From positions 1 to 55,548 of the IMG/VR virus record IMGVR_UViG_3300021963_000157: DNA of 55,548 nt; one strand, 5' to 3'. This document shows, one piece after another, positions 1 to 55,548 of the stretch. Under the pieces are notes generated by a model. That model had not been told where the DNA came from. It saw nothing but the letters and a program-made list of their open reading frames with translations, and made no database searches. The DNA is from a virus. The position numbers and the translations under genes are program-made. Within the stretch, counting starts at the first letter, position 1, and every line of letters starts with the position of its first letter.

Positions 1-3000
1 ACAGGAATTCGTTCTGTGCGTATCGTGCCCACTACCGCTACAGAATACAATGACGGTTTTTTATTAAACGGTGAAACTACTGTTGAAGACCTAACAGTTG
101 CTGATTTTTACAGTGGCGGCAATTATTTTACAGTTACATCAGCAGCTCCTGGTACAACTACAGTTGATGTAGGAACATCTCCGTTTGCTCACACGTATGT
201 CAGCGGCGGAACTATCGAATTTATTGATAGCAGCAGCGGTAATATCACTGGAGCAACCTATACTCATACCACAGGTAGTTTAGTTTTAACTCACACCGGC
301 GGCACAGCTAGTCTTGGTGACCGAGTATTTCTTTCTAATCTTACATTTAGCTGTAATGGTGGAAACAGAGTATTTCCAGATAATGGTTACGCTTTCCGTT
401 TTATTACAGATTTTGAAGTCACTACAAGAAGTCCATACGTTAGAAATATCACAGTATTAACCAAAGGCACAGCCACAGGTGTCGGTGATCCACTAGGGTT
501 CAGTTCAGGCGACGCAGGTAAAGGTGCTTATGTTGACGGTGCTTATGCTACCGCCGCATCTCAAGAAGCAAGTATGCTGTTCCATTCTTGTACTTTTATC
601 ACCCCAGGCGTAGATGCTCTATCGGCAACTAACGGTGCTAGAGTCGAGTGGTTAAATTCATTTACATATTATGCCAACAAAGGCATATATCTATTCAGCA
701 GCAATGACGGGTTCGCCGGTGATGGAAAAACTAGAATAAAAATTTCTAATACCACAGGTATTTGGAACGTCAGTGATACCATAACATATTATGACACAGA
801 TGGAACTACAGTGTTAGCTAGCGGAGTTGTTGAAAGTATTGACGGTGATTTTTACGTAATTGATGGCAAGAGTTTAGGTTGGACGACATTAGAAGATCGG
901 TCTACAAAAACTGTATCAGTTGCTGGCGGTGCTAAATTATCAACCGCAATTAAGAAATTTGGTACAGCAAGTTTAGTGTTAGACGGCACGGGCGACTATA
1001 TCTACATAGCCAGTCAGCCAGATTTTAGTTTTGGAACCGGAGATTTTGAATTCGACGGCTGGTTTTATCGAACAAATACAGCGTTGTCAACTTTGTTAGA
1101 TTTTAGACCACAAACAGGTAGCACACCCTACCATCAACTTAATTTAAGTTCTACGGGAGTGTTACGTTACGCAGTTAACGGAGCAACTGTAATCACCGGC
1201 AGCACCTTAACACTAAACACGTGGGTACATGTTGCTATTAGTCGAGCAAGCGGTAGCACTAGGATGTGGATAAACGGTACACAATCCGGTGTAACATATG
1301 CCGATACTAATAATTATTCGGCACCTTATTCTTTGACAATCGGAGCAACTAATCTTGGTGTAACTGCTTACGCTGGTTACATAGATGAAATTAGGATTAG
1401 CAAAGGTGTAGCAAGATACACATCTAATTTTGTAGCACCGACTGCTGCGTTTACTAGTGATTCAAATACAATATTGTTGCTACATTTTAACGGGACAAAT
1501 AATTCTACGGTGATTGTAGACGACGGTGTTACTACCCAGGACCTAAGATCTAGTTCGGGCGGCACAGCGTCGATCGTTGACCTAGCTGACTATTCAGACT
1601 TTGGTGCTGAATTAAGAAGCATTGGTTCTGCCTGTGTCTACGGTAATTATGGTGCCTACGGTGACGGCGACGGAGTCATCGCTTATCTCATAGGACAAAA
1701 CTTAGCCTACATCGGTAACGGAGGTGATTCTAATAATGATCCTACCACAGTTATACAAGCCAATGAAGTAGTCGAAACTAATCGTGCTAAAATTTATTAT
1801 ACATCGGTCGATCACAAAGGCGATTTCCGTGTAGGTGATCAGTTTTATATCAATCAAGATACTGGCGAAGTTATTTTTAGTAACTCTAACGTAGCAGTAA
1901 CGGGCAGTTTGCTATTCAATGACGGCGTAAATCAAACATATATTGACGCTACTAAGATCGAAACTGGTGATTTCCGCATTTCTAATAACACCGTAGAAAC
2001 TTTAAGTCAGGTAATGAATATTGATTCGTTTACCGGCGAAGTAAATTTCTTAAACAATGTTAATATCGCAGGCGATCTTGACGTAACAGGTAATGTTACC
2101 ATCGGCGGTAACATCACGATAGGCGATCAGACCACAGATTCTGTCAACATCGAAGCCAGGATTGACAGCGATATTATTCCTAAACTAAACGACACATACG
2201 ATCTAGGAACAACTGTTGATCGTTGGAGACAGATTTTTGTTAACAGACTAACTGCTGATAACATTGAAATTGTAGATAATAAGATTTCGACCTTAGATTC
2301 AAACAGTGATTTAGAATTATCCGCAGCAGGTACCGGCAAAGTCCTTATACCTAACAACGATTTACAAGTTAATGACACATTTACAGTACTCGGTACTACA
2401 AATCTTCAAACAACTAATATTGTAGGTGCTTTAAATCTAACTGGTAATAGTACTATCACAGGCGATGTAACACAGAATGGTGATCTAAGTGTTAGTGGGT
2501 CATTCTTCGCAGCCTCTCTGGATCTCGAAAATATTGAAATTGTACAGAATAATATCCGCACAAAAAACAGCAATCAAGATCTCCAACTCGAAGCAGCAGG
2601 AACAGGAAAAATTTATGTTCCATCGAACGATGTACAGATCGATCAAGATCTAACGGTTGACGGTCAAATTACTGGTGTGAATATAAACAACACTGGCACA
2701 GTTACTTCAACTACAATTAGAAACGAAAATATTGTAATCAGCAGCAACACGATTACAACAACATTATCAAATTCAGATTTAGAACTTAGATCAAACGGCA
2801 CAGGAAAGATATATGTATCAGCCAGTGATGTACAAATTGATGAAGATCTAGAAGTTATAGGAAATACCAATCTAGCTGTTACAAATATCGCAGGTACATT
2901 AACTGTAAATGGTAACATCGTTCAAGTTGGAAATTACACACAAACTGGAGATTTATCTGTAACAGGAAACCTTTCAGTAGGAAATGCGGCCCAGTTTGAA

Positions 3001-5466
3001 AATGTTTTAATAGATGACAATTTTATAACAACAACTATATCAAACAGTGATCTAGAACTTAGAGCAGCAGGAACAGGTAAAGTAATTGTAGACGGCACTG
3101 ACCTTGAAGTAACTGGAGATCTAGTCGTAGTTGGAGATATTTCCTCTAATACATTAAATGTTACCACAGATATAACTGCCGATAGATACACCAACGGCAA
3201 TATTTTAATAGAAAATAATGTAATATCAACTACCGATTCAAATAGCGATCTAGAACTAAGAGCTAACGGTACTGGTATTGTGTCTGTAACCAGCGACCTC
3301 TATGTAAATCAAGACTTAACAGTGTCGGGAGTTACTACGCTATTAGGTACTACAGATATTACAGGTGTTATAAATCACACAGGCGATTTAAATCAAACAG
3401 GTACAACTACACATACTGGGGATTACACATTAACAGGCGATCTCACAGTCACTAGCTACGCTCAATTTGAAGATATTCGAATTGATAGTAACCAGCTATA
3501 CACAACAGATTCTAACAGCAATTTAGAATTATTTGCTAGCGGATCGGGAATAATTTCTGTTCCTTCAAACAACGTTGTTGTCGGCCAAGATCTAACAGTT
3601 AATGGTACATTGACTGTTGAAAACTTATCTCTAACAATATTACAGACAGAAATAGTACAAACCAGTGATGTTCGCATACAGAACAATTTTATAACTACAA
3701 CCCTGTCAAACTCAGATTTAGAATTACGTGCTAATGGCACAGGCAGTGTAATTGTTCCTGATGCTGATGTATTAATACAAAATGATATAACAGTTTCTGG
3801 AATTACAGATTTACAAAACACAGGTATAACAGGCACGCTAACACAAATAGGTAATACCAACCATACTGGAAACACTACACAAACCGGCGACTATACACTC
3901 AACGGCAATTTAGATGTCAGCGGCCTAGCAGAAATAGCCGATATACGTATTAACGGCAATCAGATTTCATCTGCTAACGGATTTAATCTAGTATTAGACG
4001 CTCCAGGCTCGGGTATAATCTACGTTCCAGAAAATGATGTATTAATAGAGAACGATTTATTTGTTAACGGTACGTTATATGCTAATAATGTTGTCGGTAC
4101 ATTTGGATCTTTACAGTCTAATGAAATAGACACAGGTGACATAGTAGTACGCGGTAACAGAATTACAACTACACTTTCTAACTCAGATCTAGAATTACGT
4201 GCTAACGGTACAGGCAGTGTAGTTATAGATAACACTGATCTAATCGTTAACGGTGGGTTAGTGGTTACAACGGACGTACAATTAAACAATACGCAAATTA
4301 CCGGCACATTAACCCACAGCGGTATAGCTAATCATACTGGTACAGTAAATCAAACCGGAGCTTACAATTTAACCGGAAACATGAATATTACTGGAACAGC
4401 TCAGTTCAGTAATATACGTGTAGAAGGAAATGTAATTAGAACTACTACGCCCGGTAGTGATCTTACCTTCCAAGCCACCGGCGGCGGCATTATCACTGTG
4501 CCATTTAACAATGTTGAGATCGCACAGAATCTAACAGTATCGGGCGATATCACAACCACTGATATTGTAGCATCAGGATCAGTGACAGCACCGATAATTA
4601 ATCTAGGTTCGATAACGATCAGCGGTAATTTGATTACCACAAACACATCTAACACCAATTTAGAACTAAGAGCCAACGGCACTGGCGGTATAGAATTAGA
4701 ATCGATTATAGTAAATCAAAATCAGATATCTACCCTAACCGATACTAATTTAATAATCGCACCAAACGGTACCGGTATAGTAGATTTCCAAGGCACACAG
4801 GCCGTAAGATTACCCAGAGGAACTGAGGCACAACGACCTACAGGACAAGCGGGTTATATTAGATACAATACCGACGACAATTATTACGAAGGTTTTGATG
4901 GTACAAATTGGCGTAGATTAGATGGAGTATATGATTTAGATGAAAATACCTATATAACAGCAGAAACTACTCCAGGTGCTAACGATAATGTAATCAGTTT
5001 TTATATTAACGGACTTAATCGTGCTACCCTAAATGCTACTCAATTTTCTACAAGTAACGTAGATATAGGTAATATAAATATCACAGGTAATACGATTTCT
5101 ACTACCAGCACAGGCGGGAACTTAATATTAGCTCCTAACGGTACTGGTAGTACAGTCATTGGTGTTTTTGCTATTAGAAACAACACTATTACAAACACAC
5201 AGAATGATGCTATAACTTCTTTTAATCAAACAGGTACCGGATATTTTAAAATTAACGGTACTAACGGTTTTGTCCTTCCTAGGGGGTCGGATGTAGAAAG
5301 GGGAGTATTATTTGAAACTGGTATGATGCGTTATAATACCACAGACCAGCGTGTAGAAGTATATGACGGAGTAACATGGGTTTCGGCAGCAGGCAGTAGC
5401 GGTACAGGAATAACTTATTCAGAAGCAGAAGGTTTAGCTATTACTACAGCATTAATTTTTGGATGA
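1..5466 (+). CDS. Long modular tail-fibre-like protein, 5' truncated by the window edge
   Basis: Open from base 1 without a stop. The first in-frame start is a GTG at 16, with no ribosome binding site before it, so the true start probably lies upstream. Numbering from the GTG gives 1816 aa. Residues about 130-260 look like a beta-helix. Residues about 305-495 resemble a LamG/concanavalin jelly-roll (motifs FEFDGWFYR, TWVHVAISR, GYIDEIRIS), usual for glycan binding. A junction motif GDFRVGDQFYINQDTGEV follows near 1815-1870. Residues about 750-1718 are a long array of beta-rich repeats with the core SNSDLELRANGTG. The C-terminus carries two copies of a motif of the type RYNTTDQRVEVYDGVTW, common near fibre ends. 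I infer an extended virion appendage that contacts the host surface. The next gene starts 8 bases downstream. Structural class is fairly sure; the receptor is unknown. Confidence 0.75.
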   Translation, partial: TGIRSVRIVPTTATEYNDGFLLNGETTVEDLTVADFYSGGNYFTVTSAAPGTTTVDVGTSPFAHTYVSGGTIEFIDSSSGNITGATYTHTTGSLVLTHTGGTASLGDRVFLSNLTFSCNGGNRVFPDNGYAFRFITDFEVTTRSPYVRNITVLTKGTATGVGDPLGFSSGDAGKGAYVDGAYATAASQEASMLFHSCTFITPGVDALSATNGARVEWLNSFTYYANKGIYLFSSNDGFAGDGKTRIKISNTTGIWNVSDTITYYDTDGTTVLASGVVESIDGDFYVIDGKSLGWTTLEDRSTKTVSVAGGAKLSTAIKKFGTASLVLDGTGDYIYIASQPDFSFGTGDFEFDGWFYRTNTALSTLLDFRPQTGSTPYHQLNLSSTGVLRYAVNGATVITGSTLTLNTWVHVAISRASGSTRMWINGTQSGVTYADTNNYSAPYSLTIGATNLGVTAYAGYIDEIRISKGVARYTSNFVAPTAAFTSDSNTILLLHFNGTNNSTVIVDDGVTTQDLRSSSGGTASIVDLADYSDFGAELRSIGSACVYGNYGAYGDGDGVIAYLIGQNLAYIGNGGDSNNDPTTVIQANEVVETNRAKIYYTSVDHKGDFRVGDQFYINQDTGEVIFSNSNVAVTGSLLFNDGVNQTYIDATKIETGDFRISNNTVETLSQVMNIDSFTGEVNFLNNVNIAGDLDVTGNVTIGGNITIGDQTTDSVNIEARIDSDIIPKLNDTYDLGTTVDRWRQIFVNRLTADNIEIVDNKISTLDSNSDLELSAAGTGKVLIPNNDLQVNDTFTVLGTTNLQTTNIVGALNLTGNSTITGDVTQNGDLSVSGSFFAASLDLENIEIVQNNIRTKNSNQDLQLEAAGTGKIYVPSNDVQIDQDLTVDGQITGVNINNTGTVTSTTIRNENIVISSNTITTTLSNSDLELRSNGTGKIYVSASDVQIDEDLEVIGNTNLAVTNIAGTLTVNGNIVQVGNYTQTGDLSVTGNLSVGNAAQFENVLIDDNFITTTISNSDLELRAAGTGKVIVDGTDLEVTGDLVVVGDISSNTLNVTTDITADRYTNGNILIENNVISTTDSNSDLELRANGTGIVSVTSDLYVNQDLTVSGVTTLLGTTDITGVINHTGDLNQTGTTTHTGDYTLTGDLTVTSYAQFEDIRIDSNQLYTTDSNSNLELFASGSGIISVPSNNVVVGQDLTVNGTLTVENLSLTILQTEIVQTSDVRIQNNFITTTLSNSDLELRANGTGSVIVPDADVLIQNDITVSGITDLQNTGITGTLTQIGNTNHTGNTTQTGDYTLNGNLDVSGLAEIADIRINGNQISSANGFNLVLDAPGSGIIYVPENDVLIENDLFVNGTLYANNVVGTFGSLQSNEIDTGDIVVRGNRITTTLSNSDLELRANGTGSVVIDNTDLIVNGGLVVTTDVQLNNTQITGTLTHSGIANHTGTVNQTGAYNLTGNMNITGTAQFSNIRVEGNVIRTTTPGSDLTFQATGGGIITVPFNNVEIAQNLTVSGDITTTDIVASGSVTAPIINLGSITISGNLITTNTSNTNLELRANGTGGIELESIIVNQNQISTLTDTNLIIAPNGTGIVDFQGTQAVRLPRGTEAQRPTGQAGYIRYNTDDNYYEGFDGTNWRRLDGVYDLDENTYITAETTPGANDNVISFYINGLNRATLNATQFSTSNVDIGNINITGNTISTTSTGGNLILAPNGTGSTVIGVFAIRNNTITNTQNDAITSFNQTGTGYFKINGTNGFVLPRGSDVERGVLFETGMMRYNTTDQRVEVYDGVTWVSAAGSSGTGITYSEAEGLAITTALIFG
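2260..5170 (+). repeat. Coding tandem repeats in the fibre gene (13 copies, irregular spacing)
   Basis: About 13 diverged copies of the motif (T/L/D)SNSDLELRANGTGxVxVP lie in this stretch, usually spaced by roughly 70-100 codons and closer together near the end. Linkers are rich in N-x-T-G-D and L-T-V-x-G turns. Copies near 2765, 3030, 3240, 3705 and 4175 are very similar to each other in DNA as well as protein. This is typical of repetitive beta-structured fibre shafts, and the copies could recombine to change shaft length. Confidence 0.8.
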
Positions 5467-5474
5467 TCAATTAG

Positions 5475-5804
5475 ATGGCAACGTTTTTTAGAAACAAAGT
5501 GATTAAAGATTTAGGTACCGTATCTACGCATATGGTAGAAACTACTGCGGCTAGTCGAGTTACAGTAATTGGTCTAAGTATGACTAACTTGACCAGTGCA
5601 GTTATTAAAGTCAGTATCACTCTAACTGACAATACATCGACTACAGGATATTTTATCAAAGACGTTACTATACCAGCTAATCAAAGCCTACGAGTGATCA
5701 ATGGCGGTGAAAAGTTAGTAATGGCTGAAAATAATCTTTTAGCAGCTTCTGCAGACAGAGAAAATGCCGCAGATGTAATTGTAAGCTACGTTGAGATCGT
5801 ATAA
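5475..5804 (+). CDS. Small putative virion protein, 109 aa
   Basis: Starts 8 bases after the upstream fibre stop and ends 10 bases before the next start, so it belongs to the same late operon. It is short, has no signal peptide or membrane segment, and is rich in Thr, Val and Ile in alternating beta-strand patterns (VTVIGLSMTNLTSAVIKVSI). The layout recalls the 106-aa protein at 17954, another small beta protein following a giant fibre gene. I do not recognise a named family. A small fibre or baseplate accessory such as a beta-sandwich cap is a reasonable inference from context only. Confidence 0.6.
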   Translation: MATFFRNKVIKDLGTVSTHMVETTAASRVTVIGLSMTNLTSAVIKVSITLTDNTSTTGYFIKDVTIPANQSLRVINGGEKLVMAENNLLAASADRENAADVIVSYVEIV

Positions 5805-5814
5805 GGAAATAAAG

Positions 5815-6174
5815 ATGACATATTATATAGGTGATTTTAACGTAGAAGGAATTTTAGGTGTAGGTGTTCCTAGATTTTTTTACGGTCTAAGAAGAACCGC
5901 CGATGGAGAATTATATCTAGGAAGACTAGACCAATTAGATGCTGATGACGTTATTGAAATTAATCAACCCGGTATACCAGAAGACAACTATAATGACTTT
6001 GAAGTAGGCACAGATTTCTTTGAAGGCATTGATGTAAATCACGACATCGTATATAGAAACCTTACCTATCAACAATATCGATGGGACAACAGAAATTTGT
6101 TTTATTATATCGACGATGACGGACAACTAGTAGTAAGGATCAGTGAAGAATACCAGTATCCTACAGGAATTTAA
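5815..6174 (+). CDS. Hypothetical structural protein, 119 aa
   Basis: I chose the ATG at 5815 because AAGGAA just after the previous stop (5802-5804) gives a good ribosome binding site. A longer reading frame exists but would overlap the upstream gene. The protein is acidic and aromatic-rich (YYIGDFNVEG, VPRFFYGLRR, YRNLTYQQYRWDNRN), with no membrane segment. It sits between fibre genes with short gaps and is probably a virion or fibre-accessory protein. No family recognised. Confidence 0.6.
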   Translation: MTYYIGDFNVEGILGVGVPRFFYGLRRTADGELYLGRLDQLDADDVIEINQPGIPEDNYNDFEVGTDFFEGIDVNHDIVYRNLTYQQYRWDNRNLFYYIDDDGQLVVRISEEYQYPTGI

Positions 6175-6184
6175 GAGATAAATT

Positions 6185-9100
6185 ATGGCAGAATATAAGA
6201 TCAGTAGATTAAAGTTTACCTGGAAAGGTGACTGGCAACCAAGTTTAAATTACATCGTTGATGATGTTGTTAGATTTGGTAGTAAGAGTTACGTTTGTAT
6301 AAAAAGACATATATCATCTACTCAAAGTTTTTATGCTGATTTAAATTTTATAAATCAAGAAACTATTCCTGCCTCCGACGAACCGCGTTGGGAATTGATG
6401 TTTGACGGATACGAATGGCGTGGAGATTGGACTCCATTTACAACCTATAACGTAGGCGATATTGTCAAATATAAAAGTATTTCTTATGTATGTATTAGCT
6501 CGCACACATCAAACACAGAAACTATCGGCCTAGAAGGCGATCAAAGCCACTGGGTATCTTATGCTAGATCCGATGATTGGAAAGGAGATTGGCAACCATC
6601 AACGATTTATTCAGTTAGAGACGTTGTAAAATATAACGGCATTGTCTATAGATGTACATCTAGAAATATTTCCAGCGATGTAACTACAGGACTCGAAGGC
6701 AATTTTGCTAATTGGGAAATAGTTAATCCAGCACAACAGTGGAGACAGGCGTGGACTACCAATAGACGCTATAGAAAAAATGACATCGTCAAATACGGCG
6801 GCATAGTTTATAGATGTATCGATGGACACACATCTGCGTTAACAGCATCAGACGGACTAGAATCTAACCAAGCAGACTGGGAAATTGTTTATAAAAACAT
6901 AGAATACAAAGGCAATTGGGTACCTGCTGTATTGGCCCCAGTGACTCCCGGTGTTAGATATAAGCTCAATGACGTAGTCAAGTTTGGCGGCAGTGTATGG
7001 ATCTGTGTGGACTATCATACCAGTACCGACGATTTTGATCCGACCAAGTGGCAGGTATATATTCCCGGTTTTGAATTTGAAAATGACTGGAACTCTAACA
7101 CAGTATATCAACGCGGCGATGTTGTTAGATATGGCGGATATTCGTACGAAGCTCTTAATAATAACACTGGTCAAAATCCCGCTACTTCAGCAGCACAAAA
7201 TGACGACAGCTCTATAGCATTCTGGAAACTGTTAAACATTGGCTTTAGAGTAGCAGGCGAATGGGCTAGTAATACAGCTTATTTTGTAGGTGAAGTAGTT
7301 AGACGCAACGGACAGTTCTATGCTGCCATTAATGACAACATAACAGATCCTAACGTTGACGCAACTGCTTGGGAATTAGTAATTCCTGGAGAAAAATATA
7401 GAAAAGAATGGGAGATTGATGAAACGTATGCTATAGGTGATATTGTTGTATTTGAAGATAACACTTACAGATGTTTGGTAAAACATTTAGCCTCAAATAT
7501 CAATCAGCGTCCTGACAACGATTATGATAACAATCTATGGACTTTATTGATCAGAGGCGAGCCTACTAACAGTTTAAGATATCAAGGCGATATCAAAGTA
7601 TATGACGAAACCGAAGACGGCAGCACCATAGGACAATCGAGATTACCTATAGGCATCGCTGGGCAAACTCTAAGGGTAGTTGACAATTCTCCTTCTTGGG
7701 AAACATTTGGCCAGATACAAAAAGTTTATTATGTTAGCAGAGAAGGTGTCGACCTTCCAGACAATGGTACTAGCTTAAACAGTGCTTTTAGAACTGTAAG
7801 ATATGCCTGTAATTTTGCTGTAGGCCCAGCTACAATTTTTGTCAAAGCGGGAGTCTATTCGGAAATTTTACCAATTAAAGTTCCTAGAGATGTTGCTATC
7901 GTCGGAGAAGAACTTAGAAGCACAATTATAGAACCGCTATACGATCCTAATAATATTTCATACGATGTAGATGGTGATCCATATCTTGATCCTTTAGACT
8001 ATAGACTATCGGACATGTTCTACGTAAACAACGGATCAGGCATTAGAAATATAACTTTACGAGGTCTTAACGGGACTCTCAGTAGTATCAATCAGTACGG
8101 TACTAGAAGACCAACAGCTGGGGCCTATGTTAGTTTAGATCCAGGTTCAGGAACAGCCGACAGCTCTGTATGGATTACTACAAAATCCTGCTATGTTCAG
8201 AACGTAACTACATTCGGTAACGGTTGTGTAGGTCTTAAAGTTGACGGAGCATTACACGGTGGCGGCAACAAATCCATTGTTGCCAACGATTTTACGCAGA
8301 TTTTATCAGATGGTATCGGAGCATGGGTTACTAATAATGGGTTATCTGAATTAGTTTCTGTGTTCTCATACTACGGACACATGGGATACCTAGCGGAAAA
8401 CGGAGGCAAAATACGTGCCACCAACGGTAATAGCTCATACGGAACATACGGCTGCGTAGCAGAAGGTGTAGACGAGACAGAAACCCCAGCAGAAGGGTCT
8501 ATTAATAACCGTACAGGCGAAGCAATGGTAGTCTCGGCATTCTCCGGAGAAGCCAACGACGAAATTCTAAATCTAGAGTTCAGTAATGCGGGTGAAAATT
8601 ACACTTCGGCAACCATGAGTTTCTTAGGATCAGGTGCTGGTGCGTCTGTAATCGTAGACGAATTTAGAGACGGTGGAATATTTGAGTGGAGATTACTAGA
8701 TCCTGAAGAAGGGGGATTTTTAGGTGGCGGTGGATTCCAGTCTACTGGTAACAATGCTCAAGGCGGTGATACTACCGGTATTACTATTGCCTCAAACGAC
8801 GAAAGATTTGCGTCTGATTATATTGGTGCTAGGATAATTATTACCAGCGGAACAGGCACAGGACAATACGGAACAATTGGTTCTTATGATATAGTTACAA
8901 AAAGAATAGATGTATACAATGAATATAATGGAGAATTGGGTTGGACACACGTAATTGCTGGTTATCCGTTGCCGGCACTGCTAGACACTACTTCAGTTTA
9001 CAGGATTGAGCCACGTGTCATCACAGCACCACCAGCATACTCTGCTGATTCTTCTCCTTATGATATTAGATATTTCTTAGACGCAATTTATATCAAAGAA

Positions 9101-11884
9101 ATAGGTAAGTTTGTTGCTGTAGGACGACCAGCAGACGGTAGTGTAGGAGCTATCTTTATAGGCGACGATGAAACTAATTTGTCTGTAGCTAGTTCTGCCA
9201 ACAATCCTCAACTTTATACATCAGTTGCCTGGGACGGGTCTCGTATAGCGGCAGTAACCGCTCAAACTTCTGCTATAGTAGCAACATGGAACTCTGGATC
9301 ATTTACCTTTAATTCCATAGACGCTGTAGGTACTGCTCTTGGATTTTCTAATTGTACTAATATCGCAGGCGGAAATGGAACATTCGTAGCTACCGCTCCA
9401 ACATTAACATCATCTGTGATAGTGTATACATCAACATGGACCTTGAGTTCAACTCCGATATCAGCACCATGGAGAGCTGTAGCTTACGGTAAGAACAAAT
9501 TTGTTATAATTTCAACCGACGGTAAAACCGCAGTTAGTACGAATTCAGGAGTGACATGGACGGCAGGTTCAAATATTCCTGTGTTCGGCGATTCAACACA
9601 ACCGCAGTGGACTGATATGTGTTATGGAAACAATCGCTTCGTAGCAATATCTTCAAATAGTAATGCGGTGGCTTACAGTTTTGACGGACTTACTTGGTAT
9701 CTATCAGTTTTACCGTTTGATACAGCATGGCGTAGAATTAGCTACGATCAAGGATTATTTGTTGCGGTTAGCTCTTCTGCTACACAGTATGTGGCAGTAT
9801 CCGATAGCGGAGGATTTTCTTGGGAATTAAAACAATTAGACGGAGGCAGTTTCAGTAGACACGCTCTAGCATTTGTACCAAATACTGCTGATAGGGGTAG
9901 ATGGGTATTATTATCAGAAACTTCTGGTACTGTTGATACATTTCAATACGGAGCAACATTTAGAGGCAGACCTGTTATAACAGGCGGAAGAATACAGTCA
10001 ATAAAAATATGGGAACCAGGCAGCGGTTATAATGCTCAACCAGTGTTTACTCTTAGCGATCCTGTATCAACATCGAATCCCGAATACGAATTTAGGATAG
10101 GAAATGGAGTACTGGCAAATCCTACATTCCTTAACAGAGGCGTTGGATACAAAACATCAACAACTAGAGTAACAGTGTCAGGCAACGGATACGCCGATGT
10201 TTACGAATTAGGTGGAGATGTAATTGTCGACGGAGTACCGAGAATAGTTAGAACCGGTGCTAACTTTGAAATTAACACCATTAATTGGCTACCGTCAGTG
10301 CTACCGATAACAGGACCATGGGGCGGAGTTACTGCCGGTACCGATAAATTTGTAGGAATTACTTATCAAAGTGGTTCCGGATTGGCTCAGATAGTGTATT
10401 CGGCCAACGGAGAAGGATGGACTAGCACTACAATTTCTCAACAGAGGGACTGGCGTGACATAAAATTTGGTAACGGTGTATACATAGCAGTAGCCTATGG
10501 TACAGTATTCGCAAGAAGTACTAACGGAATTAGCTGGACTACAATAACAGTACCCGATGCTAATTGGTCATCGGTTGATTATTTAAATGGAAAATGGGTA
10601 GTTATTTCCAACGGTTCAACTAGTGCGTTGTATTCCGACGACGGCGGAGTAACATGGCAAACGGCATCGTTACCAGTTAGTGCTCAATGGATTAAAGTTA
10701 AACACGGTGCTAATAATTTTATAGCAATTTCCACGAACAATGACAAGGTAGCTATATCCGTGGATGGACAAACCTGGTTATTAAGAACTATAATAGGTAC
10801 GGCAGAGTGGTCAGATCTTGCCTACGGTAACAATCATATAATATTAATTGCTAGAAACAGTAATCAAATAGCGTTGTCTGAAGATGATGGAAACACTTGG
10901 GATGCTGCAGCAGCTCCTTCTACTGACGACTGGGCTCATATAATATTTGCTAATAGAAAATTTGTTCTGTTTTCTGGAACTGGTTCAACAGCTTATTCTT
11001 CTAGATTAGGATTATCGTGGTTAGAAAGAGAGTACCCATTAACTAATCCAAGTGCTGCGGTAGCAGGATTAAACAAATATCTAGTATTAGCTGATAACGA
11101 TGCTGCGGTAGCATCTGACGGAACAGATAACAGAGTTTATAGAGTATTAACAGTACAGGTATTAAGTGGTTCAATTGGTAACTATAGATTGGCGATTAGG
11201 GTGGGTCCTGATTTTAACAGAACCACAACACCCGTTCATGATTCACCAGTAGAAATACGTGAAAAATACAGCCAGGTTCGACTAACAGGTCACGATTTCT
11301 TAGAAATAGGAACAGGTAATTTTACTCAAACAAATTATCCTACTACTAATCTTATAAATCTAGCACCTGAAAATGAAGTTTATTACAGGGGCGGCGGTCG
11401 CGTGTTCTACACATCAACTGACCAGGACGGTAATTTCCGAGTTGGCGAGTTATTTGCTGTTGAGCAGGCCACCGGTGTAGTTACAATTAGTGCTGACTAT
11501 TTTGACTTAGGCGGACTGTCAGAACTGAGATTAGGCGGGATTCGTGTAGGTGGTACAGGTGTAGTTATACGTGAATTTTCAACAGATGTTACATTTGCTG
11601 CTGATTCAAATAACGTTGTTCCTACACAAAGGGCTATTAAAGCCTATATTGAAAGACGTATTTCTGGTGGGGGTTCAGAAGCAGCTACAGGTACATTAAT
11701 TGCAGGTACTGTTAGATTAGGTGGACCAAATAATATTGGTAGTACTACAAATACCTATGTAAACCTACCAAGAAATATGAATATGAGAAAAGGGGCTTCG
11801 GGTATGATGTTGGCTATGAGCATGTTTTCAGACGCTTTTAACAGCAACTTAGACGGGCAAGAAGTTGGTAGAGATTTAGGTTAA
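6185..11884 (+). CDS. Giant fibre protein: 8 carbohydrate-binding-like modules, beta-helix, two propeller blocks (1899 aa)
   Basis: Residues 8-470 contain eight modules of about 55 aa with the pattern W(K/R)GDW...Y..(D/G)DVV(R/K)(Y/F)GG..Y.C...H(T/S)S, resembling chitin/cellulose-binding modules of the ChiC/CBM5-12 type. Residues about 510-765 look like a pectate-lyase-type beta-helix (IFVKAGVYSEILPIKVP, then RNITLRGL). Residues about 960-1260 and 1370-1650 are repeats of the form YS.DG.TW with FVA(I/V)S, like Asp-box or photosystem-assembly-factor propellers. The C-terminal region has RLTGHDFLEIGTGNF and YTSTDQDGNFRVGE, then VPTQRAIKAYI. It is a clear paralogue of the 2004-aa protein at 11927. 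The multi-domain plan points to a host-binding fibre or tailspike; no catalytic residues could be assigned. Start ATG 6185 follows AAGAGATAAATT. Confidence 0.75.
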   Translation: MAEYKISRLKFTWKGDWQPSLNYIVDDVVRFGSKSYVCIKRHISSTQSFYADLNFINQETIPASDEPRWELMFDGYEWRGDWTPFTTYNVGDIVKYKSISYVCISSHTSNTETIGLEGDQSHWVSYARSDDWKGDWQPSTIYSVRDVVKYNGIVYRCTSRNISSDVTTGLEGNFANWEIVNPAQQWRQAWTTNRRYRKNDIVKYGGIVYRCIDGHTSALTASDGLESNQADWEIVYKNIEYKGNWVPAVLAPVTPGVRYKLNDVVKFGGSVWICVDYHTSTDDFDPTKWQVYIPGFEFENDWNSNTVYQRGDVVRYGGYSYEALNNNTGQNPATSAAQNDDSSIAFWKLLNIGFRVAGEWASNTAYFVGEVVRRNGQFYAAINDNITDPNVDATAWELVIPGEKYRKEWEIDETYAIGDIVVFEDNTYRCLVKHLASNINQRPDNDYDNNLWTLLIRGEPTNSLRYQGDIKVYDETEDGSTIGQSRLPIGIAGQTLRVVDNSPSWETFGQIQKVYYVSREGVDLPDNGTSLNSAFRTVRYACNFAVGPATIFVKAGVYSEILPIKVPRDVAIVGEELRSTIIEPLYDPNNISYDVDGDPYLDPLDYRLSDMFYVNNGSGIRNITLRGLNGTLSSINQYGTRRPTAGAYVSLDPGSGTADSSVWITTKSCYVQNVTTFGNGCVGLKVDGALHGGGNKSIVANDFTQILSDGIGAWVTNNGLSELVSVFSYYGHMGYLAENGGKIRATNGNSSYGTYGCVAEGVDETETPAEGSINNRTGEAMVVSAFSGEANDEILNLEFSNAGENYTSATMSFLGSGAGASVIVDEFRDGGIFEWRLLDPEEGGFLGGGGFQSTGNNAQGGDTTGITIASNDERFASDYIGARIIITSGTGTGQYGTIGSYDIVTKRIDVYNEYNGELGWTHVIAGYPLPALLDTTSVYRIEPRVITAPPAYSADSSPYDIRYFLDAIYIKEIGKFVAVGRPADGSVGAIFIGDDETNLSVASSANNPQLYTSVAWDGSRIAAVTAQTSAIVATWNSGSFTFNSIDAVGTALGFSNCTNIAGGNGTFVATAPTLTSSVIVYTSTWTLSSTPISAPWRAVAYGKNKFVIISTDGKTAVSTNSGVTWTAGSNIPVFGDSTQPQWTDMCYGNNRFVAISSNSNAVAYSFDGLTWYLSVLPFDTAWRRISYDQGLFVAVSSSATQYVAVSDSGGFSWELKQLDGGSFSRHALAFVPNTADRGRWVLLSETSGTVDTFQYGATFRGRPVITGGRIQSIKIWEPGSGYNAQPVFTLSDPVSTSNPEYEFRIGNGVLANPTFLNRGVGYKTSTTRVTVSGNGYADVYELGGDVIVDGVPRIVRTGANFEINTINWLPSVLPITGPWGGVTAGTDKFVGITYQSGSGLAQIVYSANGEGWTSTTISQQRDWRDIKFGNGVYIAVAYGTVFARSTNGISWTTITVPDANWSSVDYLNGKWVVISNGSTSALYSDDGGVTWQTASLPVSAQWIKVKHGANNFIAISTNNDKVAISVDGQTWLLRTIIGTAEWSDLAYGNNHIILIARNSNQIALSEDDGNTWDAAAAPSTDDWAHIIFANRKFVLFSGTGSTAYSSRLGLSWLEREYPLTNPSAAVAGLNKYLVLADNDAAVASDGTDNRVYRVLTVQVLSGSIGNYRLAIRVGPDFNRTTTPVHDSPVEIREKYSQVRLTGHDFLEIGTGNFTQTNYPTTNLINLAPENEVYYRGGGRVFYTSTDQDGNFRVGELFAVEQATGVVTISADYFDLGGLSELRLGGIRVGGTGVVIREFSTDVTFAADSNNVVPTQRAIKAYIERRISGGGSEAATGTLIAGTVRLGGPNNIGSTTNTYVNLPRNMNMRKGASGMMLAMSMFSDAFNSNLDGQEVGRDLG

Positions 11885-11894
11885 AAACATATTA

Positions 11895-11902
11895 GATAAA
11901 TA
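11895..11902 (+). promoter_or_regulatory. T4-type late promoter (GATAAATA)
   Basis: GATAAATA matches the T4 late consensus TATAAATA in 7 of 8 bases and lies in the 42-base gap between the two giant fibre genes. With the usual spacing, transcription would start near 11908, leaving a leader of about 19 bases that includes the binding site CGGAG at 11916-11920. Confidence 0.6.
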
Positions 11903-11926
11903 TGGTATCGAAGATCGGAGTAATCG

Positions 11927-14900
11927 ATGGCAGAGTTTAAATTAGGTAGAATTAGATTTATATGGAAAGGCGAATGGGCTGCAGGAACCTCTTACCTTAA
12001 AGATGACGTAGTTCGAGTAAACGGTAAAGTTTACATCTGCGTAATTGGGCATACGGCTGATTCAAATTTCTATGTAGATGCGGATAACTTCCCAGCACGT
12101 TGGAATCAAGCCAGCGATGGTCAGGCATGGAAGGGAGACTGGACAGTCGACACAGAATACTTTGTCAACGACATAGTCAAATACGGCGGACAGCTATACA
12201 TCTGTTTAGTAGGTCATACATCTGCTGCTAACGCCAACGACGGGCTCGAAGTAGATCTTGACTTAGGTGACAGTACACAGAGTAAATGGGATCAGTTTGC
12301 TGAAGGCTTTGAATGGCGAGGTGACTGGACCACTAACACTAGGTATAGACTTAACGATATCGTTAAGTATGGCGGTAACACATACCTCTGTAATCTAGGC
12401 TATATATCCGCTCCAACTGCCGCAATGGGTCTTGAAGGGTTAGATAGACTAACTTCAGGTCAGAAGGCAGATATCGATAAATGGGATCAATTCTCAGAAG
12501 CATTTGACTGGAAAGGTCCTTGGACACCGTCAACTCGATATAAAATTAATGACGTAGTTTCTTTTGGTGGAACTACTTACGTATGTAATGAAGGACACCC
12601 TGCGGCAGCAACCTTTACACTAGGTCTTGAAGCAGACCAAAGTAAGTGGGATTATTTCAATCAAGGTGTTGAATACCTAGGTGCGTGGGATCCTGTTGAT
12701 CAAAATTATAAAGTAAACGATCTTGTTAAGACTGGTAACGGAGTTTACATCTGCTTACAAAAACACACTTCTAGTGTATCAAGAACATTTGAACAAGATG
12801 AAGATTCTGGATATTGGGCACAGTTCTTAGAAGGACTACAATTTGAAAACAGTTGGAATTCATCAACTGTTTACCAGCCTGGCGATATTGTTACCTACGG
12901 CGGATATGCTTATGTAGCAGTCACTAACCATAGTAATATCAAACCGACACAGGCAGTTACAGGTGACCAAAATTGGGATCTGTTTACCACAGCATTTAAG
13001 TTCCAGCAAGACTGGGCTATCGGAACAAACTATAAAGTTGGTGATGTTGTAAGATTAAGCGGCTACACCTATGTGGCTATATTAGATAACGTAGGACAAA
13101 CTCCACCTAACCTAACCTATTGGGAACAATTAAATCCAGGTATTCGTTGGCTAGGAGCATGGGCTAATGGTTATGGATATGTGCTAGGCGATGCTGTTCG
13201 TTACGGACCTAACAGTTATATCTGTGTTTCAGCACACACATCTGCTACAGCAACAAACAGACCAGATGTAGACATCTCGGGAACATACTGGAACCTATTA
13301 GCCAACGGTCAGGAATCGTCAGTGCTAACTACACAAGGCGATCTTGTGTATTACGGCGGTGCCGGCCCAACTAGATTACCACTCGGTTCAGACGGACAAG
13401 TTCTAGTTGTCAATAGTGCGGCGGCACCCGAGTGGAAATATTGGGGAGAAGTTGACCAGCTGTACTATGTAAGTCTTGACGGAACAGATGAAAAAGCACC
13501 AACTTACGGTATTACTTTAGATAAACCATGGAGAACTGTAAGATACGCAGCTGATCAAATTGAAAAAGGTACCAGAAATCCCGAAGCTGCTTTTATATTA
13601 GAAATTAATAGACAGTTTGTACAGAGAGAAACTGTACAGTGGATCAACTATCAGATCACAAACAACATTTCACCGTTTGTATCTAGTTTTTCTTATGACA
13701 CAACTAAGTGCGAGCGTGATGTAGGTTTAATCATCGACGCTTTATTATGGGATATCCGTCATGGCGGTAACGTAAGATCTAGACAGGCTGCTGTTGAATA
13801 TGTTACAAATGCTTCAACTTTCTACGGCCTGGGACAAAAAGAAGAAACTGTCGCAGCTATAAATTATGCTGTCAATACTTTAGTCAACACCTGTGTATTG
13901 CTTAATACAGCACCTGGAACAAATTATCAAGTTACCAATAGTGTGCCTGTAAACGATAGAATTTTACAGATTATTGACACTGATTATGTAGCTGAGGATT
14001 CGTCATTTACAGAAATTACTAATCTAAAAACACTGATCACTACAGCTATTTCTGGTGGCACATTAGGAAGCGTAGGAGCAGAAGTTAAGCCTCAAAGAAC
14101 TATATTAGTTAAGACTGGTGTGTTCTATGAAACATTGCCTATTATCGTTCCTGTAGACACAGCAGTAGTTGGAGATGAATTGCGTTCTACTAACATTAGA
14201 CCTGCCGCTAGCCAAATTGACGCTACGGATGTTCCTAAGAGTTTGGCCGCCTTAACACGATTAAAAGCAATCATTGGCGATATTGTAGAAGGTGTAACAG
14301 TTACAAAAACCACAACAGGGTCAAACCCAAATACTTTAACACAGAGTCAAACCAAGCCCCTTGCTACTAGTACACAAGGTACATTAGTTGAAAACCTAGT
14401 ACAGAATGCCTATGACCATATAGATTTTTACATTAATTCATCAGGGTCAGCACCAGCAATGTCGGGTTCAAATTCCGCAGCGTCAGCATATGATGTCTAC
14501 GCTGCTATAAGACAACTTGAACTTAATAGAGAATTTATTGTAGCTGAAATTCATGCCTATATTGCTCTAACATATCCCGCATACACTTATACTTTAGCGG
14601 CCTGTGCTAGAGACATCAATGAATATATCGATGCTGTCAAGTTTGATTTAGCCTACACCGGAAATTATAGAACACTAACATCCGCAGAATGGTATGTAAA
14701 CGGAGTTACAGGATCTATAACAGAGAACATGTTCTTAGTAAGAAATAGTACAGGTGTTAGAAATATGACCGTACAAGGTCTAACAGGAACATTAACAGGC
14801 CCGAACGCCTACGGAACTTATAGACCAACAGCGGGTGCTTATGTAAGTCTTGACCCAGGTTGGGGCCCTAATGATCAACGAGTGTGGATTACCACAAGAT

Positions 14901-17900
14901 CTTGTTATGTACAAAACGTAACAACTTTTGGTACAGCTTGTGTAGGATGTAAGATCGATGGAGATCTACACAACGGCGGTAATAAATCTATTGTTAGTAA
15001 CGATTTCACGCAGGTGCTGTCAGATGGTATTGGCGTATGGTGTACTAATTTAGGAAGGACAGAACTTGTTTCTGTGTTCTCATATTACGGACACATTGGT
15101 TACTTAGCAGAAGATGGCGGTAAGATTCGTGCTACTAACGGTAATAGCTCATACGGAACATATGGTTGCGTGGCGGAGGGAGTTGATGCCACAGAAACAG
15201 CGATCACGGGTATAGTTAACAACCGTTACGAGGAAGCACTGATTACCAAAGTACTGACCAGCGGACAAGAAGTACAACGAGTTGAATTTGGAAACGCTGG
15301 TATTAATTATACAGCAGGAACATTTACTTTCAACGGACCGGGAACTTCATTTACCACAGTTGGTAATGAAACTAGAGACGGCGGCGTATTTGAAGTAAGA
15401 TTATTAGACAACGACGACAGCTCGGGACAATTTGGTGGCTTAGATTATCTAAGTTCAGAAAACGTTGCTCAAGGCGGAACAACTAGTTCAATTACCCTAG
15501 CAGCCACAGACGATCAAACCAGTTCTGCTTACATCGGTATGAGAATTTATATACAATCCGGAGCAGGTGTCGGACAATACGGTTATATCAATACCTATAA
15601 TGCTGGTTCTAAACTAGCAGGTGTTTATAAAGAATCGACAGGTACTGCAGGTTGGGAACATGTTATTCCTGGAACTACTATAGTAGCACCTGATCCATCA
15701 TCATTGTATATCATCGAACCTAGAGTTACTGTAGCAGCACCAACAGAAAGTTCTCCTAGCGTAACTGGCGGATCAGTATCCGGAATTTCCGATGCAGTCT
15801 ACGCCAACGTAAGAGAGACATTTACCAACATAGCAGCCACTGGCGGTTCGGGTACCGGTGCTACATTTAATATAACTAGAAATGGCGAAACTTATACTGT
15901 TACTTTAAACCAAGCTGGGCAAGATTATGTCAATAATAATCTGTTAACTATCGCAGGAACTTCTTTAGGTGGATCTACTCCATCGAATGATTTAAGAATT
16001 AGAATAGAAACCGTAGATTCAACACCAGGAATAACAGTCGGTGAAATATTAACATTTAGCAGCGAGGGTAAAGGTCGCGGAGGTAATTTTGTTGCGTTAA
16101 ACTATAACGCAGGAGTATCATCAACCACAGGCTATTATTCAACGAACGGAACAACTTGGCAAACTTCAACACTTCCATTAGGCGTATGGACAGCAATAGC
16201 CAGTGGAGACATCGGTGGAGTTTCATATGTAGTTGCTCTAGGTAATTCAGGAACTACTGCCGCAGCGTACAGCACCAACGGCGGAGTTACTTGGACTGCT
16301 TCAAATCTTCCTCAGACCAGTGCTGTGACATCTGTTGCGTTCGGTGGCGGCAGATTTGTCGCAGTTAGATCAGATTCTGCTACTCCGCTAGTATCAACAA
16401 ACGGAACAACCTGGGCGAACGGTGCTAATCCTCTTCCAACTAAAACAAACTGGCCTAGCATTACTTATGGTAAAGGTCGATTTATGGCTGTTTCTACAGA
16501 TACTGCTCCGGGTTCTGTGACTGCTGCATATAGCTTAGACGGAATATCCTGGACAGCATCAACGATTCCGGCAGTTGCTAATTGGAACAGTGTTGTATTC
16601 GGAAACAACATTTTTGTAGCATTGTCAACGGGCGGAGCCGTGGCAATAAGCAATAACGGAACTACATGGACTATATCGGCGTCCGTTTCTACCGCTGACG
16701 AAGTTGGCTACGGACAAGGTACTTTTGTAGCTACTGGAAATGGTTCTTCAGCAGCACATTATAAATCACAAGACGGAATAACTTGGACACAGGGAACTGC
16801 GGCGTTTACTACCACAGGAAGACCAATATTTGGTAATCCAAACGGTTCTCCGATATGGGTAATACCGAACCTAACATCACCCCAAGCAGCTTTAATTACA
16901 GGAACTCGTGCTTATGTACGTGCTAGAATCGCTGACACTAAGATCGTAGAATTTAGAGTTGTTGAGCCAGGCAGTGGTTATAGCTCTGTTACACCGCCAG
17001 CAGTGACAGTCACTGATCCTAACAACACCTACGAAGCACCACATACCGTGCGTGTAGGCAATGGCGTACTGGCCAATCCAACATTTATCACCAGGGGTGC
17101 TGATTGGGAAGTAGCTACAGGTACTGTAGTTGGCGACGGTTATGCTGATCTATTCCAAAATGGCAGCTATGTTGACGTTAAGGGATTATATTCTATACCA
17201 GTACCAGGATCAAACGTAGAATTTACCAGTTTGCCTGGTCAGTTTTATAAACTAGTAACAGTTACTCAACTACTAGGAGCAGGACCTTACACTGCTAGAT
17301 TACAAGTAAGCCCTCCGATTGAAATTCCAGAAGCAGTTCCGCATGAGGATCCTTTTGAAATTAGGATTCGCTATTCACAGGTTCGACTAACTGGTCATGA
17401 CTTCTTAGACATTGGTACTGGTAATTTCACTAGTACAAATTACCCAGGATTGCCGCTGGTCGATCCAATTCCGGCCAATGAAACTGTGGAAAGCAATGGT
17501 GGTCGTGTGTTCTACACATCAACAGACCAGGACGGTAACTTCCGAGTTGGTGGATTATTCACAGTCGAACAAAGTACAGGTACTGCTACACTAAACGCAG
17601 ATGCGTTTAATATCGCAGGACTACAAGAGCTCAGCTTGGGCTCGGTAGAATTGGGCACAGGGGGTGCTACAATCACTGAATTCAGTACAGATCCGTTCTT
17701 TACACAGGATTCAGATTCAGTTATACCTACTCAGAGAGCAATTAAGGCTTATATTGCTTCACAAATTGGTTCAGGTTCCAGCACCTTGAACGTAAATACT
17801 CTCACAGCAGGTCAGATATTTGTAGCTAATGACTACATTACAACCACCACAGGCGGCCGCATTAACGTGCTTGCTCCGATGAATTTCATTGGTGGTATTA

Positions 17901-17941
17901 ATGGAGTACCGGTGGCTATGAACTTATTTTTACATAGTTAA
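11927..17941 (+). CDS. Giant fibre protein, paralogue of the preceding gene (2004 aa)
   Basis: Same plan as the upstream 1899-aa protein. Eight W-G-D-W/Y.C..H modules occupy residues about 8-460. A beta-helix follows (ILVKTGVFYETLPIIVP, RNMTVQGLTGTLTG), then one propeller block at about 16060-16880, and a C-terminal region with RLTGHDFLDIGTGNF, DQDGNFRVGG and VIPTQRAIKAYI. It differs in three ways. Two helical modules interrupt the beta-helix (YDTTKCERDVGLIIDAL near 13700 and ACARDINEYIDAVKFD near 14600). A TGATFNITRNG beta module sits near 15860. The second propeller block is absent. The helical and beta modules recur in the 2695-aa protein at 27345, so domains have been exchanged between fibres. 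Inferred role: host-surface binding appendage. A binding site CGGAG precedes the ATG. Confidence 0.75.
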   Translation: MAEFKLGRIRFIWKGEWAAGTSYLKDDVVRVNGKVYICVIGHTADSNFYVDADNFPARWNQASDGQAWKGDWTVDTEYFVNDIVKYGGQLYICLVGHTSAANANDGLEVDLDLGDSTQSKWDQFAEGFEWRGDWTTNTRYRLNDIVKYGGNTYLCNLGYISAPTAAMGLEGLDRLTSGQKADIDKWDQFSEAFDWKGPWTPSTRYKINDVVSFGGTTYVCNEGHPAAATFTLGLEADQSKWDYFNQGVEYLGAWDPVDQNYKVNDLVKTGNGVYICLQKHTSSVSRTFEQDEDSGYWAQFLEGLQFENSWNSSTVYQPGDIVTYGGYAYVAVTNHSNIKPTQAVTGDQNWDLFTTAFKFQQDWAIGTNYKVGDVVRLSGYTYVAILDNVGQTPPNLTYWEQLNPGIRWLGAWANGYGYVLGDAVRYGPNSYICVSAHTSATATNRPDVDISGTYWNLLANGQESSVLTTQGDLVYYGGAGPTRLPLGSDGQVLVVNSAAAPEWKYWGEVDQLYYVSLDGTDEKAPTYGITLDKPWRTVRYAADQIEKGTRNPEAAFILEINRQFVQRETVQWINYQITNNISPFVSSFSYDTTKCERDVGLIIDALLWDIRHGGNVRSRQAAVEYVTNASTFYGLGQKEETVAAINYAVNTLVNTCVLLNTAPGTNYQVTNSVPVNDRILQIIDTDYVAEDSSFTEITNLKTLITTAISGGTLGSVGAEVKPQRTILVKTGVFYETLPIIVPVDTAVVGDELRSTNIRPAASQIDATDVPKSLAALTRLKAIIGDIVEGVTVTKTTTGSNPNTLTQSQTKPLATSTQGTLVENLVQNAYDHIDFYINSSGSAPAMSGSNSAASAYDVYAAIRQLELNREFIVAEIHAYIALTYPAYTYTLAACARDINEYIDAVKFDLAYTGNYRTLTSAEWYVNGVTGSITENMFLVRNSTGVRNMTVQGLTGTLTGPNAYGTYRPTAGAYVSLDPGWGPNDQRVWITTRSCYVQNVTTFGTACVGCKIDGDLHNGGNKSIVSNDFTQVLSDGIGVWCTNLGRTELVSVFSYYGHIGYLAEDGGKIRATNGNSSYGTYGCVAEGVDATETAITGIVNNRYEEALITKVLTSGQEVQRVEFGNAGINYTAGTFTFNGPGTSFTTVGNETRDGGVFEVRLLDNDDSSGQFGGLDYLSSENVAQGGTTSSITLAATDDQTSSAYIGMRIYIQSGAGVGQYGYINTYNAGSKLAGVYKESTGTAGWEHVIPGTTIVAPDPSSLYIIEPRVTVAAPTESSPSVTGGSVSGISDAVYANVRETFTNIAATGGSGTGATFNITRNGETYTVTLNQAGQDYVNNNLLTIAGTSLGGSTPSNDLRIRIETVDSTPGITVGEILTFSSEGKGRGGNFVALNYNAGVSSTTGYYSTNGTTWQTSTLPLGVWTAIASGDIGGVSYVVALGNSGTTAAAYSTNGGVTWTASNLPQTSAVTSVAFGGGRFVAVRSDSATPLVSTNGTTWANGANPLPTKTNWPSITYGKGRFMAVSTDTAPGSVTAAYSLDGISWTASTIPAVANWNSVVFGNNIFVALSTGGAVAISNNGTTWTISASVSTADEVGYGQGTFVATGNGSSAAHYKSQDGITWTQGTAAFTTTGRPIFGNPNGSPIWVIPNLTSPQAALITGTRAYVRARIADTKIVEFRVVEPGSGYSSVTPPAVTVTDPNNTYEAPHTVRVGNGVLANPTFITRGADWEVATGTVVGDGYADLFQNGSYVDVKGLYSIPVPGSNVEFTSLPGQFYKLVTVTQLLGAGPYTARLQVSPPIEIPEAVPHEDPFEIRIRYSQVRLTGHDFLDIGTGNFTSTNYPGLPLVDPIPANETVESNGGRVFYTSTDQDGNFRVGGLFTVEQSTGTATLNADAFNIAGLQELSLGSVELGTGGATITEFSTDPFFTQDSDSVIPTQRAIKAYIASQIGSGSSTLNVNTLTAGQIFVANDYITTTTGGRINVLAPMNFIGGINGVPVAMNLFLHS

Positions 17942-17953
17942 TGGAGATTTTAA

Positions 17954-18274
17954 ATGGCAACAGGTAGATTAGGTGCTAACGATATAGCAGCAGCTACAAA
18001 TACAACAGTATACACAGTTCCGTCGGACACATTTTCGGTGGTTACCTTGTCAATCTGTAACAGAGGCAACCAAGCGGTTGCTGTAAGAGTAGCTGTATCC
18101 GCTGCTGCAACGCCCGTAGCAGCAGAATGGATCGAATTCGACACAGAAGTTTTGGGCAAAGGTGTTCTAGAACGCACAGGTATCGTTATGGACGCGGGCA
18201 GACTTTTAGTAGTCTATTCTAGCGGTGCTAACGTTAGTGCAGTAGCGTTCGGTATAGAAACACCAACAGCATAA
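17954..18274 (+). CDS. Small beta-rich virion protein, 106 aa
   Basis: Starts 12 bases after the giant fibre gene, with GGAG as binding site. The sequence alternates hydrophobic and polar residues (DTFSVVTLSICNRGNQAVAVRVAVS), as expected for a small beta-sandwich, and has no transmembrane segment. It resembles in size, position and composition the 109-aa protein at 5475. A fibre-tip or accessory role is inferred from position. No family name can be given. Confidence 0.6.
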   Translation: MATGRLGANDIAAATNTTVYTVPSDTFSVVTLSICNRGNQAVAVRVAVSAAATPVAAEWIEFDTEVLGKGVLERTGIVMDAGRLLVVYSSGANVSAVAFGIETPTA

Positions 18275-18277
18275 ATA
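18270..18277 (+). promoter_or_regulatory. T4-type late promoter (CATAAATA)
   Basis: CATAAATA matches the late consensus in 7 of 8 bases and overlaps the stop codon region of the upstream gene. The predicted start near 18283 leaves a 15-base leader with AGGGG before the ATG at 18298. Confidence 0.55.
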
Positions 18278-18297
18278 TACATTGACAGGGGATTTAC

Positions 18298-18630
18298 ATG
18301 GGAAGATATATTACAACAACAGGCACAGCGAATAATGTTATTCGCGAAATTTCTGCAGCCTTTAACGCTTCAGTCAATGATCGCATTTTAGCCAACAGCG
18401 GAAGTGGTGCTTTTACAATCACACTACCAAACGTTTCTACGCTACTACTCAACGATACGATACAAATTATCGATATTGGCGGTGTAGCAGCTACCAACAA
18501 TATTACAGTGGGTAGAAACGGTGCTAAGATTCAAAACATCAGCGACGACTTAACCATAGACGTCAATGGTTCGATCATTACTTTAGTATATACGGGTTCA
18601 ACTTATGGTTGGGTCGTTGCTTCAGCATAA
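18298..18630 (+). CDS. Small beta-structured virion protein, 110 aa
   Basis: Preceded by AGGGG and a late promoter. The sequence (FTITLPNVSTLLLNDTIQIIDIG, then NGSIITLVYTGSTYGWVVAS at the end) resembles the short beta modules that end phage fibre or baseplate-wedge proteins, where T-L-V-Y-x-G-x-x-Y-G-W is a common closing pattern. There is no signal peptide. It lies between a giant fibre gene and the cysteine-rich trio, so I infer a small fibre or tip component. Confidence 0.6.
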   Translation: MGRYITTTGTANNVIREISAAFNASVNDRILANSGSGAFTITLPNVSTLLLNDTIQIIDIGGVAATNNITVGRNGAKIQNISDDLTIDVNGSIITLVYTGSTYGWVVASA

Positions 18631-18650
18631 TAAGTTAAACAGGAAGGAAC

Positions 18651-19619
18651 ATGCCTACATCATTTAGAAATTTAGTACAGATCAAAGGTGACGGTATCTA
18701 TGCTACTGAAGAGCATCTAGAACGTGGCCGTATCTGGGTTTATACACCAGGCAATAACTATACCAACTATCAAATCTGTTGGAAAGCACCTGCTAGAGGT
18801 ACAGCAGTTATTGAAGTCTGGGGTGCTGGCGGTTCCGGTGCTAGAATGTGCTGCTGCGGAGGAGGACTTCCTGGAAACGCAGGTGCGTATTCAAAGAAAA
18901 CGATTCGTGTAGAATCAGGTTGCTATGTCTGCGGAGCAGTGGGATTTAGCTGCGGTAACGCAGACGCTATCTGTTTCCGAGGGTGTTCGGACGCAACTGG
19001 CGTAACTTGGACCGGCAACTGCGGTACTTCGGGTTGTTTGTGTGCCCAGGGCGGAGCAGGCGGTCGAAGTTTCTGTACTACAGGATCATCATTATACTGT
19101 TGTTTCGCAGCCAACGGCTACTGTGCCCGAGGACCATACAACGACAACTGCGGAACGATCTGTAATTATTTTGGCGGCATTTGGATTGCCTGCGGTTACG
19201 GCGGCGATGTTAATCGCTGCGGCGGATTTTCATGTACAGCATTCTTAGGCTGTCAAGGACCCTGCATCTGTTCTTACACCTATCACGTGGCAACACCTCC
19301 GGGATACGTTTCTAAGTGCGGCGGCGTTGTGGTATTTGGTACAGAAAATAACAATGAATTTTCAAACTGGTCAGGGCAAGGTGCTCACCAACATCAGTCA
19401 GCATTAAACGCACAATCCCGTCAACCAACACACGGCATCCCCTGGTCGTATTGTTGGGGATTTGGCGGCGGCTGCGGCTGTTATGACAACGAAGGATGCT
19501 ATCCTGGCGTAGGCCCAGGTTATCCAGGAACACCACCGAATCCTTGTCCCGAGGTTAGAGATCACGGTCGACGAGGCGGACACGGTGCTATCCGTATTAG
19601 ATTTATAGAGGGACAATAA
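18651..19619 (+). CDS. Cysteine/glycine-rich putative fibre-tip protein, copy 1 (322 aa)
   Basis: First of three tandem paralogues. By eye it has about 30 cysteines in 322 residues, including a CCC run (RMCCCGGGLPGNAGAYSKK near residue 67), YCC, CICS and CGCYDNEGC. The frame IEVWGAGGSGA...GAYSKKTI matches the glycine-rich domain (I/V)EVWGAGGGGG...G.YSKK seen at the tips of many phage fibres, but with cysteines inserted through the glycine-rich part. The C-terminus, PEVRDHGRRGGHGAIRIRF, is conserved in all three copies. The N-terminus MPTSF(R/K/Q)(N/G)L(V/I) is also shared, without a signal peptide. Possible roles are a receptor-binding adhesin or a metal-binding structural protein; neither is proven. 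GGAAGG precedes the ATG. Confidence 0.7.
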   Translation: MPTSFRNLVQIKGDGIYATEEHLERGRIWVYTPGNNYTNYQICWKAPARGTAVIEVWGAGGSGARMCCCGGGLPGNAGAYSKKTIRVESGCYVCGAVGFSCGNADAICFRGCSDATGVTWTGNCGTSGCLCAQGGAGGRSFCTTGSSLYCCFAANGYCARGPYNDNCGTICNYFGGIWIACGYGGDVNRCGGFSCTAFLGCQGPCICSYTYHVATPPGYVSKCGGVVVFGTENNNEFSNWSGQGAHQHQSALNAQSRQPTHGIPWSYCWGFGGGCGCYDNEGCYPGVGPGYPGTPPNPCPEVRDHGRRGGHGAIRIRFIEGQ

Positions 19620-19620
19620 G

Positions 19621-20616
19621 ATGCCAACATCATTTAAAGGTCTTGTTCAGGCAAAGTTACCGTTTATCGCATTCGAAGAAGAAAATCTCGAACAAGGTCG
19701 AATTTGGGCATATACTCATGGTAATGTCCGAACAAAGATGTGTGGCGAAGTTTGCTGGATATCACCCGGTAACGGTATCGCAACTATCGAAATTTGGGGG
19801 GCTGGAGGTAGTGGTGCTAAGATGTGCTGCTGCGGTGGCGGCATTCCAGGTAATCCTGGTGCTTATTCTAAGAGAACTATCTCCGTAGCCTCTGGATGTT
19901 TGATCACAGGAACTATCGGATTTAGCTGCGGCAATTCAAACGATCTATGTTTCCGAGGTTGTTCAGAACCCACTGGCGTATGCTGGCGTTCTACAACAAC
20001 TAACGGTTGTATGTGTGCTCAAGGCGGACGTGGGGGTACTACTTTTTGTTCTACAGGAACATCAATGTGGTGCTGTTTCCAAGCAGGCGGATTCTGCGGA
20101 ACCGGCCCATTTAATGCCAACTGCGGAATTATCTGCAACTACGGAACAGGTACAGCATCATGCTGTGCTGATGCGTTCGGTGGCGATATTAACTTAAGAG
20201 GCGGATTTAGTCGTGCTAGCTTCTTTGGCTGTACACCTAGCTGTCCATGTTCTACATTTTTCCATGTAGCAACGCCCCCGGGATACTATTCAGACTGCGG
20301 CGGAGAGATTACCTATACCAATGAAAGCGATAACGGACACTCTAGCTGGAGCGGAATGGCTTTGAACGGATTCTTATACGGCTTAAACGTTGCTGGAAGA
20401 CAACCAGGACGCGGAGTTGATGGTGCTCACTCTTGCTGGACAGGCGGCAGAACATGTGGATGTTACGACGGTAACGGATGTATCCCATTTGTACCGCCAG
20501 GATTCCCAGGATTACCACCGTTTCCTTGCCCTGATGTGCGTGATCATGCCTATCGTGGCGGCCACGGTGCTATCCGTATTAGATTCGTACAAGATGGTAC
20601 AGTAAGAGATTTATAA
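19621..20616 (+). CDS. Cysteine/glycine-rich putative fibre-tip protein, copy 2 (331 aa)
   Basis: Begins one base after the stop of copy 1, so probably translationally coupled. It keeps the shared landmarks: MPTSFKGLV, IEIWGAGGSGAKMCCCGGG, LCFRGCSEPTGVCW, MCAQGGRGG, HVATPPGYYSDCGG, GCYDGNGC and VRDHAYRGGHGAIRIRF. The number and positions of cysteines are largely kept, while loops around residues 230-280 differ. That is the pattern of duplicated adhesins with conserved scaffolds and variable tips. No named family beyond the glycine-rich fibre frame is recognised. Confidence 0.7.
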   Translation: MPTSFKGLVQAKLPFIAFEEENLEQGRIWAYTHGNVRTKMCGEVCWISPGNGIATIEIWGAGGSGAKMCCCGGGIPGNPGAYSKRTISVASGCLITGTIGFSCGNSNDLCFRGCSEPTGVCWRSTTTNGCMCAQGGRGGTTFCSTGTSMWCCFQAGGFCGTGPFNANCGIICNYGTGTASCCADAFGGDINLRGGFSRASFFGCTPSCPCSTFFHVATPPGYYSDCGGEITYTNESDNGHSSWSGMALNGFLYGLNVAGRQPGRGVDGAHSCWTGGRTCGCYDGNGCIPFVPPGFPGLPPFPCPDVRDHAYRGGHGAIRIRFVQDGTVRDL

Positions 20617-20627
20617 GAGATAAAATA

Positions 20628-21596
20628 ATGCCTACATCGTTTCAAAATTTAATAAGATCAAGAACAACTGGTCGCGTAGAGGAAAACCTAGAAACAGGCA
20701 GAATCTATGTGTTCACACCAGGTACCATGTATACAAACTTTTGTAACGGGTTTTGTTGGAATCCTCCAACGACTGGTAGAGCAGTAATTGAAGTATGGGG
20801 TGCCGGCGGATCCGGAGCACAGATGTGCTGCTGCGGCGGAGGTACTCCAGGTAACGCAGGTGCTTATTCTAAGAAAACAATTTGTGTTAGTTCAAACGAT
20901 TTTGTAAGAGGTACTATCGGTAATAGTTGTGGCAATAGTTCCGCATTGTGTTTCCGAGGCTGTTCAGATCCTACTGGAGTATGTTGGACTCAATGTGCCA
21001 CTGCCCAAAACGGTTGTATCTGTGCCCAGGGCGGAGCAGGCGGCCGCGGTATGTGTTCTACCGGTACATCCTTATTCTGTTGTTTTGTAAATCAATCGCA
21101 CTGTTTTACGGGTCCCTTCAACGATAACTGCGGTGTTATCTGTAATTATTTTAACGGTATTTGGATTGCCTGTGCTTACGGCGGTGATACAAACTGCTGC
21201 GGTCACTTTAGTTGTTCAGTATTTTTTGGTTGCTTGCCACAATGCCCTTGCTGTTTCCAATATCATACAGCATCTCCGGCAGGATTTTATAGTTGCGGAC
21301 CGTATAACGTAGCAGCGTTTGGTGCTGAAGATGATAACAGACATTCAAACTGGTCCGGTCAACCACTAATGCAAGAAGTTAGTGCGTTCTCAGCATTGCG
21401 TAGATCGCCCACTGGCGGTATTCCTATGAACTATTGCTGGAGATCAGATAGAAAATGCGGATGTTATGAAATGCAGGGATGTATACACTACGCACCACCT
21501 GCAACGGGTGGATACCCAACAAGCCCATGTCCAGGTGTTCGTGACCATGCTGGTCGCGGTGGATGGGGTGCTGTTAGAATTAGATTCTTTACATAA
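20628..21596 (+). CDS. Cysteine/glycine-rich putative fibre-tip protein, copy 3 (322 aa)
   Basis: Eleven bases after copy 2, following GAGATAAAATA. The scaffold motifs are again present: MPTSFQNLI, IEVWGAGGSGAQMCCCGGG, LCFRGCSDPTGVCW, CICAQGGAGGRGMC, GPFNDNCGVICNYF and VRDHAGRGGWGAVRIRFF. In the last motif the HG of the other copies is WG. The stretch INDNCG/VICNYFNGIWIACAYGGD is closer to copy 1 than to copy 2, so the array did not arise by simple stepwise duplication or has recombined. Followed directly by a late promoter and a possible assembly chaperone. Confidence 0.7.
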   Translation: MPTSFQNLIRSRTTGRVEENLETGRIYVFTPGTMYTNFCNGFCWNPPTTGRAVIEVWGAGGSGAQMCCCGGGTPGNAGAYSKKTICVSSNDFVRGTIGNSCGNSSALCFRGCSDPTGVCWTQCATAQNGCICAQGGAGGRGMCSTGTSLFCCFVNQSHCFTGPFNDNCGVICNYFNGIWIACAYGGDTNCCGHFSCSVFFGCLPQCPCCFQYHTASPAGFYSCGPYNVAAFGAEDDNRHSNWSGQPLMQEVSAFSALRRSPTGGIPMNYCWRSDRKCGCYEMQGCIHYAPPATGGYPTSPCPGVRDHAGRGGWGAVRIRFFT

Positions 21597-21599
21597 ATA
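21592..21599 (+). promoter_or_regulatory. T4-type late promoter (CATAAATA)
   Basis: CATAAATA overlaps the stop codon of the third cysteine-rich gene (TAA at 21594-21596) and lies 16 bases before the next ATG, which has the binding site AGAGGAAG. Matches the late consensus in 7 of 8 bases. Confidence 0.55.
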
Positions 21600-21615
21600 T
21601 TGTTAGAGGAAGATT

Positions 21616-22263
21616 ATGAGAAAAAATTTTACATTTTTATTACCAGATGAGCCATATAAAAATACCACGGCTCTAAACAAGGTACAGAATGCGGTCTATA
21701 CCGGACCTCGTTACTTTGCTATCTGTGTCATTGATGCCACAGGCGAAATCAAATATATTGCTAGAAGAGGAGAGTCTTTAGCAGAGATAGATTTTGATAA
21801 TCTTGTAGATGATGATCCAGCAACAACATTTTATTTGATTGATGCTAACGAGCATCCGTTTCCTGCCGCTTATTTGATGAACACATATGAGACCGGCGAA
21901 GTTGCTGATTATTCAACAGATCTAGTTGATGCTGATGGCAACGAATGGAACTACACATACCATTATGATGATAACACTGGAGCAATCGGACAATGTTTTT
22001 ATGGCCAATCATTAAAATATATTAATAATCAATTTGTAGGTCCAGAATACAGATTACATGCTGTTACAAAACAAAGTCTTATTGAAAACTATAAAAGTAT
22101 AGCTACAGCAATTGAACAAAGCCTACAATTAAATGATTATACTGACGAAGATCGAACAGCTTTTACTGCCCACATAGCATGGCTTCGTGATTTGGAAAGA
22201 CTTTATGCTGGCATTGATCATTGGAAAATTCCATTCCCAAGTAACTTGCCAACTTTAATTTAA
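21616..22263 (+). CDS. Putative tail-fibre assembly chaperone-like protein, 215 aa
   Basis: Soluble acidic protein with a strong AGAGGAAG site before the ATG. The C-terminus (HIAWLRDLERLYAGIDHWK then IPFPSNLPTL) loosely recalls the end of phage tail-assembly chaperones of the Tfa/APC type, which finish with a W..R..L..I helix followed by a proline-rich W/P tail. The position directly after a fibre-gene series is also where such chaperones usually lie. The N-terminal part (YFAICVIDATGEIKYIARRG, TFYLIDANEHPFPAAYL) is not recognised. The assignment is tentative; it could be another structural protein. Confidence 0.45.
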   Translation: MRKNFTFLLPDEPYKNTTALNKVQNAVYTGPRYFAICVIDATGEIKYIARRGESLAEIDFDNLVDDDPATTFYLIDANEHPFPAAYLMNTYETGEVADYSTDLVDADGNEWNYTYHYDDNTGAIGQCFYGQSLKYINNQFVGPEYRLHAVTKQSLIENYKSIATAIEQSLQLNDYTDEDRTAFTAHIAWLRDLERLYAGIDHWKIPFPSNLPTLI

Positions 22264-22271
22264 GAAAACTC

Positions 22272-22301
22272 TTGAACCAAGACTAGGTTCTGTGTTATTA
22301 T
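22272..22301 (+). promoter_or_regulatory. Sigma70-type promoter of the glycosyltransferase-carbamoyltransferase unit
   Basis: The -35 element is TTGAAC (22272-22277; 4 of 6), followed by an 18-base spacer and a -10 element TATTAT (22296-22301; 5 of 6). A TG at 22293-22294 one base before it gives an extended -10. The predicted start is about 22308. It differs from the ATAAATA late promoters of the surrounding structural genes, suggesting expression by unmodified host polymerase early in infection. Confidence 0.6.
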
Positions 22302-22339
22302 TGTAGTGATACATAGTAAGACAGAACCTATTTTCTTGG
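22277..22339 (+). promoter_or_regulatory. Long inverted repeat before the GT9 gene, reaching its ribosome binding site
   Basis: TAGGTTCTGT (22284-22293) pairs perfectly with ACAGAACCTA (22321-22330). Flanking this, CCAAG (22277-22281) pairs with CTTGG (22335-22339), whose GG is the beginning of the GGAG binding site (22338-22341) for the ATG at 22347. The left arm lies upstream of the predicted transcription start (about 22308). Only read-through transcripts from upstream could therefore form the hairpin. Confidence 0.55.
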
Positions 22340-22346
22340 AGTTTAA

Positions 22347-23288
22347 ATGGAACAACGCTCTAAAGCATTTTTTTTAAACGGCGGTGCGGGCCGTATGTTA
22401 TGCTCAATACCCGCATTTGAAAAATATGAACAGGAATCCGGAGACAAGGATTTCATCATCATCTGTGAGGGCGGCACAGATGTTTTCAAAGGTCATCCAA
22501 CCCTCGATGCTAGAACATATGACATATGGCATAAACATCTTTTTTTAGAAAAGATCAAAGATCGAGATATTGTTAGCCCCGAGCCTTACAGAATATGGGA
22601 ATATTATAATCAAAAATGTTCCATAGCACAGGCATTTGATATTGAAATCAATAAAAAAGGTATCAGAGCATTACCTAAACCTACATTGATTCTCAGCAAA
22701 GACGAGCTATTAACAGGTCGTAAATTAATCGGCGATGTTAAAAAACAATTAAAGAAAAGTAAAATCGTAGTATTCCAACCTTTTGGTCGCGGAATACAAG
22801 TAGTCGACGACTCGCTAGTCGACTCAACTAGTCGAAGCATAGAATTTAAAGATACAAAAGCTCTAATTAAAAAATTACAGGAAAAAGAATTTGGTGTAAT
22901 TTTGATGAGCGAATTTAAAATTGATTTCACAGATGAAAAATTCAAGGATGAAATCGCCATGCCCGAAAATGTTTCTATGCGTCAATGGGCGGCGATTATC
23001 AAATACGCAGATCATTTCTTAGGCTGCGACAGTTTAGGACAGCATTTAGCCTATTGTGTAGACAAACCATCAACTGTGCTATTTGGGTCAACATATCCTA
23101 TTAATGTTTCTTATCCAGATTGTAAGACATTCACAATTTTAGATATGGGGGAAGAAACACGTGAATATAGTCCTATTAGAATTACCATGGATGAACGTAT
23201 TGATAGAAAACACGAACCTATAATGACTATGACTCCAGAAATACAAAATTATATCATAGAAGCCGTACAAGGAAAACATAAAAAATGA
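22347..23288 (+). CDS. Glycosyltransferase family 9-like (heptosyltransferase-type), 313 aa
   Basis: Looks like a GT-B enzyme of family 9 (ADP-heptose:LPS heptosyltransferases). An N-terminal glycine-rich loop NGGAGRML (residues 11-18) is followed by a mostly alpha/beta body. The C-terminal nucleotide-sugar motif is FLGCDSLGQHLAY (224-236) then KPSTVLFGST (240-249), matching the family pattern (D/N)SG..H.A...KP.V.LFG. The usual DSG is DSL here, and length is slightly under the usual 320-350. Expected role: transfer of heptose or a related sugar from ADP to a lipid-A-core or other acceptor at the cytoplasmic membrane face. The stop overlaps the carbamoyltransferase start by 4 bases (ATGA), so the two are coupled. 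Donor and acceptor are not shown by sequence. Confidence 0.72.
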   Translation: MEQRSKAFFLNGGAGRMLCSIPAFEKYEQESGDKDFIIICEGGTDVFKGHPTLDARTYDIWHKHLFLEKIKDRDIVSPEPYRIWEYYNQKCSIAQAFDIEINKKGIRALPKPTLILSKDELLTGRKLIGDVKKQLKKSKIVVFQPFGRGIQVVDDSLVDSTSRSIEFKDTKALIKKLQEKEFGVILMSEFKIDFTDEKFKDEIAMPENVSMRQWAAIIKYADHFLGCDSLGQHLAYCVDKPSTVLFGSTYPINVSYPDCKTFTILDMGEETREYSPIRITMDERIDRKHEPIMTMTPEIQNYIIEAVQGKHKK

Positions 23289-25093
23289 CAGAACCTAAAC
23301 TTAATTCCGGCTGGATCGCAGCCATAGCACGTGGCCACAACGCAGGTGTATGTTTATTCAAGGACGGAGAAATCGTTTTTTCTATCGAAGAAGAAAGACT
23401 AACCCGTCAAAAATACGACGGCGGTCCGCTAGCTTCGATGGTTAAAATTTTAGAATACACTGACAAGTTAGATTATCTAGTTGTAGCACATACGCAGAAA
23501 TTGACAGATACTGCCGCTAGGATTGATTTCAGCGGCGATGACGTTTATACTGGTCTAGCACGTAAGCTAGGTTTAATTAGCCGTAAAGAAGATAATCACA
23601 ATCATCCTCAGGTCGTTGATTTAAGTTTTATGCATCACAAACTTCATGCTGCCTGTGCTTTTTATCGCAGTGGATTCGATGACGCAGTAGCACTAATCGT
23701 TGACGGTGCTGGTACCTTCATTCAATTAATGTACGGTAACGAACCGTTATGGGTATGGGAAGTAGAATCAATCATTGACTGCGGGTATCCTTCACAATTC
23801 AAAACTCTTTATAAAAATTACGGTGCTCGCGAGCCTGTCGCTGGCACATACATGGACAAATGCCCTTCAGATCAATTTGGGGAAGCAGGTGAGTTCCATG
23901 AAGCATGGCTTTCGGATAGAGCGGGTATAGTTAAAACCTACGAGGCTGTCACCGAATATTGTGGGTTCTCATCTATCGAAGCAGGAAAAACCATGGGATT
24001 GTTTCCCTACGGTAAACCCAACGATAAGATTCCTAAGTTGTTTGATTTTACTTCGAAGGTTCCGTTGTCTAATCGGAATCTAATCGTGCCTGCCTATCCT
24101 TCTTCTTCAGTAGTTAATAGTGCTTTATTTGATTATCTAGACGAGTTGCCGCAAGAAGGCGAAGATGTTACTAAACTTCAAAGCCGTAGGGATCTCGCCT
24201 ATGCTTGTCAAACCCAAACACAAGAACAAGTAGTTCGATTAATACGTAAAGCTGTGGAAATTAGCGGCAAGAAAAATGTTGTTATCAGCGGTGGGTATGG
24301 TTTAAACTGTGTGGCAAATTATCATTATCTCGAACAGTTAAAAGACGAAGGTATCAATATCTATGTTGAACCTATTAGCAATGATGCTGGAACAGCTATG
24401 GGTGCTGGATTAATGTTTTGGCACGCTATGGCAGATAGCCGTGAAAAGCATAAATTAGATACACTATATCTAGGACCCCAGTATACCTACGCAGAAAGAG
24501 AGATACTAGATAAAGTATCTTACGCCGGCGGGGAAGTTGTAGATGCTACTAATAAAGATGTAGTAAAATTGTTGCGTGAAAAAAACATTGTTACAATATT
24601 CCAAGGACGTTCAGAAAATGGTCCACGAGCATTAGGAAATCGCTCAGTGTTATTTGATCCAACTTTTCCAGACGGCAAAGATTTCGTCAACACTGTAAAA
24701 CGTAGAGAATATTTCCGCCCGTTCGCTGGAAGTATTATACACGAGCACGTACATGAGTGGTTTGATTTACGCGGTATGGAAGAAACACCGCATATGATGT
24801 ATGCTGTAAATTGTAAGCCGGGTATAGCTGAAAAGATTCCTAGTATCATACACGTTGACGGAACTTGTAGAATACAGAGTGTAAAGCGTGATCAAAATCC
24901 TCACTATTACGATCTCATCAAAGAATTCTACGATCAAACAGGTATTCCTATTATTTTTAATACCAGCTTCAACTTAGGTGGCGACCCACTAGTTGAAACC
25001 TTAGATGATGCTATTGAAACATTAGTTAAAAGTGATATAGAATATCTATTTTTACCCGAATACGGCAAGCTGATCAAGATTGCTAATAGCTAA
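23285..25093 (+). CDS. O-carbamoyltransferase, NodU/TobZ family (602 aa)
   Basis: Full-length member of the carbamoyltransferase family, which transfers carbamoyl from carbamoyl phosphate via carbamoyl-adenylate to a sugar hydroxyl. The N-terminal half has ARGHNAGVCLFKDGE and SIEEERLTRQK (residues 15-43). HHKLHAACAFY (about 116-126) matches the metal-binding HHxxHA motif. VISGGYGLNCVAN and VEPISNDAGTAMGAG form the nucleotide/metal core. The C-terminal YrdC-like domain has FQGRSENGPRALGNRS (about 441-456), REYFRPFAGSI and FNTSFNLGGDPLVET. All hallmark motifs are present, so it is likely active. It is coupled by a 4-base overlap to the GT9 gene and followed directly by a terminator. Family members act on nodulation factors, antibiotics and LPS heptose; the context favours a heptose or another sugar. 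Confidence 0.9.
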   Translation: MTEPKLNSGWIAAIARGHNAGVCLFKDGEIVFSIEEERLTRQKYDGGPLASMVKILEYTDKLDYLVVAHTQKLTDTAARIDFSGDDVYTGLARKLGLISRKEDNHNHPQVVDLSFMHHKLHAACAFYRSGFDDAVALIVDGAGTFIQLMYGNEPLWVWEVESIIDCGYPSQFKTLYKNYGAREPVAGTYMDKCPSDQFGEAGEFHEAWLSDRAGIVKTYEAVTEYCGFSSIEAGKTMGLFPYGKPNDKIPKLFDFTSKVPLSNRNLIVPAYPSSSVVNSALFDYLDELPQEGEDVTKLQSRRDLAYACQTQTQEQVVRLIRKAVEISGKKNVVISGGYGLNCVANYHYLEQLKDEGINIYVEPISNDAGTAMGAGLMFWHAMADSREKHKLDTLYLGPQYTYAEREILDKVSYAGGEVVDATNKDVVKLLREKNIVTIFQGRSENGPRALGNRSVLFDPTFPDGKDFVNTVKRREYFRPFAGSIIHEHVHEWFDLRGMEETPHMMYAVNCKPGIAEKIPSIIHVDGTCRIQSVKRDQNPHYYDLIKEFYDQTGIPIIFNTSFNLGGDPLVETLDDAIETLVKSDIEYLFLPEYGKLIKIANS

Positions 25094-25094
25094 C

Positions 25095-25119
25095 AAAACC
25101 CCCTTTTTAGGGGGTTTTT
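25095..25119 (+). terminator. Rho-independent terminator after the carbamoyltransferase
   Basis: AAAACCCCC (25095-25103) and GGGGGTTTT (25110-25118) form a 9-bp stem with a 6-base loop, followed by T. It begins two bases after the TAA stop and closes the two-gene unit that began at 22272. Confidence 0.85.
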
Positions 25120-25165
25120 AGTTTCTCTAAAAATCAGTTAAATATAACATACAACGAGCGTAACT

Positions 25166-26737
25166 ATGACTGATTTTACCAAATACTTTGGCACTGGTGT
25201 AAAAAATACTCTGTTTCTAAAAAACGGAGTAAACTTCTATAATAGAGGACCCTGGCGTCAAATCTTTCAAGACACCGAAATTGATCGTTGGTATGTGGGC
25301 GACTTTGCTGCCGCAAATTATATAATTTCTGTAGAATACGATTCTCAGAAAAAAGAAACAATGTCTATCCTTGTAGTAGCTAGACCCGATCAAGCCACTT
25401 ACACAGTTTACGGTCGTGCTTCCATAGATGACCCATTAATTACAATTTCTGCCACAGTTAATGATAGCTATCTAAGTTTAAAATTATCACCAATTATTCA
25501 AGGGTACGAAGGTGTACGTGCCATCTACTTCGCTCAATATTTTGCTACCTTAACCGATCTTGAAAGACCAGTCCCTTTAACATATTTGGTTGATGAGGAG
25601 GACTTAGGGGGCGGTGGCGGCGGCGGAGAAATTCCACCCGGCGGCAGCACGGGCGGCAGTAATGCCAATCTTTCTGCCATTGACAAAACTCTTACACCGA
25701 CTTCTAGCGGAACATTTGACATTGGTATTGCCCTAAAACGATTTAGGGATCTGTATCTTAGCAGTAGTATAGATATCGCCGGTGCGATAATATCTAATAA
25801 TGGAAACGGAGCTATCGAGTTGCCCGACGGTACAACCGTGGGCGGTAACGAACTTAAATCGTTTGGAACTATTTCTGTATCAGGTGAAGCTGATGTTGAT
25901 AGCATAGTATTAAATGATAATTTAACATTAATCGCCGGCTCAGGAATGACCATTTCTACTAATGCTTCAAATAGAAGTATTACTCTATCAAGCTCAGGTG
26001 GCGGCGGAACTGGCGGCGGCACATCAGCTAATGCGTTTGGTGTTGTCAGCGTAGCAGGGCAGTCGACAATTAGAGCAGATTCGGCATCAGATACACTGAC
26101 TTTTGTAGCAGGCTCGGGAATAGCCATTACTACCAATGCTACTAGTGATAGGATAACAATAACCAATACAGGAAGTTCTGGTGGTGGTGGAGGTAGCGGC
26201 GGAACTGCTACTGAGATTATTGTTTCGGAAGTCCTTGATGGCACATATCCTATGGTCATCGCTGAAGGAACAGACCCAATTACTGGACAAAGTTTATATG
26301 CCAGCTCCGGGGTAACTTTAGAAGTAGCGACTAGCACATTAAATGTTACAGCAACTACAGCTAGATGGGCGGACTTAGCTGAAAAATATCTAGCCGATCG
26401 TGCCTATGATCCTGGAACTGTTTTAGAATTTGGTGGAGACAAAGAAGTAACTCTAGCACAGGATTCAACTCGCAGAGTAGCTGGCGTTGTTTCTACAAAC
26501 CCTGCTTACTTGATGAACACTGACTTAGAAGGCGAAAATGTAATAGCAATAGCACTACAAGGCCGTGTTCCTTGTAAAGTTAGAGGTAAAATTAGAAAAG
26601 GTGATATGTTGATCAGTGGCGGTGATGGTTATGCTAGACCGTCCCTGGACCCTAGCATTGGCACTGTGATAGGTAAAGCGTTAGAAGACTTTGATGGTAT
26701 CTCCGGAGTCATTGAAGTTGTAGTTGGTAGATTATAA
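25166..26737 (+). CDS. Tail-fibre-like protein with glycine-rich linkers and a conserved C-terminal domain (523 aa)
   Basis: The N-terminal 130 residues form a compact domain (FTKYFGTGVKNTLFLKNGVN). Glycine-rich hinges lie near residues 148-165, 276-288 and 335-347. The middle has short shaft-like beta repeats (LTLIAGSGMTISTNASNRSI and LTFVAGSGIAITTNATSDRI). The C-terminal 130 residues (ARWADLAEKYLAD, RVAGVVSTNPAYLMN, ALQGRVPCKVRGKIRKGD) form a module found at the end of many aquatic-phage fibre proteins, similar in style to Peptidase_G2-type intramolecular chaperone domains. Whether it self-cleaves cannot be told. The gene lies right after the terminator, so it needs its own promoter; AGTTAAATA at 25136-25144 is a weak late-type candidate. 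Confidence 0.7.
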   Translation: MTDFTKYFGTGVKNTLFLKNGVNFYNRGPWRQIFQDTEIDRWYVGDFAAANYIISVEYDSQKKETMSILVVARPDQATYTVYGRASIDDPLITISATVNDSYLSLKLSPIIQGYEGVRAIYFAQYFATLTDLERPVPLTYLVDEEDLGGGGGGGEIPPGGSTGGSNANLSAIDKTLTPTSSGTFDIGIALKRFRDLYLSSSIDIAGAIISNNGNGAIELPDGTTVGGNELKSFGTISVSGEADVDSIVLNDNLTLIAGSGMTISTNASNRSITLSSSGGGGTGGGTSANAFGVVSVAGQSTIRADSASDTLTFVAGSGIAITTNATSDRITITNTGSSGGGGGSGGTATEIIVSEVLDGTYPMVIAEGTDPITGQSLYASSGVTLEVATSTLNVTATTARWADLAEKYLADRAYDPGTVLEFGGDKEVTLAQDSTRRVAGVVSTNPAYLMNTDLEGENVIAIALQGRVPCKVRGKIRKGDMLISGGDGYARPSLDPSIGTVIGKALEDFDGISGVIEVVVGRL

Positions 26738-26741
26738 CACC

Positions 26742-26749
26742 AATAAATA
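26742..26749 (+). promoter_or_regulatory. T4-type late promoter (AATAAATA, extended CTA)
   Basis: AATAAATACTA at 26742-26752 matches the extended T4 late consensus TATAAATACTA in all but the first base. The predicted start is about 26755, five bases before the ATG at 26760, leaving almost no leader. Confidence 0.65.
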
Positions 26750-26759
26750 CTAGGTAAAA

Positions 26760-27335
26760 ATGACAGTACAGACTATACAATTTAGAACAGAATTTGGTTA
26801 CAGAAGCCCGGGATTCCTTGTAGACAAGGAAGGCGATCTAACGGCATTATCTGTAACAACAGCAAATCTCAATGCTACTACTATAAGCATCAGTGGATCA
26901 ACAATCATTGACACTGATCGACTAACTGAAAGTATTAGAGATAGTAGTTTAGAAACTCTTGGAGTTTTACAAAATTTAACAGTTAACGGTGATGTATTCT
27001 TAAAAAAGAATAACATAAACCGCTTATCAATAATCAACGGTCGAGTGGTTATTAATAGCCTAGCAACAGGAACCATAGACAATGTTGATCTCGGACAAAC
27101 TACGCCTGGAAAAATAGACACTTATCAATTAAACGTTGTAGATCATAACGGTGTTAACGGAGAATTTGTCGCAGACGGTGCTACTATATCATTTGATGCT
27201 GCTACAATTACAGGTACTGTTACATATATAGAAAATGTTTCGATAAACGCTGCTCCCACATCGGGCGAACACGCTACTCGAAAAGATTACGTAGACAACT
27301 CTGTCGTTGCTTTTGCAGTGGCATTTGGAGCCTAA
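26760..27335 (+). CDS. Small fibre-like structural protein, 191 aa
   Basis: Begins TIQFRTEFGYRSPGFLVDKE and contains the same shaft style as neighbouring fibres (LTALSVTTANLNATTISISG, LQNLTVNGDVFLKKNN). It ends with HATRKDYVDN, the phage-fibre motif (P)T(S)G.HAT(R/K)KDYVD that joins shaft modules to terminal domains. That motif is widely seen in tail fibres, supporting a structural role despite the small size. Start at 26760 follows an extended late promoter. It is nine bases from the 2695-codon gene and probably co-transcribed with it. Confidence 0.65.
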   Translation: MTVQTIQFRTEFGYRSPGFLVDKEGDLTALSVTTANLNATTISISGSTIIDTDRLTESIRDSSLETLGVLQNLTVNGDVFLKKNNINRLSIINGRVVINSLATGTIDNVDLGQTTPGKIDTYQLNVVDHNGVNGEFVADGATISFDAATITGTVTYIENVSINAAPTSGEHATRKDYVDNSVVAFAVAFGA

Positions 27336-27344
27336 GGATAGAAG

Positions 27345-30300
27345 ATGGCAAAGAAAAAAATAGACAATTATACATTCAGACCGGGAATTAGTTTCCTCGG
27401 CAATTTGTATCCAGACGAGTGGCAAAGTTTTTATGACAACGTGCCATTTATCAAAGCAGAGTTAACAGCTTATCTCAATTATAGGATAGATATCGACACT
27501 GACGTTAATTTATATCCTAATGCTGTACGTCTATTAGAAAACAACGTTAATTTTATTAAAGAAGAAGCCACAGCTTGGATAGCAACACAAGTAGCAGGAA
27601 ATTTCGCAGGATTTGTAGGTTATACCTATGACGTGGCTAAATGTAAACGAGATATTGGTTATGTCTTAGCAGCGTACATCCATGATATTCGATACGGTGG
27701 TAACGAAGATACTAGATCAGTTGTTGGAAAGTATTGGATTAATAACGAACCGCAAGTTGATGGAGACAGGCAAGCTGAAGTTAAAACTCATGAATTTATA
27801 AGAGATTTAATTACTGATTATATATTTCCACGTGCTGCCTATACTCCCCTTCAACTAGTTGCTACGAGATACACAGTTGCCCCATCGGCAGAAACAACCG
27901 CAGCGGCACGTATTGATACATTGTCTGCCGTTACTACCACAGTTATTGCCAACGGATTGTCTTCAATGCCTGCTATTTCTTATAAAGCAGCACCCTATGA
28001 AAATTATACTTTTAATTCTGAAAAATGTCAGCGAGATTTAGGATACGTATTAGATGCTTATCTACACGATCTAAGATACGGCGGTAATGAACAGACACGT
28101 TTTACCATACAAAAATATTACGATAACGGTGTATTACAAGTTGACGGCAGTGGCCAAGCAGAAGTTGAAGGTCACGAATTTATTAGAAATTTAATTATCA
28201 ATGGTGTAATGCAGAATCAAGCAGGAACAACATTGTATCCTGAAGCAGTAAGATTACTAACACTAAACAAATCATATCTACAAAATGAAATCGTTGGATG
28301 GATCGCCAACGAAGTTCTTGATGCTACCAAATGTGAAAGAGATATTGGATATCTTATAGACGGAGTAAAATTTGACATAGCATTAGGTACAAATTATAAT
28401 GCTCTATTCTTAGGACTAGCAGAATTTAATTCTATAGACAATGATTTCTTTGTCATAGATACTATACAAAGAACAAAAACAGCTATTGCCGCATTATCAA
28501 ACGTTGCTGCTAGCACAGCAGCAGTGGCTAGAAATAATGCTTTCTTCAACGAAGTTGTAGACATTATTGAAAACGGCAGAGAAAATGCCAACGAATTAAT
28601 ACTTGCCGAACCCAGCAATGCCACAGTTAGTAGGATCGCAGCTAAGAATCAGCTAGTTTCTAATAAGAATTTTTTAGCAGCAGAAGTTAATGCCTGGGTC
28701 GCAGAACAATATCCTGACGCTGATCATGATCCTGTAAAATGTGCTAGAGATGTCAAGTATGCTATTGACGCTCTTTGTTACGATATTCTATATGGCGGTA
28801 ATAGTGCTACCTACGATCAAGCTAGATTTTTCTTCTATAGTTTTGCTAACGGTACGACAGGCATTGATCCTACTCATCGACTACAAACAGTCGCAGCCTA
28901 TGTACATTTAAAACAAGTTGTTGGACAGATAGTATTAAATGAATTTGTTACAAAAACAGACGGCAACACCCTAACACAAAATCGTACTTTTCCTGCTGCT
29001 AACTCAGCAGATGCGACAATATGTCAAGACCTAGTACAGATCACTGCTACTGTTGTAGCAGCGACAACACAAACACAAGCTAATACTATATTATCAGGTA
29101 TAGTTAGAACAACTCCCGGTATTACTTTTGCCACAGCACCTTTACAAACTGCGTTCAATGCTATCACCACAGGAAAAACTTCAGTAATTAATGAAGTGGT
29201 AGTTTTCAAAGGATATACCTATGACGCAGCAAAGTGTGTTAGAGATTCTGGTTATGTGATAGATGCGTTAATATACGATTTAGAAAATAACGGTAATGAA
29301 GAATCAAGACGTATTGCTCAAAAATATTATATTGATGGAGTATTCCAGGTTGACGGATCTCGCATTCCGGAAATAGCCAGTTACAGATTTTTACAAGAAG
29401 TAATTGTTGATTATATTTTTCCAAGAGTCAACGCACCAGATTATCAAATAGTTTATCCACAGATATTAACAGCACCGTCGGCGGAGTCAGGTGCCTACGC
29501 AAGAATTACAGAACTTACCAACGTCTTTATTAATTTCTTAGAAGATGGTCCTACTAGCCTACCGGCAGTTTCTCCAAGAACTGTTCCATATCAAACAGTA
29601 GAAGAACAGATTGTAGATACTTCCAAGGCCTATGATCCAGAGGCAGGCACAGTAATTCTTACTCTTTCAAATAATTTAGTTAATATTATTGAACAAGGCG
29701 AAAGCAGTTTACCAGCTAAAGAAGCTGCGGGATATGGATTGATTAAATTCCAAGGGCCCATTCGACTTGAAGATCTATTACTAATCACAAATACCAGTAA
29801 AAATGTAGTTATATACAATTTTTCTACAAACACTGCCGGCGGCGATCTCGTGCCAGAGTTTGATGGAGACGATGATTTTGTAGCATTTAAACAAGTTACT
29901 GATAGGGTCGTACATCTGCGTCTAAACTCAGATACATCTACCATGGACGAAACTGACGAATTACAGATATTCGTTGAATCGGCCGAGATGAAAGTTCGTC
30001 CTTATGATTTTGGTACAGATGCTATTGAACGTCATAGAGTTGCTGCTCCACAGTCCATGCTTGACGCTGACTTTGAATACGGTCTACAACCAACTAAGTG
30101 GCAGGCTATTGGTATAGCTAGAGGATACCCTTCGGTTTACGAAATTCCTGGATCTGATTTTGAAGTAACAGCTATAACGTCCGATGCTTCTTTTCCAAGT
30201 AATGGCGTAGGTGCTTCAACAATCACAGTGACTACCGCAGCACCACATGGTTTATCCACAGGTACTCCAATAACCGTTGCTGGGCTCGATACAGCTATTT

Positions 30301-33300
30301 CTGGTATCAGTCGAGCAGAAGGTGCGTTTGTTATTGTAACAATTCCAACACCTACTACACTTACCTATTTTGCTAAATCAAGAGTAGGAAATACATCCGG
30401 AACAAGTCTAAAAACTACCTATACCCAGATAAGAAAAGGCGGTTTTTACACAGGTGCTTCTATCGGGTCACCAACGATAAACTTGTTATCAAACGGAACC
30501 TCTGGAACATTTGTTACTCAATTTGATACACCATCGGCAACATCAAAATTTGCTGTAGCCAGCGGAACTATTCCTAGCATAGGATCGCCAATGAATGCTG
30601 CGACTGGCATCGGATTTGGATCTCAGGTTACTGCTGTTGTCGGTTCTGGCGGAGTTATAGTAACTCCTACAGTGCTAGGAGATTATGCTCCTACGCTTTT
30701 AGGACTAACCACTCTTACAGTTGCCAGCACATCAGGCATAGTTATAGGTCTAGGTGCCAATGATCAAACAGGTTCTTCTACGTTTGTTGAATCAATTGTT
30801 GGAACAGATGTTACGTTTAATAGACCATTTTCTGGTGCTATCATTGGTAACACTACAACATATACTGAGTTAACAGGAACTAATGAAATTTCAATTGGCT
30901 CAGCGGCAACATTTAATGTTGTTGGTAATTCTTCAGGCTACATATCTGTGTCAGTTAACACGGGTGGATCTGATTATCAAGTAGGTGATGTTCTAAGAAT
31001 TTTAGGATCGGATTTATCTGGTACAAGTCCTGCTAATGATCTATTGATTACTGTAGCTACTGTTTCTAGCGGTTCTATTTTAACAGCAGATGTTATTTCT
31101 GGAACTAGTTTAATGTCTTCAGGTAATGAAACTATTAGCGGCATTAATAACAGTTCTTATACCGCTACTAGTCCAGATAGTACATTAGGATCAGGTGCTA
31201 CCTTTGATGTAACTAGAACAGGCACAGGATTTTCTTCAGTGATTAATGCCGGCGGCACAGGATATGTCAAAGGCACTGAATTCTTAATCTTAGGAACAGT
31301 GTTTACCAGTAATGCAACTCCTGCTAATGATGTGACTATTACCGCTACACAGACAACGTCAACATTTACTGGATTATTACAAGATGCTACCTCGTTGTCA
31401 GGTAGCTCGGCACAGTTTAATATTAGTAGAATTGGTGCTGTTTATACTAGTTTAGTAGTAGCATTTGCTGGTAGCGGTTATGCTAGCGGCGAAATCGTAA
31501 CTATATATGGCACACAACTTGGTGGTAATACCCCTTCAAACGATCTTCAAATACAAGTCGATAATATTGGCGGCAGCGGCGAAATTATTGCAGCATCATT
31601 AGTTAGTGGACTAATAGCTAATGAAAATGCTCCCGGTGTTATTTCTCAGATATCTACTGCAGGAACAGGAGATGATAGAACTACTATTAATAATGTTCCT
31701 GTGGTCATAGTTCCAGGTTCTGGTATTAACGGAGAGTTTACTATCACTAGGACTGCCAGCGGTTACACTAATATCATAGTGTCCGATGGCGGTACAGCAT
31801 ATCTACCAGGAAATAGGATTAGAATTTTAGGTAGCGATCTCGGCGGAGCCAATACAACCAATGATGCTATAGTATCGGTAACGTCTGTATCACCATCTAC
31901 AGGTGCCATCACAGCAGCTACAGTAACTGGATTAGGTGTAGCTGGGATTAATCTACAATTATATTCTTCTGTAACAGTCAGTGAATTTACTACAGCAACA
32001 ATTACTTCCGGTACAGGATTAGGGTTTGGTACATTAGCTACATTACAGATTATATTCCAAGAACCTCACGGAATTCCTCCAGGCGGATCGTTTATCGTTA
32101 CAGTCAGCTCAGATAATGGATCTAACAATCATTCATTAGCCAACGGTTCGTTCTCTGCTACACAAATTCCAACTCGAAACACCATTACCTTCCAAGCTAG
32201 ATCACCAGGTGTGATCACAGGTGCTCCTATAACAGGAGTGGTGTATCCAAGACCTGATAGCTTCTTTACACATAGACCGTTCGACGGCGGTGTTCAACTA
32301 GGCACTGGAGGCCCACAACATGGCGTACAGGCCATACGTCAAAGTAAAAAATATATCCGTTATCAATCTGGTAAAGGTGTTATGTATACCACAGGTGCGT
32401 TATTCGCACCTAGCTATGATGTATTGACTATACTTGCTACGGATGTCGAAGTAGGTGCCACTATAGAAATTACATTAGGTGACAACGATCACGGCCTACA
32501 ACGCGGTGCTGTTATACGCCTTAGCGGTGTAACAACCGGAGGATATGATGGCGATTATACCGTTGATGAAATCGTCAGCGAACGAACATTTAGAATTATT
32601 GCTACGAAACGAGTAGGAACTAGAAAACCCGCACTAAGTTTTAATTGTCAAATTTCTACTTTACGCTGGAAAGGTGCTGTTGTCCGTGCTGGAGTTTTTG
32701 ACGATCAAAATGGAATTTTCTGGGAATATGATGGACAGACTCTTTGGGCTGTTCAACGCACTTCTACGAAACAGTTAGCAGGAACTATTTCTGTAAACTC
32801 TGGTTCGAACAGAGTTACAGGGCTTAACAGTAGATTCCGAGATCAGATCAAAGCAGGCGATGCTGTCACCATTAGGGGTATGACACACATAGTAACACAC
32901 GTTGACAGCCAGACATCGATGACTGTTAACCCAGACTTCCGAGGTGTCAACAACGTATCAAATGCTAAAATGAGTTTAGTTTCAGAAGTTAGAGTACAGC
33001 AATCAAACTTTAATAAAGATCGACTAGATGGAACCGGGCCTAGCGGGTATGATTTAGATATCACAAAGATGCAGATGATTGGAATCCAGTATTCATGGTA
33101 CGGTGCTGGCTTTATTGATTTCATGTTAAGAGGTTCGGACGGTAATTATGTTTTCGCACATAGAATGAGAAACTCAAACATCAATACAGAAGCTTATATG
33201 CGTACTGGTAACCTGCCTGTTAGGTACGAAGTTTCAAATTATGGTGCTACTAGCAGCTTAGTCAGTGATATTAGCAATACTGCTGCAGTAGTATCACTCG

Positions 33301-35432
33301 CAAGCGTGGCGGGATTCCCAGAAACTGGTATCGTTTATATAGACAATGAAATGATTTCTTATACAGGAATCGATCGAACTCTAAACAGACTAACAGGTTG
33401 TACTAGATCTGCTCAATTGGATTTATTCATAGCAGGTGCTAATAGAAACTTCACAGCCGGCGTGGCAGCAGATCACAGTGCCGGAACTGGCGTTATTCTA
33501 ATGAACAACACTACAACGCCACTAATTAGCCACTGGGGTAGTGCTTTCCTAACAGACGGTTTGTTTGACTCAGATCGAGGATACATTTTTAACTATGCGT
33601 CTACTGGTCTAAGTGTTAGCACAACCAAAGCTACTGCGTTCTTGATTCGTCTAGCACCTAGTGTTTCAAATGCGGTAGTGGGCGATCTCGGTGATAGAGA
33701 ATTGTTAAACAGAGCTCAATTATTATTGAAAGAGATAGCTGTTACATCAGATACAGGCACAGGCGGTATCATCGTTGAAGGAGTGTTAAATCCTCAGAAC
33801 TATCCTTCAAACCCCAGCGACATTGTTTGGTCTGGATTAACAGGCGTTGCTGCCGGTGGCCAACCTAGCTTCGCACAGATCGCTCCTGGTGGTTCTGTAA
33901 ACTGGTCTGGTGGAGTAGCTCAGCCCACTGCTACTGCTACGGCATTGAATACGGTAACTGCTAACGTAACGGTACCTAATAAAACAGCATTCAATAGAGC
34001 TACAGGATCTTCATTCGTATACGCAACACAAGCCAGCTGGAATTCTTCAGGTGCCACTGCTGGATTCGCTATAGCAGCCTCGGATACTAAATTCCAATCA
34101 GGCACTACAGTATCATCTGTGGCCGCAAGTCCGAGTCCAGTAGCTACAACGTTAGGTGCGTTAACTTCTAGTATGCAGACGTTCTTTAGGTCAGTTAATA
34201 CGACTTTCCCACAAGGCAACGGTGTAACAGCAACATTATTTTTTAATAATCAAGGTTATGTTCCGTTTCCGGTCAATTCTAGAATTACCGTAACTGGTGT
34301 AAACCCTAACGCATATAATGGAACTTATATTGTAACAGGAGCAGGCAATAACTTTGTTCAATATAATTCAACAGCGACCGGAGCTAACAACAACGGAACT
34401 ATTTTTACAGCCTATGTAGCAGGACAAACTGCGTTAAACATCACGGAAGCCAGTTGGAATAATATGACCAATCCAGTAACACAAACTGGATTTAGTGTAA
34501 CTTCGGCATTCCCAGGAGGAACTACGGTATCGTCAGTGTCAGGCATACAAGGCACATCGCCTAACAGATATTATACTGTAACAATGAGCCAAGGATTAAG
34601 TGCTGATTTACCATTATCAGCTCAAACTATCAACACCGCGTTCGGCGGTTCTAGAACAACTACCAATAATCTGTTCTTTACAGCAGCGAGTTGGACAGCA
34701 CTACCAGTAGATGTTCCAGTGGCAGGTACATTAACCAACGACTCTGGTAAATTTACCGGTGGAACAACTATCTCTACTATCAGCGGATTACAAACATTTG
34801 GAGGGGTTGGCTACTACTCTGTGGTGTTTAGTAGTAATTGCATAGGTACACTAGCAGGCGGAACAACTGTGACCTTTGATACTATACCCTACTATACCTT
34901 GTTCATAACTAGAACCACAGCAGCGGCTGTAAATGCTAACAATACTATTACGCTATCGCTGGCACAAAATACCGCAGTGACTAACTTTGTTTATTTTACA
35001 CAAGCATCGTGGGAAACATTGGTATCGACCTATTCAGCAGGTGCCGGCACAGAAGTCTCTGATGCTAAATTTGCTGCGGGTACTCGCGTAGCCACAGTTA
35101 GTACTTTACGAAGCTTTGGGGGCACTGGCTACTACTCTGTAACATTTACGCAGACATCCAATGCTGTGGTAGCAGGTGCTAGTACTATTACATTTAAATT
35201 TGGACAACCACCGTATGCTTTACCAGGTGAACAGGTATTCTCGTTCATCAGCTTGCCGGGAAGTTCAGATAGTTTGGATCTTTCAGAATTGAAAGAATTA
35301 ACCAATACTACCTTAGGCGGTAGGGGTACATTCCCAAATGGTCCAGACGTATTGGCTATCAACATCTTTAAGGTATCTGGAACATCAGTTAACGCTAACA
35401 TTATTCTACGTTGGGGCGAAGCACAAGCCTAA
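27345..35432 (+). CDS. Giant modular tail/fibre protein (2695 aa)
   Basis: The longest gene in the window. Residues about 40-765 are helical modules with the signature YD..KC.RD.GY..DA...D...GGN, five copies near 27630, 28015, 28320, 28735 and 29220. Residues about 880-950 have a conserved block (GTDAIERHRVAAPQSML, EYGLQPTKWQAIGIARG). Nucleotides about 30880-31900 encode four copies of a 100-aa beta module ((A/S)TFN(V/I)..SGY...V..GG..Y..G..(L/I)RI.G..L.G..P.ND). Residues about 1640-1940 contain a globular block with KYIRYQSGKGVMYTTGA and MIGIQYSWYGAGFIDFML. Nucleotides 34000-35180 encode four ASW...F..GT.VS.(V/I) repeats. SD AAGGA precedes the ATG. I infer a very long virion appendage or baseplate-attached fibre; function unknown. 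Confidence 0.7.
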   Translation: MAKKKIDNYTFRPGISFLGNLYPDEWQSFYDNVPFIKAELTAYLNYRIDIDTDVNLYPNAVRLLENNVNFIKEEATAWIATQVAGNFAGFVGYTYDVAKCKRDIGYVLAAYIHDIRYGGNEDTRSVVGKYWINNEPQVDGDRQAEVKTHEFIRDLITDYIFPRAAYTPLQLVATRYTVAPSAETTAAARIDTLSAVTTTVIANGLSSMPAISYKAAPYENYTFNSEKCQRDLGYVLDAYLHDLRYGGNEQTRFTIQKYYDNGVLQVDGSGQAEVEGHEFIRNLIINGVMQNQAGTTLYPEAVRLLTLNKSYLQNEIVGWIANEVLDATKCERDIGYLIDGVKFDIALGTNYNALFLGLAEFNSIDNDFFVIDTIQRTKTAIAALSNVAASTAAVARNNAFFNEVVDIIENGRENANELILAEPSNATVSRIAAKNQLVSNKNFLAAEVNAWVAEQYPDADHDPVKCARDVKYAIDALCYDILYGGNSATYDQARFFFYSFANGTTGIDPTHRLQTVAAYVHLKQVVGQIVLNEFVTKTDGNTLTQNRTFPAANSADATICQDLVQITATVVAATTQTQANTILSGIVRTTPGITFATAPLQTAFNAITTGKTSVINEVVVFKGYTYDAAKCVRDSGYVIDALIYDLENNGNEESRRIAQKYYIDGVFQVDGSRIPEIASYRFLQEVIVDYIFPRVNAPDYQIVYPQILTAPSAESGAYARITELTNVFINFLEDGPTSLPAVSPRTVPYQTVEEQIVDTSKAYDPEAGTVILTLSNNLVNIIEQGESSLPAKEAAGYGLIKFQGPIRLEDLLLITNTSKNVVIYNFSTNTAGGDLVPEFDGDDDFVAFKQVTDRVVHLRLNSDTSTMDETDELQIFVESAEMKVRPYDFGTDAIERHRVAAPQSMLDADFEYGLQPTKWQAIGIARGYPSVYEIPGSDFEVTAITSDASFPSNGVGASTITVTTAAPHGLSTGTPITVAGLDTAISGISRAEGAFVIVTIPTPTTLTYFAKSRVGNTSGTSLKTTYTQIRKGGFYTGASIGSPTINLLSNGTSGTFVTQFDTPSATSKFAVASGTIPSIGSPMNAATGIGFGSQVTAVVGSGGVIVTPTVLGDYAPTLLGLTTLTVASTSGIVIGLGANDQTGSSTFVESIVGTDVTFNRPFSGAIIGNTTTYTELTGTNEISIGSAATFNVVGNSSGYISVSVNTGGSDYQVGDVLRILGSDLSGTSPANDLLITVATVSSGSILTADVISGTSLMSSGNETISGINNSSYTATSPDSTLGSGATFDVTRTGTGFSSVINAGGTGYVKGTEFLILGTVFTSNATPANDVTITATQTTSTFTGLLQDATSLSGSSAQFNISRIGAVYTSLVVAFAGSGYASGEIVTIYGTQLGGNTPSNDLQIQVDNIGGSGEIIAASLVSGLIANENAPGVISQISTAGTGDDRTTINNVPVVIVPGSGINGEFTITRTASGYTNIIVSDGGTAYLPGNRIRILGSDLGGANTTNDAIVSVTSVSPSTGAITAATVTGLGVAGINLQLYSSVTVSEFTTATITSGTGLGFGTLATLQIIFQEPHGIPPGGSFIVTVSSDNGSNNHSLANGSFSATQIPTRNTITFQARSPGVITGAPITGVVYPRPDSFFTHRPFDGGVQLGTGGPQHGVQAIRQSKKYIRYQSGKGVMYTTGALFAPSYDVLTILATDVEVGATIEITLGDNDHGLQRGAVIRLSGVTTGGYDGDYTVDEIVSERTFRIIATKRVGTRKPALSFNCQISTLRWKGAVVRAGVFDDQNGIFWEYDGQTLWAVQRTSTKQLAGTISVNSGSNRVTGLNSRFRDQIKAGDAVTIRGMTHIVTHVDSQTSMTVNPDFRGVNNVSNAKMSLVSEVRVQQSNFNKDRLDGTGPSGYDLDITKMQMIGIQYSWYGAGFIDFMLRGSDGNYVFAHRMRNSNINTEAYMRTGNLPVRYEVSNYGATSSLVSDISNTAAVVSLASVAGFPETGIVYIDNEMISYTGIDRTLNRLTGCTRSAQLDLFIAGANRNFTAGVAADHSAGTGVILMNNTTTPLISHWGSAFLTDGLFDSDRGYIFNYASTGLSVSTTKATAFLIRLAPSVSNAVVGDLGDRELLNRAQLLLKEIAVTSDTGTGGIIVEGVLNPQNYPSNPSDIVWSGLTGVAAGGQPSFAQIAPGGSVNWSGGVAQPTATATALNTVTANVTVPNKTAFNRATGSSFVYATQASWNSSGATAGFAIAASDTKFQSGTTVSSVAASPSPVATTLGALTSSMQTFFRSVNTTFPQGNGVTATLFFNNQGYVPFPVNSRITVTGVNPNAYNGTYIVTGAGNNFVQYNSTATGANNNGTIFTAYVAGQTALNITEASWNNMTNPVTQTGFSVTSAFPGGTTVSSVSGIQGTSPNRYYTVTMSQGLSADLPLSAQTINTAFGGSRTTTNNLFFTAASWTALPVDVPVAGTLTNDSGKFTGGTTISTISGLQTFGGVGYYSVVFSSNCIGTLAGGTTVTFDTIPYYTLFITRTTAAAVNANNTITLSLAQNTAVTNFVYFTQASWETLVSTYSAGAGTEVSDAKFAAGTRVATVSTLRSFGGTGYYSVTFTQTSNAVVAGASTITFKFGQPPYALPGEQVFSFISLPGSSDSLDLSELKELTNTTLGGRGTFPNGPDVLAINIFKVSGTSVNANIILRWGEAQA

Positions 35433-35436
35433 AAGG

Positions 35437-35464
35437 TTGACAAACAGACTCTTTGCTGTATAAT
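35437..35464 (+). promoter_or_regulatory. Consensus sigma70 promoter of the heptose cassette
   Basis: A perfect -35 TTGACA (35437-35442), a 16-base spacer and a perfect -10 TATAAT (35459-35464). It starts five bases after the giant fibre gene stops. The predicted start (about 35471) coincides with the ATG of the first cassette gene. It is the strongest promoter of host type visible in the window. Confidence 0.85.
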
Positions 35465-35470
35465 TACAGC

Positions 35471-35866
35471 ATGAGTCTGATTTTTGTTAACGGTTCTTTT
35501 GATATATTACATCCCGGACATATTGATCTTTTAAACTATGCTAAGAGTTTAGGAGACCATCTTATGGTTGGCATCGATTCAGACGATCGCATTCGCCACT
35601 TAAAAGGGTCTTCTCGACCAATCAACAATCAACGATATCGAGCACACATGCTCAAAAATCTAAAAGCAGTCGACGAGGTCGTGATATTTGACACTGATCT
35701 AGAACTCATAAATCTCGTTGCGGCCTGCGACATTATGGTTAAGGGCAGTGATTACATGGGTAAACCTATCGTAGGCCAAGAAGTCTGCGACGAAATTATA
35801 TTTTTTGATAGGCTATATGACTATTCTACAACAAAAATCATTCAGGATATTACTAATAGGCGATGA
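35471..35866 (+). CDS. hldE2-like (rfaE2): D-glycero-beta-D-manno-heptose 1-phosphate adenylyltransferase (HldE C-domain type), 131 aa
   Basis: Nucleotidyltransferase of the RfaE domain II type, which joins heptose-1-phosphate to AMP from ATP to make ADP-heptose. Residues 5-20 read FVNGSFDILHPGHIDL with the catalytic HPGH (14-17). SDDRIRHLKGSSRPIN and KNLKAVDEVVIFDTD follow in the expected order, then VKGSDYMGKPIVGQE and the closing YSTTKIIQDI. Length matches the domain alone (about 130 aa). I start at ATG 35471; an in-frame TTG at 35453 lies inside the promoter. No ribosome binding site precedes the ATG, so translation may be leaderless. The gene overlaps the kinase gene by 50 bases in another frame. 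Confidence 0.85.
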   Translation: MSLIFVNGSFDILHPGHIDLLNYAKSLGDHLMVGIDSDDRIRHLKGSSRPINNQRYRAHMLKNLKAVDEVVIFDTDLELINLVAACDIMVKGSDYMGKPIVGQEVCDEIIFFDRLYDYSTTKIIQDITNRR

Positions 35867-36581
35867 CTGTAACGATGTTTACACCTATGGGTATGTAAAC
35901 CGTATCAGTCCCGAAGCCCCGGTTCCTGTTTTCGAACCACACTATACTATCCACAAAGACGGTATGGCAGGTAATGTACGAAAAAATCTAGAAGCATTAG
36001 GCTGCGATGTTGATTTTCTAAGGGATAAAGACAGGGTCAGCGAGAAAAATAGGTTGATTGATGAACGCACCAAACAACAGATACTACGGGTAGATCGAGA
36101 TGTTGAAAGTACGCCCATTACCTTTGAAACAGCGATACCGCCTGTCTATGATGCTATCGTGATCAGTGATTATAACAAAGGCACAGTGACCTACGATCTT
36201 ATTGAAGATCTAGTTAAAGAAGTAAATGTACCGATCTTTATCGACACAAAGAAAACAGATCTAGCTCGACTGGCCGGCTGTTATGTAAAAATTAACAAAC
36301 TGGAACAAAGTCGTGCTACTAGCTATTTGCCCGACAATGATCATTTAATTGTTACACATGGGCGAGATGGTGCTCAATGGAACGGCTGGGTTTATCCGGC
36401 TGAAATAGTAGGTGATGTAACTGATGTATGCGGAGCAGGAGATACATTTTTAGCTGCTCTTGTTTATAAATTTTTAGAAACGACCCACATGCCTGACGCG
36501 ATAAAGTTTGCTAACAAAGCATCAGCGGTGACCGTACAACACGTAGGAGTTTATGCTCCAAGATTAGAGGAAATAAAATGA
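35817..36581 (+). CDS. hldE1-like (rfaE1): D-glycero-beta-D-manno-heptose 7-phosphate kinase (HldE N-domain type, PfkB fold), 254 aa
   Basis: Ribokinase/PfkB-fold kinase that phosphorylates heptose 7-phosphate at C1. LLIGDDCNDVYTYGYVNRIS then PEAPVPVFE (residues 12-40) is the RfaE domain I signature. DGMAGNVRKNLEALG (48-62) replaces the usual GGAANVA.N...LG, so one glycine is changed to DG. VTDVCGAGDTFLAAL (about 201-216) carries the anion hole and catalytic Asp. About 60 residues shorter than typical domain I. In most bacteria kinase and adenylyltransferase are one HldE chain with the kinase first; here they are separate, reversed in order and overlapping by 50 bases. Start ATG 35817 chosen over the earlier TTG at 35805. 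The 3' end overlaps the cupin gene by 4 bases. Confidence 0.85.
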   Translation: MTILQQKSFRILLIGDDCNDVYTYGYVNRISPEAPVPVFEPHYTIHKDGMAGNVRKNLEALGCDVDFLRDKDRVSEKNRLIDERTKQQILRVDRDVESTPITFETAIPPVYDAIVISDYNKGTVTYDLIEDLVKEVNVPIFIDTKKTDLARLAGCYVKINKLEQSRATSYLPDNDHLIVTHGRDGAQWNGWVYPAEIVGDVTDVCGAGDTFLAALVYKFLETTHMPDAIKFANKASAVTVQHVGVYAPRLEEIK

Positions 36582-36946
36582 CAGAAAGATTAACTGGAAA
36601 AGTAAACAAAGGTTGGGGTTTTGAAATTATATGGGCCACTAACGATCTTTACTGCGGGAAAATATTAGTGTTTGAAAAAGCAGGAAATAAATTTTCTATG
36701 CACTTTCATAATAAAAAAGACGAAACTTGGTTTGTAAATTCAGGCAAATTTAAATTGCGTTGGATCGACACCAAAGACGCTAAGATATATGAACAAGAAT
36801 TAAACGAAGGAGACACGTGGCATAATCCTCCGTTACAACCACACCAATTAGAAGCAATGACAGACGGTGCGATGGTGTTTGAAGTAAGCACAGCCGATTC
36901 AGTCGAAGATAATCACAGATTAATTCCAGGAGACAGTCAAAAATGA
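36578..36946 (+). CDS. Cupin-domain protein, 122 aa
   Basis: Single-domain cupin with the two metal-binding motifs: FSMHFHNKKDETWFVNSG (about 38-55; His, His, Glu) and HNPPLQPHQLEAM (about 87-99). The start GWGFEIIWA and the general layout resemble the C-terminal cupin of mannose-6-phosphate isomerase/GDP-mannose pyrophosphorylase proteins and small sugar-nucleotide cupins. It is coupled by 4-base overlaps on both sides, locking it into the heptose operon. It could be a sugar-phosphate isomerase or epimerase, or a regulator. I cannot say whether it compensates for the absent GmhA isomerase. Confidence 0.7.
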   Translation: MTERLTGKVNKGWGFEIIWATNDLYCGKILVFEKAGNKFSMHFHNKKDETWFVNSGKFKLRWIDTKDAKIYEQELNEGDTWHNPPLQPHQLEAMTDGAMVFEVSTADSVEDNHRLIPGDSQK

Positions 36947-37251
36947 TTTACATCGTGGATATTGACGGCACTATATGTTCTATGGAATTTGATGTCGACG
37001 GTAATGTAGATTATGCTAAAACAAAACCGTATATGGATAGAATAGCTAAAATCAATAAGTTATTCGACGAAGGACACGAAATACATTACTACACAGCACG
37101 TGGATCGCGTTCAGGCATTGATAGAACCGAAATCACACATAAACAGATGGCTGACTGGGGAGCAAAATATACTAGTCTCCAACTACGTAAACCACATTAT
37201 GACCTATGGATCGATGATAAGTCTATACATCCGGAGCAATTTTTTAAATGA
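36943..37251 (+). CDS. Small HAD-superfamily phosphatase, 102 aa
   Basis: Starts MIYIVDIDGTIC, the HAD motif I DxDGT with nucleophile Asp6 and acid/base Asp8. EIHYYTARGSRSG carries the Thr of motif II, and DLWIDDKSIHP the acidic motif IV. Only about 100 residues with no cap domain, as in small capsule/sugar-phosphate phosphatases. Its place between kinase/adenylyltransferase and epimerase suggests the GmhB step (removal of the 7-phosphate from heptose 1,7-bisphosphate). True GmhB is longer and starts DRDGT, so the substrate is inferred. Four-base overlaps on both sides. Confidence 0.75.
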   Translation: MIYIVDIDGTICSMEFDVDGNVDYAKTKPYMDRIAKINKLFDEGHEIHYYTARGSRSGIDRTEITHKQMADWGAKYTSLQLRKPHYDLWIDDKSIHPEQFFK

Positions 37252-38138
37252 TAATCGTAACCGGCGGAGCAGGATTTATTGGTTCTAATATTGTAAAAGA
37301 ACTAAATCGCAGATCTATAACAGATATATTGATTGTTGATGAGCTGGACAGCGGAAAAGAAAATAATATTAAAGAATTAAAATTTTCTAATATAGTTTCA
37401 CCAGAAAACTTTTACGGAATTTTCGATCACTGGCTTAAGGTGGAAGCTATATTTCACGAAGGTGCGATATCATCAACTACAGAAACTAGTCAAGACAAGA
37501 TTGAAAAATCTAATTTACAGCCGAGCTATTGGTTGATTGAACAAGCAGTTAAAAATAATTTAACTTTATCATATGCTAGTTCTGCTTCTGTCTATGGCGA
37601 TAGTAATACGTTCAAAGAAAAACAACCTTTGAATCCTAGATCTTTATATGCTACTAGCAAGATGTTGATAGATCAATATGTCTACTCTACACTATTAGAT
37701 TATCCCAATGCTCGCATACAAGGATGGAGATATTTCAATGTATACGGACACAACGAATCTCATAAAAAAGATCAAGCCAGTCCTATAACTAAATTCAAAC
37801 AACAGGCGATCGAAACAGGTAAGATTAAAGTTTTTAAGAACAGCGAAAATTTCCAACGAGATTTTATCTGTGTTGATGACATAGCACAGATCAAAACAAA
37901 AATGATCGATAAAAATGTAAATGGAATTTTTAACTTAGGTACTGGATCTTCTATTTCGTTTCGATCTGTTGCCGAATTGATCGCTAAAAAATATTCTGCT
38001 GAAATAGAAGAAGTTGATTTTCCTAGTAATCTGATAAATCAATATCAGAAATATACCTGTTCAGATAATACTGAACTTTATAAAATTTTAGGAGATTATG
38101 ATTTTATGACCGTTGAAGCTTTTCTTTCAACGTTGTGA
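37248..38138 (+). CDS. hldD-like (rfaD): ADP-L-glycero-D-manno-heptose 6-epimerase, 296 aa
   Basis: Extended short-chain dehydrogenase that interconverts ADP-D,D- and ADP-L,D-heptose. The Rossmann motif TGGAGFIG is at residues 5-12. AIFHEGAISSTTET (67-80) is an HldD hallmark. ASSASVYG (110-117) and YATSK (134-138) supply the catalytic Ser/Tyr/Lys. GWRYFNVYG, NSENFQRDFICVDD and NGIFNLGTG follow in order. Length is near the usual 308-330. All key residues are present, so activity is likely. It is the last gene of the cassette, and its final 35 bases overlap the converging gene at 38104-38370. Confidence 0.9.
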   Translation: MIIVTGGAGFIGSNIVKELNRRSITDILIVDELDSGKENNIKELKFSNIVSPENFYGIFDHWLKVEAIFHEGAISSTTETSQDKIEKSNLQPSYWLIEQAVKNNLTLSYASSASVYGDSNTFKEKQPLNPRSLYATSKMLIDQYVYSTLLDYPNARIQGWRYFNVYGHNESHKKDQASPITKFKQQAIETGKIKVFKNSENFQRDFICVDDIAQIKTKMIDKNVNGIFNLGTGSSISFRSVAELIAKKYSAEIEEVDFPSNLINQYQKYTCSDNTELYKILGDYDFMTVEAFLSTL

Positions 38139-38370
38139 TTCTTTTTTCTAAATCAACTCTTAGAGATTTTAATCTATTTCTTTCTTCTGTTTGACGAGCA
38201 ACATTAGAAAAGATTTCTATAGAGTCTGTTGACGCATCTAGCGATTTAGCCTGTGAGATAAATCTTTTGTAAAGACTTTCTAATTCTAAATCTTTAGTTT
38301 CTTTGATTGCTTGTTCGTATCGCTGGCAATCGCTGATAAAATTTTTACTTTTAGTAATAGATAGTTTCAT
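38104..38370 (-). CDS. Small coiled-coil protein, 88 aa
   Basis: Highly helical, charged protein (ITKSKNFISDCQRYEQAIK, RLKSLRVDLEKRITTLKEKL) with a likely C-terminal coiled coil and no membrane segment. Its start overlaps the upstream gene's stop by 4 bases (ATGA), so it is the last gene of the minus-strand operon gp14-gp15-Nudix-like-this. Its 3' end runs 35 bases into the end of the epimerase gene on the other strand. No family recognised. Confidence 0.6.
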   Translation of the reverse strand: MKLSITKSKNFISDCQRYEQAIKETKDLELESLYKRFISQAKSLDASTDSIEIFSNVARQTEERNRLKSLRVDLEKRITTLKEKLQRS

Positions 38371-38768
38371 AATGAAGTCCCCATTAGTAATATAGTATCA
38401 ATTTTAGTTTTGATAATTTTATTTGTAAGGGTATTTTTTAAACCGGTGTGTACACCTTTTGGTAGTACATCGATCATAGTCCAACAAAAAGTTTGATTGT
38501 TTGACGGAACAAATTCTTGTTCAACTAAACATATATATGTGGAAAATTCAAAACCGCTATCTTGACTTAGATATAATTCAACCGGCACCAATCTAGCTTC
38601 TTGCCCATAATATTCTTGGATGATTGATTGAGCATCTTCGACAACAGATTTATCTCTAGGAAAACTAGGAACAGTCCATTTGAGATCTTCTAGAATCATT
38701 AGTACCCTAGAAGTTTTTTTAGATATGAAAAGTATACCGGCATGTTTCTGCATGCCTTTATATATCAT
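38367..38768 (-). CDS. Nudix-like protein with degenerate catalytic box, 133 aa
   Basis: The beginning KHAGILFISKKTSRVLMILED followed by W(T)VPSFPRDKSVVEDAQSII resembles a Nudix fold (AG.L.....(G)RVLL.....WT.PGG..E..E). However, the catalytic box GX5EX7REUXEEXG is not preserved: no GG and no REXXEE, only EDAQSIIQEYYG. It is therefore probably not an active pyrophosphohydrolase, or it belongs to a divergent group. Four-base overlaps on both sides tie it to gp15 and the coiled-coil gene. A structural or chaperone use of the fold is possible. Confidence 0.55.
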   Translation of the reverse strand: MIYKGMQKHAGILFISKKTSRVLMILEDLKWTVPSFPRDKSVVEDAQSIIQEYYGQEARLVPVELYLSQDSGFEFSTYICLVEQEFVPSNNQTFCWTMIDVLPKGVHTGLKNTLTNKIIKTKIDTILLMGTSL

Positions 38769-40195
38769 CCTTCTAAATCAAAACTCCAGTATCCGGCTGT
38801 ATATTCGCCCTCAAATGATTTAAGCCATTGCCCATCTTCCCATTTGTACTGGACACCAGTTTTAAGATTTTTAATGTAGTATGGTTCGTTATGTTCAATC
38901 AACGGATCAAAAATTATTGTCCAGCTAGCCCCATTCCATTCAATTATAGAATTTGCCGCGGCTACAAAATCCGAATCATCAGAATTTTTCCATGCGTCAG
39001 CACCGTCGACATTACTTTCTGATCCAATATCTTCCAATATTAGATATTTTGTTCCTAGAAGTAAACTTGTTCTAGGGTCATATGTCTGCGGATTTATGAT
39101 AGCGTTAATGATTAAATCGGTCTGAGGTTCAGAATCAGAATCAAAATCTACTACTAAAAATTGTGAATCTACTTCATTAATACTAAATGTGCCTACCAAC
39201 TCATAGCCGCTTGGCTGTAAGAATCTAATTCGACTGATACCAGGACGATATTTTCCATACTGAGGAATAATTTTATTCCAGTCGATCACGGCAGCAGTCT
39301 TTTTAGGTATGTCTAACCCGCTTTCAACGACAGCTTCATTAACATCTAAAGCACTAACGTAGTATGAACCTGTCTCAACACCCGTAACAGTCTTTGATGA
39401 AAGCAATAATACGCCAAAGTTTCCAGGAGTAGTAATAATTGATGTTGATTTGATATCTTTAGAATCAACAGGACTATTAAATGCTAGCTCAGCCAATGGT
39501 TTCAACTGCCCATCATCGTCGAACATATTCATGATAATATTTTGTACAACGCCAAGTTTCTTAACTTTAACTGGCGGGCTAATGTAGATTGGCATTTCAA
39601 AATCCAATGAACATATATCTATATCAACTTCGGTGCCTTGGGGAATCGCTCGCGAAGTAAAGTTAGACGCTGTCAACTCAACAACACTAAGACTGGTCCA
39701 ATCAATATAATTGTCTGTGGTTTGTACTTCTAAACTAGGATTGAATAACACTAAAATTTGTTCTAACAACTGGAGTTTTTGATCTGTATTAGAACTCCAA
39801 ATGTCGGCTCTCATGCTTAGTTTAAATGGTGTAGGCATCAATCGTTCAATGGTATACCCACCACCTTGCGTATTATCATATATCGGTTGACCTGTTTCGT
39901 CATCGAACGATTCAAAAGACCTACCACGGATGCTAACTTTACTAACATAACTTGCATCAGCTAATCTATTTCTATCTAATTCTATTCCAGTTATGTAGCA
40001 GGCAATCTTAGGAACGCTAGGCATTTTGTTTTCAGAATTTTCTCTGATAATCTGTGCTACCTGTTTAGTGAGATCACCGTAGGCTACCGGAACTTGTTTT
40101 AAAGATCCATCACCTGCTTGATACTTAAAACCAATAAAGATACGCATAAACTGAGTTACGTATCGTCTTATCTGTCCGTCATAGAAAAAATCCAT
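38765..40195 (-). CDS. gp15: Tail sheath stabiliser/completion protein, gp15-like (476 aa)
   Basis: The start DFFYDGQIRRYVTQFMRIF closely follows T4 gp15 (FYNSSFRRYATLMGDLF), which caps the finished tail and joins it to the neck. Other matches are QVPVAYGDLTKQ, PKIACYITGIELDRNR and the block TPFKLSMRADIWS...QLLEQILVLFNPSLEVQ, like gp15 PIKMIYELSIFT...IVEQILPYFQPHF. T4 gp15 is 272 aa; here about 200 extra C-terminal residues encode beta-rich domains (VTGVETGSYYVSALDVNEA; YYIKNLKTGVQYKWEDGQW). The ATG shares one base with the stop of the upstream gp14 gene. Confidence 0.8.
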   Translation of the reverse strand: MDFFYDGQIRRYVTQFMRIFIGFKYQAGDGSLKQVPVAYGDLTKQVAQIIRENSENKMPSVPKIACYITGIELDRNRLADASYVSKVSIRGRSFESFDDETGQPIYDNTQGGGYTIERLMPTPFKLSMRADIWSSNTDQKLQLLEQILVLFNPSLEVQTTDNYIDWTSLSVVELTASNFTSRAIPQGTEVDIDICSLDFEMPIYISPPVKVKKLGVVQNIIMNMFDDDGQLKPLAELAFNSPVDSKDIKSTSIITTPGNFGVLLLSSKTVTGVETGSYYVSALDVNEAVVESGLDIPKKTAAVIDWNKIIPQYGKYRPGISRIRFLQPSGYELVGTFSINEVDSQFLVVDFDSDSEPQTDLIINAIINPQTYDPRTSLLLGTKYLILEDIGSESNVDGADAWKNSDDSDFVAAANSIIEWNGASWTIIFDPLIEHNEPYYIKNLKTGVQYKWEDGQWLKSFEGEYTAGYWSFDLEG

Positions 40196-41409
40196 TATTC
40201 ATCCGCCTTAGGTCTTAGTGCTTTGCTCAAGCTCTGTTTTTCTTTAACCAGTTTGCCGTCTATCATACGTTCATTAGTGTTATTGATAAACGTGCCTTTT
40301 TGGTTTTGTCTTGTATCTCTGCCTTCGAATCTTTCTCCAGATTCGGTATCAGAAGTTCCAAGATTGCTCATGGTCATTCTTACATTGTCTTCGTATTTGA
40401 CCCAACGCTTGCCATTAAATCTAAACAATCTCTTAGGGAAATAATCTGTTCTGAGACAGAACTGTCCTTCTACAGGGTTGCCAGGGAATGTAATACCGCT
40501 AGTAAAGGGAGCACCATTTGGAGTTGCTCCATCTTCGTGATAATTTTGATATCCGTCTTTGGTAGGCGTTGCTATGATAACGCTGGCATCTACCGCAGTA
40601 CTTTCGTTGCTGGCTTCAATGTCCCCAGCGTCTGTAGTAACTAGTTTTACATTTCCTTGCTCATCTAACGGTACGGTATAATACATTGTAGTATCATAGC
40701 CACTCTTAGGAGCATCCGATTCGGCTTGATCCAATACTGCTTCAGTAATACGCATCTCTGTTTCGTAGGTGCTCATTATATCACGTAAGGTAGTATTGTT
40801 ATCTTCTCCGGTGTCGTCAGCTAACCCGTCTAGAATCTGTTTGAACTCCTGACTGTCTACTAACGGAGTACATTTTGCTCTATATAAATGCGGATACCAT
40901 GTGGCCGAAAACCCTTCTGCGGCTCGACTAACTTCTTCTATGACATAAAATCTTTTTAGAGCAAATTTTAAATCGTTTAGGGCATTGTAATCTTTCAAAT
41001 GCGGTAGCTCAATAACGTCCCCAGCCAACAGTTTTCTACCTATTTTTTCTACAGTATCGTTAATATGGAAAGTGATAAAAACTGTGTCGTTCTGTAAAAA
41101 TAAACCAAACTGTGATAGATTAAAATCGAGATCGCTTATGTTGTATACGCCTCTCAAAATGTATACATCGGGATCGTATTTTCTGTCTCTGTTTTCTAAA
41201 AACAACAAATCTTGTATTTGTAACTCAGGAATCCCGCCAGTATAAACCGGTGTTGTAGGTGTGCTAGAACCGGGCAACGGATCACCGGGTCCTATATACT
41301 TGTGAACTAAAACATCTGTACCACCAACTTGGAACATTTCCCAGATATTTTTGTCTATAAATTTGTAATCATTGCCTTTTTCGGGCTTGTATAAACTGAG
41401 TCTTGGCAT
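40195..41409 (-). CDS. gp14: Neck protein, gp14-like (about 404 aa)
   Basis: Neck proteins gp13 and gp14 close the DNA-filled head and receive the tail. Matching features are QIQDLLFLENRDRKYDPDVY, LSQFGLFLQNDTVFITFHIN and the GDVIELPHLKDY motif, like T4 gp14 FGVIMNDELTF...GDLIYFPM. It is longer than T4 gp14 (256 aa). The frame is open to 41451, but that start would overlap the divergent gp13 gene. I prefer the ATG at 41409 (MPRLSLYKPEKGNDYKF), which follows a minus-strand GGTAAATA element (41417-41424); ATG 41415 is also possible. It is divergent from gp13 and the first gene of the minus-strand operon. Confidence 0.75.
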   Translation of the reverse strand: MPRLSLYKPEKGNDYKFIDKNIWEMFQVGGTDVLVHKYIGPGDPLPGSSTPTTPVYTGGIPELQIQDLLFLENRDRKYDPDVYILRGVYNISDLDFNLSQFGLFLQNDTVFITFHINDTVEKIGRKLLAGDVIELPHLKDYNALNDLKFALKRFYVIEEVSRAAEGFSATWYPHLYRAKCTPLVDSQEFKQILDGLADDTGEDNNTTLRDIMSTYETEMRITEAVLDQAESDAPKSGYDTTMYYTVPLDEQGNVKLVTTDAGDIEASNESTAVDASVIIATPTKDGYQNYHEDGATPNGAPFTSGITFPGNPVEGQFCLRTDYFPKRLFRFNGKRWVKYEDNVRMTMSNLGTSDTESGERFEGRDTRQNQKGTFINNTNERMIDGKLVKEKQSLSKALRPKADE

Positions 41410-41430
41410 AGTCATATATTTACCGCTGTA

Positions 41431-41437
41431 ATAAATA
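41431..41437 (+). promoter_or_regulatory. T4-type late promoter of gp13 (ATAAATACTA)
   Basis: ATAAATACTA matches the extended T4 late consensus (TATAAATACTA). The last A of ATAAATA is followed by exactly five bases and then the ATG at 41443, so the expected transcription start is the A of the start codon. Confidence 0.7.
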
Positions 41438-41442
41438 CTAGC

Positions 41443-42207
41443 ATGAGCCAACTAGATCAAGAAAAACAAAAAGTATTCGACTATTGTCGCTTAATGCTGG
41501 GCGACGGCATGGTTGACGTAGAACTAGACCCCCAGCACTACGAAACAGCAATTCAGCGTAGTTTAGCAGTTTTTCGGCAACGAGGGGATAATTCTGTAGA
41601 AGAAAGTTTTGCGTTTTTAACCCTATCTGAAGATCAAAACGTTTATACTTTACCAAACGAAATCCAAGTAGTTCGAGAAATTTATCGACGAAGCATTGGA
41701 TCTAGATCAGGTGGAGGTAACGGCGGAACAGTGTTTGAACCGTTTAACTTAGCTTATACAAATACCTATTTGTTATCATCTACTAATATGGGCGGACTGT
41801 TAACTTATGAGTTGTTTGCTGGTTATCAAGAACGTGTGGGTAAGATGTTTGGTAGTTTCATACAGTTTACATGGCACGCTCAATCTCACAAGCTAACCAT
41901 ACATCAGCGTCCTAGAACTGATGAAGAAATCATGCTTTGGTGCTACAACACACGACCAGACGTGGCTATCCTAGTTGATACTTACGCCGGGCAATGGATC
42001 AAAGATTATACATTAGCCAACTGTAAAATGATGCTTGGCCAGGCCCGAGAGAAATTTGCTCAAATTGCCGGCCCGCAAGGTGGTACATCATTAAATGGTG
42101 CTACACTTAAACAAGAAGCTCAGGCTGATATTGAAAGACTAACAGCAGAATTGGTTAACTTCGTCCCCGGCCATGCTAATGCTGGATATACTTTCGTAGT
42201 CGGTTGA
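41443..42207 (+). CDS. gp13: Neck protein, gp13-like (254 aa)
   Basis: Recognised as the gp13 neck protein from DYCRLMLGDGMVDVELDPQH, the RSLAVFRQRGDNSVEESF block, VYTLPNEIQVVREIYRR and the C-terminal DYTLANCKMMLGQAREKF. Length is in the normal range (T4 gp13 is 309 aa). It works with gp14 at the head-tail joint. The ATG lies five bases after the late promoter; no ribosome binding site is seen, so the message may be leaderless. The gene diverges from gp14, whereas in T4 gp13 and gp14 are adjacent and co-directional. Confidence 0.8.
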   Translation: MSQLDQEKQKVFDYCRLMLGDGMVDVELDPQHYETAIQRSLAVFRQRGDNSVEESFAFLTLSEDQNVYTLPNEIQVVREIYRRSIGSRSGGGNGGTVFEPFNLAYTNTYLLSSTNMGGLLTYELFAGYQERVGKMFGSFIQFTWHAQSHKLTIHQRPRTDEEIMLWCYNTRPDVAILVDTYAGQWIKDYTLANCKMMLGQAREKFAQIAGPQGGTSLNGATLKQEAQADIERLTAELVNFVPGHANAGYTFVVG

Positions 42208-42232
42208 CCGTAAAATAAAAAACTGCTACAAT
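42204..42232 (+). promoter_or_regulatory. Sigma70-type promoter of the dNMP kinase
   Basis: TTGACC (42204-42209; 5 of 6), a 17-base spacer and TACAAT (42227-42232; 5 of 6). The -35 overlaps the stop codon of gp13. The predicted start near 42239 leaves a leader of about 16 bases with AGGAG (42245-42249) before the ATG at 42255. Confidence 0.75.
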
Positions 42233-42254
42233 ATTAGTATTGTTAGGAGATACT

Positions 42255-42914
42255 ATGATTATTGGAGTATGCGGTTTTATTGGTTCGGGCAAAGACACTA
42301 TTGCCGATTATCTTGTAAACTTTCACGAATTTAGACGCGAGTCGTTTGCCAACACATTAAAAGATGCTGTGGCATCGGTATTTGGTTGGGACCGAATTAT
42401 GCTAGAAGGGCGTACTAAAGAAGCTCGAGAGTGGCGTGAGCAAGTAGATCCGTGGTGGGCAGAACGTCTATCAATGCCTACGTTAACTCCTAGGTGGGTA
42501 CTACAATACTGGGGCACAGAAGTTTGCCGCAAGAGTTTCCATGATGATATATGGATCGCCAGTCTAGAAAATAAACTCCGTAACTCCAAAGATAATATAG
42601 TGATATCAGACTGTCGTTTTCCCAACGAGATAGCCAGTATTAAAAACGCCGGCGGAATCGTAGTACGTGTAGTTCGCGGTCCTGAGCCCGAATGGTATCA
42701 AGATGCGGTAGCGGTAAATGCGGGTCCTAAACATATAAATTGGGCGTTAAGCAAAGACAGATTAACACAATTTAAAATCCATGCTTCGGAAACTGCTTGG
42801 GTAGGTACTAAGTTTGATGCCGTGTTAGATAACAACGACGGTATATCGGACCTATTTGAAAAGATAGAAGGATTGATTAAAAATCAGCAACAAGATCGCC
42901 TTGTTTCCATTTAA
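42255..42914 (+). CDS. gp1: Deoxynucleoside monophosphate kinase, T4 gp1-like (219 aa)
   Basis: Phosphorylates dNMPs for phage DNA synthesis. The P-loop GFIGSGKDT is at residues 7-15. The family block ESFANTLKDAVASVFGWDR then WREQVDPWWAERL matches the dNMP kinase pattern (F...LK..V...FGW.R...EG.....R..RE). WVLQYWGTEVCR, VISDCRFPNEIASIKNAGG and VVRVVRGPEPEW complete the core. Length is near T4 gp1 (241 aa). Start ATG 42255 has AGGAG seven bases upstream; a TTG at 42240 is less likely. The gene is under a host-type promoter although it lies among late genes. The last 38 bases overlap the converging HNH gene. Confidence 0.85.
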   Translation: MIIGVCGFIGSGKDTIADYLVNFHEFRRESFANTLKDAVASVFGWDRIMLEGRTKEAREWREQVDPWWAERLSMPTLTPRWVLQYWGTEVCRKSFHDDIWIASLENKLRNSKDNIVISDCRFPNEIASIKNAGGIVVRVVRGPEPEWYQDAVAVNAGPKHINWALSKDRLTQFKIHASETAWVGTKFDAVLDNNDGISDLFEKIEGLIKNQQQDRLVSI

Positions 42915-43302
42915 TGCCTTCTTTAGCTAACACTCGTTGACAGTTAGCACATACTGTTTTTAGATTAGCGATCTTACAGTTATTAAGATCTTCATCGACA
43001 TGATAAACTGCGAAAATTTCAGGATGCGGTGATTTAAACCCGCATTTGTCGCAGGCATTCTTTTTCCTATATCCTGCTCTATACCATCTAGGTATGCCGT
43101 GATACTTTCCGTGCTTTAAACAAATTTCGCAAAGAGATCTATAATAGATTCTCTTTTCTTTGCGATAGTTTATAGCAGCCGGTCTTTGTCCGCATTTACA
43201 TAGGGGTCTCATACATCTATTTAAAGAATTTGGACCTTTTTCACCCCTTTTCCGATAGTTTAAACTCTGTGTTTTTTGGTTTACTGAATAAATATTATAC
43301 AA
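42877..43302 (-). CDS. HNH-type zinc-binding nuclease-like protein, up to 141 aa
   Basis: Contains four Cys pairs: CMRPLCKCG, SLCEIC, ACDKCGF and VCANC. Between the last two lies YHVDEDLNNCKIANLKTVC, the HNH-like pattern H(H/V)D....NN...NL...C. Small proteins of this type occur as freestanding endonucleases between phage structural genes. The start is uncertain: a TTG at 43302 gives 141 aa and an ATG at 43212 gives 111 aa but removes part of the first Cys-rich segment. The 5' end overlaps the late promoter of the sheath gene on the other strand, and the 3' end overlaps the dNMP kinase gene. Opposite orientation to its neighbours suggests a mobile insertion. Confidence 0.65.
   Translation of the reverse strand: MYNIYSVNQKTQSLNYRKRGEKGPNSLNRCMRPLCKCGQRPAAINYRKEKRIYYRSLCEICLKHGKYHGIPRWYRAGYRKKNACDKCGFKSPHPEIFAVYHVDEDLNNCKIANLKTVCANCQRVLAKEGIKWKQGDLVADF
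43287..43294 (+). promoter_or_regulatory. T4-type late promoter of the sheath gene (AATAAATA)
   Basis: AATAAATA matches the late consensus in 7 of 8 bases. The predicted start near 43300 gives a leader of about 29 bases with AGGAG at 43316-43320, a conventional layout unlike the leaderless late genes nearby. Confidence 0.6.
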
Positions 43303-43328
43303 GATTCAAACCATCAGGAGACAACGGA

Positions 43329-46300
43329 ATGGCACTTAATTCACCAGGCGTAGAAGTTACAGTAATCGATGAGAGTTTTTATACTCCAGCTGAAAGCAGC
43401 ACAACTCCATTAATTGTAATTGCTACTGCAGAAAATAAAGCAAACGCTAGCGGAACAGGTACCGCACAAGGTACACTAGCAACCAACGCAGGTAAAGTAT
43501 ACAAAGTTTCAAGTCAAAGAGAACTTGTTGATTTCTTTGGCACCCCGACATTTAGGAGAACAATATCGGGTTCCCCAATACACGGGGACGAAAGAAACGA
43601 ATATGGCTTACAGACAGCCTATAGTTTCTTGGGATCTGCTAATTCTGCCTATGTAGTCAGAGCAGCAGTAAATTTAGATGACCTAACTGCTAAATCAGAA
43701 ATTCCTGGTTCTGAAGCAACAAGCGGTCAGTGGTGGTTAGATACTCAAAGTACCAACTGGGGTATTTTTGAGTGGGATTCAGCTCCTGCCGGATTAGCAG
43801 GACAAAAATTTAATAACAAAGTGCCCGTTGTCATCACAGCAGAAGATACAGAAAGTCTAAACGGAACCCAACCAGCTAGTGGTGTTGGTCGAGTCGGTGA
43901 CTATGCTGTGGTTACAGCGTCTGATGTTATCAGAGTCTATTACAAAGGCAAAGATTATACTACAGTAGGCGAACCGGTATCGTGGGAATTGCTAGGAACA
44001 AAAGAGTGGCGTAAGTTTTGGCCATCATTTACAGCCGAAGTAGACGGACATTCGTCAAAAACAAGTTCGTCAACTTTTATTATTAATGGAGTACAGATTA
44101 ACGTTCCAGCTTATACAACTGTAGGCGGCATGGTTACATTGATTAATAATGCTTTAATCCAAGGTGTTAGAGCAGCCACCGTAAACGGGTTTGTAACACT
44201 ATACATTACAGATGCCACAGATGACATGGTCGGTGATTCAACAGGCAGCAATGCTCTTGTGCTAGAAGACGGATCAGCTACTGTGTTAAGTTTATTCGGT
44301 GTTGCAGCAGGAACATATTATGGTCCAGAATTATCAATGTCGCCGCACACACAGGTTCCTCAATGGAAATCAAATGCTGCTATCTCCAGACCAAGCGGAT
44401 CTATATGGGTTAAGACAACCGATCCTAATCTTGGAGCACGTTGGAGAGTAAAACGTTGGAATAGTTCTTCTAAATCATGGTTAGAAGTAGCTGCTCCTTT
44501 ATCGGCTAACGCACAAGGTGCTATCTTTGGAGTTAACAAAACAGGCGGTGGTGTTGGGATTGATAAAGACACAGTGTATGTACAATACAATTACACTGAA
44601 GATACTGGCTACGATAACACACCTCAAACAGCCAGCTTTAAGATTTTTGTTAGAAAGATCAAAGGTGCCACATCTGTAACATCTGATACAATTGGAGCAG
44701 GAACATTTAGTGGTTCTTACACATTTAGTATGAGAGAAAGTCTTGTTAATAATGCTAGTCTTTCAAGTGCCATTTCAATAACTTTTACCTCAGCAGGTAC
44801 AGGTGCGGATGCTAATACACTAAGACAAGCTATCAACAATGCTGGTTTTGTAAACGTTGAAGCTACAGTACTAGATGGTAAAATTACAATTACTCATAAA
44901 CTAGGCGGTGAGATTAGAATTATCGACGGCGATGATTTGTTTACTGATGCCGGTTTTGTTGAATATAATGTGACAGACGCTACAGGAACTCCTAATTTTT
45001 ACGGATCACCAAGTGTCAGCAGTGATTTTGATTATGTAATCAGTAATTATATGCCATTGTCTGGTACATCTACAGGATATGTAGCATCTTCAGATGCTCC
45101 GTTAAACGATCCGGCAGATGGTCAAAGATGGTTTAACAGTTTAATTGATCAAACAGATATCATGATTCATAATGGATCAGCATGGGTAGGTTACAGGTAT
45201 AGTGGTAGTGGCGGTATTGCTACTACAGCATCCCCAGTATATGCCAACGGTACAGACCCGATGGGGCCAATTGTTAATTCTGTTAGACCATTGCTACAAA
45301 GCGACGGTACCGCACTTGTGACTGGTGATTTATGGATTGATGCTAGTGATTTAGAAAATTATCCGGTAATCTACAAATATCAAGACGGCTTAACTGACCA
45401 GATAGCAAATAATTGGGTATTAATTGACAAGAGCGATAGCACATCAGAAGATGGTATTGTGTTTAGTGATGCTCGATGGGACTTAAATGGCGAGTCAAAA
45501 GATCCTGCCACAATCTTAGAATTGTTAAGCAGTGATTTTGTAGACTACGACGCACCAGATCCCGATCTATATCCAAGAGGTATTTTGTTATTCAACACTC
45601 GTAGAAGCGGTTTCAACATTAAAAAGTATGTTAGAAATCATGTTGACACATCGACAGACAACGGTCGTTACGGTGATGAGTCAATGATAGATTATGAGTC
45701 AGCACGTTGGGTATCTGATTCAGGCAGCGACTTTGGTCGTAAAGCACAGCGTCAAGTGGTTGTTGAGGCGTTGAAGGGGTTATTAAATTCTAACTCTGAA
45801 ATACGTGAAGACGAAGTACGCAATTTCAATCTTATTGCTACACCAGGATATCCCGAAGTACTACAAGAAATGATTGCTCTAAACATTGATCGTGGAACAA
45901 CAGCATTTGTGGTAGGCGATGCTCCTTTCAGATTACTTCCAGATACTAATTCATTAAACAACTGGGGCAAAAACGTTAATGCTGCTACTGACAACGGAGA
46001 CGTGGGCCTAGTTAGCTCAGATGCGTATGCTGGAGTATTTTATCCAGCAGGTTTAACCAGTGACAATACTGGTAACACAATCATGGTACCACCAAGCTAC
46101 ATGATGTTAAGAACTATTGCTCTAAATGATCAAGTATCTTATCCATGGTTTGCTCCTGCTGGTATTAGACGAGGTGGTGTTACTAATGCTACATCAGTGG
46201 GGTACCTAGAAAGCAAAACAGGACAATTTAAACCTGTAGCATTAACAGAAGGACAGCGTGACACATTAGCGAATATTAGAGTTAATCCTTTAACATTCTT

Positions 46301-46688
46301 TAATGGCGTTGGTCTAGTAAACTATGGTCAAAAAACCCTAAGTACTGGATCATCAGCACTAGACAGAATTAACGTAGCACGTTTGGTAATTTATCTACGC
46401 AGCCAGTTAAGCAAATTAGCTAAACCGTTTGTGTTTGAACCTAACGATAAACTTACAAGAGACGAAGTTAGACAGGCAGTAGAAAGTCTATTGCTAGAGC
46501 TTGTAGGTCTACGTGCTATCTATGATTATGCTGTGGTCTGCGATGAAACAAATAACACTCCAGCAAGGATTGATCGAAATGAACTATATGTAGATATCGC
46601 AATTGAACCAGTAAAAGCGATTGAATTTATTTACATCCCATTAAGATTGAAAAATACAGGGGAGATAGCAGCATCGAGAGCATCTTAA
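43329..46688 (+). CDS. gp18: Contractile tail sheath protein, gp18-like (1119 aa)
   Basis: N-terminus ALNSPGVEVTVIDESFY is the sheath signature (SPGVEV.E.D). Also seen are YKVSSQRELVDFFGTP, AYSFLGSANSAYVVRA and the conserved C-terminal domain (TRDEVRQAVESLLLELVGLR, AIEPVKAIEFIYIPLRL). The C-terminal third includes APAGIRRGGVTNATSVGYL and NPLTFFNGVGLVNYGQKTL, core sheath motifs that carry the inter-subunit contacts. T4 gp18 is 659 aa; the extra residues are in the middle (roughly 170-780), where T4 has outward-facing domains. I start at ATG 43329, not further upstream, because AGGAG lies eight bases before it. Tail tube gp19 follows. Confidence 0.9.
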   Translation: MALNSPGVEVTVIDESFYTPAESSTTPLIVIATAENKANASGTGTAQGTLATNAGKVYKVSSQRELVDFFGTPTFRRTISGSPIHGDERNEYGLQTAYSFLGSANSAYVVRAAVNLDDLTAKSEIPGSEATSGQWWLDTQSTNWGIFEWDSAPAGLAGQKFNNKVPVVITAEDTESLNGTQPASGVGRVGDYAVVTASDVIRVYYKGKDYTTVGEPVSWELLGTKEWRKFWPSFTAEVDGHSSKTSSSTFIINGVQINVPAYTTVGGMVTLINNALIQGVRAATVNGFVTLYITDATDDMVGDSTGSNALVLEDGSATVLSLFGVAAGTYYGPELSMSPHTQVPQWKSNAAISRPSGSIWVKTTDPNLGARWRVKRWNSSSKSWLEVAAPLSANAQGAIFGVNKTGGGVGIDKDTVYVQYNYTEDTGYDNTPQTASFKIFVRKIKGATSVTSDTIGAGTFSGSYTFSMRESLVNNASLSSAISITFTSAGTGADANTLRQAINNAGFVNVEATVLDGKITITHKLGGEIRIIDGDDLFTDAGFVEYNVTDATGTPNFYGSPSVSSDFDYVISNYMPLSGTSTGYVASSDAPLNDPADGQRWFNSLIDQTDIMIHNGSAWVGYRYSGSGGIATTASPVYANGTDPMGPIVNSVRPLLQSDGTALVTGDLWIDASDLENYPVIYKYQDGLTDQIANNWVLIDKSDSTSEDGIVFSDARWDLNGESKDPATILELLSSDFVDYDAPDPDLYPRGILLFNTRRSGFNIKKYVRNHVDTSTDNGRYGDESMIDYESARWVSDSGSDFGRKAQRQVVVEALKGLLNSNSEIREDEVRNFNLIATPGYPEVLQEMIALNIDRGTTAFVVGDAPFRLLPDTNSLNNWGKNVNAATDNGDVGLVSSDAYAGVFYPAGLTSDNTGNTIMVPPSYMMLRTIALNDQVSYPWFAPAGIRRGGVTNATSVGYLESKTGQFKPVALTEGQRDTLANIRVNPLTFFNGVGLVNYGQKTLSTGSSALDRINVARLVIYLRSQLSKLAKPFVFEPNDKLTRDEVRQAVESLLLELVGLRAIYDYAVVCDETNNTPARIDRNELYVDIAIEPVKAIEFIYIPLRLKNTGEIAASRAS

Positions 46689-46691
46689 TGT

Positions 46692-46713
46692 TTGGGGGCG
46701 AAAAATCCCCCAA
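46692..46713 (+). terminator. Hairpin after the sheath gene (terminator or RNA-stability element)
   Basis: TTGGGGG (46692-46698) and CCCCCAA (46707-46713) form a 7-bp stem with an 8-base loop, three bases after the stop. There is no T-run after it on either strand, so termination is uncertain. It may protect or punctuate the abundant sheath message. Confidence 0.45.
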
Positions 46714-46721
46714 TCATAAGA

Positions 46722-46729
46722 GCTAAATA
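46722..46729 (+). promoter_or_regulatory. Late-type promoter of the tail tube gene (GCTAAATA)
   Basis: GCTAAATA fits the late consensus in 6 of 8 bases, and similar CTAAATA or TTAAATA elements precede other structural genes here. The predicted start near 46735 leaves a leader of about 17 bases with CCGGAGC before the ATG at 46752. Confidence 0.5.
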
Positions 46730-46751
46730 ACATTATCCGGAGCATAAGAAT

Positions 46752-47384
46752 ATGGCAATTTCAACACTATCAAAATTAACAGTACCTTTAGCAACAGACG
46801 CTTCGTCTAGTGCTCAGGGCTTGTTAATGCCCAAGCTAAAGTATAGATTTAGGGTAGTCTTACAAGGCTTCGGGGCAAATGGAACAGTAGCAACTGAATT
46901 AACAAAACAAGTAAATGACATTACTCGTCCTAAAGTAAACTTTGAAGAAATAGAACTTCCAATTTACAACTCAAGAGTATACCTAGCAGGTAGACACAAT
47001 TGGGAACCAGTAACATTAAACGTGAGAGATGATGCTACAGGATCTATTCAACGCCTGTGCGGTGAACAGATTCAGAAACAATTTGACTTTTTCGAACAAT
47101 CAGGAGCAGCATCTGCTCAAGACTATAAGTTCACTACTTTAATCGAATTATTAGATGGCGGTAATGGTGCTCAAACACCTAACGTTCTAGAAACATTTGA
47201 ATTGTACGGTTGTTTTGTACAAAACATCGATTATGGTGATTTAAACTATACATCAAACGAACCAGCAATGATCGCATTAGCAATCCGTTATGATAACGCT
47301 ATACAATACAAAGGTGGCGGTATTGACGGCATTGGTAGAAACATCGGTGCTAGAACTATTGGTACCCTGGCTACAGGAAGTTAA
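46752..47384 (+). CDS. gp19: Tail tube protein, gp19-like (210 aa)
   Basis: Major tube subunit through which DNA passes. Signatures: KLKYRFRVVLQGFG, DITRPKVNFEEIELPIYNSR, YLAGRHNWEPVTLNVRDDAT and TFELYGCFVQNIDYGDLNY. T4 gp19 is 163 aa; the extra residues are mainly loops and the C-terminal tail. It directly follows the sheath gene, the classical gp18-gp19 pair. The binding site CCGGAGC lies seven bases before the ATG. A strong terminator follows the stop. Confidence 0.88.
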   Translation: MAISTLSKLTVPLATDASSSAQGLLMPKLKYRFRVVLQGFGANGTVATELTKQVNDITRPKVNFEEIELPIYNSRVYLAGRHNWEPVTLNVRDDATGSIQRLCGEQIQKQFDFFEQSGAASAQDYKFTTLIELLDGGNGAQTPNVLETFELYGCFVQNIDYGDLNYTSNEPAMIALAIRYDNAIQYKGGGIDGIGRNIGARTIGTLATGS

Positions 47385-47401
47385 TATCACGCAATTAAAT
47401 C

Positions 47402-47427
47402 AAGCCCGGAATCCCCGGGCTTTTTTT
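47402..47427 (+). terminator. Rho-independent terminator after the tail tube gene
   Basis: AAGCCCGG (47402-47409) and CCGGGCTT (47415-47422) form an 8-bp GC-rich stem with a 5-base loop, followed by seven Ts (47421-47427). Confidence 0.9.
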
Positions 47428-47430
47428 ATC

Positions 47431-47438
47431 ACTAAATA
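47431..47438 (+). promoter_or_regulatory. Late-type promoter of the tube-cap gene (ACTAAATA)
   Basis: ACTAAATA lies directly after the terminator, with exactly five bases between its last A and the ATG at 47444. The predicted transcription start is the A of the start codon, and no ribosome binding site is visible. Confidence 0.55.
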
Positions 47439-47443
47439 ATATT

Positions 47444-48577
47444 ATGGCAGATAAATTCACACGATTCCTCCAAGGAGTGGGGCAAGGCATTACAAATCCC
47501 AAGGGAAATCTTGGCGATGCTCGTCACGCGGCTCGACTATATCTTGATAACGGAATGTCTCGAGCACCGAGAACCAAATTCCTGTATCACGTTCAGTTTA
47601 ACATAAACCAACCTGCTGTAATGTCATCCACGTATCTAAAAAATAATCAAAATGCCATCGACATGTTAGTAAAACAAGCCGATTTACCTAAAATTACTTT
47701 TGAGCACGAGGTTAAAAACCAATATAATAGAAAACGTATAATTTACAAAGAAATAAAATATGAACCGCTAAATCTTGTTTTTCATGACGATAACTTAGGG
47801 GTAATAAATGCTTTATGGGCTCAATACCTTTCTCATTATTCTAATGAAAGATATCTCCCTCCTACGTTTTGGACCCAGACAAAGGGCGGGGTATATGCTC
47901 CGGATCAAACCACAGGCGGCAAAGAGAAGGCCGACAGCAACATGGACGCAACAGGCAGAGCAGAAAGACAAATAGAAGCAGGACAAATCCGATATGGTCT
48001 TGACGTTGATAAAATAAATTTTACAAGACCATTCTTTGATTCAATTACTATATTTACGTTGAGTCGAAAAAAATTCAATTCTTATACCTTGATTAATCCT
48101 CATATAACAAGCTGGAATCACGGAAACGTGGATCAAGGATCTAATAACGGCACAATTGAAGCTACAATGAATATTGTTTATGAAACAGTTTTATATGGAA
48201 CAGGTTCTATTATCGCAGGATTACGGCCTCGAGGATTTGCTGAACTATATTATGATAAAACTCCTAGTCCTTTAACTATAGGTGGAGGCCAGATTTCTAG
48301 TATATTTGGTCCCGGCGGGTTAATTAACGCAGGGTCGCAAATTATTGAAGATGCTCCAAAAATATACGGAGATAACAACGTCCAGGGTGCTTTTTCTAGT
48401 ACAGACGGGTTGCAGGCTGCTATCAAAGCTATTAATTTTTATAAGAGTCTAGCATCTCTTCGGCCAGAAAATCTAGTCGCAGAAGCAACGAATATATTAC
48501 TAACGCCTACAGGGTTAGATAATGTTACCAGTGGATTGCCTGGTATATCATTCGGAACAAACAAGAGAGCAGAATGA
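47444..48577 (+). CDS. gp48: Putative baseplate tail-tube cap, gp48-like (377 aa)
   Basis: Has the look of gp48-type proteins of aquatic T4-like phages. Key features are KFTRFLQGVGQGITNPKGNL at the N-terminus, RTKFLYHVQFNIN, LVKQADLPKITFEHEVKNQY then NRKRIIYKEIKYEPL, VFHDDNLGVINALWAQY, and FDSITIFTLSRKKFNSYTLI then NPHITSWNHGNVD. These blocks share the tube fold with gp19 (ADLPKITFE...YNRKR corresponds to DITRPKVNFE...YNSRV), consistent with a protein that starts tube polymerisation on the baseplate. T4 gp48 is 364 aa, close to this length. The alternative is gp54. Overlaps the next gene by 4 bases. Confidence 0.6.
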   Translation: MADKFTRFLQGVGQGITNPKGNLGDARHAARLYLDNGMSRAPRTKFLYHVQFNINQPAVMSSTYLKNNQNAIDMLVKQADLPKITFEHEVKNQYNRKRIIYKEIKYEPLNLVFHDDNLGVINALWAQYLSHYSNERYLPPTFWTQTKGGVYAPDQTTGGKEKADSNMDATGRAERQIEAGQIRYGLDVDKINFTRPFFDSITIFTLSRKKFNSYTLINPHITSWNHGNVDQGSNNGTIEATMNIVYETVLYGTGSIIAGLRPRGFAELYYDKTPSPLTIGGGQISSIFGPGGLINAGSQIIEDAPKIYGDNNVQGAFSSTDGLQAAIKAINFYKSLASLRPENLVAEATNILLTPTGLDNVTSGLPGISFGTNKRAE

Positions 48578-48951
48578 ATAGTGTCTTAACTAACTTACCA
48601 ACTACGCAATCTAGCGATAGTGCCGATAGAAGCAGAGTCTATCTGAATAATTTTGGACAGCGAGGAGAAGAATATCTCGGTAGTGATGTAGATGCTACTA
48701 TAGGTTTTTTAACTAGCAAAGGATTTGGTCTCGAAGCAGCCACAGTTACAGCTATGGTGCTTTTACAACAGGCTAAAAAAGACGGATTCCCTGTATTTCA
48801 ATTATTAAAAACTTTAGATTCTTTGAAACAGTTAGAACTTACAGGATTAGTGGCTGAGATATTAAATCAAAATCGTAGCCAAACATCGAGATTGGGTTTT
48901 AGGACAGTGATTACTGCTAATCAACTCAAACTTAGAAACATTAGAGCGTAA
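48574..48951 (+). CDS. Conserved-looking small structural/assembly protein, 125 aa
   Basis: Helical protein with two blocks: DATIGFLTSKGFGLEAATVT then AMVLLQQAKKDGFPVF (a helical pair) and QLELTGLVAEILNQNRSQTS then RLGFR. Proteins of this shape occur beside the tube-cap gene in aquatic T4-like phages, but I cannot attach a T4 gene number. It is coupled by ATGA overlap to the tube-cap gene and by a one-base overlap (TAATG) to gp4, so it probably serves baseplate or head completion. Confidence 0.6.
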   Translation: MNSVLTNLPTTQSSDSADRSRVYLNNFGQRGEEYLGSDVDATIGFLTSKGFGLEAATVTAMVLLQQAKKDGFPVFQLLKTLDSLKQLELTGLVAEILNQNRSQTSRLGFRTVITANQLKLRNIRA

Positions 48952-49391
48952 TGGTTAAATTTGCTCAAGGTAAATTTGAAATGAAAAATCCCGACAAATA
49001 TATCGGGAAGAAAACACCGCTGGCTCGCAGCAGTTGGGAATTTGTTTTCATGCGTATGCTAGACGAGCACCCGGGAGTGGAAAATTGGGCATCAGAAAGT
49101 ATCCAGATTCCTTATAGAGACCCGCTAACAGGCAAATATACAATATATGTGCCTGATTTTTTTATTGTTTACAATGACAAAGGCGGAAAAAAACACGCAG
49201 AACTAGTAGAAGTAAAACCCAGCAATCATACTTTTTTAGAAAAAGTAGGAAAGAGCAGATACAATCAAGAACAATACGTAAAAAATCTTGCTAAATGGGA
49301 AGCTGCTACTGCTTGGTGTAAGCAACAGGGAATTCGTTTTAGGGTAGTCAACGAAGACGATATTTTCCACAAAGGTTCAAAACGCAGATAA
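48951..49391 (+). CDS. gp4: Head completion protein, gp4-like (146 aa)
   Basis: Matches T4 gp4 (gp50/gp4) in order: FEMKNPDKYIGKKTPLARSS then WEFVFMRMLDEHPGVENWAS, IQIPYRDPLTGKYTIYVPDF, LVEVKPSNH, and KWEAATAWCKQQGIRFRVV. T4 has KYRGDPKKITYRSNWE, WGSE, FIEIKPKK and KWKAAQSLAEKRGIKFRIL in the same places. The PDF and VEVKP motifs are those of TnsA/VRR-type nuclease folds. In T4 it is needed for finishing heads, acting after DNA packaging. Length equals T4 (about 150 aa). Start overlaps the previous stop by one base. Confidence 0.85.
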   Translation: MVKFAQGKFEMKNPDKYIGKKTPLARSSWEFVFMRMLDEHPGVENWASESIQIPYRDPLTGKYTIYVPDFFIVYNDKGGKKHAELVEVKPSNHTFLEKVGKSRYNQEQYVKNLAKWEAATAWCKQQGIRFRVVNEDDIFHKGSKRR

Positions 49392-49394
49392 GTA
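49387..49394 (+). promoter_or_regulatory. Late-promoter-like element before gp16 (GATAAGTA)
   Basis: GATAAGTA overlaps the gp4 stop codon and lies four bases before the ATG at 49399. It matches the late consensus in 6 of 8 bases, with a G in the AAA run, so it is a weak candidate. Confidence 0.35.
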
Positions 49395-49398
49395 TAGT

Positions 49399-49881
49399 AT
49401 GACGAAAAAACTCGAAGAACTGTTTAACTTAGAAGATACTAGAGCTGTTGAGGCTAAAGTTCCTGTGATTGAAGAATCTAAAGAAGAAGTTCGTGATCTG
49501 GAAAGAAGTTATCGCGAAGTAGATGCTATAGCAGGACGCTTGCCAGATATAGCAGATTTAGAAAACCTAGGCGAAAACGAATTAGACGCATTGGCTAAAA
49601 AAGCTGAAGATGCCTACGATGATCTAATGGATCTAGGTATGAACGTGGAAGTACGCTACAGCGGACGTATTTTTGAAGTAGCAGGTACTATGCTAAGAAA
49701 TGCTATAGATGCTAAATCAGCAAAGATTGATAAGAAATTAAAAGCTATAGATGCTAAGTTAAAAAAACTTAAAATTGACAAAGATGCTGGAGATGATGAT
49801 TCTAATAACATGCTCAGCGGCCAGGCGTTTGTAATAACTGATCGCAACGAATTGTTGAAAAAACTCCAGGGAAAGGAATAA
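49399..49881 (+). CDS. gp16: Small terminase subunit, gp16-like (160 aa)
   Basis: Same size and plan as T4 gp16 (164 aa). An acidic N-terminus (KLEELFNLEDTRAVEAKVPV) is followed by DLERSYREVDAI, corresponding to T4 DLEDDYGVVRRNM. A central helical pair follows (ALAKKAEDAYDDLMDLGMN; YSGRIFEVAGTMLRNAIDAK, like T4 [20 protein letters not shown]). A Lys-rich helix and a C-terminal AFVITDRNELLKKLQ (T4 TVFMGSPTELMDEI) complete it. The small subunit recognises DNA and regulates the large terminase. gp17 lies three genes downstream. Confidence 0.72.
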   Translation: MTKKLEELFNLEDTRAVEAKVPVIEESKEEVRDLERSYREVDAIAGRLPDIADLENLGENELDALAKKAEDAYDDLMDLGMNVEVRYSGRIFEVAGTMLRNAIDAKSAKIDKKLKAIDAKLKKLKIDKDAGDDDSNNMLSGQAFVITDRNELLKKLQGKE

Positions 49882-49884
49882 ATA
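49877..49884 (+). promoter_or_regulatory. T4-type late promoter (AATAAATACTG)
   Basis: AATAAATA overlaps the gp16 stop (TAA at 49879-49881). Exactly five bases separate its last A from the ATG at 49890, so transcription is expected to begin at the start codon. AAGGA at 49873-49877 could serve as binding site on longer read-through messages. Confidence 0.65.
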
Positions 49885-49889
49885 CTGAT

Positions 49890-50453
49890 ATGAAAACATT
49901 CAAAGAATATCTATCTGAAAGCAAAAAAACCTATGGTTTTAGGATCAAGGTTGCTGGCCCGTTGCCTGAGGGTTTTGAAGATAAGGCTAAATCTAAAATG
50001 GGCAAGTATGGCTGCGGAAAGTTTGAAAAAGTAGCTAGTACACCTATACAAAAAACAGCTCTAGAATTTCTAGATCTATCTAATATAGAAGTCACAGTGT
50101 TTGAATGTGAATGTTCATATCCAGTAACACCACAACAAGTACAGATTGATGTACACGAATCAACTGGTATTTCTAACACACACCTACGTGTAAGAAATGT
50201 TAATGATCCGTTTGAACAAGCAGAGCCAGTCGAAGGTCCTAGCGGCAAAGCCTTGTTAAACGACAGCGAATTAAAAGACGCTGAAAAAATCAAACACAAA
50301 GAAAATTTTGGTAACGAATTCACAGCAGCTTTCTTAAAAGATATTGCTAAAGTCAGCAAAGAAAGAACTAAAGAAAACAACCAGGGCGAATATAAAATGC
50401 CCAAAGCACCTAAACAAGATAAAGCAGGCACTAAAAGTGCCCTAGGGAGTTAA
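49890..50453 (+). CDS. Putative internal head protein with capsid-targeting-like N-terminus (187 aa)
   Basis: The first residues MKTFKEYLSESKK resemble the T4 capsid-targeting sequence of internal proteins (MKTYQEFIAEA), and LSE is a plausible prohead-protease site ((L/I)xE). The rest is a globular domain (YGFRIKVAGPLPEGFEDKAK, IEVTVFECECSYPVTPQQVQ) followed by a charged, Lys-rich tail. It lies between small and large terminase in a head/packaging cluster. Proposed role: a protein packaged in the capsid or prohead core. The central domain is not recognised. A late promoter sits immediately upstream. Confidence 0.6.
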   Translation: MKTFKEYLSESKKTYGFRIKVAGPLPEGFEDKAKSKMGKYGCGKFEKVASTPIQKTALEFLDLSNIEVTVFECECSYPVTPQQVQIDVHESTGISNTHLRVRNVNDPFEQAEPVEGPSGKALLNDSELKDAEKIKHKENFGNEFTAAFLKDIAKVSKERTKENNQGEYKMPKAPKQDKAGTKSALGS

Positions 50454-50454
50454 T

Positions 50455-51000
50455 ATGGATTTTAAAGCTATACTAGAAAAGATGGCTGAGCTAAATGCTA
50501 GCGAGGTATCAGAGGAGTGTGGCATGCCTATGTCAACTCCGCCAACGACACCGCCAACTGCTCCACCGTCAATGAGTATCAATCTCAATGCTCAAGGCAT
50601 GGACAACATCGAATCATTAATGAAGTTGATTACCAAAGTGAACCCTAGCATGGGATCACCTATGGGAGTCGATGTCAGCGATCCGACTCTACCTATGGTT
50701 AAAACAGAACCATCAATGGCATCATTGAGAGATAAACTATTACCAAAACCGCCTGCGTTAGCTGATAACGACATTGATCCGATGGATAATATGAGTGGGG
50801 AAGAAGAATCATTTGCTAACACACCAGATGGCGGAGCAGATCCAGAGATTAAACCTATGAGTGCTGCTATACCAAACGGAGATGATCTAAATCGCAAGAA
50901 ACGTCAGTTTCCTGCTACACAGCCCGGCGACAATCCTATGGCTGTAGAAAATATCAAAGCACAACTAGAAGCATTGTTGGCAGAAATCAAATCTAAATAA
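50455..51000 (+). CDS. Proline/methionine-rich, probably disordered head-cluster protein (181 aa)
   Basis: Begins one base after the previous stop (TTAATATGG). A short helical N-terminus (DFKAILEKMAELN) is followed by a Pro/Thr-rich linker (STPPTTPPTAPPS), a helix (GMDNIESLMKLITKVN), long acidic and proline-rich stretches and a C-terminal helix (NPMAVENIKAQLEALLAEIK). This arrangement occurs in proteins of aquatic T4-like phages near head genes. Possibly a scaffold or core component; unproven. A terminator with a UUCG loop follows the gene. Confidence 0.55.
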   Translation: MDFKAILEKMAELNASEVSEECGMPMSTPPTTPPTAPPSMSINLNAQGMDNIESLMKLITKVNPSMGSPMGVDVSDPTLPMVKTEPSMASLRDKLLPKPPALADNDIDPMDNMSGEEESFANTPDGGADPEIKPMSAAIPNGDDLNRKKRQFPATQPGDNPMAVENIKAQLEALLAEIKSK

Positions 51001-51014
51001 ACAATCATAAAACC

Positions 51015-51042
51015 AAATAGGCTCTTCGGAGCCTATTTTTTT
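51015..51042 (+). terminator. Rho-independent terminator with UUCG tetraloop
   Basis: AAATAGGCTC (51015-51024) and GAGCCTATTT (51029-51038) form a perfect 10-bp stem around TTCG, followed by a T-run to 51042. The closing pair is C-G, giving the very stable C(UUCG)G loop. Confidence 0.92.
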
Positions 51043-51043
51043 C

Positions 51044-51051
51044 ATTAAATA
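51044..51051 (+). promoter_or_regulatory. Late-type promoter of the large terminase (ATTAAATA)
   Basis: ATTAAATA follows the terminator directly. Exactly five bases (GTTGT) separate it from the ATG at 51057, and no ribosome binding site is present, so the message is predicted to start at the start codon. Confidence 0.55.
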
Positions 51052-51056
51052 GTTGT

Positions 51057-52643
51057 ATGGCAAAATCACTCGACGGTAATCTGATCAAGAAAGCACATGC
51101 CCAGATCAAGTATACTTTAGAAGAAGTAAAGCATCTAGAAGCATGTATGGATCCTATAACAGGACCGTTGTATTTCTGTAGAAATTTTTTAAAGATACAG
51201 CATCCTGTTCGTGGAAGTATTCCGTTTGAGCCCTATGAATATCAAGAAAGATTAATACAGGCCTATCACGAAAACAAGCAATGTATAGCTATGTTACCTC
51301 GCCAGATGGGTAAGACTACTTGTGCTACAGGTTATCTATTATGGTACACGATGTTCGTACCCGAAGCACAGGTTTTGATCGCTGCTCACAAATATGAGGG
51401 TGCTCAAGACATCATGAATCGTTATCGATATGGATATGAAAATTTACCTGATTTTATCCGTGCTGGCGTATATTCTTATAACAGGAATACTATTGAATAC
51501 GATAATGGTGCTCGTATCCAAGCAACCACAACTACTGAAAATACAGGCCGTGGTAAGTCGCTATCCTTAATTTACTGTGATGAGTTTGCGTTTGTACAAC
51601 CACCAGAAAAGGCCAAAGAATTCTGGACTGCCCTATCACCAACATTGTCCACAGGTGGTAAGTGTATTATTACTTCAACACCAAACTCAGACGAAGATCA
51701 GTTTGCGTTAATCTGGACCGAAGCTAACAAAAAGTTTGATGAGTTCGGCAATGAACAAAAATTAGGTGCTAACGGATTCTGTTCATACTTCGCACACTGG
51801 GCAGAACATCCAGACCGCGATGAAGAGTGGGCCAAAGTAGAACGTGCCAAGATCGGTGACGAACGTTTCCGTAGAGAATTTGATTGTGAATTCTTAATCT
51901 TTGATGAAACACTAATCAACGCAGTAAAATTAGCAGAACTCAAAGGTGTTGATCCTGTAATGACTATGGGACAAACACGCTGGTATAAAGAAATTAATCC
52001 ACAGGCTACGTATCTAGTAGCACTTGATCCTAGCCTAGGTACCGGCGGTGACTATGGTGCTATACAAGTTTACGAAATGCCTTCAATGGAACAAGTAGCA
52101 GAGTGGCATCACAATCTAACGCCTATCCAATCGCAAGTAAAGCACATGAGAGAAATATTAAGATATATTGCCGAACGTGCTATGGAATTAGGCGGTCAGC
52201 CACAAATATATTACAGTGTTGAAAATAACACATTAGGCGAAGCAGCGTTAATAACAATCAATGATATAGGCGAAGAAAACTTTCCGGGACTATTTTTAAG
52301 CGAACCTATACGAAAAGGACATGTACGTAAATTCCGAAAAGGATTTAACACTACACATAGATCTAAAGTAACGGCTTGTAGCCAGCTTAAAAATATGCTA
52401 GAAACCTATAAGATGAAGATAAACAGTAAACCGCTGATTTCTGAATTAAAAACATTTGTAGCACACGGAGTAGGATTTGGTGCTAAAACAGGCGAACATG
52501 ACGACCTAGTATCGTCTACCCTATTAATCATACGGATGGCCGGCATTTTAGCTGATTGGGATCCGCACATCTATGAAAAAATGACGGAAAGGTTATCTGA
52601 AGAACAGTTACCTATGCCCATTTATGTAAGTTCTATATATTAA
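51057..52643 (+). CDS. gp17: Large terminase subunit, gp17-like (528 aa)
   Basis: ATP-driven DNA packaging motor with nuclease. Walker A PRQMGKTT is at residues 81-88, Walker B LSLIYCDEFAF at about 169-179, and the coupling motif IITSTPN at about 204-210. The C-terminal RNase H-like nuclease has VALDPSLGTGGDYGAIQV (catalytic Asp about 324), a YSVENNTLGEA segment (Glu about 386) and GEHDDLVSSTLL (Asp about 484-485). T4 gp17 is 610 aa; the shorter length reflects small N- and C-terminal differences. All catalytic motifs are intact. Transcribed from its own late promoter after a strong terminator. Confidence 0.95.
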   Translation: MAKSLDGNLIKKAHAQIKYTLEEVKHLEACMDPITGPLYFCRNFLKIQHPVRGSIPFEPYEYQERLIQAYHENKQCIAMLPRQMGKTTCATGYLLWYTMFVPEAQVLIAAHKYEGAQDIMNRYRYGYENLPDFIRAGVYSYNRNTIEYDNGARIQATTTTENTGRGKSLSLIYCDEFAFVQPPEKAKEFWTALSPTLSTGGKCIITSTPNSDEDQFALIWTEANKKFDEFGNEQKLGANGFCSYFAHWAEHPDRDEEWAKVERAKIGDERFRREFDCEFLIFDETLINAVKLAELKGVDPVMTMGQTRWYKEINPQATYLVALDPSLGTGGDYGAIQVYEMPSMEQVAEWHHNLTPIQSQVKHMREILRYIAERAMELGGQPQIYYSVENNTLGEAALITINDIGEENFPGLFLSEPIRKGHVRKFRKGFNTTHRSKVTACSQLKNMLETYKMKINSKPLISELKTFVAHGVGFGAKTGEHDDLVSSTLLIIRMAGILADWDPHIYEKMTERLSEEQLPMPIYVSSIY

Positions 52644-52651
52644 GATAAATA
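52644..52651 (+). promoter_or_regulatory. T4-type late promoter (GATAAATA)
   Basis: GATAAATA directly follows the gp17 stop and ends exactly five bases before the ATG at 52657, so the transcript should begin at the start codon. No ribosome binding site is seen. Confidence 0.65.
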
Positions 52652-52656
52652 TAAAC

Positions 52657-54792
52657 ATGGAAGATAATATCAAAAGCGTAAGCACTGACCTTTTTTATAA
52701 GATTAGAAGCCGTTTTTCTGGCCTAAAATTAGGTTCTGAATTAGGCGAAATTACCATCAACCCAGAAGATGCGGTATTCTTTGACTTTGATTACATGGAG
52801 GGAGAAAACCCTATAGGGCATGTAAGTATCAGTTTAGCCGAACCTGGAAATATGAAAGTCTATTATAGTACAGGCATTACTGAAAATATGGATGCTGTAC
52901 AAAAAGATGGTTGGTACGATTTTCTAAGAGGTCTTAGAGAGTTTGCCAAGCGTCGATTGATGAGCTTTGATACACGCGATATTACCAAAGATAATTTAGA
53001 TCAAAGAGACTTTAGTTTCTTGAGTCAATATGCAAATAATACACCTGTCGGAGAGGGAGTTATGAAAGAAGGAATGTACGGTACTGCTAAAACCAGCTAC
53101 CAAAAATTAGAAAACACACGTTTGATCATCAAGCATGATCAACAGGTAGATGAAACTAGTCCCGGTGCTAGAACTAGACACATCAATGCCATGTTCATCG
53201 AAAACGGCCAAGGTGAGCGATTTAAATATCCGTTCATCCATTTGGCAGGTGCTCGTGCTATGCAAAGACACGTACAAGAAGGCGGATTGCCGTATGATGA
53301 TATTGGTAAACATATCATTGGTATCAGCGAAAAAATAGCACACCTAAAGAATTTTGGAAATTATGTAGTACGTAACGATCTTATGAACTCCGAAACTAAT
53401 GAGATTGTTGGTCGTGCCCATGAGACACTAGACGGTCTTAGAGAAACAATTAAGAAACTAGCTAAAAGAACACATTACGAGCAATTCAAGGCACAGTTCC
53501 AGGCAGAACAAGTAACAGAGGTTCCAGAAGAGTTCATCGAAGATCTAACAAATAAGTTTACAGTAAAGAATTTCAAAGAAGATATCAAGGCCGCATTCCC
53601 TATCATCTATAGCCTAATGCAGACCAAAGAAGATATACACTATGACGACATAGTCGCGATGACACAATCAACTAACGAAGAAGTAGAACTCGACCTCGAC
53701 AGCGTAGAAGAATTTAATGACCCGTTTTCAAAATTTGAAGATTGGGCTATGAATCTAGGCGAAGATAATGCTATTACCAGTCAAGACGAAGAAGAAAAGG
53801 CAGCGGCTGTTGAGAAACTACAGTCATTGGTGGGAGAACATTTCCCAGCAGGTGTAGATGGACAAAACGCTATCAGCAGCCTTAAAGGCATAATTGATGA
53901 TCCAGAATTAGCACGTGAAATTAAAGATACTGCCCAAGAGGACGCAGACACCTGTGTGCGTCCATTGGTGTATCAATGGTTAGAAAACAATGCTCCTGAC
54001 GTAGTTGGAGAATTAGATTTTGGCGATATGGATATGCCTGCCCAAGAAGGTGTTCAAGAAGGCTTTGGTTCTTTAGAAGAAAAAGTTGCAGAAATTCTAA
54101 GGAAGTTTGACGAAAACATGAACGAGATCGGCGGCTACGGTGATCCAGACCAAGGTAAGATTGTTGACCTATTAAGACAAGGTGACGTAGAAGGTGCTAC
54201 AGAAGTAGTGTGGTACGCTTATGCTGATCAAGACGGTGGCGAACTTAGAGATATGGACAATTACATTGAAGATATCGAAGCAGAGTTCGCAGAGCTTGCC
54301 CAAGGTGGTGACGACGAAGGCGGCGAAACTGATGATAGTTATGCTCTAGCATCAGCCGGTCATGGTTCAGACGAAGACTATGGAGATTTTGGCAACGAGT
54401 ACGAAGCTGCTGATCCTAATGACCCAGAATACGACAAACAAGACGACTACGATCTTTCACCAGCACAACGTGGCAAGGGCACAGACAAATATCGTTTACC
54501 TGATCCAGCAAAACATGATGATCGCCATGCTCGAGATTTCCGCAAGCGTACGGGTCAAGAGGAATCTTTGAATATACAAGAATTAGCTGAATTTATGTAT
54601 AGTTGCTACGACAGCCCGTCTGAAACTTTTCCAAAAGGTCCAGAGGCTGTGGTAATAATGGCAGGCAAAAAATACGGCCCAAAGGCAGAACAAGTAGCTC
54701 GACAGTTTGTAGAGCGTATGGCACCTAATCAAAACACACAAGTACCACAAGTTAATGAACTAGCAAGAATTAAAGAATTATCTGGACTATAA
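52657..54792 (+). CDS. Large uncharacterised phage protein, 711 aa
   Basis: No membrane segment or signal peptide. The N-terminal domain (residues 1-125) includes DAVFFDFDYMEGENPIGHVS and GWYDFLRGLREFAKRRLMSF. A second domain (about 130-300) has GMYGTAKTSYQKLENTRLII and FKYPFIHLAGARAMQRHVQE, followed by helical segments. The C-terminal third is strongly acidic and disorder-prone (DDEGGETDDSYALASAGHGS, DPNDPEYDKQDDYDLSP). It ends VNELARIKELSGL, a short helix of a kind often seen at protein ends in such phages. It lies between gp17 and gp32 with its own late promoter. I considered portal or prohead core but found no supporting motif. Confidence 0.6.
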   Translation: MEDNIKSVSTDLFYKIRSRFSGLKLGSELGEITINPEDAVFFDFDYMEGENPIGHVSISLAEPGNMKVYYSTGITENMDAVQKDGWYDFLRGLREFAKRRLMSFDTRDITKDNLDQRDFSFLSQYANNTPVGEGVMKEGMYGTAKTSYQKLENTRLIIKHDQQVDETSPGARTRHINAMFIENGQGERFKYPFIHLAGARAMQRHVQEGGLPYDDIGKHIIGISEKIAHLKNFGNYVVRNDLMNSETNEIVGRAHETLDGLRETIKKLAKRTHYEQFKAQFQAEQVTEVPEEFIEDLTNKFTVKNFKEDIKAAFPIIYSLMQTKEDIHYDDIVAMTQSTNEEVELDLDSVEEFNDPFSKFEDWAMNLGEDNAITSQDEEEKAAAVEKLQSLVGEHFPAGVDGQNAISSLKGIIDDPELAREIKDTAQEDADTCVRPLVYQWLENNAPDVVGELDFGDMDMPAQEGVQEGFGSLEEKVAEILRKFDENMNEIGGYGDPDQGKIVDLLRQGDVEGATEVVWYAYADQDGGELRDMDNYIEDIEAEFAELAQGGDDEGGETDDSYALASAGHGSDEDYGDFGNEYEAADPNDPEYDKQDDYDLSPAQRGKGTDKYRLPDPAKHDDRHARDFRKRTGQEESLNIQELAEFMYSCYDSPSETFPKGPEAVVIMAGKKYGPKAEQVARQFVERMAPNQNTQVPQVNELARIKELSGL

Positions 54793-54812
54793 TTATATTT
54801 TAGATTGAGATC

Positions 54813-54836
54813 GGGCACTTCGGTGCCCTTTCTTTT
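54813..54836 (+). terminator. Rho-independent terminator with UUCG tetraloop
   Basis: GGGCAC (54813-54818) and GTGCCC (54823-54828) pair around TTCG with a C-G closing pair, followed by TTTCTTTT. It ends the late operon after the 711-aa gene. Confidence 0.9.
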
Positions 54837-54844
54837 GATCAGTT

Positions 54845-54885
54845 TTACCATTTGCTATCAATCTTACCATTTCACGTTTACCGTT
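54845..54885 (+). promoter_or_regulatory. Three TTACC(A/G)TT direct repeats before the secreted-protein gene
   Basis: TTACCATTT at 54845-54853 and 54864-54872, and TTACCGTTA at 54878-54886, lie in the 160-base gap between a terminator and the next gene. A weak host-type promoter overlaps the last repeat: TTTACC at 54877-54882 and TATATA at 54902-54907 with a 19-base spacer. The repeats might be an operator; no other function is evident. Confidence 0.35.
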
Positions 54886-54911
54886 ATGTATTTTAAAGCG
54901 TTATATATACA

Positions 54912-54932
54912 GTTGCTGAGTATTTCAGCAAC
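54912..54932 (+). promoter_or_regulatory. Perfect leader hairpin before the secreted-protein gene
   Basis: GTTGCTGA (54912-54919) and TCAGCAAC (54925-54932) form a perfect 8-bp stem with a 5-base loop. There is no T-run after it, so it is unlikely to be a terminator. It would sit at the very 5' end of a transcript from TATATA at 54902-54907 and could stabilise the message. Confidence 0.5.
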
Positions 54933-54954
54933 AAAACAAAATGGAGATTTTCAT

Positions 54955-55146
54955 ATGAAATCGATCGTAGCATTAACCGCGGCTCTTTTCGCAGCCACAA
55001 CAGCATTTGCTCAAGCACCCGCTAAGAAAGAAACGGACAAGGATGTAAAGACCGTAGCACCTAACGCTTCTAAACCTGCGAATGCTAAAGCAGAACCTGC
55101 TGCTCCTACTAAGAAAGAAGAAAAGAAAGACGCGGCTAAGAAGTAA
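54955..55146 (+). CDS. Small secreted Ala/Lys/Pro-rich protein with signal peptide (63 aa)
   Basis: Start ATG 54955 has TGGAG eight bases upstream. An upstream extension of the frame exists but would lack a start signal and cover the hairpin. Residues 1-19 (KSIVALTAALFAATTAFA) form a classical signal peptide with a basic start, hydrophobic core and an AFA cleavage site before QAPA. The mature 44 residues are almost entirely Lys, Ala, Glu, Pro and Asp, so very likely disordered and periplasmic. Similar small proteins are common in Betaproteobacteria (general knowledge), suggesting host origin. It stands alone between two terminators. Possible roles are superinfection exclusion, envelope protection during infection, or help in lysis; none is shown by sequence. 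Confidence 0.75.
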   Translation: MKSIVALTAALFAATTAFAQAPAKKETDKDVKTVAPNASKPANAKAEPAAPTKKEEKKDAAKK

Positions 55147-55154
55147 TTGATTTT

Positions 55155-55186
55155 AAGAAAGGGTTCTAATAGAACCTTTTCTTTTG
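55155..55186 (+). terminator. Rho-independent terminator after the secreted-protein gene
   Basis: AAGAAAGGGTTCT (55155-55167) pairs with AGAACCTTTTCTT (55171-55183) with one G-T wobble and a 3-base loop, then T-rich sequence. Thirteen base pairs, eight bases after the stop. Confidence 0.8.
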
Positions 55187-55218
55187 GCGAAAAAAAATAT
55201 CGTAAACATCTTGTTTTT

Positions 55219-55226
55219 TATAAATA
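55219..55226 (+). promoter_or_regulatory. Perfect T4 late promoter before gp32 (TATAAATA), with an overlapping host-type promoter
   Basis: TATAAATA is the exact T4 late consensus. Overlapping it, TTGTTT (55211-55216; 3 of 6) and CATAAT (55234-55239; 5 of 6), 17 bases apart, could act as a host-type promoter. gp32 is needed both early and late in T4, so dual control is plausible. The late start would be near 55232. Confidence 0.65.
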
Positions 55227-55231
55227 AATCA

Positions 55232-55273
55232 CGCATAATACATATATGCGTAAGGCATACATTTTAAGGCATA
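55232..55273 (+). promoter_or_regulatory. gp32 leader: inverted repeat and paired direct repeats
   Basis: CGCATA (55232-55237) and TATGCG (55245-55250) are a 6-bp inverted repeat. TAAGGCATA occurs twice, at 55251-55259 and 55265-55273. The strong site AAAGGAGG follows (55277-55284). T4 gp32 represses its own translation by binding its leader, and these elements could serve the same purpose here. Confidence 0.45.
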
Positions 55274-55292
55274 TTAAAGGAGGCAATTTAAA

Positions 55293-55548
55293 ATGGCAAC
55301 ATTAGCAGAAATCCGTGCGAAACTTCAAGAAGCACAAGCAGGCCAAGGCGGCAAAACAGGCGGCGGCGACAACGCAATCTATCCACACTGGAACATGGCA
55401 GAAGGTAAAGAAGCTACTATTCGTTTCTTGCCCGACGGCGACTCTAATAACACTTTTTTCTGGATTGAGCGAGCAATGATTAAATTGCCGTTCGCTGGTA
55501 TCAAAGGTGATACAGGCAGTAAGGCTGTACAGGTACAAGTACCTTGTA
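55293..55548 (+). CDS. gp32: Single-stranded DNA-binding protein, gp32-like, 3' truncated by the window edge
   Basis: First 85 residues of a T4 gp32-type protein, the ssDNA-binding protein of replication, recombination and repair. MATLAEIRAKLQEAQAG is the basic N-terminal region used for cooperative binding, and WNMAEGKEATIRFLPDGDSN then FFWIERAMIKLPF is the conserved start of the OB-fold core (T4 has RFLP..). The zinc-binding region and acidic tail lie beyond the window. The very strong binding site AAAGGAGG nine bases before the ATG fits a highly expressed protein. Confidence 0.85.
   Translation, partial: MATLAEIRAKLQEAQAGQGGKTGGGDNAIYPHWNMAEGKEATIRFLPDGDSNNTFFWIERAMIKLPFAGIKGDTGSKAVQVQVPC

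Follow-up and report, generated by a model that had tools for sequence, protein, structure and literature searches.

We asked why two genes of predicted sugar transfer, flanked by signals of their own, lie among the fibre genes of a viral genome: are they cargo gained as a unit, or do they belong to the fibre locus? The window (the whole stretch of DNA analysed, 55,548 nt of the IMG/VR record IMGVR_UViG_3300021963_000157) holds the pair at 22,272-25,119. From the sequence, we lean towards the reading that the pair is half of a conserved phage heptose pathway resident at the fibre locus, that a fibre is the likely acceptor, and that the hairpin before the pair would be an insulator with a promoter nested in it. 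The genes and the signals next to them are as follows.

22338-22341, + strand: Shine-Dalgarno GGAG of the glycosyltransferase gene, seen in the sequence; its first two bases are paired in the outer stem (RNA fold)
22347-23288, + strand: GT9-fold protein, predicted heptosyltransferase (phrog_8954), 313 aa, ATG start
23285-25093, + strand: NodU/TobZ-type O-carbamoyltransferase (phrog_1601), 602 aa; Pfam Carbam_trans_N/C; PDB relatives TobZ, GdmN and others
25095-25123, + strand: intrinsic terminator 3' of the carbamoyltransferase gene, 10 pairs with a T-rich tail, two bases past the stop

The earlier note had described two ATGA-coupled genes with a strong terminator two bases past the last stop, in a region of ATAAATA-type late promoters, and all of this was borne out. 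The two open reading frames share an ATGA overlap, an intrinsic-terminator-like hairpin begins at 25095, and late-type TAAATA motifs stand 5' of several neighbouring genes (11896, 18271, 21593, 25138 and 26743). A terminator 3' of the pair also occurs in many close relatives (12 of 40 non-redundant loci). The identity and motifs claimed for the carbamoyltransferase also held: both Pfam halves (PF02543 and PF16861) scored far above cut-off, and HHKLH...VDG, aligned with 7xb6, provides the HxxxH...D metal motif.

What might the glycosyltransferase transfer? Its match to Pfam Glyco_transf_9 (PF01075) was marginal (22.8 bits, cut-off 22) and covered only residues 172-253, in the C-terminal half. 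A search of the PDB with the family's sequences gave nothing useful, and the fold search alone was informative: the best 30 PDB matches of the AlphaFold model (pLDDT 93) were all GT9 enzymes, with TM scores of about 0.5-0.65, and included WaaF, TibC, WaaC and a Veillonella family-9 glycosyltransferase. On this model, the predicted GT-B fold is closest to GT9 structures and is best matched by ADP-heptose heptosyltransferases. A weak alignment sets GCDSLGQH against SVDTGLSH of WaaC, a nucleotide-sugar motif of the D(S/T)GxxH type, and D228, S229, G231 and H233 are invariant. By eye, GAGR16MLCSIPA lines up with MGD13VLHTLPA of WaaC, a segment that hhalign left uncovered; in this alignment Arg16, invariant in 54 sequences, stands where WaaC has its catalytic Asp13. 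The earlier proposal that a GT9-like gene points to a surface-sugar target is well supported as a prediction in its theme, and for heptose specifically, while the GT9 match by sequence is marginal.

The rest of the sugar pathway, overlooked in the first reading, lies at 35472-38138.

35472-35866, + strand: HldE-C-like heptose-1-phosphate adenylyltransferase (phrog_7878); TIGR02199 is the best NCBIfam match, below cut-off
35805-36581, + strand: HldE-N-like heptose-7-phosphate kinase (PfkB); TIGR02198 is the best NCBIfam match, below cut-off; PF00294
36578-36946, + strand: cupin protein, from profile matches
36943-37251, + strand: small HAD-type phosphatase, a candidate stand-in for GmhB; TIGR01689 (EcbF-BcbF) and HAD models, all below cut-off
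37248-38138, + strand: HldD, ADP-glyceromanno-heptose 6-epimerase; TIGR02197, 281 bits (cut-off 274.6)

HldD shares 42% identity with E. coli HldD/RfaD. The kinase (125.6 of 345 bits) and the adenylyltransferase (124.8 of 181.5 bits) had these models as best matches while falling below their equivalog cut-offs; the adenylyltransferase gene is taken from the ATG at 35472, where the list of open reading frames had a TTG at 35453. The pair is thus not the self-contained unit of the earlier note: it supplies the first half of a pathway, and the second half is found 10 kb downstream. The heptose set of the window is interrupted by three fibre genes after the carbamoyltransferase; in distant relatives and cyanophages the HldE, cupin, HAD and HldD genes come directly after the pair. 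The contiguous order glycosyltransferase, carbamoyltransferase, HldE-C, HldE-N, cupin, HAD, HldD was found in the related contigs L067, L074, L079 and L081; the same heptose gene order occurs in L069, with a partial glycosyltransferase, and in L061 and L075, where one gene is unmatched or cut off. The cyanophages P-SSM2, S-CAM1 and Sf-FS3 have the same heptose set beside fibre genes, and among 23 phage records that have the glycosyltransferase at 38% identity or more, all but one have the kinase too (22/23), the exception being a 4-kb fragment. No gmhA was found in six large, possibly incomplete, relative contigs.

In the proposed pathway, heptose-7-phosphate supplied by host GmhA would be converted to ADP-heptose by the HldE kinase, the HAD phosphatase, the HldE adenylyltransferase and the HldD epimerase. 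The GT9-fold enzyme would transfer the heptose, and the NodU/TobZ-type enzyme would carbamoylate it. The most probable outcome is a fibre protein, or else the host surface, that bears heptose with a carbamoyl group. Such a sugar has a precedent in WapO of Pseudomonas LPS (PMC8005017), where, as predicted for the pair, a carbamoyltransferase acts on heptose placed by heptosyltransferases; the acceptor there is HepII of the LPS core, whereas the window genes sit with fibres. Viruses are reported by Tang et al. to carry functional ADP-heptose biosynthesis enzymes (commentary PMC11461863); that work reportedly had no viral phosphatase, whereas the window cassette includes a candidate phosphatase, a small HAD protein, and is adjoined by enzymes of sugar transfer.

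Which acceptor is meant? We consider a fibre protein of the same locus the most likely one, with the host surface as the main alternative. The TibC/Aah autotransporter heptosyltransferases share the GT9-type fold with the phage enzyme, and TibC, with ADP-heptose as donor, modifies an adhesive protein whose gene lies close by (PMC4358343); the phage glycosyltransferase is shorter, at 313 aa against structure chains of about 370-390 residues, and about 12% identical. It is possible, if on balance unlikely, that the same enzymes put carbamoyl-heptose on host LPS or another polysaccharide, where it would block superinfection or alter receptors. WaaF and WaaC are among the fold matches beside TibC, the Pseudomonas carbamoyl-heptose is an LPS group (PMC8005017), and cyanophage heptose genes were taken as LPS genes in PMC3037559. 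However, the genes lie within the fibre locus in all informative relatives (contigs of sufficient reach in which the neighbouring 17954-18298 genes are present), and because cyanobacterial LPS reportedly contains no heptose (PMC4515613), a simple LPS role is disfavoured for the cyanophage relatives.

The 'LPS' cluster of P-SSM2 and similar cyanophages (T4-GC 302-308; PMC3037559) has the same glycosyltransferase, carbamoyltransferase, nucleotidyltransferase, kinase, HAD, cupin and HldD genes beside fibres. It differs from the window in that only the latter has the set split by three fibre genes, and its glycosyltransferase was annotated as hypothetical only (PMC3037559). The use of such cyanophage sugar genes was given there as unknown, possibly stuffer DNA. 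The heptose part, with a heptosyltransferase-fold enzyme and a carbamoyltransferase, appears to be a fixed part of the fibre locus in many uncultivated phages too, and this linkage opens the use of the sugar genes to testing in isolates such as P-SSM2 and S-CAM1.

How would the pair be expressed among late fibre genes? The region before it contains the following elements.

22272-22301, + strand: TTGAAC-18-TATTAT promoter-like site with TG before the -10, overlapping the 5' arm of the hairpin
22277-22339, + strand: putative insulating hairpin, 63 bases, from RNA fold, covariation and conservation
22277-22282 / 22334-22339, + strand: outer arms of the hairpin (RNA fold)
22284-22293 / 22321-22330, + strand: main stem (RNA fold)
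22295-22301 / 22313-22319, + strand: upper stem, AT-rich (RNA fold)
22310-22317, + strand: TACATAGT, a TATATAAT-like box on the 3' side of the apex, conserved; proposed -10 or late-type promoter element
22329-22336, + strand: U-rich tract TATTTTCT after the main stem, terminator-like; 4-8 T of 8 in 32/32 hairpins

The hairpin folds at -32 kcal/mol, compared with -16.4 +/- 2.9 in shuffles (z = -5.5), and was found 5' of the same glycosyltransferase gene in 32 non-redundant loci (z from -4.6 to -8.9). Across these relatives the stem sequence varies and the pairing is retained, with changes on both sides in 5/23, 7/23 and 6/9 pairs in three groups. Many more distant relatives lack it. The hairpin model (R1) found a single strong copy in the window; nine matching records of relatives likewise had one each, before the glycosyltransferase gene. 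Weak second matches (E 0.01-0.1) were ordinary terminators or the same hairpin on the opposite strand, and two second matches in large contigs were ordinary terminators. A search for known RNA families (Rfam) gave no match in the window.

The box near the apex is conserved as well. Its mean distance to TATATAAT was 0.88 on the 3' side; the reverse complement, on the opposite side, stood at 2.44 and shuffles at 2.84, the last comparison being optimistic because the box was picked after inspection. The box is also retained in relatives without the hairpin (L120, L132, L137), and terminator and box occur in tandem in L037, L044, L107 and L109. These data support the view that a conserved hairpin, terminator-like and bearing a promoter-like box, separates the pair from the fibre genes before it; the hairpin seems to block upstream transcription and to start its own. 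Its main role would be to insulate the pair, in the manner of a terminator, from transcripts that run on out of the fibre genes, and the TATATAAT-like promoter near its apex would start an mRNA without the 5' arm. We hold only tentatively the combined proposal that the phage's own tail fibres carry carbamoylated heptose and that the nested terminator and promoter decouple the timing of the pair from the late fibre genes; if true, the modifying enzymes would be made before, or apart from, their fibre substrates.

Could the hairpin be a mere intrinsic terminator of the upstream fibre genes, with the box a by-product of AT-rich pairing and the pair served by read-through or another promoter? We find this doubtful. 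The U-rich tail of all 32 hairpins, the plain terminators upstream of the pair in L037, L044, L062, L107 and L109, and the lack of support for Shine-Dalgarno masking are in its favour. But the 3' side preserves the box whereas the 5' side does not preserve its complement (0.88 versus 2.44 mismatches), the box persists in the three hairpin-less relatives, and if the hairpin terminated efficiently, the pair would need a start within or downstream of it to be transcribed at all.

Still less probable is a switch acting on translation, as in T4 gene e, in which the hairpin would hide the Shine-Dalgarno on read-through mRNA and terminate little. T4 genes e, soc, 49 and I-TevI set the precedent (PMC3014915, PMC2988022), the hairpin overlaps the ribosome-binding region of the glycosyltransferase gene, and in the window the outer stem takes up part of the Shine-Dalgarno. 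However, no pair of the outer helix is altered on both sides, and the cost of opening the Shine-Dalgarno dropped alike in hairpin-less controls (6.9 to 3.1 kcal/mol) and hairpin loci (7.7 to 3.75 kcal/mol). As this test did not separate the two, it gave no support to masking as the hairpin's main role.

The insulator with a nested promoter thus resembles the T4 genes in part. In both, a promoter box, in the window a proposed one, is part of the DNA that encodes a long hairpin immediately 5' of a start codon (PMC3014915, PMC2988022), so that mRNAs begun there would be without the 5' arm. The window differs in that its stem is followed by a terminator-like U-rich tract, support for Shine-Dalgarno masking is lacking, the box resembles TATATAAT (TACATAGT) and is not a T4-type late promoter TATAAATA, the genes upstream are late fibre genes, and the product is a sugar transferase. 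The nested terminator and promoter would represent a conserved, compact expression element.

The earlier note had placed an own sigma70 promoter, TTGAAC-18-TATTAT, before the pair. The hairpin was overlooked in that reading, and the named promoter sits inside it. The site is present, yet its quality is no better than chance: sites at least as good (9 of 12) numbered 30 in 17-30 kb against 33.5 expected from shuffles. A TTGA-17/18-T(A/T)TTAT pair occurred in only 10/32 hairpin-bearing loci. Because the named promoter is kept only in nearer relatives, and elsewhere the boxes are of late or near-late type (ATAAATA, TATAAGTA), there is no firm case for an early sigma70 start; that the site is an early sigma70 promoter is a possibility we retain for the nearer relatives alone. 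Of the earlier picture, separate transcription of the pair is supported, through the conserved hairpin and box. A perfect TTGACA-16-TATAAT at 35437, 5' of the HldE-C-like gene, was considered as a matching early promoter and rejected, the related contigs L312 and L322 having no TATAAT.

Finally, is the pair inserted cargo? The earlier note had called it a 'moron' and proposed to look for its presence or absence at a precise site. Both genes were at the same place in 35/35 informative contigs, with no empty site among them. Although the window and close relatives have a promoter-like site and a terminator of the pair's own, this synteny leads us to reject a moron-type unit gained at a precise site as very improbable, and the partner genes of the pair lie elsewhere in the locus. 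A near-DNA search of phage records gave no match. The ten cellular homologues of the glycosyltransferase are all on MAG contigs, which we read as viral contigs that give no cellular context; the phage-like cassette recurs on at least three of these contigs.

The two genes of the earlier note, a predicted heptosyltransferase of the GT9 fold (GT) and a NodU/TobZ-type O-carbamoyltransferase (CT), are both present, overlap at an ATGA and are followed by a strong terminator, as that note had stated. Its view of them as a self-contained unit found no support, as heptose partner genes lie elsewhere in the window, a viral record of 55.5 kb:

22277-22339, long hairpin before GT
22347-23288, GT
23285-25093, CT
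25095-25118, strong terminator
35472-38138, HldE-C (adenylyltransferase half of HldE), HldE-N (kinase half), cupin, small HAD phosphatase and HldD (ADP-glyceromanno-heptose 6-epimerase), by profile matches

HldD cleared its curated threshold and shares 42% identity with the E. coli protein. For both HldE halves, HldE profiles were the best matches, yet below the cut-off, and the match of the HAD phosphatase is weak. The genes from GT to HldD, in this order, are contiguous in four relatives (L067, L074, L079 and L081); the order is the same in L069 (GT cut by the contig end) and L061 (HAD unmatched), and in L075 it holds up to the contig end. P-SSM2, S-CAM1 and Sf-FS3 carry the same heptose gene set adjoining fibre genes, while in the window the order is kept and interrupted by fibre genes (25166-35432). 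GT was found at an identity of at least 38% in 23 of 50,697 phage records and the kinase in 34; the kinase accompanies GT in 22 of the 23 (the exception is a 4-kb fragment), which are not 22 independent cases because many of the records are conspecific isolates. Six large relatives yielded no gmhA, and we therefore assume that the host supplies heptose-7-phosphate. As a prediction, a heptose pathway comprising GT, CT and these genes is well supported. In P-SSM2, PSSM2_311 (13027-13371) is annotated 'phosphoheptose isomerase' and is 43% identical to the HAD phosphatase of the window (36943-37251), so the sequence suggests that this name is probably wrong. Directly 5' of GT in Sf-FS3 lies an annotated prolyl 4-hydroxylase (2OG-Fe(II) oxygenase; 8305-8937), with further such oxygenase genes among the heptose genes; window gene 21616, in the matching position, had no match to either description.

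The 30 best PDB matches of the predicted GT structure (pLDDT 93) were all GT9 enzymes; support for GT9 by sequence was marginal. An invariant Arg occupies the place of WaaC Asp13 (aligned by eye). Carbamoylated heptose is known in Pseudomonas LPS (PMC8005017) and protein heptosylation from TibC (PMC4358343). As the GT/CT locus always lay among fibre genes in the informative relatives and cyanobacterial LPS is reported without heptose (PMC4515613), we lean towards a fibre protein as the acceptor, at least in cyanophages, and tentatively rank it above the host surface.

The proposal that the pair is moron-type cargo found no support either. When gene 18298, a neighbour of GT and CT, served as the query, 40 loci carrying the 17954-18298 pair were retrieved; GT and CT lie downstream of it in 35, the other five stop short of that place, and no empty site was seen among the 40. 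In marine relatives (L047, L049, L058, L059, L063, L076) a second GT, ∼50-56% identical to the window GT, often overlaps or directly follows the CT stop.

The sigma70-type promoter proposed for the pair (TTGAAC-18-TATTAT) exists, but equal or better sites are in no excess (30 versus 33.5 in shuffled sequence). The same stretch folds as the long hairpin (-32 kcal/mol, z = -5.5). Relatives collected with both GT and CT proteins gave 91 non-redundant upstream regions, 71 of them from GT-before-CT arrangements and the other 20 mostly from a second GT after CT; z was below -4.5 in 36 of the 71, and none of the 20 reached even -3. By inspection the same hairpin was assigned to 32 loci, window included, whose stem sequences diverge widely with pairing retained. 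In three groups, each aligned separately, both sides had changed in 5/23, 7/23 and 6/9 pairs, and 93-100% of cells were paired, compared to 4-64% with the partner slid; the outer helix meeting the Shine-Dalgarno showed no both-side change in the alignment. A covariance model found one strong copy in the window and matched 9 of 10 large relative contigs, the top match of each preceding GT. Of three weaker extra matches, two were ordinary terminators and one was the hairpin itself in reverse orientation. The contig without a match, L108, has a plain terminator instead, as does the near-identical L107.

Masking of the Shine-Dalgarno did not discriminate hairpin loci from hairpin-less controls, since removal of the 5' arm made the ribosome site cheaper to open by a similar amount in both (7.7 to 3.75 versus 6.9 to 3.1 kcal/mol). 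We prefer a role in which the hairpin would act as an insulating terminator and give GT and CT their own start, at a promoter that may be host-type early, late or other, on the basis of T-rich tails, a box near the apex and the separate occurrence of these pieces in relatives. The 8 bases 3' of the stem hold 4-8 T in all 32 hairpins, as in intrinsic terminators. The TATATAAT-like box 3' of the apex has a mean distance of 0.88, versus 2.44 when its complement is sought 5' of the apex and 2.84 for shuffled sequence. With a motif chosen post hoc and loci that are related, the P values exaggerate the case, and the side-to-side difference is the more robust part. Four loci without the nested form (L107, L109, L037, L044) show a plain terminator and, after it, TATATAAT, TATATATT or TATATAGT, three (L120, L132, L137) have the box but not this hairpin, and several marine relatives have TATAAGTA in its place. 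In the cultured S-CAM1 we read a terminator with ATAAATA 3' of it. Promoters within hairpins have their clearest precedent in T4, at genes e, soc, 49 and I-TevI (PMC3014915, PMC2988022). Comparison with relatives supports the earlier claim of separate expression. Upstream of 8998 in P-SSM2, we also read a TTGACT-17-TATAAT overlapping a terminator-like hairpin 5' of GT; in this isolate the nested arrangement could be tested.

Two perfect TTGACA/TATAAT sites occur in the window, versus ∼0.15 expected from block shuffles. One (17-bp spacing, 28372-28400) lies within the 2695-aa fibre gene 27345, where no gene start fits it. The other (16-bp spacing, within 35437-35470) ends 7 bases 5' of the HldE-C ATG with its -10 in the palindrome GCTGTATAATTACAGC, and an mRNA started there would be nearly leaderless; the related contigs L312 and L322 keep its TTGACA and lack the TATAAT. 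Several structural genes of the window are preceded by TAAATA late-type boxes, resembling those of T4-like phages (PMC2984593). Three tandem phrog_4205 paralogues (18651-21596), possibly adhesin tips, are strikingly Cys/Gly-rich with RGGHGAIRIRF-type motifs at their ends. A minus-strand block (38104-41451), including phrog_11196, a tail-sheath or sheath-stabiliser relative, breaks the plus-strand structural region. At 43230-46688 lies a sheath-like protein that shares ∼40% identity with the tail sheaths of jumbo myoviruses, Phosso and Atu_ph07 among them.
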